From a virus: DNA of 36,824 nt. A program made the position numbers and the translations under genes. The stretch lies in IMG/VR virus record IMGVR_UViG_3300017917_002056, positions 1-36,824 of that record; one strand, given 5' to 3'. Shown here one piece after another: positions 1-36,824 of this stretch. How positions within the stretch are numbered: the stretch's first letter is position 1; each line of letters starts with the position of its first letter. The notes under the pieces are model-generated. The model was not told the DNA's origin. It saw only the letters and a program-made list of their open reading frames with translations, and did not search any database.

Positions 1-1233
1 ACTGCTGTTAAAGTAAAAATCACTGCCCAACACATAGGCATTTGATCCGTATACTGCCACTGTTGAAAAACCTATGGTACTGTCTTGGTTAGGACGATCA
101 CCTACGAGGTTGATGAATCCTTTGACAGTGTTAGAGATAGTAGGTTCGCCACCTCCTCCACCACCTAGCACTGAATCACCGTTGGCATTTAAAATATCTC
201 CGCCTACAGGTAACTGTAGTTTACCATCATCACGGAATTCAAAAACTTCTTCACCTTCTCCAGTGTTGGTAACAATTTGTACACCACCACGACCAAACAA
301 TGCTATGATACTTTCCGCAGCACCTTTGTTAGCAATTACTAATGATACTCCCTCTTCTTGTTGCTCTAGGCTGGGAATAGTAATATAAGCATCGCTTTCA
401 CCACCTGGATCTAAAGCCAGGTTATATGCTCCCCAATTTCCCGTATCTGGCATATCCTTGGTGCCTATAGTAGCACCGCTGATTTTTAAATTACCAAGAT
501 CAACTCCAACATCTTCAAATTCAATATCAACTGCTTTGAACACAGGACGGAAAGGAATCTGATACCAATCAGCAGGATCAGTTGAGGGAGTCCATCCGCC
601 TTGAACTGGGGTCACTACTTCGGTTACCCACATGTTAGTACTCATAGCAGTGATCATCTGTTGTTCAGTATAAACATAATCACTTTGCTCATTGACAGAC
701 AATTCTAGTTCGCCGTCGCCATCAATGGTCCATGATAGAGGACCAATAGTTCCTAAATTAGAATTTAGGTTGCCATTATCTGTTATGTCTAAAAATGTAA
801 AATTCTCATTAATGGTGACTTGTTGATTGGCAGTAAAATCGTACACAAAAATATCAACCTGCTTAACATCTACTATTTTGTATCCAGTGGCTCTAGAAAC
901 ACCAGGTAAAACTAGTTTGCCACTTTCAGATTCACTAATAACAGAATCACCAATGGTAATAGAACCTGGTCCTACATAGATATGATTCCATCTTTTAGAA
1001 GGACTTCCTAAATCTCTAGTAATGTCAGCATCTGGAATTATATTTTGATTGACTGATCCAAGATCAGTAACTTGATCATCAAAATAAGGAAGTAAACGCC
1101 ATGTTGTGACCCCATCACCAATTTTTAATTTTTTATTGGTTAGATCGTAACCTGGCTCTCCTTCGGCCAGTACAGGATTATTATCGTACCAATTTTGATA
1201 ACTGTCCCTACGTAGTTTAATTTGTGTAGCCAT
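1..1233 (-). CDS. Tail-fibre/adhesin-like structural protein, C-terminus outside the window
   Basis: The gene begins at the ATG at 1233 and stays open to the window edge, so only the first 411 residues are visible. The first ~50 residues (ATQIKLRRDSYQNW, then LAEGEPGYDL and LKIGDGVTTW) match the N-terminal module common in phage fibres and receptor-binding proteins (major tropism determinant N-terminal type), which usually anchors a distal domain. The rest is Gly/Asp/Thr-rich and beta-like, with a short run of glycines near residue 356, as expected of a trimeric fibre. AAGGA lies ~9 nt before the ATG. It is the last of three consecutive virion genes read leftwards after the 91-residue gene (18 nt gap). 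The structural role is well supported; the receptor or target cannot be inferred. Confidence 0.8.
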   Translation of the reverse strand, partial: MATQIKLRRDSYQNWYDNNPVLAEGEPGYDLTNKKLKIGDGVTTWRLLPYFDDQVTDLGSVNQNIIPDADITRDLGSPSKRWNHIYVGPGSITIGDSVISESESGKLVLPGVSRATGYKIVDVKQVDIFVYDFTANQQVTINENFTFLDITDNGNLNSNLGTIGPLSWTIDGDGELELSVNEQSDYVYTEQQMITAMSTNMWVTEVVTPVQGGWTPSTDPADWYQIPFRPVFKAVDIEFEDVGVDLGNLKISGATIGTKDMPDTGNWGAYNLALDPGGESDAYITIPSLEQQEEGVSLVIANKGAAESIIALFGRGGVQIVTNTGEGEEVFEFRDDGKLQLPVGGDILNANGDSVLGGGGGGEPTISNTVKGFINLVGDRPNQDSTIGFSTVAVYGSNAYVLGSDFYFNSS

Positions 1234-1251
1234 TTTAGCTGTTCCTTATCT

Positions 1252-1527
1252 TTAAAAACTTGATGATGCGTTGCCGCCATCTATATTTACTGTAAAATTC
1301 AGTTTGTTACCAGTGTCGTCATAATTAACACTGACACCGTTGTGAACACCGTTTGTTACCATTGCGGCAGCATAGTCTTGTGCTATTTCAGTTAGTTGTG
1401 ACACGTTTCCACCTGTTAACGTGTACAACTCGTTAAAATTATCATTTATTTTACCAAACGCTACACGTAAAGGATCTCCATTACCCGCGTTAGCACTACT
1501 GCCAATATTAATAGTCTTTTTTGCCAT
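1252..1527 (-). CDS. Small virion protein sharing the giant fibre's N-terminal domain
   Basis: A 91-residue protein. Its first ~37 residues (INIG, then GNGDPLRVAF, then KINDNFNELY) are clearly homologous to the first ~37 residues of the giant fibre encoded just upstream (INIG, GTGDSIRDAF, KVNSNFQELY). The remaining ~55 residues are polar with no recognised domain. The start ATG lies one base after the fibre stop codon, and AGGAAG sits within the fibre's last codons, so the two are probably translationally coupled. The family is recurrent in marine T4-like phage structural clusters, usually without a defined function. I infer a role as an accessory fibre or baseplate-attachment protein using the same docking module. 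It could also be a remnant of a duplicated fibre. Confidence 0.8.
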   Translation of the reverse strand: MAKKTINIGSSANAGNGDPLRVAFGKINDNFNELYTLTGGNVSQLTEIAQDYAAAMVTNGVHNGVSVNYDDTGNKLNFTVNIDGGNASSSF

Positions 1528-1528
1528 T

Positions 1529-4500
1529 TTATAATCTTCCTACGACCACTTCTATGACTCCTTCAACCCCGTCGAAGTCTTCAAGTGCTTTGCCGATAAT
1601 AGTTCCAATCTTTGGGTCATTGGTTGGACGAGCATAACCTCCTCCAGCACTGACCATCATATCACCTTTGCGTATCTTACCCCTAACTTTACATGGTACA
1701 CGACCTTGTAAGGCAATGGCAACAACAAACTCTCCTGGATGATTATTTCCCATAACATAGGCTGGGTTAGTTGAAACAACACCTGCTACACGACGTGTTT
1801 CATCTTCAGCAAGAGTGACTTCAAATTCTCCACCAAACTCTAAGACAGTTCCAGGGTCATATCTCTTATCTGCAACATAATTTTCTGCCAAATCTTTATA
1901 GTTTGCGTAATTTGCGTTACCAGTAAATAAAGTTCCAGTTATAGTTCCACTGGACATAACTACTAAACCGCTTCCACTAGCACCTGATGCAATACCATAA
2001 GTTTGACCGCCGGACACTATGTTCGTAGCACTCGTAGCAGTACCAACAAATCCAGTACCACTGCCAGTGGCAGTGAAAGTAAGACCTTTAATACTTCCGT
2101 TACTGGTTCTTCTAACAATAGAACTATTAGATGTTTCAGTATCTGCTAGAATAGAAATTGTTCCAGAAGTGCTACCATCAAAACTTATGTCAGAACCTGC
2201 GTTTCTGATAGCTATGTCGCCACCACCAACTGTTGGGGTTCCGCTTAGTGCGTTAGGTAATTTACCACCAGTTTTAGCAAATGTAGCAGTACCGTTAAAT
2301 GTAGCACCAGTATTAATTGTTGTTGGAGCAGTAGTACTACCGTATATTCCTTCGCCATAATGATTGGTACCATGGAAACTTGTTGCCCAAACTTTTCTAA
2401 AACTGAGTGAACCACTTTCACCAATATCAAGTCTATCGTGTTCTGATGGTGATATAATAGCATATTGGCTAGAAGTTAACAATGCAGGAGACACGGTTAT
2501 TTTGCCTCTCATAGTGCCGCCATTTTTCAATAATGCACCACTTGATGCAGATCCGTCGCTCCTCGCTGCCAACCCTGCAGAACTTCCGTTTGGAAACAAC
2601 CCGCCTAAAATATCGTCATTGATTAATTGTCCTACGGCAGTAGTAGTTAATCCAACAATTTGTTTTAATGCAGTTGAATCAAGTTCTGCCACGTTACCAT
2701 AACTGGTATTATTAGGATCTCCGTTCCAATAACCTAATACCTTTTTGTTTTGAATCCATTGAATTCTGTCAAGTCTAACCCCGTCACCAGTACTTGTTGA
2801 TTGTTTGAGTTGAACAAAACCATTGTTCACAGCAAATTCAGCAATTTGGAAACTGGCAACACCAAAATCACTTGCTATGGCGTTGGTAACAGAATCTTTG
2901 ACACCAGCTTTATTTAGAGCAAGTTTGGATTGTAAAATCCCAGCACCAGATTTAACTTTATCGTTGTCAATAGCTCCTGATTTGATAGATATAGTGATGT
3001 TATTACTACTTCTAGTAACAGTTACATCACTAGATGCAGCGACACTGGCATTCACCATAGAGCCACCTGATCCTGCAGGCACCTCACCAGTAAAGACTAG
3101 GAAATCACCACTTCCTGGAATTCCTGTTATTGTTACATCAGAAATTTCTTTAATGTAATTTTTATTATTGAAATAGTTTAATGTAACTAAGTCAGTTGTT
3201 GCTGACGGGTCAGCACTGCCAGTAACCCTGTTGCCATTAAGATTAATATCTTTTTGTATGGCAACTATGACCGCACTTGCAGTGGCCCCACTACCGCCTT
3301 GTAATTGTACACTAAATGCAGCCGGAGTAATTGGACTTCCACCTGAAAGAGTTATACTTGGAGCACCAGTGTATCCACAGCCAGCATTTACAATTACAAT
3401 TTGTTTGACTTTCTGAGTGCTTCCAGTGCCTTCCATAATTGCGTAGCCAGTTGCTCTAATGCCTCCAACGATCTGCGGAACACTAAAAGTCACTGTTGGT
3501 GTTGATTGGTATCCTGTGCCTTGTGATAACACGTTTACACTTGCAACACTACCACCAATTATCACTGTTGGTGAACTAGTATAACCATAACCTGGTGTAT
3601 CAATAACAATAGAAGCGACACCTCTAGGCCCTGTTCCAGCTTCTAATACTGCTCTGCCTGTCGCTCCCGTACCACTAGTAGAATAGAAATTCACCACAGG
3701 AGGAATAGTATAGTTTGCACCATTTGCTGTGATAGTTACTGAGTTTACATAATATCTAGTGGTAGTATCATTTAAAGTAAATCCAGACCAGCCAGTTCTA
3801 ACTCCTCCAGTAGCAATGGATTGGTCAACATAGATCTTATTAGCGCCATCTAAAGATAATGTTGGCGATTTCAAATTAATAATCTTATTTGAAGTTAGAT
3901 CGATTCCACCTCGATTAGTGAATACACCCCCAGCATCAGTGACATCAAAAATCATAGTAAAGGCTTGTACGTTTGTTCTAACACCTGTAGTTGTTATGGC
4001 GTAGTTTCCATCAAAATCAATAGTTCCGCCAGCAAAAACATTGTCAACATATTTTCTGTTTACAATACCAGCTCCATTAGAGTCAACGCTGTTAATGGTA
4101 TTTTCAATACTATTGAACCCTAGATCCATGTCACCTTTCATAACACTGGTACCATCTAAGGTCATCAATCCTTTGTTTGGTGTTAAAGTGTTGTCAACAG
4201 TAAATCGTCCACCAATAATATTGTTGATATAAGTCTTAATAGCTTTTTGTGTTGGCACAATATTATCGCTATTATCGTCCATTTTCTGATCACCAGAGAA
4301 AGCACGAACTGTTTCACCAGTTAAGAATGTTAAAGAACTAACAGCACTCAAACCAATCTTGGCAGCAATAGTAACACTACCGTCACCCTGATTGACGTTG
4401 AAATAACTACCAACACGGAAATTACCATCTTGGTCAGTAGACACATGGAAAACTCGACCAGTTCCAATTTCTCTTACAATAGCACTTGAACTTGGTGTAT

Positions 4501-7500
4501 TTGTAGGAGGTCCATAAACGTTGTTTGGATAGTTAGAGTCGTCATAACCGCCTGCACCAACTTGTAAGAAATCGTGACCAGTGGCTCGTACAGTTGAGAA
4601 CGTAGTAGTAACCCCAATGACGTCACCTGCAATATGTCTAGAATCTAAATTAGTGTTCAAGTCAAATAGATAATTTGAACCTGGACCAGAAACAGTAATT
4701 GCAGTTCCTGCAGGAATACCTGCTGTTAATAAAGCACTAATTTTTACTCTATAACCAATAGTATTTTGTGATTCATCAAACAATTGGGTAACGGTTCTAA
4801 TAATAGTATCTTCAGTTACCCCATTAATTCCTTTAATAGGAATTCCTGGTCCTGTAATTATGCCACCATATTGTAAACTTGTTGCCGTTGGCGGGAACAC
4901 TAAAGATTGCAAAGTATCTTTTATCTGAGGTTCTTGTATAATGTGATTTCCAGTAGTTCCCAATGATATAATGGAAGTTATTTGTCCCATTAATTGCCCA
5001 ATTCTAATTCCAGAACCACTTTCAGACACTAACGTATTATTAATATTTTGAGCTACGTATGTAGAACCAGCAGGATCTTGATAACTTCTAGGAATACCTA
5101 AATCTCTTGTAGGTAGTGAAGTTATACCATCTTCTAGTGCTTCTGCAATAATTTCAAAAAGAACTTCTAATCTATTGTCATCAACTCCAACCGTACCTGG
5201 TGTACCACTAGTATTTTGTATCAGCGGATTACCTGCTTGCTTTGTCACTGCATTTTCTAAAACTATCAATTTACTAATAGTTTTTGCATGTCTTATAGCA
5301 GATACAGTCTGTAATTTTTGTGTTTCTAATACAACGTCTGAACTGGCACTACCATCATAATATGCTTCTGCGGCAATCCTTGTCTTAACGTTTCCGCCAT
5401 ATTCTAAATCATATGCGATAGCATCTACTATCAGTCCAACGTCTCTTCGACACTTAGCTTGATTATAAGTAAATCCACTACTATAGGTAGTGTTTAGATA
5501 AGTTATAGTGCCATTTTTAATAGTTGTTAAATTATTAAGTATGGTTACTTTACTGTTATTGGATGTGCCATAATTTGCACCGTTGGTATAGGATGGCTGA
5601 ATTGGGGTTGGTGCTGATCCAACACCAAATTCTGCAATGGTATTAACAACAGTAAGTAGGTTGCTAACATTTGATCTTGAAGATGAAGATCCTGCAGGCA
5701 AACTGGTGTTTTGATTTTCAGTATTTCCAGTGGTTTTAACGATTGCTTGTGCCTGTAATACACTATTAACAACATCTTTCAAATAATTGAAGGCAATTAT
5801 TGTAACATCAACTTGACCTTGTATTAGAGTAACAGCACCATTCCAGTAAGCACTGCCTGCCATTATACTTTGTGTATTACCACCGTAAAGTGTATCATAA
5901 GCAACTGCGTCAAGAATATATTCAACATCTCGAATACATAGTTGAGGATCATATGAATAACCGCTGAATGCTGATATAATATAGTTTGAAACAGCAGTAA
6001 TGACAGTTGGTTTATTATTGGCTATAGTATTGAATGCAGTAACTAATGTTGATTCAACTGATGATATTGAAGGATATACAGCACTTGGTAATGTGTTTAA
6101 GTTACCGGCAGTAATAACACCTTTTATTATTTCTATATTTCCTGATGCAGTATTGGCTTCTGTAGAAGTACCAAAATTACCAGTTCTATTTTGAGTTGAG
6201 TTATTTCCACTAGAACGTGCGACCACTGAACCTTGAATTACTTGACCTACTACAACTTGTAGTCTTGAATAGGCATTCAATGTTGCCAATGCTTGACCAC
6301 TACCTAATTGACTAGTAGTTCCAACAAAATATGCTTCAGCAGCTCTAACACTGGCACTATTTCCTCCGTATAATATATCATAGCAAAGAGCGTCAACAAT
6401 ATAACCTACGTCTCGACTACACTTAGTTTGATTGTAGTTTGGAGGTGGATTATTAACATTAACAAACGCTATGATTTCAGATTGAATAAATGCTCTATTT
6501 TGCTGTAACTGATCTTTTGCGTTTATTCTTTCCTGTGTAGCTCCAATTGGTGTTGGATATGTTAGGGTTGGTGCTGTACCGCCATCTAAAAGATTTATTA
6601 CAGTATCAAAACTTTCAGTAACTCTAGAAAGAGCAGTAGCGTCGGCGTTAACCAGTGTTTGAGTCTGTGTTTTCGCTTTTAATATACCTTGACGAGTCTG
6701 TATCTTCTGTTCATTTAGTAGATACGACGAGTTCGCTCTTTGATAAGCCAGTCCAGCAGTTACAGAATTAAAGTTTGTTCCAAATGCAGTATCATAAGAT
6801 GCGGCATCTAAAATATATCCAATATCTCTTTCACACTTAGTTTGAATAGCAGGAGTATATGTATATCCAACAAAGTTTTGATTTACAAAAGCAATAAACT
6901 CATTTTGTAAAAATTCTGAGTTAGCTCTTAATAAGTTTACACTATTTAAAACTCCAGTATCAAGGTTTAAAGGATTGGTATAAACTAGTTCAGTGGTGTT
7001 TGTACCACTGTTAATAATTCCAGTTACTAGACTAAATCTATTAGTAATTTCTGTAATAACTGTTGAATTGGTAATTAATGCCAGTGCTAGATCTCTAGCC
7101 TTATTAATACCTGCAATGGTTGGTATTTTTTGATTTGCAATAACATTAGAAGAATAACTTCTTAGATAAGCTAGTCCAGCAGTAATAGATCTATAATTTG
7201 AGCCAAATATAACGTCGTCTAAAACTGAATTTAATATTATTTCAATATCTCTACGACATTTCTCTTCATCATAATTAAATCCTGGGAACTGATTATTCAA
7301 ATATGCAATTACATCTTCTTGTATAAATTGCTTATTGTTGATCAGCTGATCTACACCATTTAAATTAGAACCATTGTAAGGTAATGCCAATTGAGTAGGT
7401 ACAGCACCTGTATACTGATTTACTACGTACTGAGCAACTTGTGTTGCATAGTTAATAGCATCTACAGTTATTCCTTTTTGTTGCGCTAGAACTAAGGCAG

Positions 7501-10500
7501 CACTTGGATTACCTTGCTGATAGTAACTAGCACCTGCTCCACGACTTCTAACATTACCACCGTAAGTTAAATCATAAACTACAGCATCAATGATATATCC
7601 AACGTCTCTATAGCAAATGTCTTTGTTATATATGAAATTAGGATAGATAGTAGATAGGAAATCAATAGTTTCTTGTTGAATAAATGTTTTGTTAGCAACT
7701 AGTTTAGCAACAGCATTAGCATTGAATCCTACTAATGGAGCCGCAGATTCTGTTAGTTGATAAGTTTCTACGGTGGTGCCGCCATTAGCTGTCTTTCCTA
7801 AGATTCTGTAGATACTTGGGTCATAATTACTTGCCGCAAATCTTAAAGCAGAGCTATTAATAATTGGGGGATTATTTGTTATCTGACTAACTGAAATTGT
7901 TTTTAATTGGTAAAGATTAAATGGTAGAGCCTGTGGCTTATTAAATGTATCAGTTACGGTTTTAAGTTTTACATTTAATGAAGGATCAATACTTAGATTC
8001 CAATAACTATTTGTAAATGTGAATACTGTGTTACCTGGTATTGATGCAGGCAAGTTCTTATCCAATGTCAAATCCCAATATCCATCAACTCTAGTAAATT
8101 GAGCTGATGCAACTTGGTTTATCATTTGATAGGTTAATGCTCTGTCTATGTTTAATGCCCAACGTTCTGTTGCAGGATCATAAGTAGGAGTTCCCGTTAC
8201 GTTATATCTAGCATAATCTTGTTCTTCTAAGTTTGTGTCCAATAACTGGAAAGTCCAACCTGCTTTAGGTGCCCAAGGGCTAGTTGGGCTTGTTACAATA
8301 GAATTATCAATTGGTGAAGTTACATTAGCAATATATAATGTAGTTGCTCCTGGAGCGTTGTCTGGCTCGCCTAATCTTGGACTTGCTTGAAATTTTATTT
8401 CTCGAGCAGTGACACCAGTAACAGTATAAACACTATCGTCATTTTCGTCGATAATTGGATTTGTAGCATTTAGCTTGAACTGCATCCTTAGTACAGCAGG
8501 ACGTTCTAACTTATAAACTTTTAGAATGTTTTGACCAATAGCATTATCACTTATAGTATCAAATCTAACAGTACCAGTGATATTTCTTTCACTAGGATTT
8601 CCTTTAACAGTATATTCGGTACTTGGTGCGTCAGCTACAAAATTAGAAATTGCTCTTGCTGGTAAATCAGCAAATGTATATGTTCCTAAATCAGTAGCAT
8701 ATAGTAGACTGTTAGTTGAATTTAGTGTAAAGGTTGTTTTGTCTATAACAGTAATAGTATAGGATCTTCCATCAATGTCAGTACTTACATTTGTTGTACT
8801 AGGAGGAATTGGTTTTAGTTCTACTCCTCTAATTGATGTCATTTGCACAGAGTCGCCTGTCTTAAATGGATGACTATACGCTGTTGTAACTACTAAAGGA
8901 CCTGCAACTAGGGTGCCTCCTGGTAATCTAGCACGAGCAACATTTTTAATAATAATTTCGTGCTTATCTAATTTAAATGTTGAATTTCTTAGAGGTACAG
9001 TGTCACAGCCACCAACAATAATATTAACAGCACCAACGTTACCGTCAGCTAACGGACTATCAATATAAGGAACTACGTAGTTTACTGGTGTAGTTCTAAT
9101 TTTGCCAATTTGAATAGCCTCATTAGGATCGTTGCCTTCTGATTCTAATCCTATTAGACCATAACAACTTGATCCTCCAACAGATCGAATCTGACCACCA
9201 GCTCTTGCAACGTAACCAATACGACAATAGTAGGTAAATTGAGAAACTGCTTCACAGACACCATTATTATCTGCAACAATACCATAACCTAAATCATTAA
9301 CCATAGTAAAGTCGTTGGACAACATAGATCTATTACCAGCTGTCTCAATAACTACCTGTGTTCCTGAAGGCAAGAATCCTGCTGGTAAGAAAGTATCGTC
9401 AACTTCAATTGGTGTAGTGGAACTCAATGTTAATGTAGCAGTGCCATTTGAATCTGGCGTTGTACTATCAATAATAACATATTTCTTTTTAGAAATGTAA
9501 AAAGTGTTAGGAATTTCTGGTCTTCTTACTAATCCTGTTACTCTTACCTTAGTTCCTTGAGCACCTTGTGTTCCAGTAAAAGGATCAGTATAACTTGAAT
9601 CTAAAACATAGCAAACTTGGTTTCCTGCCATACCGTCAATAAGTTGACCGCCACCACCTTCACCTGCAAATGTGGCACAAACTTGACCGTAAGGAGAACG
9701 AGTTAGAATTTGACCACTTGGATCAAATGCCATTGTAAATCCCTTGCTCCCAAGGAAAGTCATATTACGTAACTGCATAGCATCGTTGACCAACAATGAA
9801 TCGCAGTGTTCATTATCTAATAAGAATTCTATTACAGTGCCGTCTGGTATTGATTGTGCTAATGTTTTCAAATCACCGTTGTCATCAACAATATCCATTG
9901 TGTATGTTCCAGGAGCTACGTTAGTTTCTGGATCTACTTCTTTATATGTAATAGTTCTAATACTACCGACTCTGTAAACATTAGGCTCCCCGCCAGTGGA
10001 ACCATATATAAATCTCATACCAGATTTAGGAGGATATGCCGCATTCCTAATTTCTAATGTGGTACTACCAGTAACGTTGGTAACACCAACTGACAATGCT
10101 AATTGATGATAATAGTGCGTATTGTACCAAAAATCTGCTCCTAAAGTTCTATCTCCACGAACAAATTTAATACTTTGATTGTCTGATAAGACTGGGCCTT
10201 CTTTTGGTTTAACCAAGGTTCTTCTAAATTCGTCACCTTTAATAGCTACGTTTGGCGGTACAATGATTGGAAAGTATTCAAAATAAACACCAGATTCTAC
10301 CATGATGGTAATTTCTGGTTTTGGTACGAAGAACCCCCTAAAACCAAAGTCAACTCTTGACAATACGCTATAAGGGCCATCTTTTTTGTTAGCCAATGCA
10401 ATACTAATTGTTCCGCCAGGTGGAACTTCAGGATTTACCCAAGTAACTAATGATTTTAAATTTAACTCAAATAAGTTATCGTTTATTTTATTAACTCTAA

Positions 10501-11740
10501 AAATTCCATTTAAGTTTCTTGTGTCTGCGTTGTTTGTACCTAAAATAGCGCCACTTACTTGTACGTAGTCTCCATCTACAAATCCATGATTTTGTAAACT
10601 TACACGAACTCTAGTTCTTGGACTTGTAATAGCATTAGCAGGTGGAGGAGCAATCCATCTAGTAATAGCCGATGGCAATACCTGATATGGAGTGTTTTGT
10701 AATTGAACACGATCCATGATTTTTTTGGCAAATCTACAAGCCTGTCTTAAAGTTTTAAAGGCTTTGCTCCAACTGCGACCAATTTCTTCTTCAGGATATC
10801 CGTATGCAGGATTTGGTGCATCGTTAGTAAAATCCCACATGTCATCATTACCTTTAGTGCTGACATATAGATTACTAGGACTACTGTAAGATTTAGCGTC
10901 AACATAACCTTTTGTAGCGGCGCGATAGTCTTCTTCTACAAAGGACTCGCCCAAAGGATTTAATGTAATGTCCTCATAGTCACCGGGGTGATCGTTTAGG
11001 ATCAAAGGCCCAGTCATAACGCCAGCACCACGGTTTAATGCACCAGTTTGCGGATCGTAAGTTTCAGTTCCTTGTAAAGATATCTTAGTGTCAACATAAT
11101 CTTTACGTGTTGCATGAGCTGGAAGAACTGCTTGTACATTTAATGCAACTGTTTTATCGGTAACACCGTCTGCACCTTTAATAGTTAAAACTCTATCTCC
11201 AATATTAACGTTTCCGTTATTTGGCGTTGGTTGTATCCTAAAATTTTGTCTCATCCAACTACCGTTTGGATTAGGAACGGTAGACAATAGGTCAATGTTG
11301 TCCCTATTTAAAAAATTCTGATAGACCCACTTTCTTGTCACAGCATCTTGATCAGCGGCAGGATCACCAACATTATTAAGTTTAAAATTGGCAGCATTTA
11401 AAGAATTAGACAACGTTGGGTTGGGGTCTAGGCTAATTTGTATCCCAGACAAACTTAATATAATTTTTGATGGATCAGAAGTGGTATCAATGGCCAATCC
11501 ATTATCAACTATAAGATCTCTACTAACTACGTTATTACCTAAAGTATCTAATCCTAAAACTGTATTAGGTCGCAATGGTTTTACAACATCTACTAGATTA
11601 TTAAATGTTAATCCAGACTCTAAACCTTGGCTAGCATATAATTCTTGGAAATTAGAATTTACTTTTGAGAACGCATCACGTATGCTGTCGCCAGTTCCAT
11701 CGTTGCCTGTTAAACCAATATTGATATCTTTTCTTGCCAT
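1529..11740 (-). CDS. Giant tail-fibre / virion structural protein (3403 aa)
   Basis: One uninterrupted reading frame. I chose the ATG at 11740 (MARKDINIG) because GGAG lies 6 nt upstream; the frame extends slightly further only through a TTG. Visible architecture: an N-terminal docking module (residues ~1-40) shared with the neighbouring 91-residue protein; several fibre 'TKxYVD'-type motifs (ATRKDYVD, AATKGYVD, NRKYVD, NKIYVD); a beta-rich region ~300-1300; six Cys-containing repeats between ~1350 and 2135; Gly-Tyr-Thr-x-x-Pro beta repeats near 2660-2815; and a C-terminal module (~3280-3403; DLAENYVAD, VAGVVSTNPAYVMG, GRVPCKVRGKIRKGD) often seen at the end of marine phage fibres. The protein is expected on the virion surface for host recognition. 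Its size is extreme even for fibres. The structural call is secure; domain names are family knowledge. Confidence 0.9.
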   Translation of the reverse strand: MARKDINIGLTGNDGTGDSIRDAFSKVNSNFQELYASQGLESGLTFNNLVDVVKPLRPNTVLGLDTLGNNVVSRDLIVDNGLAIDTTSDPSKIILSLSGIQISLDPNPTLSNSLNAANFKLNNVGDPAADQDAVTRKWVYQNFLNRDNIDLLSTVPNPNGSWMRQNFRIQPTPNNGNVNIGDRVLTIKGADGVTDKTVALNVQAVLPAHATRKDYVDTKISLQGTETYDPQTGALNRGAGVMTGPLILNDHPGDYEDITLNPLGESFVEEDYRAATKGYVDAKSYSSPSNLYVSTKGNDDMWDFTNDAPNPAYGYPEEEIGRSWSKAFKTLRQACRFAKKIMDRVQLQNTPYQVLPSAITRWIAPPPANAITSPRTRVRVSLQNHGFVDGDYVQVSGAILGTNNADTRNLNGIFRVNKINDNLFELNLKSLVTWVNPEVPPGGTISIALANKKDGPYSVLSRVDFGFRGFFVPKPEITIMVESGVYFEYFPIIVPPNVAIKGDEFRRTLVKPKEGPVLSDNQSIKFVRGDRTLGADFWYNTHYYHQLALSVGVTNVTGSTTLEIRNAAYPPKSGMRFIYGSTGGEPNVYRVGSIRTITYKEVDPETNVAPGTYTMDIVDDNGDLKTLAQSIPDGTVIEFLLDNEHCDSLLVNDAMQLRNMTFLGSKGFTMAFDPSGQILTRSPYGQVCATFAGEGGGGQLIDGMAGNQVCYVLDSSYTDPFTGTQGAQGTKVRVTGLVRRPEIPNTFYISKKKYVIIDSTTPDSNGTATLTLSSTTPIEVDDTFLPAGFLPSGTQVVIETAGNRSMLSNDFTMVNDLGYGIVADNNGVCEAVSQFTYYCRIGYVARAGGQIRSVGGSSCYGLIGLESEGNDPNEAIQIGKIRTTPVNYVVPYIDSPLADGNVGAVNIIVGGCDTVPLRNSTFKLDKHEIIIKNVARARLPGGTLVAGPLVVTTAYSHPFKTGDSVQMTSIRGVELKPIPPSTTNVSTDIDGRSYTITVIDKTTFTLNSTNSLLYATDLGTYTFADLPARAISNFVADAPSTEYTVKGNPSERNITGTVRFDTISDNAIGQNILKVYKLERPAVLRMQFKLNATNPIIDENDDSVYTVTGVTAREIKFQASPRLGEPDNAPGATTLYIANVTSPIDNSIVTSPTSPWAPKAGWTFQLLDTNLEEQDYARYNVTGTPTYDPATERWALNIDRALTYQMINQVASAQFTRVDGYWDLTLDKNLPASIPGNTVFTFTNSYWNLSIDPSLNVKLKTVTDTFNKPQALPFNLYQLKTISVSQITNNPPIINSSALRFAASNYDPSIYRILGKTANGGTTVETYQLTESAAPLVGFNANAVAKLVANKTFIQQETIDFLSTIYPNFIYNKDICYRDVGYIIDAVVYDLTYGGNVRSRGAGASYYQQGNPSAALVLAQQKGITVDAINYATQVAQYVVNQYTGAVPTQLALPYNGSNLNGVDQLINNKQFIQEDVIAYLNNQFPGFNYDEEKCRRDIEIILNSVLDDVIFGSNYRSITAGLAYLRSYSSNVIANQKIPTIAGINKARDLALALITNSTVITEITNRFSLVTGIINSGTNTTELVYTNPLNLDTGVLNSVNLLRANSEFLQNEFIAFVNQNFVGYTYTPAIQTKCERDIGYILDAASYDTAFGTNFNSVTAGLAYQRANSSYLLNEQKIQTRQGILKAKTQTQTLVNADATALSRVTESFDTVINLLDGGTAPTLTYPTPIGATQERINAKDQLQQNRAFIQSEIIAFVNVNNPPPNYNQTKCSRDVGYIVDALCYDILYGGNSASVRAAEAYFVGTTSQLGSGQALATLNAYSRLQVVVGQVIQGSVVARSSGNNSTQNRTGNFGTSTEANTASGNIEIIKGVITAGNLNTLPSAVYPSISSVESTLVTAFNTIANNKPTVITAVSNYIISAFSGYSYDPQLCIRDVEYILDAVAYDTLYGGNTQSIMAGSAYWNGAVTLIQGQVDVTIIAFNYLKDVVNSVLQAQAIVKTTGNTENQNTSLPAGSSSSRSNVSNLLTVVNTIAEFGVGSAPTPIQPSYTNGANYGTSNNSKVTILNNLTTIKNGTITYLNTTYSSGFTYNQAKCRRDVGLIVDAIAYDLEYGGNVKTRIAAEAYYDGSASSDVVLETQKLQTVSAIRHAKTISKLIVLENAVTKQAGNPLIQNTSGTPGTVGVDDNRLEVLFEIIAEALEDGITSLPTRDLGIPRSYQDPAGSTYVAQNINNTLVSESGSGIRIGQLMGQITSIISLGTTGNHIIQEPQIKDTLQSLVFPPTATSLQYGGIITGPGIPIKGINGVTEDTIIRTVTQLFDESQNTIGYRVKISALLTAGIPAGTAITVSGPGSNYLFDLNTNLDSRHIAGDVIGVTTTFSTVRATGHDFLQVGAGGYDDSNYPNNVYGPPTNTPSSSAIVREIGTGRVFHVSTDQDGNFRVGSYFNVNQGDGSVTIAAKIGLSAVSSLTFLTGETVRAFSGDQKMDDNSDNIVPTQKAIKTYINNIIGGRFTVDNTLTPNKGLMTLDGTSVMKGDMDLGFNSIENTINSVDSNGAGIVNRKYVDNVFAGGTIDFDGNYAITTTGVRTNVQAFTMIFDVTDAGGVFTNRGGIDLTSNKIINLKSPTLSLDGANKIYVDQSIATGGVRTGWSGFTLNDTTTRYYVNSVTITANGANYTIPPVVNFYSTSGTGATGRAVLEAGTGPRGVASIVIDTPGYGYTSSPTVIIGGSVASVNVLSQGTGYQSTPTVTFSVPQIVGGIRATGYAIMEGTGSTQKVKQIVIVNAGCGYTGAPSITLSGGSPITPAAFSVQLQGGSGATASAVIVAIQKDINLNGNRVTGSADPSATTDLVTLNYFNNKNYIKEISDVTITGIPGSGDFLVFTGEVPAGSGGSMVNASVAASSDVTVTRSSNNITISIKSGAIDNDKVKSGAGILQSKLALNKAGVKDSVTNAIASDFGVASFQIAEFAVNNGFVQLKQSTSTGDGVRLDRIQWIQNKKVLGYWNGDPNNTSYGNVAELDSTALKQIVGLTTTAVGQLINDDILGGLFPNGSSAGLAARSDGSASSGALLKNGGTMRGKITVSPALLTSSQYAIISPSEHDRLDIGESGSLSFRKVWATSFHGTNHYGEGIYGSTTAPTTINTGATFNGTATFAKTGGKLPNALSGTPTVGGGDIAIRNAGSDISFDGSTSGTISILADTETSNSSIVRRTSNGSIKGLTFTATGSGTGFVGTATSATNIVSGGQTYGIASGASGSGLVVMSSGTITGTLFTGNANYANYKDLAENYVADKRYDPGTVLEFGGEFEVTLAEDETRRVAGVVSTNPAYVMGNNHPGEFVVAIALQGRVPCKVRGKIRKGDMMVSAGGGYARPTNDPKIGTIIGKALEDFDGVEGVIEVVVGRL
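3300..3760 (-). repeat. GYTxxP beta-repeat region of the giant fibre
   Basis: Repeated units of the form G(Y/C)GYT or TGYQS plus xxPxV, followed by a Gly/Ala-rich strand such as GATGRAV. Examples include PGYGYTSSPTV, QGTGYQSTPTV and AGCGYTGAPSI, at about residues 2660-2815. This kind of short beta-repeat is typical of fibre shafts. No function beyond structure is inferred. Confidence 0.7.
5340..7695 (-). repeat. Six tandem Cys-containing protein repeats inside the giant fibre
   Basis: Six copies, spaced ~350-500 nt apart, with cores near 7500-7690, 7140-7330, 6720-6910, 6300-6490, 5830-6000 and 5340-5510. The shared pattern is (F/I)(I/L)xxExIx(F/Y)(L/V)N, then Y, one conserved Cys, RD(V/I)(G/E), I(I/L/V)(D/N)A, YD, (Y/F)G(G/T)N and AGxAY. 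Each copy carries a single Cys directly before the RD pair. Copies are diverged from each other, so the expansion is old. Similar repeats are known from very large structural proteins of marine myoviruses; their function is not established. Confidence 0.85.
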
Positions 11741-11755
11741 TATTAACTCCAAAAA

Positions 11756-11769
11756 GGGCTCAATTGCCC
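11756..11769 (-). terminator. Possible short hairpin with T-run ahead of the giant fibre gene
   Basis: On the minus strand GGGC-aattga-GCCC is followed directly by TTTTT and then by the GGAG ribosome site of the fibre gene. The stem has only four base pairs, so it is weak. It sits where it could limit read-through from the codirectional suf operon into the fibre gene, or could be a simple leader structure. Confidence 0.3.
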
Positions 11770-11822
11770 GGTGTCTACGATTATTTACCTTAAAATTTTA
11801 TAAACTTAATGTAAATACCGAT

Positions 11823-12110
11823 ATGTTCATAACAGCTATTAAAGAAAAACAAATGTACTCGCGCAGAAGTAAACTGGGAAAGGAACACCAGTATGCACGA
11901 TTTAATACGATTTTAGTTTTTAGATGTGATAGTTGCGATAAAGAATTCCAAAGGTATAGGAAAAATATCGACCCAAAAAGGATCAGTAACAACTATTTTC
12001 ACGTTTGCTCAAGTTGCGACTCAAAAAGATTCGCCCAAAAAAAGGGCGTTGAAAAACGATTGATATGGGATATGCCTGCTAGTAGTACTCTACCAATTGG
12101 TAGATATTAA
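11823..12110 (+). CDS. Small zinc-ribbon protein, plus strand
   Basis: A 95-residue basic protein from the ATG at 11823. An in-frame ATG at 11853 is an alternative start, and neither has a strong ribosome site. Two Cys pairs are visible: FRCDSCDKEF and, ~28 residues later, HVCSSCDSKRF. Together they form a likely zinc ribbon. The N-terminus (YSRRSKLGKEHQYAR) and the region between the pairs are rich in Lys/Arg, suggesting nucleic-acid binding. The frame is open further upstream only because it runs antisense to the fibre gene. Its stop codon overlaps the sufA stop codon on the opposite strand. It is one of only two plus-strand genes in the window. Function is unknown; a role related to HNH nucleases or to regulation is possible but not shown. 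Confidence 0.75.
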   Translation: MFITAIKEKQMYSRRSKLGKEHQYARFNTILVFRCDSCDKEFQRYRKNIDPKRISNNYFHVCSSCDSKRFAQKKGVEKRLIWDMPASSTLPIGRY

Positions 12111-12412
12111 AAACTAATGCTTTCCCCGCAACCACAGGTATTTTTTACTTGCGGATTGTCAATTCTTAAGGTAGAGTTAAAAGCGGAGGTTTCCAAGTCA
12201 ATTGTTGCGTCTTGCACATATAGATAAGCTAACTTGTCTACTAGAATCCTAGCACCGTTGTCCAATACTTCAACATCGTTGCCTACAGATTCACTCGCTA
12301 AAGACCAGTCATACTTGTAACCGTTACAACCACTATTTTTGACTGATAACTTGAATCCAAACTCACTCTTTGAATTGATGTGTTTTGCGGCATCTTCAGT
12401 GATTTTAATCAT
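12107..12412 (-). CDS. sufA: SufA-like A-type Fe-S carrier protein
   Basis: A 101-residue protein of the HesB/IscA/SufA family, which receives Fe-S clusters from the SufBCD scaffold and passes them to target proteins. The three cluster-binding cysteines are present: C29 in SGCNGYKY, and C93 and C95 in the C-terminal CGCG motif. Length is close to the usual 105-125 residues. The start ATG at 12412 has AGGA just upstream and overlaps the end of sufT by 8 nt. It is the last gene of the suf operon. Its TAA overlaps the TAA of the convergent zinc-ribbon gene. Ser-Gly-Cys-Asn in place of the commoner Ser-Gly-Cys-Ser/Gly is a minor difference. All ligands are intact, so it is probably functional. 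ErpA/IscA assignment within the family is not decidable here; SufA is chosen from the operon. Confidence 0.92.
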   Translation of the reverse strand: MIKITEDAAKHINSKSEFGFKLSVKNSGCNGYKYDWSLASESVGNDVEVLDNGARILVDKLAYLYVQDATIDLETSAFNSTLRIDNPQVKNTCGCGESISF

Positions 12413-12713
12413 AAATTCCTAACTCCAATTTAGCTTCATCAGACATCATTTCTTTAGTCCAGGGCGGATCCCAGACAATGTCTATAACAACATCCTTGAC
12501 TTTAGGTATCTCTTTTATAGCGTCTTTAACTTCTCCTGGTAAAGTTTCAGCAGCCGGACAAAAAGCACTAGTTAAAGTCATTTGAACCGTGACCTTGTCA
12601 TTAACTACGCATATATCATATACCAATCCTAAGTCGTAAATATTTACATGAATTTCAGGATCATAAACTGTGCGTATTGCTTCAATTATCTGTTCTTTTG
12701 TCAGCAATTTCAT
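12405..12713 (-). CDS. sufT: SufT-like DUF59/MIP18-family Fe-S maturation protein
   Basis: A 102-residue protein with the complete DUF59 signature: DPEI at residues 18-21, then NIYDLGLVYDI, MTLTSAFCPAAE with the conserved reactive Cys52, and the C-terminal VWDPPW-TKEMMSDEAKLELG. Members in suf operons (SufT) help mature Fe-S proteins under high demand; the eukaryotic homologue is CIA2/MIP18. AAGGA lies just before the ATG. The gene overlaps sufE by 20 nt and sufA by 8 nt, implying translational coupling. Presence of SufT at this position is typical of alphaproteobacterial and Gram-positive-like suf clusters rather than E. coli. No residue expected to be essential is missing. Confidence 0.93.
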   Translation of the reverse strand: MKLLTKEQIIEAIRTVYDPEIHVNIYDLGLVYDICVVNDKVTVQMTLTSAFCPAAETLPGEVKDAIKEIPKVKDVVIDIVWDPPWTKEMMSDEAKLELGIYD

Positions 12714-13101
12714 AAATCCTTGTAATTAAATTTCCAACTCCATTTTGTCTTCCTGGAGTAAGTAGACCTGATATTCCGAGACTATTTAAAATTTTTGGAT
12801 CAGTAGACAATATTTCTTGCTTAGTTTTACCATTAAAGATATCTAATATAATAGCCACTAGACCTCTAACTATTTTAGCTTCACTGTATGCTTTAAATTC
12901 TAAGGTTTTGTCGCCAAAATCTCTAATCCAAAGTTTACTCTGACATCCTAAAACTAGATATTGCGGAATTTGATAAGTTTCACTTAGTTCTGATAGATTA
13001 TCGCCATAATCAATGATATATTCGTACTTGCTCATGTCGTCATCAAACAACTCAATTTCTTCTTTAATCTTAGATATTTGATCCTTAATTGAGTTTTTCA
13101 T
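12682..13101 (-). CDS. sufE: SufE sulfur-acceptor protein
   Basis: A 139-residue protein, matching E. coli SufE (138). SufE accepts persulfide sulfur from SufS and hands it to SufB. The reactive cysteine is C53 in LGCQSKLW, corresponding to C51 of E. coli. The downstream segments SEAKIVRGLVAIIL and the C-terminal LTPGRQNGVGNLITRI fit the family. I chose the ATG at 13101 because it gives the usual length; an in-frame ATG at 13119 would add six residues, and neither has a strong ribosome site. The gene overlaps the end of sufS by 17 nt, so translation is probably coupled to its enzymatic partner. Confidence 0.92.
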   Translation of the reverse strand: MKNSIKDQISKIKEEIELFDDDMSKYEYIIDYGDNLSELSETYQIPQYLVLGCQSKLWIRDFGDKTLEFKAYSEAKIVRGLVAIILDIFNGKTKQEILSTDPKILNSLGISGLLTPGRQNGVGNLITRIYEIADKRTDN

Positions 13102-14290
13102 AACAATTGATAAGACCATCTTTTAATTTTTCAATATCATCTTTAGTATTATAACAAGCCCAACTAGCTCTAACAACACCGTTAATAAACTTTTCTTCTA
13201 CAATAGGCTGGGCGCACAAGAATCCACTTCTAACAGCGATATTCTGTGCTTCTAATAGTTGTGCCACATCACTTGGATGACAATTTTTTATATTGAAACT
13301 GATTAATCCTGCCTTATAATAGTTTGGATGAAATTGATCAATAAAATCTAGTTCATTTAACATCATTTGTATATTGGCGTTGATTAATTTATTATGAACT
13401 TGTAAATCTTCAATGTCATAACTCTTGAACCAATCAATAGCCGTTCCCATAGCAATGACTCCACCAATATTTGGTGTCCCAGCTTCTAGTTTCCAAGGCA
13501 ATTGATTTACTCTTATCGTATCCCAGCTCACACTACTAATCATGTCTCCGCCCCAAAGTAGTGGTTCTAATCTTTCTAGGTATTTTTGTTTTCCATATAA
13601 TACACCAACACCAGTAGGTCCATAAAGTTTATGAGCACTAAACGCAATGAAGTCAGCATCAAGGTCTTGAACATTAATTGATTCTTTGGCGATACTTTGT
13701 GCGGCATCGAGCACTGTTATGCCTTCAAATTCTTTGACTAGCTTAAACAAATCCTTTATAGGTTGTACATTGCCAATAGTATTATTAACATGAGCAATAC
13801 TAAACAATATTTTTCCATTACACTCTTCAAGAACTTCTTCTAAATGTGCTAGGTCTAATGATCCATCTTTGATTACATTTATTTTTTGAAAGTTGATATC
13901 ATACTTTTCTGCTACGTTAATCCAAGGCAGCAGATTGGCATGATGCTCACTTTCTGGAACGATAATGGTGTCATTAGCACTCCATTTAGAGCAAAGACCC
14001 AACGCTATCAAATTAATACTGTGAGTAGTTCCACTGGTAAAAACTATTTCACTATCTCTCTTTGCATTGATAAGGTTTTTAACCTTACTTCTTACACCTT
14101 CATATTCTTCAGTGGCACGTTCAGCTAACCTATGAATGCCTCTATGTATATTGGCTTTATAGTTTTTGTGATAATCAATCAAAGCATCTACAACCACATC
14201 TGGACAAAAAGTTGTGGCTGCGTTATCAAAGTATGTTACGTTTGGGAGACTAAAATCTTTTTTAATCTCTGAAAAAGTCTTTGATTTCAT
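13085..14290 (-). CDS. sufS: SufS cysteine desulfurase (group II, PLP-dependent)
   Basis: A 401-residue enzyme that removes sulfur from L-cysteine as a persulfide, giving alanine. Key residues are present: YFDNAATT near residue 20, His116 in the ESEHHANLLPW segment, the PLP lysine K221 in SAHKLYGPTG, and the catalytic cysteine C359 in RSGFLCAQP. The short active-site loop and the RSGxxCAQP motif mark it as SufS-type (group II) rather than IscS. Length is normal (E. coli 406). The start ATG at 14290 lies 29 nt inside the end of sufD with no clear ribosome site, so it probably relies on coupled translation. Its SufE partner is encoded immediately downstream. No sign of decay. Confidence 0.95.
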   Translation of the reverse strand: MKSKTFSEIKKDFSLPNVTYFDNAATTFCPDVVVDALIDYHKNYKANIHRGIHRLAERATEEYEGVRSKVKNLINAKRDSEIVFTSGTTHSINLIALGLCSKWSANDTIIVPESEHHANLLPWINVAEKYDINFQKINVIKDGSLDLAHLEEVLEECNGKILFSIAHVNNTIGNVQPIKDLFKLVKEFEGITVLDAAQSIAKESINVQDLDADFIAFSAHKLYGPTGVGVLYGKQKYLERLEPLLWGGDMISSVSWDTIRVNQLPWKLEAGTPNIGGVIAMGTAIDWFKSYDIEDLQVHNKLINANIQMMLNELDFIDQFHPNYYKAGLISFNIKNCHPSDVAQLLEAQNIAVRSGFLCAQPIVEEKFINGVVRASWACYNTKDDIEKLKDGLINCYEKLN

Positions 14291-15086
14291 CTTGAATATC
14301 TGTATGTGGTATTAGGTTGATAATTCTATCTTGATGTATTTCAGATAGAAGTTTTTTGGCGTTTTCTAAACTTATGCCCCTGCTTTGTAGGTACCAAAGA
14401 CTTTCAGCATCTATTTGTCCAACTGTGCAATTATGCCTAGCTTCAACATCACCACATTCGATCATCAGTTGTGGGATACTGAATGCTTGTCCTGTTTCGT
14501 CTTTGATAATACTAGCATTTGAAACTTGCGTCAAACTACCGTTGGTGTCTTTATCAATTTTTACGTAACCTTGGAAAACTGTTCTTCCTTTATTGCTTGA
14601 AGAACAGTTTACTAATTGTTGACTGATAACGTTAGGACCAGCATGATATACTTTAGCAATAATTTCACTGCTACCATTCATATCATTTTCTGATAATCCG
14701 TATATGTTTATTTCAGAATTTTCGTAAGCTTCGCATTCAAATATATGCTTGTTAAGTTTGCCACCTTTGACAAAAATTCCAATATTTAAAATACTGTTTG
14801 GTTCACAGGCAACATTGTATAAAAATACTTGTTGAGTTTGTTCACTGCCTTCGCATATGATGTATAAATCCAACTTACTGGCTTCTTTGCCTAGTATCTG
14901 CAAATTTTTACATAACAAATCATTTTCTGTTGGACTTAGCCTAAGCACCATTACATCGTCAGTGCCTTCTTTAATTTGTAAACAGTTTGCATCTATCATT
15001 TTAAACTGCTTGCCAAAATATTGAGAAGGGCTGTACGCCCAATCAGGGTCTGCTTTGTCTACTTTAAGAAAACTTTCGATAGCCAT
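14262..15086 (-). CDS. sufD: SufD scaffold subunit, short and divergent
   Basis: A 274-residue SufD-type protein, much shorter than E. coli SufD (423). The C-terminal core is recognisable: GRTVFQGYVKI near residue 168, IPQLMIECGDVEARHN, and TVGQIDAESLWYLQSRGI near residues 221-238. The histidine at residue 218 corresponds to the functionally critical His360 of E. coli SufD at the SufB-SufD interface. The missing length lies in the N-terminal region. I chose the ATG at 15086 (AAGGG upstream) rather than the TTG at 15092. The gene overlaps sufC by 23 nt and sufS by 29 nt. SufD pairs with SufB and SufC2 to form the SufBC2D scaffold. It is the most diverged member of the operon, but position and core motifs make the call firm. 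Confidence 0.9.
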   Translation of the reverse strand: MAIESFLKVDKADPDWAYSPSQYFGKQFKMIDANCLQIKEGTDDVMVLRLSPTENDLLCKNLQILGKEASKLDLYIICEGSEQTQQVFLYNVACEPNSILNIGIFVKGGKLNKHIFECEAYENSEINIYGLSENDMNGSSEIIAKVYHAGPNVISQQLVNCSSSNKGRTVFQGYVKIDKDTNGSLTQVSNASIIKDETGQAFSIPQLMIECGDVEARHNCTVGQIDAESLWYLQSRGISLENAKKLLSEIHQDRIINLIPHTDIQDEIKDFFRD

Positions 15087-15789
15087 TTTCAATGATCCCT
15101 TTAATAATTCTTCTGTCGCCAGACTTTACGATTTTACCGTCAACAATAATATGTACATGAGTTGGCTTTATTGTTTCAAGGATCGTTGGTTGATGTGTAA
15201 TAATTAAAGCCGCTTTTCCTTTTTTTGATAAAAACGATTTGATATCAGAAGATATAGTTTTAACAGCGTCTACATCAAGTCCACTATCAATTTCATCTAA
15301 TATCAGTAACGATGGATCCAATAAATTCATCTGTAGCACTTCATTCTTTTTCTTTTCACCACCACTAGCACCGTAGTTAAAGTCTCTCTTCAGCCATTCT
15401 GAACCAAGATCAAATTTTTGTACAAGTTTTTTATAATCAGAAATTATATCTGAACTACTACGTTTGTCTTGTCTAGCTTTTAAGATATCCCTAGACAACT
15501 GCAAATTGCTTATACCATCAATTTCTGGAGGGTCTTGAAAGGTCATAAAAATTCCCATCCTACTCCTAACGTCAGGCGTTAACGTATTTAGAATCTTTCT
15601 CTTGAAATTCATTTTTCCATTAGTAATAGCATATTCTGGATTACCAGCAATTACATTAGCCAATGAGCTTTTACCTGCGCCATTTGGACCCATGACAGCA
15701 TGAATTTCGCCTTCCTTAATTTCTAAATCAATGCCAGATAATATCTCATTATCCTCAACATTGACATGTAAGTTTGTTATTTTTAGCAT
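15064..15789 (-). CDS. sufC: SufC ABC-type ATPase of the SufBCD scaffold
   Basis: A 241-residue ABC ATPase that drives conformational change of the SufBC2D complex in the cytoplasm. Motifs in order: Walker A GPNGAGKSS at 34-42 (K40), Q-loop FQDPPEI near 84-90, the SufC-type signature ASGGEKKK at 141-148, Walker B LLILDEIDSGLD at 161-172, and the switch His199 in ITHQ. The Gly-Glu-Lys-Lys-Lys-Asn signature and DEIDSGLD are diagnostic of SufC among ABC proteins. The start ATG shares one base with the sufB stop (TAATG). Length equals the family norm (~248). No transmembrane partner is encoded nearby, which agrees with a soluble SufC rather than a transporter. Confidence 0.96.
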   Translation of the reverse strand: MLKITNLHVNVEDNEILSGIDLEIKEGEIHAVMGPNGAGKSSLANVIAGNPEYAITNGKMNFKRKILNTLTPDVRSRMGIFMTFQDPPEIDGISNLQLSRDILKARQDKRSSSDIISDYKKLVQKFDLGSEWLKRDFNYGASGGEKKKNEVLQMNLLDPSLLILDEIDSGLDVDAVKTISSDIKSFLSKKGKAALIITHQPTILETIKPTHVHIIVDGKIVKSGDRRIIKGIIENGYRKFS

Positions 15790-17213
15790 TATCCTATTGA
15801 ACCTTCAATCTTAATATTCATTAATTTTTGCGCCTCAGCCGCAAATTCTAGAGGTAGTGTCTTGAACACTTCTCTACAAAAACCATTGACTATAGTTGTT
15901 GCCGCTTGCTCTGTATCCATGCCGCGTTGCCCTAGATAAAACAATTGACGCTCGCTAATTCTTCCAGTTGATGCTTCATGCTCAACTATTGAATCATTAT
16001 TCTTAACTTCAACATAAGGTATAGTGTTTGCCACTCCTTCGTCACCAATAATCATACTATCACATTGAGTAAAATTTCTAGCACCTATAGCTCCTGGCAT
16101 TATGTTTACTAGACCCCTATAAGTGTTAACACTTTGATCTAAACTTATACCTTTACTGATTATAGTGCTACTAGTGTTATTACCGATGTGTATCATTTTA
16201 GTTCCAGTGTCTGCTTGTTGACGACCTTTAGTCAACGCTACACTGTAAAATTCACCTTTTGAGTTGTCTCCTTTAAGTATACAACTTGGATATTTCCAAG
16301 TTATTGCAGATCCAGTTTCAACTTGCGTCCAGCTTATTTTGCTGTTGTCCCCTTTACATATTCCTCTTTTAGTAACAAAATTATAAATGCCACCTTTGCC
16401 ATCCTTATCCCCAGGATACCAATTTTGAACAGTTGAATATTTTATTTCTGCATCTTTCAATGCTACCAATTCAACTACTGCGGCATGAAGTTGATTTTCA
16501 TCACGCTTGGGTGCAGTGCAACCTTCTAGGTAACTTACGTAACTTCCTTCATCTGCAATGATCAATGTACGTTCAAATTGTCCAGTATTAGATTCATTTA
16601 TTCTAAAGTATGTGCTTAATTCCAACGGACACCTAACTCCCTTTGGAATATAAACAAAACTACCGTCAGTAAAAACAGCACTATTGAGGCAAGAATAAAA
16701 ATTATCTCTTTGTGGAACCACTGAACCCAAATACTCTTTTACTAGATCTGGATATTTTTTTACAGCTTCGCTGATGCTACAAAAAATAATTCCTTGTTCT
16801 TCTAATTGCTTCTTATGTGTGGTTCCTAAACTTTCACTGTCTAAAACAGCGTCCACTGCCACACCTGCAAGCCACTTTTGTTCTTCTAAAGGTATACCTA
16901 ATTTTTCAAAATCTTTGAGAATGTCAGGATCAACTTCACTCAAATCTTTTGGTCGATTTTTTGGTCTGCTGAAATAACTTATTTCATCAAAGTCAACTCT
17001 TTCGTAATTTAAAGTTGACCAAGAAGGCTCCGACATTTCTAGCCAGGATTTATATGCTTTGAGTCTCCATTCTAATAACCATTCTGGTTCATCTTTCAGC
17101 GAGGAAATCTTTCGAATGACCTCTTGATTTAACCCTTTGGATATTGTTTCAGACTCGAAATCAAATGCCCAACCATATTTGTATTCTTCTTTTTCTATTT
17201 TATTATGGTCCAT
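15789..17213 (-). CDS. sufB: SufB scaffold subunit of the Fe-S assembly complex
   Basis: A 474-residue SufB, highly conserved along its length: YKYGW near the start, [69 protein letters not shown] and [13 protein letters not shown]384 (FTQCDSM) aligns with essential Cys405 of E. coli SufB, and E411-H412-E413 with the E432-H433-E434 segment, giving a constant offset of 21. SufB is where the cluster is built. The start at 17213 is fixed by the family N-terminus (the YKYGW segment must be included). There is no ribosome site: the -10 box of a consensus promoter ends only seven bases upstream, so the transcript is probably leaderless. It is the first gene of the seven-gene suf operon. Confidence 0.97.
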
Positions 17214-17220
17214 AGTGATT

Positions 17221-17249
17221 ATTATAATTTAATTTTTGTTGTATGTCAA
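17221..17249 (-). promoter_or_regulatory. Consensus sigma70-type promoter of the suf operon
   Basis: TTGACA (17244-17249), 17 nt spacer, TATAAT (17221-17226). Both hexamers match the bacterial consensus exactly. Only seven bases separate the -10 from the sufB ATG, so the expected transcription start falls on or next to the start codon. No IscR- or SufR-like gene is seen in the window. Confidence 0.9.
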
Positions 17250-17312
17250 GCATTCATTTTTTATTTAGTGGCAGCGAGCCGGCATAATTAAAAGACAAGG
17301 AGATTAAAAATT

Positions 17313-17612
17313 ATGATTAACTTTTTAAAATCATTATTAGGCTACCCAACAGAAGCTGAAAAAGCTGCCGCCAAGCAAGCCGCGCCAGAAGCACCGTACA
17401 AGGTTGAAGCGCCAGTTGCTAAGGTTGAAGAGGCCAAATCTGTAGCAGTTCCTGCTATTAAGGCAACTAAAACTAAGGCGCCTGCAAAGCCAAAAGCACC
17501 AGCTAAGGCTAAAGCACCAGCAAAAGCACCTGCAAAGCCAAAAGCACCAGCTAAGGCCAAAGCACCTGCAAAGGCTCCGGCTAAGCCAAGAGCGCCAAAG
17601 AAGACCAAATAA
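17313..17612 (+). CDS. Histone H1-like Lys/Ala/Pro-rich basic protein
   Basis: A 99-residue protein. A short N-terminal segment (MINFLKSLLGYPTEAEKAAAK) could be an amphipathic or protein-binding helix. It is followed by an acidic/valine-rich linker, and residues ~50-99 consist almost entirely of KAPAK-type units ending in PRAPKKTK. Such tails resemble eukaryotic histone H1 and bacterial AlgP/HctB-like proteins and bind DNA without sequence specificity. AAGGAG lies ~10 nt before the ATG. It is transcribed away from the suf operon from the same intergenic region and ends at a strong bidirectional terminator. Likely roles are DNA compaction or charge neutralisation, inferred from composition only. 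The antisense frame that is also open is a by-product of the repetitive codons. Confidence 0.8.
   Translation: MINFLKSLLGYPTEAEKAAAKQAAPEAPYKVEAPVAKVEEAKSVAVPAIKATKTKAPAKPKAPAKAKAPAKAPAKPKAPAKAKAPAKAPAKPRAPKKTK
17481..17576 (+). repeat. Two tandem 48-bp repeats inside the histone-like gene
   Basis: The 48-bp unit beginning CCTGCAAAGCCAAAAGCACC at 17481 recurs at 17529 with a few substitutions, and a third partial, more diverged unit follows at 17577. It encodes a 16-residue Lys/Ala/Pro unit. Such repeats are prone to slippage, so tail length may vary between related phages. Confidence 0.85.
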
Positions 17613-17646
17613 TTGAAAAGAATTAATTGATCTTCTTGATATAAGA

Positions 17647-17666
17647 AAAGCCCCTTATGGGGCTTT
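17647..17666. terminator. Bidirectional rho-independent terminator
   Basis: AAAGCCCC-ttat-GGGGCTTT forms an eight-base-pair GC-rich stem flanked by A-rich and T-rich tracts. It lies 34 nt after the histone-like gene and one base before the uvsE stop, so it can end transcription from both convergent genes. Confidence 0.9.
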
Positions 17667-17667
17667 C

Positions 17668-18681
17668 TTATTGAGCGTAATCATAAAGTGCTCGACTGGC
17701 TAAATTCTTAGCCTTGCTTTCGCACATTATATCAAAATTATCACGGAATGTGAGTGCCCAATCGTTTACAGATTGGTTCCAGTAAAAGTTACTGTGTGCT
17801 CTTAGTTTTGCTTTCTTGTACCCATTTTCTAAAAGAATTTCTAAATTTGGGCTATCAATAACATTATGATTTTTGAGCACATCTTCTCTACTGACGCTGT
17901 AATGAATAACAGGACGAACACCACGCCAGCTATCAATTACACGTTTAACACGATCATCATTAGGATCAATATACTCCCCAGTCTTTACCCAATGATGATG
18001 AACATCTAACACCAAAGCGAGATCGTTTGCCAGTTCGAGACTTGCTTCGATTCCCCAGCTGATTTCGTCGTTTTCGATAGTAATACAATTTCTCGCCTCT
18101 GGTGAGAGACGCCCAAGTGCGGCTTTGATGCCGGCGGGACCGGCTCTACCTGAGATGTGGACATTGATTTTAAAGTCCTGGAACGATGAGCCATAGCCCA
18201 TCCATCTAACCATATCTGCATGATATTCAAACTCCTCTATACTACGCTTAACAATATCTGGATTGTCACTTGCCAACACAGTAAATTGACCAGGATGAAA
18301 ACTGAGACGAACGTTGCGAGCTCTAGCAAGATCCCCCACCTCTCTAAAATGTTTTTGGGCGTATGCTTGCACATCAGCTTGACGCCAAAACCAGCACCAA
18401 GTAGGCTCAGTATAGACAGGAAGGATATCACTGCTAAGGCGTACCATACGTAACTCATCTTCTAAATTACCTACCCTTTCTACCAACAGTTTAGTTGATT
18501 GAATATTTTGTTTTACCAAAGACCAAAGTTTTTCAACAGCAACATCTTTATCTTGACGGTTGAGCCAAGCCACTGTAGTAGCACCAGTGTTGTATTTCTT
18601 ACAATCATCTTTTGGGCCAATGCCGTCTACTTGATGAGGGAAATCAATCCACTTACAAGCAAAACCAATGCGTTTAATCAT
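17668..18681 (-). CDS. uvsE: UV-damage endonuclease (UvsE/UVDE family)
   Basis: A 337-residue TIM-barrel endonuclease that nicks DNA 5' of UV photoproducts, starting an alternative excision repair. Family motifs: N-terminal IKRIGFACKW, LRMVRLSSDILP, RLSFHPGQFTVLAS, KINVHISGRAGPAG, ITIENDE, LVLDVHHHW and VIHYSVSRE; these contain the His, Glu and Asp metal ligands of the family. Length is normal. I chose the ATG at 18681; a TTG four codons upstream is less likely. No clear ribosome site is seen. It has its own promoter with a perfect palindrome around the -10 box. In T4 the photoproduct repair enzyme is the unrelated DenV, so this is a functional substitute. Confidence 0.93.
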   Translation of the reverse strand: MIKRIGFACKWIDFPHQVDGIGPKDDCKKYNTGATTVAWLNRQDKDVAVEKLWSLVKQNIQSTKLLVERVGNLEDELRMVRLSSDILPVYTEPTWCWFWRQADVQAYAQKHFREVGDLARARNVRLSFHPGQFTVLASDNPDIVKRSIEEFEYHADMVRWMGYGSSFQDFKINVHISGRAGPAGIKAALGRLSPEARNCITIENDEISWGIEASLELANDLALVLDVHHHWVKTGEYIDPNDDRVKRVIDSWRGVRPVIHYSVSREDVLKNHNVIDSPNLEILLENGYKKAKLRAHSNFYWNQSVNDWALTFRDNFDIMCESKAKNLASRALYDYAQ

Positions 18682-18699
18682 GTATATAACCAATAAAAT

Positions 18700-18729
18700 A
18701 GGACATAATACATTGTAGCATTATGTCCT
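18700..18729. promoter_or_regulatory. Perfect 10-bp inverted repeat around the uvsE -10 box (operator-like)
   Basis: AGGACATAAT (18700-18709), 10-nt centre, ATTATGTCCT (18720-18729). The centre contains the promoter -10 element, so a dimeric protein bound here would cover it. A hairpin in the 5' end of the RNA is unlikely to include both arms because transcription should start near 18705. Confidence 0.75.
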
Positions 18730-18740
18730 TGTATTGTCAA
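18712..18740 (-). promoter_or_regulatory. Sigma70-type promoter of uvsE
   Basis: TTGACA (18735-18740), 17 nt spacer, TACAAT (18712-18717). The expected start gives a leader of about 24 nt before the uvsE ATG at 18681. Confidence 0.85.
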
Positions 18741-18749
18741 TGACAGATT

Positions 18750-18941
18750 TTACCAATGTCTAATGACGTTAGCAATAATAAACAAACAGGTTATAACATG
18801 AATTATGACCCAGAATGTTTTTAAAAATAATGCTATTCTTGCTTCTCGAACAGTGAGAATAGGTACATCTGGTCTATCCTCATCTGTTTGTCCCATTAAG
18901 TGCCCAGTTGCCCGAGCCCAGATTTTTTCAAAACTATTCAT
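18750..18941 (-). CDS. Small single-span membrane protein
   Basis: A 63-residue protein. The first ~35 residues are polar (IWARATGHLMGQTDEDRPD). One hydrophobic segment at residues ~41-60 (FKTFWVIIHVITCLFIIANV type) should span the membrane, so the polar part probably faces the cytoplasm. The ATG overlaps the queD stop (ATGA), which argues strongly that it is translated and coupled to queD. No family recognised. It lies just before the uvsE promoter. Confidence 0.7.
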   Translation of the reverse strand: MNSFEKIWARATGHLMGQTDEDRPDVPILTVREARIALFLKTFWVIIHVITCLFIIANVIRHW

Positions 18942-19465
18942 CCTTCGTATGTGGCAGAGTTTGCACCGTGTTCAAACACTTCAACAGATTTGACACGTAC
19001 ACTTGGATTGATTGGATAACGCATATTTCCACCTGCTAATAGTTCAGCCATTTTGTCATAGCACATCTTAGCAAACATTTCACAGCCCACAGCTGGCACA
19101 ATGCGTAAATCACATACACCTGATCTACGATACGGTTCTACTTGCACACGTTCTGGATTGCCGTCGTGCTCAGGATTTGAACTCCAACCACTCATAGCTT
19201 TGAATCGATCTAGCAATGGATCGTCTTCGGCAATAACCAAAGTGTGATCGAACATATGATCCGCCCATGCTTTGAATTCTTTAAGACCACCAAAGTCCAT
19301 ACACCAGTTTTTATCGTCTAATGTATCGCATTCAAATATAAGTTTGATGCCGATCGAATAACCGTGAAGTGTAGAGCAATGACTGTGTGTGGCACGCCAT
19401 TGTCTAAAGCAACATGACAAACCTCTGTCATTGCCGTAAGTTTTTGTTGAATAAAATTTTGCCAT
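18938..19465 (-). CDS. queD: QueD-like 6-carboxytetrahydropterin synthase / PTPS family
   Basis: A 175-residue protein of the 6-pyruvoyl-tetrahydropterin synthase fold. In the 7-deazaguanine pathway QueD makes 6-carboxytetrahydropterin, an early precursor of preQ0. Visible are CFRQWRATHSHCSTLHGYS, with C30 at the catalytic cysteine position and H34 at a zinc-ligand position, then MDFGGLKEF, MFDHTLVI and a C-terminal VEVFEH. The usual HGH zinc motif is HGY here, so one canonical ligand is replaced, as also occurs in QueD-like proteins of marine myoviruses. GGAG precedes the ATG. No queC, queE, folE or dpdA is present in this window, so the product could serve tRNA queuosine, DNA modification or folate-like chemistry. 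Confidence 0.85.
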   Translation of the reverse strand: MAKFYSTKTYGNDRGLSCCFRQWRATHSHCSTLHGYSIGIKLIFECDTLDDKNWCMDFGGLKEFKAWADHMFDHTLVIAEDDPLLDRFKAMSGWSSNPEHDGNPERVQVEPYRRSGVCDLRIVPAVGCEMFAKMCYDKMAELLAGGNMRYPINPSVRVKSVEVFEHGANSATYEG

Positions 19466-19536
19466 TGTTATCTCCTTAGATTAGCAATGGCGGCAGAATT
19501 TGTATTGCGGGATGACGCCTAAGGCCGCATACTATA

Positions 19537-19565
19537 ATTGTAGTACCGTTATTTATTTTTGTCAA
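19537..19565 (-). promoter_or_regulatory. Sigma70-type promoter of the queD unit
   Basis: TTGACA (19560-19565), 17 nt spacer, TACAAT (19537-19542). The -35 lies inside the last codons of the upstream membrane-protein gene. It gives a leader of ~60 nt before queD, longer than at the other promoters; I did not recognise a preQ1 riboswitch in it. Confidence 0.8.
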
Positions 19566-19878
19566 CATTCGTGCCGTTCAATTCTTTAATATCTTTGTAG
19601 GCACAGTCAACATCATTTTTGATGTCCATAACATTCTTATGTAAGTCGTCAAATAGATGTATAAAATCTAAAATCATCTTAAGTACCCAACCCCACCAAA
19701 TTAATGATACGGTGATAAAAATCACCCAACTTGCGTAAAATAAAAATGGTATTGATGTGTTAAAAATTTCATATAATCCAAAAGCACCTACTAAGAAAAA
19801 TATTGGGCTTAGTCTTCCCCATATAATCCAAATTCTAGATTGTTTTTGTGCCTGTAAAATTGTGTTAAGCCTATTCAT
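19549..19878 (-). CDS. Two-span membrane protein of unknown function
   Basis: A 109-residue protein with two hydrophobic segments at residues ~17-37 and ~43-65 (rich in Ile, Phe, Trp) and a charged C-terminal tail that is probably helical (DDLHKNVMDIKNDVD). AGGAG is well placed before the ATG. The start region lies in a 10-bp inverted repeat that could hide the start codon. It follows clpP and ends where the queD promoter begins. No family recognised. Topology suggests both termini in the cytoplasm. Confidence 0.75.
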   Translation of the reverse strand: MNRLNTILQAQKQSRIWIIWGRLSPIFFLVGAFGLYEIFNTSIPFLFYASWVIFITVSLIWWGWVLKMILDFIHLFDDLHKNVMDIKNDVDCAYKDIKELNGTNVDKNK

Positions 19879-19919
19879 GCCTTTGCTCCTAAAATATTAT
19901 TTACTGGGTCAAAGGCATG
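19876..19919 (-). promoter_or_regulatory. Inverted repeat enclosing the ribosome site of the 109-aa membrane protein
   Basis: CATGCCTTTG (19876-19885) and CAAAGGCATG (19910-19919) are perfect 10-bp complements separated by 24 nt. In the mRNA the start AUG lies in the 3' arm and the AGGAG sits in the loop beside the stem, so folding would be expected to control initiation. Confidence 0.65.
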
Positions 19920-19933
19920 ATTTATATACAGAG

Positions 19934-20554
19934 TTAATCTCTCTTTTCAATAACCCTGTCAGCTAGGCCGTTTTGCACAGCTTCGTGAGATGATAAAAAT
20001 GTGTCAAATTTCATAGTTTCAAAAAGCTCTGCATAAGTTTTTCCAGCAGTATTATGTTTGACATACAACTGTGTCAGTCGCTCATTTAGCCTTTTAGCTT
20101 CTTCAAAATGACGTTTTGCATCTTCAAATTGAAGATCTTGAACGTGTACACTGCCACGTGTGCCAGGAGTACCCGAACTAACACGATGAATCATTGTGCG
20201 TGATTCTGGTAAAGCATAGCGTTTACCTGGTGCACCTGCTTGTGCTAGGAAACTGCCCATACTACAAGCCTGCCCCATGACATAGGTACAGACGTCAGGC
20301 TTAATAAACTGCATGGTATCATAAATTGCCAAACCAGCAGTTACACTACCACCAGGGCTGTTTATGTACATATGAATGTCTAAGTCACTGTTTTCACTTT
20401 CTAAGAAAAGTAATTGAGCAATAACAGTATTTGCCATATGTTCTTCAACTTCACCGTTTAGAAAGATAACTCGATCTTTTAACAGTCTACTATAAATGTC
20501 GTAAGCACGTTCACCTTGACTGCTTTTCTCAACGACCATCGGCACTAAATTCAT
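19934..20554 (-). CDS. clpP: ClpP-like serine protease
   Basis: A 206-residue ClpP-family protease of full length. The catalytic triad is visible: Ser98 in GQACSMGSF, His123 in TMIHRVSSG and Asp184 in [15 protein letters not shown]. The [18 protein letters not shown] segment forms the oxyanion/strand region. The usual MIHQP is MIHR and the usual GQAASMGA is GQACSMGS, as in other phage ClpP proteins. GGAG precedes the ATG. No ClpX/ClpA ATPase is next to it, so it may use the host unfoldase or act alone. Roles suggested for phage ClpP include head maturation and remodelling of host proteolysis; neither can be read from this sequence. Confidence 0.93.
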
Positions 20555-20840
20555 TACGTTCTCCTAAAATATTGATTACTTTTTGTTTTTCTTCTTGATA
20601 AGAAGACCAGGCTTTTTTAATTCCATTGAATACTATAATATAGCCTACCCAATAAAATAAAATTATGGCACTCAGTATACCATGATTGATTGTTTCTAAT
20701 GTAGATCCTTTAGGACTGTTTAGCCAAGATGATGCAAAAAAGCATGTAGCCAACCAAGCCCACATCCAGTGATCCCAGGATTTAATTGATGAGATGGATT
20801 TGTGATAACTCCATTTTAAAAAATAAAATATTTCTTTCAT
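20529..20840 (-). CDS. Small membrane protein next to ClpP
   Basis: A 103-residue protein with hydrophobic, Trp-rich segments at residues ~27-41 and ~56-73 and a charged C-terminal tail ([14 protein letters not shown]). It overlaps the clpP start by 26 nt, and its ATG shares a base with the upstream stop (TAATG), so it is part of a coupled gene train. No family recognised. With the 109-residue protein on the other side, ClpP is flanked by two small membrane proteins, which hints at a membrane-associated process. Confidence 0.75.
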
Positions 20841-21286
20841 TAGTATCTATCTTTCTCTAAGTCAATGTTACTCAAACCTGCTAATACTTGAAAAGTATCC
20901 CAAGCCTTTTTAACACCTGGATTACTATCCAATTCTTCACTGGGAAGGACTGCTTCAAGCCAAATATAAGGCATACGTCTAGGATGCGCACCAAACTGTC
21001 GCGGTTGATGAAACTTTCCAGATTCGAAAAGTTCAATACTGACACTTCGAAAACGATCCTCATCTTCGTCTGTGTAGCCTGCCCATTCAGGACGACTACC
21101 ACCAAAGAAACCACGCATCAAATTCCCATCAGATCCTGCGCCGTAGCCTTGCCAAATTCCTTGCCACTGCTTGTCATCTCGAGGATCAAAGTCTGTTCGA
21201 GCAATAATAATTAGAACATCGTTGATGTCAACTTTGCCTTCAACGATATCTCGAACACAACGACTGTAACTAAGTCCGATCTTCAT
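20840..21286 (-). CDS. Conserved phage protein of unknown function
   Basis: A 148-residue soluble protein. It begins KIGLSYSRCVRDIVEG and has a central GYGAGSDGNLMRGFFGGSRP segment and a PYIWLEAVLPSEELDSNPGVKKAWDTF segment. AAGGAAG lies before the ATG, and the gene overlaps its upstream neighbour by 17 nt. The protein type recurs in T4-like aquatic phages without an assigned role, and no catalytic motif is evident. Confidence 0.8.
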   Translation of the reverse strand: MKIGLSYSRCVRDIVEGKVDINDVLIIIARTDFDPRDDKQWQGIWQGYGAGSDGNLMRGFFGGSRPEWAGYTDEDEDRFRSVSIELFESGKFHQPRQFGAHPRRMPYIWLEAVLPSEELDSNPGVKKAWDTFQVLAGLSNIDLEKDRY

Positions 21287-21530
21287 TTTTTACTTCCTTG
21301 CCTTTTAATAAAAATCTATGTAGGTCTTCCATGCGTGGTTGGAAAACATCAGGTGCCCCATTGCTGGCTCGATCCATGTCCCACTGACTAGGATAATGCC
21401 TTAATATACTATACGCTTCTTTACGTACTGATTTTGGAACTCTAGGATATTTTTTAGTGTCATGTGCTACTTCACGCAAAAATCTTTCAGCCCAAAGTAC
21501 TGCACGATAACGCTCATCGGGAAGAGTCAT
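21270..21530 (-). CDS. BPSL0761-like small protein
   Basis: An 86-residue protein from the ATG at 21530 (GGAG ~10 nt upstream); the frame could extend 13 codons upstream but without a better site. The pattern TLPDERYRAVLWAERFLRE, then VPKSVRKEAYSILRHYPSQWDMDRA and a terminal AP(D)VF resembles the BPSL0761 family, small helical proteins found in proteobacteria and phages with no known function. It sits between coupled hypothetical genes. Confidence 0.75.
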   Translation of the reverse strand: MTLPDERYRAVLWAERFLREVAHDTKKYPRVPKSVRKEAYSILRHYPSQWDMDRASNGAPDVFQPRMEDLHRFLLKGKEVKNEDRT

Positions 21531-21726
21531 TTTTATAGTGCTCCAATCTAAGTTTACGACATTGATCACGTACTTCTGGGGGGAAGTCTGGACTTATTTC
21601 TGCTAAGGTACAGTTATATATTCTGCCTTCAGGCTTTGGACCTAGAACTATAAATGCCACCAAAGATAGCAATGTTATAACTAGGATTAAGTAATATATT
21701 ACGGCCCTAAATTCTTCTCTAGCCAT
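21514..21726 (-). CDS. Small membrane-anchored protein with a paired-Cys motif
   Basis: A 70-residue protein with one hydrophobic segment at residues ~8-28 (VIYYLILVITLLSLVAFIVL) followed by an exported-looking domain: RIYNC, LAEISPDFPPEV, RDQCRKL. The two cysteines, 17 residues apart, could form a disulfide in the periplasm. A similar layout occurs in the 63-residue protein at 24046-24237. It overlaps both neighbours. The motif around SPDxPPEVRxxCRK recurs in aquatic T4-like phages; function unknown. Confidence 0.75.
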   Translation of the reverse strand: MAREEFRAVIYYLILVITLLSLVAFIVLGPKPEGRIYNCTLAEISPDFPPEVRDQCRKLRLEHYKNDSSR

Positions 21727-22199
21727 TCTTTACACTCTGTCCAATTTCGATATACGTGTGCTTTCCCACCAGCATTGATCCATTCATTGCAATTACTATG
21801 TCTGTCATCAATTAAAATGTCAGTTGTATACTTGCAGTGACGCCATTTGTCATGACTAAAAGGCCCAATAAAAACAGGCACTCCAGGAAAATGCTGGTGC
21901 GCCCACCATACTTTATCTTGTGCCGCATAAGGCATACTGTAGTCATGTGGCAGTGCTGTCAAAAACGCCAATCCCTGTGCAGTACCTGTCTCTACTGCTT
22001 GACGACAATAACTCACTAATTCAACTGCGCCTTCCTTCAAAGGCAAGTTGAGATAAAAGCGACTATCGTTTTTCAGTTTATCCCAATCAGTTTGGGGGAT
22101 ACGTTCACCTTTATCCTTGTCCCAACGCATCTTAAGAAACTCTTGTGCGTAGCCGATCCAATCAGCTACCACATCATCCATGTCCAAATAAATGATCAT
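21699..22199 (-). CDS. HAD-superfamily 5'(3')-deoxyribonucleotidase-like phosphatase
   Basis: A 166-residue HAD phosphatase. The catalytic DxDDVVAD motif (YLDMDDVVADW) is at residues 4-14, with the nucleophile Asp6. FLTALPHD carries the motif II Thr, and DILIDDRHSNCNEW is motif IV. Such phage enzymes resemble deoxyribonucleotidases that dephosphorylate nucleoside monophosphates, helping to balance the dNTP pool. The start ATG overlaps the upstream stop (ATGA). The exact substrate cannot be deduced. Confidence 0.85.
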   Translation of the reverse strand: MIIYLDMDDVVADWIGYAQEFLKMRWDKDKGERIPQTDWDKLKNDSRFYLNLPLKEGAVELVSYCRQAVETGTAQGLAFLTALPHDYSMPYAAQDKVWWAHQHFPGVPVFIGPFSHDKWRHCKYTTDILIDDRHSNCNEWINAGGKAHVYRNWTECKEWLEKNLGP

Positions 22200-23413
22200 T
22201 TATACACTTTCAAAATTACAACATCTTCATTAAAACGACCATTAAGTTTGACTTCAGTAGTTTTAACATCTTTTTCAAACCAAGTTTGGCAACGCTTTTG
22301 CGTGTTCAAATCTTTAAAAGCCTTAAGTTGTTCTGCAGGCTTACGCAATGTTTTCTGCGCACTCTTATCAGTAAAATTGGTTACAGTCGTACCTTTAACA
22401 CCAAAACCTTGACTGTTTAGAGAAATATATTGGCCAAACTTGCGTGTCTTGGTATTGTACACATACATGGCTTGGGCACCAATAATCTGTGCTGGCGGCA
22501 CTGACACAATACCAAGACTGTCTTCAGTTTTACAGAACTTAAGGCGTTTGACCAAATCTTCGGCAGGTTTGACTTTCTTAGCACGTGGCTTTTTATTGAG
22601 TTTGGCCTCCGCACCAATTTGATCACAAGCGTCCATAATGGCTTGATAGAATTCAATCATCTTACGAATATTCTTACGTGCCACATGACTGTATGCTTCA
22701 CGCAATTGGTCATCAGCATTACCACCAGACAACTCTAGCAGTTCATTTTGACCAAAAGTGTAAAAGCCTTTAATCATACGTGCATGTGCCGCTTTGGCGC
22801 CTTTACCACGCAAAAGACTAGCAACTTTGAATGCCTTAGGATCAAAATTGTCAGGATCAGTGATCCATGCATCAATAGCAACATCCAACTCTTCAGTCAT
22901 ATTACCTGCGGCTTCACGCAGGCGATCTTGAATACTAGGAACATACACTTCAACTTTGGCAACTTTTTTATCAGTTACTTCGTCTTCTGTTTCATCATAC
23001 GTGCCTTCTTCAATTGCCTTTTGAATGGCATTACGCAACCAATCACCACTATTACGTCCTTCATTAAAGTCTGCACGGACTTCGGGCATACCACGAAGTA
23101 GACATGCGGCAAGACCGCCCATGGTGCTGTTACAACGGGTGTCTTTGGTATTTTTAAATGCTTTGATAGTTTCTTTATCGTAGCCTACTTTGCTCATCCA
23201 GTCAATGACTTTAGGCTTCAAATCTTTACCGCTAAATTCCAAGCGATAGTATTCCATAGAACGACGCCAGTGAATGTTAAACTCGTCGGCAGTCATTTTA
23301 TCACAGTCATCCCAACGTGGACTATTATCACGTTTAGAACTAGCACGATGCTCTGCGACCATGGATTTGGTTACACGAGTTTTTTTAACAGTTTTTGCGG
23401 CTACACGTGCCAT
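22196..23413 (-). CDS. Conserved 405-aa phage protein of unknown function
   Basis: A large soluble protein starting with a basic tail (MARVAAKTVKKTRVTKSMV). Recognisable segments are DKMTADEFNIHWRRSMEYYRL, KPKVIDWMSKVGYDKE, STMGGLAACLLRGMPE, a central basic stretch NKKPRAKKVKPAEDL and LGIVSVPPAQIIGAQAMYVYN. The type is common in cyanophage-like myoviruses and is abundant in Lys, suggesting binding to DNA or RNA, but no catalytic motif is visible. It is the first gene after a strong promoter, with AGGAG before the ATG, and leads an eight-gene unit that includes clpP. That position suggests high early or middle expression. Confidence 0.85.
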   Translation of the reverse strand: MARVAAKTVKKTRVTKSMVAEHRASSKRDNSPRWDDCDKMTADEFNIHWRRSMEYYRLEFSGKDLKPKVIDWMSKVGYDKETIKAFKNTKDTRCNSTMGGLAACLLRGMPEVRADFNEGRNSGDWLRNAIQKAIEEGTYDETEDEVTDKKVAKVEVYVPSIQDRLREAAGNMTEELDVAIDAWITDPDNFDPKAFKVASLLRGKGAKAAHARMIKGFYTFGQNELLELSGGNADDQLREAYSHVARKNIRKMIEFYQAIMDACDQIGAEAKLNKKPRAKKVKPAEDLVKRLKFCKTEDSLGIVSVPPAQIIGAQAMYVYNTKTRKFGQYISLNSQGFGVKGTTVTNFTDKSAQKTLRKPAEQLKAFKDLNTQKRCQTWFEKDVKTTEVKLNGRFNEDVVILKVYK

Positions 23414-23444
23414 TTGTGGCTCCTTTTATTAACAATATATGTAT

Positions 23445-23473
23445 ATTATACAGTCAGAATGGCAGTAAGTCAA
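23445..23473 (-). promoter_or_regulatory. Sigma70-type promoter of the 405-aa gene unit
   Basis: TTGACT (23468-23473), 17 nt spacer, TATAAT (23445-23450). A GGTAAAAT element lies 6 nt upstream of the -35 (23480-23487), as at the rIIA promoter. The leader is ~25 nt and includes AGGAG. Confidence 0.88.
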
Positions 23474-23482
23474 CAACTGATT

Positions 23483-24037
23483 TTACCGAAACTTACGCCA
23501 ATCTCCCTCTGGAGCCACGGCCCATCCCAATTTTTGGAGATCCATTTGGATTTCTTCAGTGATAAGACCTTCAGGAACATACCCTGTACGCTGTTGCCAT
23601 TCTTCGTTAGTTTCTTCGTCTTCGTACTCTTGATTAAGTCCGCCCATTCCTGAGCAGTACCAATCAATGTAATCGCCTTCTTGTCGCATGTCTGCTATGA
23701 TCCCGCCTGCATATCTCCAACTGGCTCCCCATTCTTCTTCTTTGAGTATGGGAATGACTTCCAATTTAATGAAGCCATTATTACACATAGCCGCATATAA
23801 ATTTTGAGCATATGACTTACTAGCTCGAACTTTTTCTAAAATCCAATCTGTAGTTAAGAGATCATACTCCATGTTGTTCACACGACTTTTGGGATCTTCA
23901 AACTTTTGATCATGTTCTTCCAAAATTTTGGCAAACAAATCAAGATAATCTTGATTAGGTTCTTCTCCTTTTTCTTCCATGCGCTTAACATATCCTTCTT
24001 TTTGAAAGCTATGACGATCAGGACTCTTACTTACCAT
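23483..24037 (-). CDS. Hypothetical acidic phage protein
   Basis: A 184-residue acidic protein. A charged N-terminal third (EEKGEEPNQDYLDLFAKILEE) precedes LTTDWILEKVRAS, YAQNLYAAMCNNGFIKLEV, a WRYAGGIIADMRQEGDYIDWYCSGMG segment and an acidic stretch EYEDEETNEEWQQR. No fold recognised. It is the last gene of the long rIIA-led unit; its stop region contains the GGTAAAAT element of the next promoter. No clear ribosome site. Confidence 0.8.
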   Translation of the reverse strand: MVSKSPDRHSFQKEGYVKRMEEKGEEPNQDYLDLFAKILEEHDQKFEDPKSRVNNMEYDLLTTDWILEKVRASKSYAQNLYAAMCNNGFIKLEVIPILKEEEWGASWRYAGGIIADMRQEGDYIDWYCSGMGGLNQEYEDEETNEEWQQRTGYVPEGLITEEIQMDLQKLGWAVAPEGDWRKFR

Positions 24038-24045
24038 GATATAAT

Positions 24046-24237
24046 TTATACAGAAATAGAACGAGCAGGTTTAGATAATTTGAAACATTCATCAATTATC
24101 TGCTCAGGAACAACACGATATTTGTGCAATTGATTACAGTCGTAAATTTGCACAACTGTTTCGTATCTCAAAGATACTACCAATAGAGTAAAAAAGAAAA
24201 TAATGATGGCGGTGATTATTTTTTCTAGTATGGTCAT
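24046..24237 (-). CDS. Small membrane-anchored protein with a paired-Cys motif (second copy type)
   Basis: A 63-residue protein with one hydrophobic segment at residues ~7-22 (ITAIIIFFFTLLVVSL) followed by VQIYDC, a short linker, VPEQIIDECFKL and a basic end. The layout and the IY-(N/D)-C ... P-E-(V/I)-x-(D)-x-C-x-K-L pattern match the 70-residue protein at 21514-21726. Ribosome site is weak. It is 8 nt from the next gene. Probably exported to the periplasmic side; function unknown. Confidence 0.7.
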   Translation of the reverse strand: MTILEKIITAIIIFFFTLLVVSLRYETVVQIYDCNQLHKYRVVPEQIIDECFKLSKPARSISV

Positions 24238-24283
24238 ACCCTATTACTTATTTTATATTCATAAGAATATAGTTCACTTTTGA

Positions 24284-25162
24284 TTATTCTGCATCAGGGT
24301 CGTGATCAATTCCACGCCATTGTTTAACTTTAATTTCTTCTTCATCATTCCAAGTATTGGTCCATTTACTACCGTTCCACATGGCTTGATATTCATAACC
24401 ATCTTTTGTTTTAACTTCGTAAATACCTTCTCTAACAGGTTGTTGCTTGCCAGTGAACCAGTCAGTCATTGAATAGGAAATACTATCCTTGTCTTTATAA
24501 GTTTCAAACTTTCCGTCTTTATAAGTTCCTGCAATACACATCATCATGTCAGAACTTTTTCCATTGGTGCTGCCACCAAAGTTTTCTACTTCTTCGCCAT
24601 CGTAATAAATGGAATTGACAATTTCATTACCATCAATTTCGTCGTAGCCCAATTCCATTTTTTCTATATTGAAAGGAGCTGAGAGTTCAAATTCTCCTTC
24701 AAAGAAAGTTCCCTTCTCATTACTGACACCAATGAATACCACAGTACCAGGAGGTTTACTATCTATCCAAACTTCATCACCACCTCCCCATTCTGGACCA
24801 CCTTCGCAACCATCAATGTCGTCTAAACTTTTTTCAAAAACAACTTCGTCATTTTCGTCCAAGACTTGTAAAGTGCCAGCACTTCTATCAGCACCACTGC
24901 AATGACCCATATCATCACATTCATACCAACTTCCAGGAGGGAAAGGCCACATTTCTTCTGGGATATTGTTTGAATCAGCGTAGTCACTGTCCCAAGCAAA
25001 ATCCATAATACTCAACCTACGATGTTTAAAATAGTCATAGATTTTTCTTTCTACTGTACCCATAACATATTCGCCACCGTAACCCCAAAGTTGAACTTTG
25101 TAAGTTCTAGGTGTAAATTTAAGTACATCAATAAGTTCTTGTTTCTGTTCCATTGTTGCCAT
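24284..25162 (-). CDS. Hypothetical acidic phage protein with MATxEQK start
   Basis: A 292-residue acidic protein from the ATG at 25162, with GGAG 6 nt upstream. Its first ~35 residues (MATMEQKQELI, then TYKVQLWGYGGEYVMG) resemble the start of the next upstream protein. The centre has WPFPPGSWYECDDMGHCSGADRS and repeated Gly-rich acidic segments; the C-terminal part (VREGIYEVKTKDGYEYQAMWNGSKW) looks like a small SH3-like barrel. No catalytic motif. Two bases separate it from the upstream gene's stop. Confidence 0.8.
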   Translation of the reverse strand: MATMEQKQELIDVLKFTPRTYKVQLWGYGGEYVMGTVERKIYDYFKHRRLSIMDFAWDSDYADSNNIPEEMWPFPPGSWYECDDMGHCSGADRSAGTLQVLDENDEVVFEKSLDDIDGCEGGPEWGGGDEVWIDSKPPGTVVFIGVSNEKGTFFEGEFELSAPFNIEKMELGYDEIDGNEIVNSIYYDGEEVENFGGSTNGKSSDMMMCIAGTYKDGKFETYKDKDSISYSMTDWFTGKQQPVREGIYEVKTKDGYEYQAMWNGSKWTNTWNDEEEIKVKQWRGIDHDPDAE

Positions 25163-25164
25163 GT

Positions 25165-25641
25165 TTAACTCCAAGTTCTATGTTTTTCAGCAATCCACTC
25201 TTTACCATCGTATTCCTCAATGATCCAATCTACATCACCAGGAACTTCAACTACTTTTAGTTCAGCGTGACTTCCATAGGATTTTTCGCCTAATTCTAAA
25301 ACAGTCGCTACTAAAAAAGGATCATCTCGTGGTATCTCTCGATCATAAAATACCTGCTGAGAATATTTGTTATTGTGTGCTTGACGTTCTTGAATGGTCA
25401 TTGATGACCACTGTTCAGATGTAGCATCTTCGATACGGTCGGGCCCTGGTGGCACCAGCCAATACTTAAATGGTATGAGTGAGCTCTGTGCTTCACTCCA
25501 AACAGGAATACCACTTAGTTTTAAGTAATGCAACACCCCGTCATTACTCAAACCAAATCCGCCATGACAAGTATTAATCACAATACGTTGTACACCGCGG
25601 ATTTCTTTTATCAAGCGTTCTTTTTGTTCAATAGTAGCCAT
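25165..25641 (-). CDS. Hypothetical phage protein, paralogous N-terminus
   Basis: A 158-residue protein from the ATG at 25641, overlapping the upstream stop (ATGA). The N-terminal MATIEQKERLIKEIRG segment followed by VINTCHGGFGLSNDGVLHYL is a pattern I associate with aquatic T4-like phages. The rest includes PVWSEA and YGSHAELKVVEVPGDVDWIIEEYDG. No function known. The MATxEQK N-terminus is shared with the downstream neighbour, suggesting an old tandem duplication. Confidence 0.8.
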   Translation of the reverse strand: MATIEQKERLIKEIRGVQRIVINTCHGGFGLSNDGVLHYLKLSGIPVWSEAQSSLIPFKYWLVPPGPDRIEDATSEQWSSMTIQERQAHNNKYSQQVFYDREIPRDDPFLVATVLELGEKSYGSHAELKVVEVPGDVDWIIEEYDGKEWIAEKHRTWS

Positions 25642-26120
25642 CAAACACAATCACTTTCCTCTGCTAGCCTACTAGCGGCTTTATTAGCTATATCGTTTTT
25701 AGCTTTACGTTCATTTACAAAGTTTTCAACATCCTTAATAGCTGTTTTCAAAGTCTCGCTATAATTCAATGCCTGTTGTTTAGACATCACGGTAGTAGTT
25801 TCTACTCTTACAGCACCTGTGGTCCAAATTTCCCAAGTAACTTTAATGCGTGTCCAAAGTCCATTAACTAAGTCTTTCCAAAACCAATCAACTTCTTGCC
25901 AGTAGGGATTATCAATGTCAAATCGTTTTTTGACTAGCTCATGCCAATAATTGGTCTTTGCAGAAGCATAGATGTTTACATTAACTCCCATTTCATCTGC
26001 TTCAACTTCCAAAGTGTGATCGTGCCATTCCTGACCACAGCCGCAGACAATTTGATAGAATTTACTATCTCCAAAATCAGTATTCTTTAAAATACCTTCT
26101 GCGGGTGTTTGTGCCTTCAT
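25641..26120 (-). CDS. Hypothetical phage protein with CGC/His-like N-terminal motif
   Basis: A 159-residue protein. FYQIVCGCGQEWHDHTLEVEAD near residues 21-42 has two closely spaced Cys and two His, a possible metal site. The middle is Trp-rich (YWQEVDWFWKDLVNGLWTRIKVTWEIWTTG), and the C-terminal third is probably helical (FVNERKAKNDIANKAASRL). It is linked by ATGA overlaps to genes on both sides. Recurrent in this phage type as a hypothetical; function unknown. Confidence 0.78.
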   Translation of the reverse strand: MKAQTPAEGILKNTDFGDSKFYQIVCGCGQEWHDHTLEVEADEMGVNVNIYASAKTNYWHELVKKRFDIDNPYWQEVDWFWKDLVNGLWTRIKVTWEIWTTGAVRVETTTVMSKQQALNYSETLKTAIKDVENFVNERKAKNDIANKAASRLAEESDCV

Positions 26121-26338
26121 AGCAATGTTCCATTTTTTAAATAATTGTCAACTTCAACAGCGGCATCATTTTCATTCAATGCCACTACTTTAAATTTTCC
26201 TATACCATCTTTAACATAAATGTCAAAAGGGACCTTTCCATAAAATTCAAAATTTTCTGGAAGCTCCCTTTCAACAACAAATTCTTTTAAACTTTTCGCT
26301 CGATTAATTAAGTCCTGTGCCATTTCTGCAGAGTTCAT
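26117..26338 (-). CDS. Small hypothetical protein
   Basis: A 73-residue protein: a helical N-terminus (MAQDLINRAKSLKEFVVE) and a likely beta C-terminus (VPFDIYVKDGIGKFKVVALNENDAAVEVD). ATGA overlap with both neighbours makes translation likely. No family recognised. Confidence 0.72.
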   Translation of the reverse strand: MNSAEMAQDLINRAKSLKEFVVERELPENFEFYGKVPFDIYVKDGIGKFKVVALNENDAAVEVDNYLKNGTLL

Positions 26339-26604
26339 TGTAGTTTCCTTCCTTTAGAAATTTCATCTTGTTCAACAAGATGCTCAATTATTTCGAGATC
26401 ATCATCGTCAATATCATCAAAATCTACAGGACGAGCCATCATCTGTGCTTCGCCTGAAGCAAACATTTCTTTAATTTGATTGATGAGGGAATCAAGTTCT
26501 TCTTGTGTTCCTTCAAAGTTATCAAAACAACCAGGGGCAAATTCAATTTTTAGTTTTTTGAATTCTTCAGGGTTGAGTTCATCAAGACGTTTACTTTCGG
26601 TCAT
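26335..26604 (-). CDS. Small acidic hypothetical protein
   Basis: An 89-residue very acidic protein (FDDIDDDDLEIIEHLVEQDE near the C-terminus) with an N-terminal DELNPEEFKKLKIEF. Linked by ATGA to the downstream gene and by a 14-nt overlap to the upstream gene. AAGGAAAG precedes the ATG. Strong negative charge could mean protein binding or DNA mimicry, but this is only suggestive. Confidence 0.72.
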   Translation of the reverse strand: MTESKRLDELNPEEFKKLKIEFAPGCFDNFEGTQEELDSLINQIKEMFASGEAQMMARPVDFDDIDDDDLEIIEHLVEQDEISKGRKLQ

Positions 26605-26776
26605 CTTCTTTCCTTTGTTGATGTCGATACTCTCGACGTAACCACCATTTATATTTTTCCCAGTACTGCTTAATTGTATATGGATTTTCGTTGTAAGTCA
26701 AGTGTTCCTCAGAATTTTCTATCCAAATTCTTTGGACCCACAGTCTAAATTTACTTAGTGACTTTGTCTTTTCCAT
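26591..26776 (-). CDS. Small basic Trp-rich hypothetical protein
   Basis: A 61-residue basic protein. WIENSEEHLTYNENPYTIKQYWEKYKWWLRREYRH is a motif-rich core that I recognise as recurrent in aquatic T4-like phages; function unknown. It overlaps the 43-residue gene upstream by 26 nt and the acidic gene downstream by 14 nt. Confidence 0.78.
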   Translation of the reverse strand: MEKTKSLSKFRLWVQRIWIENSEEHLTYNENPYTIKQYWEKYKWWLRREYRHQQRKEDDRK

Positions 26777-26882
26777 TTTCTTCTGATCTTTTTTCTACGA
26801 CAGGTGTTTCAGGAGGCCAAACTTGATCTTTAATATAACTAGCACCAAACCAACCCCAAGCCGAAAAGAAACCCCACATCAT
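26751..26882 (-). CDS. Tiny 43-aa protein with a Trp-rich N-terminal segment
   Basis: Frame from ATG at 26882 to TAA at 26751: MMWGFFSAWGWFGASYIKD, then a polar tail VWPPETPVVEKRSEEN. The first ~17 residues are hydrophobic and aromatic and may anchor the protein in the membrane. GAG lies ~6 nt before the ATG, 14 nt after the preceding stop. It fills an otherwise empty gap in a tight gene train, which supports it being real. A second ATG directly follows the first. No family recognised. Confidence 0.65.
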   Translation of the reverse strand: MMWGFFSAWGWFGASYIKDQVWPPETPVVEKRSEENGKDKVTK

Positions 26883-26896
26883 TATCTCAAGTATCA

Positions 26897-27079
26897 CTAT
26901 TCACCCCATATATAAGATCGCATCTTCCTCTCTGCGATTTCCTTCATTTCCTCCGTGCTAGTAGCACAGTCAAAACATATTTGTTCGTCGTTGGGACCAT
27001 ATGGTCGGCACTCGTCAATCTTACCACAAAGCTCGCAAATTTGATCAAGTTCCTGTGCAATAAATCCTCGCCCACTCAT
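26897..27079 (-). CDS. Small zinc-finger-like protein
   Basis: A 60-residue protein with two Cys pairs, ICELCGKIDECRPYG and ICFDCATSTEE, arranged like a zinc ribbon (CxxC, ~16-20 residues, CxxC; an extra Cys in DEC). The C-terminal part is helical and charged. Its ATG shares a base with the upstream stop (TAATG). Probably nucleic-acid or protein binding; function unknown. Confidence 0.78.
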   Translation of the reverse strand: MSGRGFIAQELDQICELCGKIDECRPYGPNDEQICFDCATSTEEMKEIAERKMRSYIWGE

Positions 27080-27375
27080 TAATGCAATCCTTCTTCTTCA
27101 TTGTAAAACATCCAACGCCCTTCTTCATAATTCCAATGGCGGTTGTCATAAAATGTAAAATGAATTTCGTAACCCAACAGACCTATTTCCAAATTACAGC
27201 CTGCGTGATCTTGTTGAGTAGTAACGTCAAAATCAAAACGAATTAGATTATCATTTTTGATAATCTGAACTTCCCAATACTTGTGTTTAAATGGTGTATC
27301 GCCTATCCAACATTTAATGTTTTCAAAGCGATTCCACCATTTAGGATTACGAATATTAAAATTACAGTGAATCAA
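27079..27375 (-). CDS. Hypothetical protein starting at TTG
   Basis: A 98-residue protein with NIRNPKWWNRFENIKCW, KYWEVQIIKNDNLIRFDFDV and a C-terminal HFTFYDNRHWNYEEGRWMFYN. It is conserved in style with other aquatic phage hypotheticals. The only sensible start is TTG at 27375, whose last two bases are the first two of the rIIB stop codon (TTGA), with AAGG at a good distance upstream. No in-frame ATG occurs until near the end, so an alternative start codon is well supported. Confidence 0.8.
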   Translation of the reverse strand: MIHCNFNIRNPKWWNRFENIKCWIGDTPFKHKYWEVQIIKNDNLIRFDFDVTTQQDHAGCNLEIGLLGYEIHFTFYDNRHWNYEEGRWMFYNEEEGLH

Positions 27376-28172
27376 TGCGTGACCTTAAGAGCGGCTTCAA
27401 CTGCGGCCTTAACTGCGGCATCAAGTTGTTCTTGAGTATAAGCCGCATCTTGGACTGGCTCTTTAAAAGCGTCATCAGGATGCACACCCAACTCACCAAT
27501 AACTTCATAACGGCAAGCACGACCCTTGCTAAAGTCGTAGTCAGTAGGAATACTAACAACGTCTGCAGGATTGATCTTAACGATCACAGTACGTTCACCA
27601 CCAAAGTGGTTCAAGTACTCTTTGCTACAGAAGTGAAGACCATTTGAGCAAGTGTTGTTGGCATTGTCGTCAACGTCGTGACGCTCCATTTCAACAACTG
27701 TACCAACGCTATTGTCCATAGTACCAGTATGGCAGTCCTTAAAGTCCTTGCGAACCTTCTTGTAAGCCAAGAAGTGACCATCACTAGTAATAGGCAAATT
27801 GTTCTTTTCCAAGAAACCATACAGTTCCTTAACAGAACGATAGCTTGGGTTCTGCATCAAGTTTTCCATAAATGCAACAAGCGGCTCCACAGGGAAACCG
27901 TCCTGCAACATTTGGATCATTCGATTAGACAAAGCATTGTGAAACTCTTTGCCTTTCCAAAACAGCTTGTCGCCTTGGACTTCAACATTGCCCTGGCCAT
28001 ATTCCAGCACAACCTTCTTAGGCTCGATAACGTCCTTAACAGTTTCCCAGTCACCTGCCTTAATGGCATCAACTACCTTAGTATAGGTAATGTGAGTCTT
28101 GTTAATAGTGTGCGGTTTGTTATCAATTACGACAACAACGTTATCACCTTGGATCAAAAACGGATAGCTCAT
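27372..28172 (-). CDS. rIIB: RIIB-like protein
   Basis: A 266-residue protein resembling the RIIB family of T4-like phages (T4 RIIB 312 residues). It directly follows rIIA, as in T4. Visible are a WKGKEFHNALSNRMIQMLQDGF helix, SVKELYGFLEKNNLPIT, HFLAYKKVRKDFKDCHTG, ETVVEMERHDVDDN and CSNGLHFCSKEYLNHFGG. The C-terminal ~20 residues are Ala-rich and helical. In T4, RIIA and RIIB are membrane-associated and govern lysis timing and Rex exclusion. I chose the ATG at 28172 over the upstream extension because AAAGGTG lies just before it, inside the last codons of rIIA. Confidence 0.85.
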   Translation of the reverse strand: MSYPFLIQGDNVVVVIDNKPHTINKTHITYTKVVDAIKAGDWETVKDVIEPKKVVLEYGQGNVEVQGDKLFWKGKEFHNALSNRMIQMLQDGFPVEPLVAFMENLMQNPSYRSVKELYGFLEKNNLPITSDGHFLAYKKVRKDFKDCHTGTMDNSVGTVVEMERHDVDDNANNTCSNGLHFCSKEYLNHFGGERTVIVKINPADVVSIPTDYDFSKGRACRYEVIGELGVHPDDAFKEPVQDAAYTQEQLDAAVKAAVEAALKVTH

Positions 28173-28173
28173 C

Positions 28174-30342
28174 TTAAACACCTTTCTGTGTGTCAACCAT
28201 GTTAACATACTCTGCTATTTCTTTGTTTGGTGCAGAACGAAGGAACTGCAACAATGGATAACGCTTGCTGACGGCAGAGGCTTCGTCAACAAACTTTTGC
28301 ACAAACGCTTCTGGACTAAAGTTTACATCCTTAGCATAACGACTGCACAGCCTACGCAAACTAGCTTCGCTGTACTTGACCTTTTCAAAGTCCTTAAACT
28401 TTGATACCAAAATTTTGTAAGGACTCTTAGGAGCAGTAACAGCACTTACTATACCTTCATTGTAGCTGATATAGTTGAAGTTGTCAACAGCCTGCAATGC
28501 CAAACTCATCAAAAGTTTATTGTCCACAACCTTCAAAACTTTTGAAAGATGTTGCTCAATGTTCACCCAGTTCTTTTGGGTTTTGATAAACTCAATGTCA
28601 CCTTTACGAACACCGTAAATTTCAACTTTGGCGGCAGCTACACCACATTCTTTCATGTCGTTGTAAAACTGTTTGACGTCAAAGTTACCATGTTCGCTTT
28701 GAACTTCAAAGCCTTTCAACGGCAAGTAGTAGTAAGTTTCGTTAGCATCAAAACTATCAGCTTTGCCTGCATCCTTCCAAACCATTTCACGTTCACGATA
28801 ATAACCACCATAACCGCGTTCTTGCAACACCATAATGGTGACGTTCTTGCCATTGAGGCTACTAGACGCACGTTCTTTCTGAAGAAGTGTACTAGCAAAA
28901 ACTGAGCTAGGAGGATTCTTAATAGCCTTCAAAAACGCATCAAACTTTGCAGGTTTAGTCTTGTCAAAAACATTCAGCACGTATACAGTTTGAGTGTAGT
29001 GTGTACCTTTTGGAAACTGAGTATTATTCCAATGATATTTGGCACGAGCACTAGCACCAATCTTTGTGTCGTTCTTAACAAAAGTTACGCCTTCTCGAAC
29101 AATAAAGTCCCAAGCACGATAATCCTTTTCGCCAGGATTCTTACCATGTACAGTATGACTATTAAGATTACTACTGCCTTTTCGGCCAATGTTTTTCTCA
29201 AATGCCATTACTTCAATGTTGTACTTGTCACGAAGTTCGTCCAAACTAAATTTGAAATCTTTAGCACGAAGGTAGTAATGACTGCTACCAGTAGCATCAA
29301 TCATGTCAAATTTAGTATCAGCAATGTATTTCTTGACAGCGGCTTGCCAAAGACTGTGTTCTTTCTTTTTCAACAAAAAGAAAGTGCGTTCCCAAAGATT
29401 AGGAATAGCATTGGCTTCTTTAGCCAAAACATCCGACAGTGCAGAATTCAATTCTTCAAGTTTACGCTTGATGCTAGAAATAGTTTGCGGAATGTAGCTA
29501 AGACCTTCTCGGCTTGCTTGGAAGTCAAGTTCACCAATGGCAAAGTGCATTTCCAATCCACAGCTCAACAATGATGCTACATCACCAAAATCTTTAAGAT
29601 TAGCCTGAGGCACGTCAACAGGATAAGCAATATTGCCCATGACCGCCACAGTTTGACCACGTCCAGTTGAATGAACACCAGGAATAATGTCTTGGCTTTC
29701 ATACTCAACATTTCGGAAACTGAAGTCTGCAACGCCACCAATTACTGGGCGCAGTTTAAAATACTTGTAAACGGTACGAGCTTCGTCAGAAAATTTACTA
29801 AAGTCCCAACGATCATTAACACTAAACTTGACTTCAACACCACTAGGTTCGTCACTTTGTTCAGTAGTCATCAATGCAATACTAGGCACACCTTGATCGT
29901 TAATGAATGCAGTGTAGATTCCTTTAATGCCATTTCGAATGGCTGTTACAGTAAAGTTATCAGTGTAAGAAAAAGGAGACTTACTGCCGAGGCCGAGAGC
30001 ACCAATAAAATCATTGCTATCAGTTTTAGTGGACTCAAAATATGTAGTGTAGATATTAGTAACCTGATCATGGCTCAATCCTGTACCATAGTCGCGAATA
30101 GCGAACCACGGCTCTAGTTGGGTTGGAAGATGTACGTCAAAAGGAGTATCTGCACGACCAGCGGCAGTATGACTGTCTACGGCATTGCAACTCAATTCAC
30201 GAATGATTGCTCGAATCTTGTTAGCATACAACCCGCTAGACAAGATGTTAAAAGCCTTGGCGCTGTTACGAATACGAAACTCGCCAATTTCGCCCACGTT
30301 GCTCATAATAGCTTCGTTTTGGGGAGCAGTTTGCAGTAGCAT
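28174..30342 (-). CDS. rIIA: RIIA-like GHKL-fold ATPase protein
   Basis: A 722-residue protein, equal in length to T4 RIIA (725). The N-terminal ATP-binding Bergerat fold is clear: N box RELSCNAVDSH (N53, D56), G1 box IRDYGTGLS (D84) and G2 box GALGLGSKSPF (~114-124). The C-terminal two thirds are family-specific. RIIA forms a pair with RIIB, encoded one base after the rIIA stop codon. In T4 these proteins affect host-membrane energetics and superinfection or prophage exclusion. A strong promoter and AAAGG ribosome site precede the gene. It leads the longest gene train in the window, with eleven small hypotheticals after rIIB. Confidence 0.92.
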   Translation of the reverse strand: MLLQTAPQNEAIMSNVGEIGEFRIRNSAKAFNILSSGLYANKIRAIIRELSCNAVDSHTAAGRADTPFDVHLPTQLEPWFAIRDYGTGLSHDQVTNIYTTYFESTKTDSNDFIGALGLGSKSPFSYTDNFTVTAIRNGIKGIYTAFINDQGVPSIALMTTEQSDEPSGVEVKFSVNDRWDFSKFSDEARTVYKYFKLRPVIGGVADFSFRNVEYESQDIIPGVHSTGRGQTVAVMGNIAYPVDVPQANLKDFGDVASLLSCGLEMHFAIGELDFQASREGLSYIPQTISSIKRKLEELNSALSDVLAKEANAIPNLWERTFFLLKKKEHSLWQAAVKKYIADTKFDMIDATGSSHYYLRAKDFKFSLDELRDKYNIEVMAFEKNIGRKGSSNLNSHTVHGKNPGEKDYRAWDFIVREGVTFVKNDTKIGASARAKYHWNNTQFPKGTHYTQTVYVLNVFDKTKPAKFDAFLKAIKNPPSSVFASTLLQKERASSSLNGKNVTIMVLQERGYGGYYREREMVWKDAGKADSFDANETYYYLPLKGFEVQSEHGNFDVKQFYNDMKECGVAAAKVEIYGVRKGDIEFIKTQKNWVNIEQHLSKVLKVVDNKLLMSLALQAVDNFNYISYNEGIVSAVTAPKSPYKILVSKFKDFEKVKYSEASLRRLCSRYAKDVNFSPEAFVQKFVDEASAVSKRYPLLQFLRSAPNKEIAEYVNMVDTQKGV

Positions 30343-30378
30343 TGAAAAACCTTTCTGTGTTTGTTAGTGTATGTGTAA

Positions 30379-30407
30379 ATTATATAGGAAAAACCAGCGG
30401 CAGTCAA
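30379..30407 (-). promoter_or_regulatory. Sigma70-type promoter of the rIIA unit
   Basis: TTGACT (30402-30407), 17 nt spacer, TATAAT (30379-30384). The -35 contains the TGA stop of the preceding gene. GGTAAAAT lies 6 nt upstream (30414-30421), as at the 405-aa gene promoter. The leader carries AGAAAGG. Confidence 0.88.
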
Positions 30408-30595
30408 CCACTGATTTTACCAATTTGAAGTCGTTCAATCTCGTCAGCGGCCTCTTCTAAAAGATCAGCCAAACGGTCACGTTCTCCATTTTGAACGCTT
30501 TTTCGAGTAGAAATTTGTCGCCTAATCTCCGCCCTCTTTCGAAGACGGAAGACTAGACTTTGTTCACTTACTGGTAAATGACTTTCATCGTTCAT
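30404..30595 (-). CDS. Small helical basic protein of the RNA repair operon
   Basis: A 63-residue protein from the ATG at 30595, which overlaps the RNA ligase stop (ATGA). The core FRLRKRAEIRRQISTRKS followed by ERDRLADLLEEAADEIERL is widespread in phages as a small helical protein of unknown function. It is the last gene of the phosphoesterase-kinase-ligase operon, so a role as an accessory factor is possible but unproven. Its stop codon forms part of the next promoter's -35 box. Confidence 0.8.
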   Translation of the reverse strand: MNDESHLPVSEQSLVFRLRKRAEIRRQISTRKSVQNGERDRLADLLEEAADEIERLQIGKISG

Positions 30596-31491
30596 ACTAA
30601 TTGTTCCCTTACCCAAGCCAAACGAGCTTGCTCGTCCATGGCAGTATATTCAACAATGTTAGCACGGATGGCATCTACTAGTGGATAATATTCTTCATCG
30701 AGATTGTGCTTGATGTCATTCTTCAAATCCACTAACTTGTCTGTACGTGGATTGCGGGCAACCCACTTTGAAGTCAAGTAATATGGACTCTTGATCTTGG
30801 CACTTACACCATCATCTGTATAAAATACATATCCTTCGTGCTTACATTCTTTAGACATTTCTTGAAGTCTAGACATATTGGTTGTTACATTTTCTGGAAC
30901 AAAACAATTTAATGTACGAGCAAAGTCTATCATAAACATTGGATCATGCAATATTTTAGATCCCCAAGAATTTTCACGGGCACCCAAAAAATACATTCCC
31001 GACTTTTCTGGTATGATATGTGGATCATTTGGATGCACACATTCAAACATAAAAGTCATACCCAAACAATCTGCTGTGCCTAGTGCTAGACGCCAATCGG
31101 TCAAAGGCATGTGTGTTGCCATCATCTCCTTAGCCATAGTAACAAAATCACTATCTGTGCTACCAGTAGTAGACACTAATAGCTTGTCTTTGTACACAGT
31201 CATAGCGACCATAAAACCATTTACTTTGCGTAGAGCCATAACTCTAGCATCTGCTTTTAGTACAGGCGCTTCCTTTTCAATACCATAGTTATAGATTTTG
31301 GTAAAAGGATATGATACTAAATTAAAATCTTCGTCAACAATAGTCCCGCGACATTCTGCAATGTAGTCGTTCCACAGGTTGTCATAAAATACTTTCTTCT
31401 TGTACTTTAAGACGTAGATACCTTCACCAGCAATCTTTTTATTAACTAGTCCAGATTCAGTAACATACTTCTTTAATTCATCCTTAAACAT
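30592..31491 (-). CDS. RNA ligase (T4 Rnl1-like nucleotidyltransferase)
   Basis: A 299-residue ATP-dependent RNA ligase. The adenylated lysine K89 is in LRKVNGF (motif I, KxxG), preceded by the family block AECRGTIVDED and PFTKIYNYG. Later motifs are FMFECVHPNDPHII, EGYVFYTDDGV and AKIKSPYYL (motifs IV-V). I chose the ATG at 31491 because AAGGA lies ~9 nt upstream; the frame runs 13 codons further without a better site. The gene begins inside the last codons of the kinase gene (8-nt overlap). In T4, Rnl1 with Pnkp reseals tRNA cut by host anticodon nucleases. Shorter than T4 Rnl1 (374), but all catalytic motifs are seen. Confidence 0.88.
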   Translation of the reverse strand: MFKDELKKYVTESGLVNKKIAGEGIYVLKYKKKVFYDNLWNDYIAECRGTIVDEDFNLVSYPFTKIYNYGIEKEAPVLKADARVMALRKVNGFMVAMTVYKDKLLVSTTGSTDSDFVTMAKEMMATHMPLTDWRLALGTADCLGMTFMFECVHPNDPHIIPEKSGMYFLGARENSWGSKILHDPMFMIDFARTLNCFVPENVTTNMSRLQEMSKECKHEGYVFYTDDGVSAKIKSPYYLTSKWVARNPRTDKLVDLKNDIKHNLDEEYYPLVDAIRANIVEYTAMDEQARLAWVREQLV

Positions 31492-31945
31492 ACCAAATTT
31501 CCTTAAAGCCTTCTTTTTCATTTGGCTCATCGTAACTGTTAATCATATTGTTTATAACATTTTCAGAAATAAACTTTCCTGGACGATTTGCTAAACGACG
31601 ATCTAATTCTTCTTTTTCAGGTGTGCGAAAAACGACAGCAATTTTTTCGTAGCTAGGGAATTTAGCTAATTTTTTAGCACGACTCTTAGCACTCATATTG
31701 GTCTGATCCCAAATCACATCCAGATTGTTTTTCCTACAAAACACTATATGCTCTTCCATAAATTTGGTTGCGGTAGGCATGTACTCTTCAAAAACTTCTG
31801 AATAAGTTTTTCCCATTCGTTTTGCGTAATCTTCTACCCAAACGTCAGTTGAAACAATGTTCAAACCTAACGCCCAAATTTGATCTTTAATCCAAGTGCT
31901 TTTGCCTGCACCTGGAACTCCGATCAACATATATAACTTAGGCAT
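31484..31945 (-). CDS. Polynucleotide 5'-kinase (kinase domain only)
   Basis: A 153-residue P-loop kinase resembling the N-terminal half of T4 Pnkp. The P-loop GVPGAGKSTW has K15. STDVWVEDYA and WDQTNMSAKSRAKKLA match the kinase family's acceptor-binding region, and RTPEKEELDRRLANRPGK gives the lid arginines. T4 Pnkp (301 residues) has a C-terminal 3'-phosphatase domain, which is missing here. The gene lies between a phosphoesterase and an RNA ligase with 8-nt overlaps to each, so the missing end-healing activity may be supplied by that phosphoesterase. Confidence 0.86.
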   Translation of the reverse strand: MPKLYMLIGVPGAGKSTWIKDQIWALGLNIVSTDVWVEDYAKRMGKTYSEVFEEYMPTATKFMEEHIVFCRKNNLDVIWDQTNMSAKSRAKKLAKFPSYEKIAVVFRTPEKEELDRRLANRPGKFISENVINNMINSYDEPNEKEGFKEIWYV

Positions 31946-32501
31946 CTTCTTCCTTTCTATGATGTCCTTTGATTTCGCCTTTCATAGCTCTGCGAATGGC
32001 ATCGTCCATTTCCAAAACAATCCACCCAGTAGAGTCCATGCCAACGTCAACACAACGATATTTTTCCATACCACTTGTGTTACCATGCAAGTGTCCGTGA
32101 AAATGTACAGCCCCTCTGTGCATTTGATCCCACTCAGCAATTGGATAGTGAAACATGATTACTTGTGTACCGTTATAAGTCATCCACAAATACTTGTGAA
32201 CTTCTTCAAAGCATGAACGGAACACAGGGTCGTTCAACAATTTCCTATCGTGATTACCTTCAATCAAAATCTTTTTGCCGTTCAAACGTCGCATAATACT
32301 CACAGCTTTTGCGGCAGGCAAAAATGCAACGTCTCCCAAAATGTAGACAGTGTCTTCAGGAGTGACTATTTCGTTCCATTCCTTAATCATGGCTTCGTTC
32401 ATATAGTCAACATCGTTTCTATAACGAGCCCGTGTGACTGGACAGAAGTTCATAATGTTCCTGTGTCCAAAGTGCAAATCTGATGTTATATATGTTTTCA
32501 T
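31938..32501 (-). CDS. Calcineurin-like metallophosphoesterase
   Basis: A 187-residue phosphoesterase with a complete set of metal motifs: SDLHFGH (residues 7-13), YILGDVAF, EGNHD, MFHYP and HFHGHLHG. Similar enzymes occur in many phages and bacteria. I chose the ATG at 32501 because the family begins MKTYITSDLH; the longer frame from 32528 starts almost on the promoter -10. It leads the operon kinase-ligase-63-aa protein, so removal of 2',3'-cyclic phosphate or 3' phosphate ends before ligation is an attractive role. Substrate not proven. Confidence 0.87.
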   Translation of the reverse strand: MKTYITSDLHFGHRNIMNFCPVTRARYRNDVDYMNEAMIKEWNEIVTPEDTVYILGDVAFLPAAKAVSIMRRLNGKKILIEGNHDRKLLNDPVFRSCFEEVHKYLWMTYNGTQVIMFHYPIAEWDQMHRGAVHFHGHLHGNTSGMEKYRCVDVGMDSTGWIVLEMDDAIRRAMKGEIKGHHRKEEDA

Positions 32502-32528
32502 TTTAATCTCTATTAACTTGTTCCACAT

Positions 32529-32557
32529 AGTATAACAGGACTAGTCGGTTTTGTCAA
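32529..32557 (-). promoter_or_regulatory. Sigma70-type promoter of the RNA repair operon
   Basis: TTGACA (32552-32557), 17 nt spacer, TATACT (32529-32534). The -35 and spacer lie inside a perfect 12-bp inverted repeat, suggesting repression. The leader to the ATG at 32501 is ~22 nt. Confidence 0.82.
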
Positions 32558-32568
32558 CTAGTCCTGTT
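32534..32568. promoter_or_regulatory. Perfect 12-bp inverted repeat over the RNA repair promoter (operator-like)
   Basis: AACAGGACTAGT (32534-32545) and ACTAGTCCTGTT (32557-32568) with an 11-nt centre. The arms cover the -35 and most of the spacer. As an RNA hairpin it would end AAA-gene transcripts, but no T-run follows on the minus strand, so an operator is preferred. Confidence 0.72.
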
Positions 32569-32576
32569 TTGCGGAG

Positions 32577-32596
32577 ATGTTGTATTTTTACAACAT
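32577..32596. repeat. Perfect 8-bp inverted repeat after the AAA ATPase gene
   Basis: ATGTTGTA-tttt-TACAACAT. It lies 5 nt beyond the stop of the AAA gene and next to the 12-bp palindrome. AT-rich without a T-run, so a weak hairpin or a second protein site. I cannot decide between them. Confidence 0.6.
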
Positions 32597-32600
32597 TTAC

Positions 32601-33683
32601 TTAGAAAGCATCATAATAGTTGTAAGTTTTTTCCTTAATTTTATTTAAGGTCAATACAGCACCGTCCTTGACAAAAACGAACTTGCCAGTATTACTGTCA
32701 ATTTTTTTCAAATCTACAGCACTGAAACGCAGACGTTCCCAATCCCAAACTTCGTCACCATCCTCGTCTTTATCAAACTGCTTATAGTGGACTTGAACTT
32801 GTCCTTGCAATGGATTGCCATTCCATTCTTGGCTTTCCAAATCATCTTCTTTAAGATCTTCACCATTAAGTTGTAGTTTGATACTGAATTTATTTCCGCT
32901 GTCAAACTCAGGTTTGACATTGAGCATACGAAGAGATTCTTCTGGGCTTTCGTTGTAACGATTCATTTCTTCAACAGTTGCTTTCAACATATCAAAATTG
33001 AACTGACCAAACAAACTAGCAATCTGGCATAGCTTTTCGGTGTAGTGTTGTAGTTCTGCTTTCAAATTGTCCATGCAGTATTCAGTAATGAATGCTGTAT
33101 CCAACCCCTTGTAATCAATCATGTAGAACAAACGACCAGGACGATTACGCATATGACTGTCCACACGCCATTTGTCATTACAGGTAAGAACAAAAAGTTT
33201 CTTAGTTGGGAACACTCCGTCCAGCAAAGTCAATGCTTTTTCTTGATCATCACTATCGTAGACTTTTTCAAACTCGTCAAATAGTATAACAACAGGTTGT
33301 TCAATACTTTGAATGAAACTATTAAACTTGTCACCAACCCAAGGAGCGTTGATAACAATAGTTGGAATCTTGTGTTGTTCAGCAGCCACAATAGCTAAAT
33401 TTTTTGCCAACAAACTTTTGCCACTACCTTTTTCACCAGCAAGCATAACACCAGTTGCCGCAGGACGGCTCAAAAATGTGTTAAGGATGCGATCAGTATT
33501 CTTGTTTAGATCGCCATACTTTTTACCTTTGATCTCAAAATTTTCAATCATTTCAAGATATAGTGGACCGTCCATAGGCATCTCTTTTACTACATAATTT
33601 CCCGCTGGCAGGAGATCATGTAGATCCATTGCTTCTTTAGAGCTGACACGGAATGTATTACCGGATTTTAGAAAATAAGACAT
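32601..33683 (-). CDS. AAA-family ATPase
   Basis: A 360-residue protein with an AAA core: Walker A GEKGSGKSLLAKNL (83-96), Walker B VVILFDEFEKVYD (~131-143, D136-E137), sensor 1 FVLTCNDKWR and arginine-rich HMRNRPGRLFYMIDY. The N-terminal ~60 residues and C-terminal ~110 residues (FSIKLQLNGEDLKEDDLE, then HYKQFDKDEDGDEVWDWER) are phage-specific. It resembles AAA ATPases seen in aquatic T4-like phages whose role is not established; unfoldase, chaperone or replication loader functions are possible. It has its own promoter and AGAAAG ribosome site. Confidence 0.88.
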   Translation of the reverse strand: MSYFLKSGNTFRVSSKEAMDLHDLLPAGNYVVKEMPMDGPLYLEMIENFEIKGKKYGDLNKNTDRILNTFLSRPAATGVMLAGEKGSGKSLLAKNLAIVAAEQHKIPTIVINAPWVGDKFNSFIQSIEQPVVILFDEFEKVYDSDDQEKALTLLDGVFPTKKLFVLTCNDKWRVDSHMRNRPGRLFYMIDYKGLDTAFITEYCMDNLKAELQHYTEKLCQIASLFGQFNFDMLKATVEEMNRYNESPEESLRMLNVKPEFDSGNKFSIKLQLNGEDLKEDDLESQEWNGNPLQGQVQVHYKQFDKDEDGDEVWDWERLRFSAVDLKKIDSNTGKFVFVKDGAVLTLNKIKEKTYNYYDAF

Positions 33684-33722
33684 CTAAATCTTTCTATGAG
33701 TTGAAAAAAGTTTTTATAATTA

Positions 33723-33751
33723 ATTGTAACAGAACAGCAGAATAGCGTCAA
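33723..33751 (-). promoter_or_regulatory. Sigma70-type promoter of the AAA ATPase gene
   Basis: TTGACG (33746-33751), 17 nt spacer, TACAAT (33723-33728). GGTAAAAT occurs upstream (33767-33774) but 15 nt from the -35 rather than 6. Leader ~33 nt. Confidence 0.8.
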
Positions 33752-33769
33752 CAGTTGTTACAAATTATT

Positions 33770-33937
33770 TTACCGAATTTGTGAAGGAAGTTCTGGCCTA
33801 CTCTTACAGAAATCGCAATCAGGATCACTACATTTACTTTCTAACCAAACATTACATAACTCGCAGTAATATGCGTCATACTGCTCATTGTATTGCTTTT
33901 CACCAGTACAGTTTTGACAAAAATTACTTGTGGTCAC
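33770..33937 (-). CDS. Small Cys-rich zinc-ribbon protein with GTG start
   Basis: A 55-residue frame from GTG at 33937 to TAA at 33770. Cysteines occur as NFCQNC, YYCELC, then SKCSDPDCDFC, i.e. two CxxC pairs plus a third cluster, typical of zinc binding. It overlaps the glycosyltransferase stop by 14 nt. No in-frame ATG exists, so GTG is the start; the ribosome site is weak. It ends just upstream of the AAA promoter. The Cys spacing makes a chance frame unlikely. Function unknown. Confidence 0.72.
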   Translation of the reverse strand: MTTSNFCQNCTGEKQYNEQYDAYYCELCNVWLESKCSDPDCDFCKSRPELPSQIR

Positions 33938-34631
33938 TTCTAAACCTGTAGTGTCCTTCGTGAACTGCTTCTACCCAAGGCATAAAGTGAATTTTTCCAC
34001 CATGCCCTGTGTGATGTAAACAAAAGTAAGTATCTTCTGAAACGTAGGAATCTCTGCTTGTGATTACAGCAGTGCCAAAATAATTGTATCTTGGTTTGCC
34101 AAAACTAGAATATGCACGACCCTTTTCTCCGTAGTATTGTCTATATTCTTCAAATACTTTTCTTTTTAACAGCATCAAACCAGTAGGTGCGTGAGATATT
34201 TCAACTATTTGATTGTAATCAAAATTTTCAATTATTGGTTTGATTAGTTGTGTACTAGCCTTGCGCTGTATATCCTCAGCACTCATTCCTTGTTTAGCCA
34301 TTTCAACTACACGATCCCAATCAATCGTTTTCTTTGGGTAAGTGCCAACCACAAAATCCAAATCAACATCTAACATCTGTTGTAGATGTGGATTGACTTT
34401 GAATCCAACGTCTGCATCCAAGAATAATAGATGAGTACAGTCAGACGCTAAAAACTCTGCCGCAATCTCATTTCGAGCGTGACTGATTGAACTTTGATCG
34501 GTTAGTAAACAAAACTCAACATTAATATTGTTTTTCATTGACCAATGTTTGATATGCAATAGTGTTTCAATATAAACACAGTCACCCTTGCCACCATACA
34601 ATGGTGTTCCAATCATCAAATTTATGTCCAT
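33924..34631 (-). CDS. GT-A-fold glycosyltransferase-like protein
   Basis: A 235-residue protein. N-terminal NLMIGTPLYGG and ISHARNEIAAEFL, then the nucleotide-sugar/metal motif THLLFLDADVGF (DxD), then DFVVGTYPKKTIDW and a C-terminal ESED-type VSEDTYFC and EAVHEGHYRF. This is the layout of phage-encoded glycosyltransferases that may modify DNA bases, virion or host surface glycans. The gene overlaps its upstream neighbour by 10 nt. ATG at 34631 is used, though an ATG five codons in (MIGTPLYGG) is possible. Acceptor not predictable. Confidence 0.82.
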   Translation of the reverse strand: MDINLMIGTPLYGGKGDCVYIETLLHIKHWSMKNNINVEFCLLTDQSSISHARNEIAAEFLASDCTHLLFLDADVGFKVNPHLQQMLDVDLDFVVGTYPKKTIDWDRVVEMAKQGMSAEDIQRKASTQLIKPIIENFDYNQIVEISHAPTGLMLLKRKVFEEYRQYYGEKGRAYSSFGKPRYNYFGTAVITSRDSYVSEDTYFCLHHTGHGGKIHFMPWVEAVHEGHYRFRSDHK

Positions 34632-35464
34632 AATCCGTGTCTAACTTTAATAAGACGAATCATCATTTCTTCATCTTCTTTTTCGTATTGCGCTTCAATT
34701 TTTTGTAAAAGTTTATGCGCTTTCTTACCTAATGCTTTGGTATCTTTATTTTGTGATTCAATACCAATCCAACGAATGCCATCACCACGTTCTTCACGCA
34801 TACGGTCACAGTATTCACTCCAACCACTTGCTTCCATTGGCTCAGGACGGTTACGGTAAACTTCAGTCCACCACTTGTACAAGTCTAGGATTTCTTGTGC
34901 TTTAACAGCTTGTGGAGTCAGCTTACCAAGATTAGGACTGTCTGCTCCAACTTCATCTTCCTTCCAAACAAGATTACGTTGCCATTCTAGATTGTCTAGT
35001 CCTGCTTGTGGACAACGCCATGTGCGTACACGCCACCAACCCACTGCCCACCATGGCATGTTATACTTGGCACGTTCTTCTTTACCACTCCAAGCAAGAT
35101 GCCACCATGCTAATTCTACTTCCACAAAGTCAACAAGCTCATTAAACAAACAAGGAAGAAAGCGGTTACCAACATCGCACCATTGCCCGGGCTTAATATC
35201 TCTGGGATGAGCAGTAAGGGCATGAGTACGAGTGACAAAACGATTGTTAATGTAGTATTTGAAATCATATAGTTTGTCTGTAGGCCAATAAAAAATATTT
35301 TGAAGATAATCAAGACCTTCTTCAGCTAACCACCAACGAATAGGAAATTCTTTTTTAGCACGATCCTCCCATTCAGCCCACTCCTCACCAGTGCCCATTT
35401 TGAGTTTAGTAGTACCTCTGAGCCAATCAGCAAATTTTGAGCAGGTCCAATAGTGGTTACGCAT
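34622..35464 (-). CDS. Trp-rich hypothetical protein
   Basis: A 280-residue soluble protein unusually rich in tryptophan (for example FPIRWWLAEEG, AWWHLAWSGKEE, MPWWAVGWWRVRTWRC). An N-terminal HYWTCSKFADWLRGT block and the PRDIKPGQWCDVGNRFLPC segment recur in phage hypotheticals. No catalytic motif recognised. ATG shares a base with the upstream stop (TAATG), and the gene overlaps the glycosyltransferase, so it may act with it. Confidence 0.8.
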   Translation of the reverse strand: MRNHYWTCSKFADWLRGTTKLKMGTGEEWAEWEDRAKKEFPIRWWLAEEGLDYLQNIFYWPTDKLYDFKYYINNRFVTRTHALTAHPRDIKPGQWCDVGNRFLPCLFNELVDFVEVELAWWHLAWSGKEERAKYNMPWWAVGWWRVRTWRCPQAGLDNLEWQRNLVWKEDEVGADSPNLGKLTPQAVKAQEILDLYKWWTEVYRNRPEPMEASGWSEYCDRMREERGDGIRWIGIESQNKDTKALGKKAHKLLQKIEAQYEKEDEEMMIRLIKVRHGLWT

Positions 35465-35901
35465 TATAGTTTCTCGTATGTTTGATTAAAAATTTCCAAT
35501 TTGACCACACCATAATCGTTTGGTCCGTGACGAACAATAATGTCCTCGCCTGGATTGTAGTGTAGCTTTTCACCCCAGCTTGTGTCAACTGTTCCAGAAT
35601 GATCAGCTAGTTTAGCAATTTTAACAATCTTCTTTGGAGTGCATACTCCATCACCTAAATCGTCTTTAAGTTCTTTAAACTTTTCTGGACTAATAGGATA
35701 CTGTTCACCTTTAGGACCAGTCATAATATAGTAGCCCGCAGGATACTTAACTGGACCTTCTAGTGTATCAATAGTACCAGGTTCACTGGCTATCTCATAG
35801 CGTTCCTTAGCAGGACGTTTGTAAGTTTTAAAACCACCGTCTTCAAACCAAGCGTCAGTGATTGAACCAGCACCTTCTACGATATTGATAAAATTTCTCA
35901 T
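35464..35901 (-). CDS. PGDYG-like protein with an internal duplication
   Basis: A 145-residue protein. The segment EPGTIDTLEGPVKYPAG, then YYIMTGPKGEQYPISPEKF is typical of PGDYG-family domains found in bacteria and phages (function unknown). A second, diverged copy follows: GTVDTSWGEKLHYNPGEDIIV then VVKLEIFNQTYEKL. The gene is joined to the BAX-inhibitor-like gene by an ATGA overlap and to the Trp-rich gene by TAATG. A small beta-barrel fold is likely; role unknown. Confidence 0.78.
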   Translation of the reverse strand: MRNFINIVEGAGSITDAWFEDGGFKTYKRPAKERYEIASEPGTIDTLEGPVKYPAGYYIMTGPKGEQYPISPEKFKELKDDLGDGVCTPKKIVKIAKLADHSGTVDTSWGEKLHYNPGEDIIVRHGPNDYGVVKLEIFNQTYEKL

Positions 35902-36572
35902 TCTTTACGACCACCAAAAAGTTGTAGCAAACTTAGGAACAAATTGATAAAGTCCAAATACAACGTCAATGCACCCATTACTTCTGCTTTGCCGTCATTA
36001 TCATAACTGACCATTTCACGAATTTTCTGTGTATCGTAAGCAGTCAGTCCTAGAAATACAATTACCGCAATAGCACTGATAACCATTTGCATCACAGTGC
36101 TACCAATAAAAATATTAACAATACTGGCGATGATAATTGCAATCAATCCAACAAACAAAAACTGACCAATACTGTCCAAATTTCTTTTGGTAAAATAACC
36201 ATAAAAACTCATAACACCAAAAAGAATTGCCGCGCTCATGAATGCACTAACAATACTTCCCATATTGTATATTACAAAAATTGTAGCGAAACTCAATCCC
36301 ATCAATGCGGCAAAGCCATGTAGAAAAATTTGCAATGTTGACTTGCTCATCTTCTCCATGGAAAAACTTACTGCAAGGATAGCTACCAAAGGAGCGAAAA
36401 TCACCACCCATTTCATTGCACCAGTAAAGAAAAACTCCAGTAGTGCGGCGCTGTTGCCTACAATAAAACTAACAATCATTGATGTGATAACTGCTAATCC
36501 CATATGGCCATAAACACGACCCATGGCGCTATTGATATCTGTTGCTGATCGATAAACACCTGTTGCGAACAT
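35898..36572 (-). CDS. BAX inhibitor-1 (YccA/YbhL, TMBIM) family membrane protein
   Basis: A 224-residue integral membrane protein with about seven hydrophobic segments, beginning near residue 23 and ending near 220. The family hallmarks are near the C-terminus: FLGLTAYDTQKIREM, and GALTLYLDFINLFLSLLQLFGG with the conserved Asp pair involved in cation leak and pH sensing in bacterial BsYetJ. E. coli relatives interact with the FtsH/HflKC protease system. AGGAGG precedes the ATG. It is the first protein gene after tRNA-Leu and shares that promoter. Possible roles include control of membrane quality or lysis timing, inferred only. Confidence 0.92.
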   Translation of the reverse strand: MFATGVYRSATDINSAMGRVYGHMGLAVITSMIVSFIVGNSAALLEFFFTGAMKWVVIFAPLVAILAVSFSMEKMSKSTLQIFLHGFAALMGLSFATIFVIYNMGSIVSAFMSAAILFGVMSFYGYFTKRNLDSIGQFLFVGLIAIIIASIVNIFIGSTVMQMVISAIAVIVFLGLTAYDTQKIREMVSYDNDGKAEVMGALTLYLDFINLFLSLLQLFGGRKE

Positions 36573-36595
36573 CTTAAGAACCTCCTAGTTTAAAT

Positions 36596-36680
36596 TGGTG
36601 CGACTGGCCGGAATCGAACCGGCACGCCTTGCGGCGGCAGATTTTAAGTCTGCTGTGTATACCTATTTCACCACAGTCGC
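36596..36680 (-). tRNA. tRNA-Leu (UAA)
   Basis: An 85-nt class II tRNA with encoded CCA. Acceptor GCGACTG pairs with CAGTCGC, the anticodon stem GCAGA/TCTGC closes the loop CTTAAAA (anticodon TAA), a variable arm with CGCC...GGCG follows, and the T arm is GCCGG-TTCGATT-CCGGC. All expected parts are present. It decodes UUA, a common codon in AT-rich genomes. Confidence 0.94.
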
Positions 36681-36691
36681 AATGTTCATTT

Positions 36692-36720
36692 ATTATATAT
36701 GCTATTTTAGCGTATGTCAA
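36692..36720 (-). promoter_or_regulatory. Consensus sigma70-type promoter of tRNA-Leu and the BI-1 unit
   Basis: TTGACA (36715-36720), 17 nt spacer, TATAAT (36692-36697), both exact consensus hexamers. It lies between the two tRNA genes, 11 nt before the tRNA-Leu 5' end. Confidence 0.9.
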
Positions 36721-36729
36721 TATGTTTTT

Positions 36730-36821
36730 TGGTACCCCCGGCCGGAGTCGAACCGACATTGGCCAATTATCTGTTGCACACGGGATATAAATCCGCTGTT
36801 TTACCGTTAAACTACGGGGGC
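36730..36821 (-). tRNA. tRNA with unusual variable region; anticodon probably UAU (Ile), isotype uncertain
   Basis: A 92-nt tRNA-like structure with encoded CCA. Acceptor GCCCCCG pairs with CGGGGGT (first pair G-U). The D arm is GTTT-AACGGTA-AAAC and the T arm GTCGG-TTCGACT-CCGGC. The anticodon arm is imperfect: GCGGA/CCCGT with an A-C mismatch next to a TTTATAT loop, reading TAT. The region between anticodon and T arms is 22 nt, as long as in class II tRNAs, although the D arm looks class I. Isotype needs a covariance model. Confidence 0.65.
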
Positions 36822-36824
36822 GCA

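Follow-up and report, generated by a model that had tools for sequence, protein, structure and literature searches.

Judging from the position of its promoter and the preservation of that position among relatives, the suf operon of this phage very probably yields a leaderless message. The preferred reading, to which we attach a probability of roughly four in five, is that a sigma-70 promoter starts the suf mRNA at or near the sufB AUG, that this message is translated without a leader, and that the downstream genes re-initiate. The window, i.e., the whole stretch of DNA analysed, is a 36,824-base virus record (labelled G000), and was identified as phage by its tail fibre, RIIA, RNA ligase and clamp-loader-like families. 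Its SufB indicated no host, having 66–71% identity to numerous SufBs of bacteria in several phyla, of which many are proteobacterial.

The suf operon, its promoter and the sufB start

The operon occupied the minus strand and began with sufB (15789..17213; 474 aa; Pfam SUFBD_core, E = 3e-78), which is predicted to be leaderless. This was followed by the ATPase gene sufC (15064..15789; Pfam match), with an ATG overlapping the sufB stop codon (TAATG); by sufD (14262..15086; SUFBD_core, E = 5e-36), a short form of 274 aa; by the cysteine desulfurase gene sufS (13085..14290; Aminotran_5, E = 1e-122); by sufE (12682..13101; SufE, E = 5e-34); by a SufT-like gene (12405..12713; Pfam FeS_assembly_P, DUF59); and lastly by a SufA/IscA-like gene for an A-type carrier (12107..12412; Fe-S_biosyn, E = 4e-13). 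Pfam matches were therefore obtained for all five components that define a Suf operon (SufB, SufC, SufD and SufS, plus either SufE or SufU), and the operon encoded the A-type carrier and the DUF59 (FeS_assembly_P) protein besides. The SufD of the window consisted of a SUFBD core with no separate N-terminal domain detected, and was similarly short in four related loci (L003, L004, L030 and L039). Directly downstream of the operon was a tail-fibre-like gene of 3403–3407 aa (1529-11752, minus strand).

The promoter comprised a TTGACA -35 hexamer (17249-17244, minus strand; 6/6), a spacer of 17 nt (17227..17243) and a TATAAT -10 hexamer (17226-17221; 6/6), such that both hexamers were perfect and their spacing optimal. 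A discriminator of 7 nt, AATCACT (17214..17220), contained no Shine-Dalgarno (SD) sequence and ran directly into the sufB ATG (17213-17211), 7 nt after the end of the -10 hexamer. The first-pass annotation had described exactly this arrangement, correctly, and it was far above chance. Two 12/12 promoters occurred in the window, against a mean of 0.065 in simulated sequence of the same dinucleotide composition (at most 1 in 200 runs); the second (36720-36692) lay just 5' of a tRNA-Leu gene. Only 2 of 20,000 random positions had a 12/12 promoter ending 4–8 nt upstream and, when the 37 gene starts scored were examined for the same placement, sufB had 12/12 while the next best had 9/12. Other mRNA promoters of the window that matched at 11/12 or better and preceded a gene were 27–71 nt from the start codon, implying leaders of about 20–64 nt, in agreement with the 20–65 nt given previously.

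The absence of a ribosome site at sufB, also claimed at first pass, was upheld: its SD duplex energy of +1.7 kcal/mol was the weakest among the 37 genes of the window that were scored, many of its neighbours having AAGGA or AGGAG. Nor could the start codon be moved, given homology and the lack of an alternative start in frame. There was no in-frame ATG, GTG or TTG in the window between the last upstream stop and the sufB ATG, while the next in-frame methionine was residue 60, within conserved SufB sequence, which bears out the earlier statement that homology forbids a later start. Three features that characterise a leaderless gene, namely promoter placement, an absent SD and an unambiguous AUG start, were found at sufB. 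Since transcription from sigma-70 promoters starts about 6–8 nt past the -10 hexamer, it is predicted to begin at the A of the ATG (17213) or as far as about 3 nt ahead of it. In the window, L003 and L039 this A was preceded by T, giving the usual pyrimidine-purine step. An unstructured 5' end was considered as a further signature and rejected as not distinctive; the first 60 nt of the sufB message were not notably unstructured (z about -0.2), and included a 7-bp stem pairing GACCAUA near the start with UAUGGUU.

Downstream, the starts of the suf genes overlapped the preceding genes. SD-like sequence was present at sufC, sufD, sufT and sufA, while there was little at sufE and none at sufS. The first-pass annotation had proposed coupled translation beyond sufB, and this is plausible because the reading frames overlap, most of the genes having an SD-like sequence of their own and sufS none. 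Taken in sequence, the proposed mechanism would have host RNA polymerase reading the strong consensus sigma-70 promoter into a sufBCDSE-sufT-sufA mRNA, whose 5' end would coincide with the A of the sufB ATG or precede it by about 3 nt at most; 70S ribosomes would recognise the 5'-terminal AUG of this SD-less message, and the overlapping downstream genes, most with their own SD, would be translated by re-initiation.

Related operons and alternative readings

Three viral contigs carried a homologous suf operon: L003 (94% identity for SufB), L039 (80%) and L004 (73%). Upstream of sufB, L003 had TTGACA-17-TATAAT-7-ATG (12/12), L004 had TTGACT-17-TATAAT-7-ATG (11/12) and L039 had TTGACT-17-TATAAT-5-ATG (11/12); the -10 hexamer was therefore invariant across all four operons, and an SD was absent from sufB in 4/4. 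The spacers had diverged, with 2–10 of 17 positions identical between any two of the four promoters (7–10/17 between the window and its relatives), and the remaining upstream region of L004 aligned poorly, from which it follows that the hexamers, their spacing and the distance to the ATG are the conserved elements. After two further profile searches, the number of sufB operons of the same group with the promoter stood at four, counting the window. At the remaining viral SufB loci no such promoter was present, and most of these loci followed close behind coding-looking sequence. Leaderless initiation is the best-supported reading for sufB; as originally proposed it stands as a prediction, now resting on a geometry kept in four homologous operons despite diverged spacers and with the SD absent throughout.

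Gene content around sufB varied between these operons. In L003 a glutaredoxin gene (3430-3741; Pfam E = 3e-20) was found between sufB and sufC, which the window did not have. An iron/manganese superoxide dismutase gene was present upstream of sufB, on the same strand, in L039 (5390-5938), where the two are adjacent, and in L004 (373-963); the ATG of the L039 copy was preceded by TATAAATA, which resembles a T4 late promoter.

The most durable alternative is that SufB is made mainly from a longer transcript begun upstream of 17249, with ribosomes starting independently of an SD on an AT-rich leader and a minor role for the consensus promoter. Weak or missing SDs at uvsE, rnl, the gene at 24037 and sufS, despite their clear leaders or operon positions, are consistent with this, and the superoxide dismutase genes of L039 and L004 make read-through possible in those contigs. 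However, the 99 nt upstream of sufB in the window sit between divergent genes, being bounded by a gene for a small Lys/Ala/Pro-rich protein with a strong SD (17313..17612, plus strand), and the sole additional promoter-like match close by on the upstream side reached just 9/12. Beyond this divergent gene, separating it from uvsE, was a probable bidirectional terminator hairpin, GAAAAGCCCCTTATGGGGCTTTCTT (17645..17671), with an A-run before and a T-run after; this was read by eye and did not appear in the list produced by the sequence scan of the window. Such a hairpin makes it unlikely that transcription of uvsE runs on into suf. Moreover, what has been conserved is a promoter at a fixed distance from the ATG, and not a leader, and we consider the longer transcript unlikely.

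Two other features of this neighbourhood were observed. A gene similar to the divergent Lys/Ala/Pro-rich gene adjoined suf in L004, L030 and L039. The -10 hexamer of the uvsE promoter (18700-18740, minus strand) overlapped a perfect inverted repeat of 12 bp (AGGACATAATGC...), most of which L003 shares; this repeat is a possible operator.

A second alternative holds that a Fur-type, iron-responsive operator covers the -10 hexamer and start codon, and that promoter and ATG lie close together as a by-product. Fur regulation of suf operons is frequent in hosts, and AATTATAATAATCACTATG matched the Fur consensus at 14/19, among the best on the minus strand of the window, with 13/19 in L003. The same place scored 10/19 in L004, however, and nowhere in the L039 region exceeded 11/19, while, the DNA being AT-rich, 14/19 was reached at 4 sites of the window altogether. 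A Fur-regulated promoter was therefore rejected for want of a conserved box, the match being lost in two of three relatives, and this reading is very improbable. That promoter and ATG lie together by chance and to no effect is scarcely credible: weak promoter-like matches were frequent in this AT-rich DNA (85 found in the window against 63 expected), but 12/12 matches were rare, and four operons have preserved the arrangement although their spacers diverged.

In the related loci L030, L034-L037 and L031/L032 sufB was gone and the operon began with sufC, the other suf genes being kept. These loci retained a promoter, TTGACT-17-TACAAT (near 5220-5300 of each locus), followed after about 43–49 nt by the sufC ATG with an SD-like AAGG; the operons without sufB therefore have a conventional leader. 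L030 and L034 had a further ATG in frame with sufC, 5 nt past the -10 hexamer. Upstream of sufC in L030 and L034-L037, the sequence AAGGTTCAATT looks like a remnant of the sufB 3' end. In the SufS of L030, HLNARP replaced the FLCAQP of L004 and L039, removing the catalytic cysteine motif, and the same locus encoded an IscU/NifU_N protein; its Fe-S pathway looks to be remodelled or decaying.

Leaderless-type promoters at other phage genes

Near-perfect promoters in other members of the phage group (G001-G006) were mostly of two kinds: those with an ordinary leader, usually with an SD, and those with a gap of 5–7 nt between -10 and ATG and no strong SD. The second kind was found at a DnaJ gene in four contigs (gap of 6 nt), at an exonuclease gene of the Rv2179c-like family in two contigs (gaps of 6 and 7 nt), at a gene for a phosphoesterase-like protein in two contigs (gap of 6 nt), and at a small ORF of 79 aa in two contigs (gap of 6 nt). 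The phosphoesterase-like protein had no Pfam match and was named from its motif, having the N-terminus MTxTYITSDLHFGH; starts of the DnaJ, exonuclease and phosphoesterase genes were fixed by N-terminal motifs. In the window, 27 nt separated the -10 hexamer of the phosphoesterase gene from the corresponding ATG, i.e., a leader was present, as against the gap of 6 nt in its relatives; leaders have therefore been gained or lost between relatives. This promoter (32529-32562, minus strand) sat within an inverted repeat, ACAGGACTAG...CTAGTCCTGT. The sufB gene belongs, on this evidence, to a set of leaderless-type genes that recurs across the phage group.

To place these gaps in a wider frame, viral contigs were scanned for TTGACA-17-TATAAT with an ATG anywhere 0–30 nt downstream, a search that is neutral to spacing within that range. 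The sample comprised at least about 119 loci (L317-L435), all with an ATG within 30 nt, and related contigs were removed only where their promoter sequences were identical. Among the loci listed, the distance from -10 to ATG was bimodal, with one peak at 6–7 nt without an SD and another at 19–33 nt with an SD. Considering ORFs of at least 100 aa opened by ATG, the matches listed included 17 at 5–8 nt, 4 at 9–18 nt and 29 at 19–30 nt; the excess of starts at 5–8 nt over those at 9–18 nt was significant among these matches (p ~ 1e-6). Median SD energy was near 0 at 5–8 nt and about -6.4 kcal/mol at 19–30 nt (p ~ 4e-6, matches listed), and a strong SD was confined to the 19–30 nt class among the matches listed for the viral sample. 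AUG was not significantly enriched relative to GUG at leaderless spacing, GUG starts being too few.

In the wider viral set, 27 of the 117 matches listed were at 4–8 nt; because an ATG within 30 nt was required, this value and the corresponding 17/56 are shares of the sampled frame, not of all phage genes. Frequencies were taken from the scans with free spacing of 0–30 nt, and not from a scan fixed at 7 nt. Decoy hexamers returned almost no sites, confirming the rarity of such matches and yielding no baseline for spacing. These results suggest a large leaderless class among environmental phages. The arrangement at sufB had been called unusual, which was not borne out: it recurred at other genes of the group and, among the sampled viral consensus promoters that had an ATG close downstream, at roughly one in five to one in three.

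Known systems and the meaning of the arrangement

The cI promoter of phage lambda depends on an activator, and cI is a repressor gene. Both cI, when transcribed from the sigma-70 promoter PRM, and tetR of Tn1721 resemble what is predicted for sufB in having an mRNA that begins at the AUG, no SD and 70S ribosomes that bind the 5' AUG (PMC4965119, PMC3160421). The present case differs from cI in being a metabolic operon of seven genes with a near-perfect promoter and a 5' end that is predicted. The first description of leaderless initiation in bacteria concerned a gene of lambda (PMC3160421), the study of AR9 remarked that transcripts of phages are 'often leaderless' (PMC5312081), and in E. coli a 5' AUG is enough for 70S binding (PMC4965119). 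In D. radiodurans a -10 motif 6–7 bp ahead of the ORF produces leaderless mRNAs, an arrangement found genome-wide in Deinococcus-Thermus (PMC12340547); the spacing equals that at sufB, but these are bacteria and the description concerns the -10 motif, whereas the full TTGACA/TATAAT pair is found here, in a phage whose genes include SD-led ones. Given these precedents, leaderless phage mRNA is already known as a kind, and what is added, relative to open PMC papers and with no claim to priority, is the suf operon as a member and the bimodal distribution of spacings among environmental phages.

As auxiliary metabolic genes, suf genes have counterparts in Microcystis phage MaAM05 (sufBCDS with iscU) and, as sufE and nifU, in viromes of oxygen-minimum zones (PMC8940887). 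The window differs from both in its sufBCDSE set with SufT-like and SufA-like genes, its dedicated leaderless-type promoter and its short SufD.

Tuning of Fe-S synthesis during infection had also been proposed from the promoter. This was unsupported, the Fur-like match of 14/19 over the -10 hexamer being lost in L004 and L039, and a tuning role specific to Suf is speculation. Reports on E. coli describe an increase of leaderless translation in oxidative stress (PMC9031893) and its regulation by YchF, which responds to stress (PMC8138138). The Suf pathway of Fe-S assembly is itself linked to stress, and L039 and L004 have a superoxide dismutase gene upstream of sufB; together these observations make a link between stress and translation testable, and no more than that. 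It is conceivable, if rather doubtful, that leaderless promoters are a recurrent class (suf, dnaJ, exonuclease and phosphoesterase genes), making up a sizeable share in environmental phages, that keeps translation going when 30S/SD-dependent initiation is limited in the course of infection or oxidative stress; if true, this would fit both Suf and the neighbouring superoxide dismutase of the relatives. Starts of the leaderless type may be misplaced by gene finders for which an SD is obligatory, and the genes of this class provide a testable set with which to ask if phages make use of 70S initiation while the host is being shut off.
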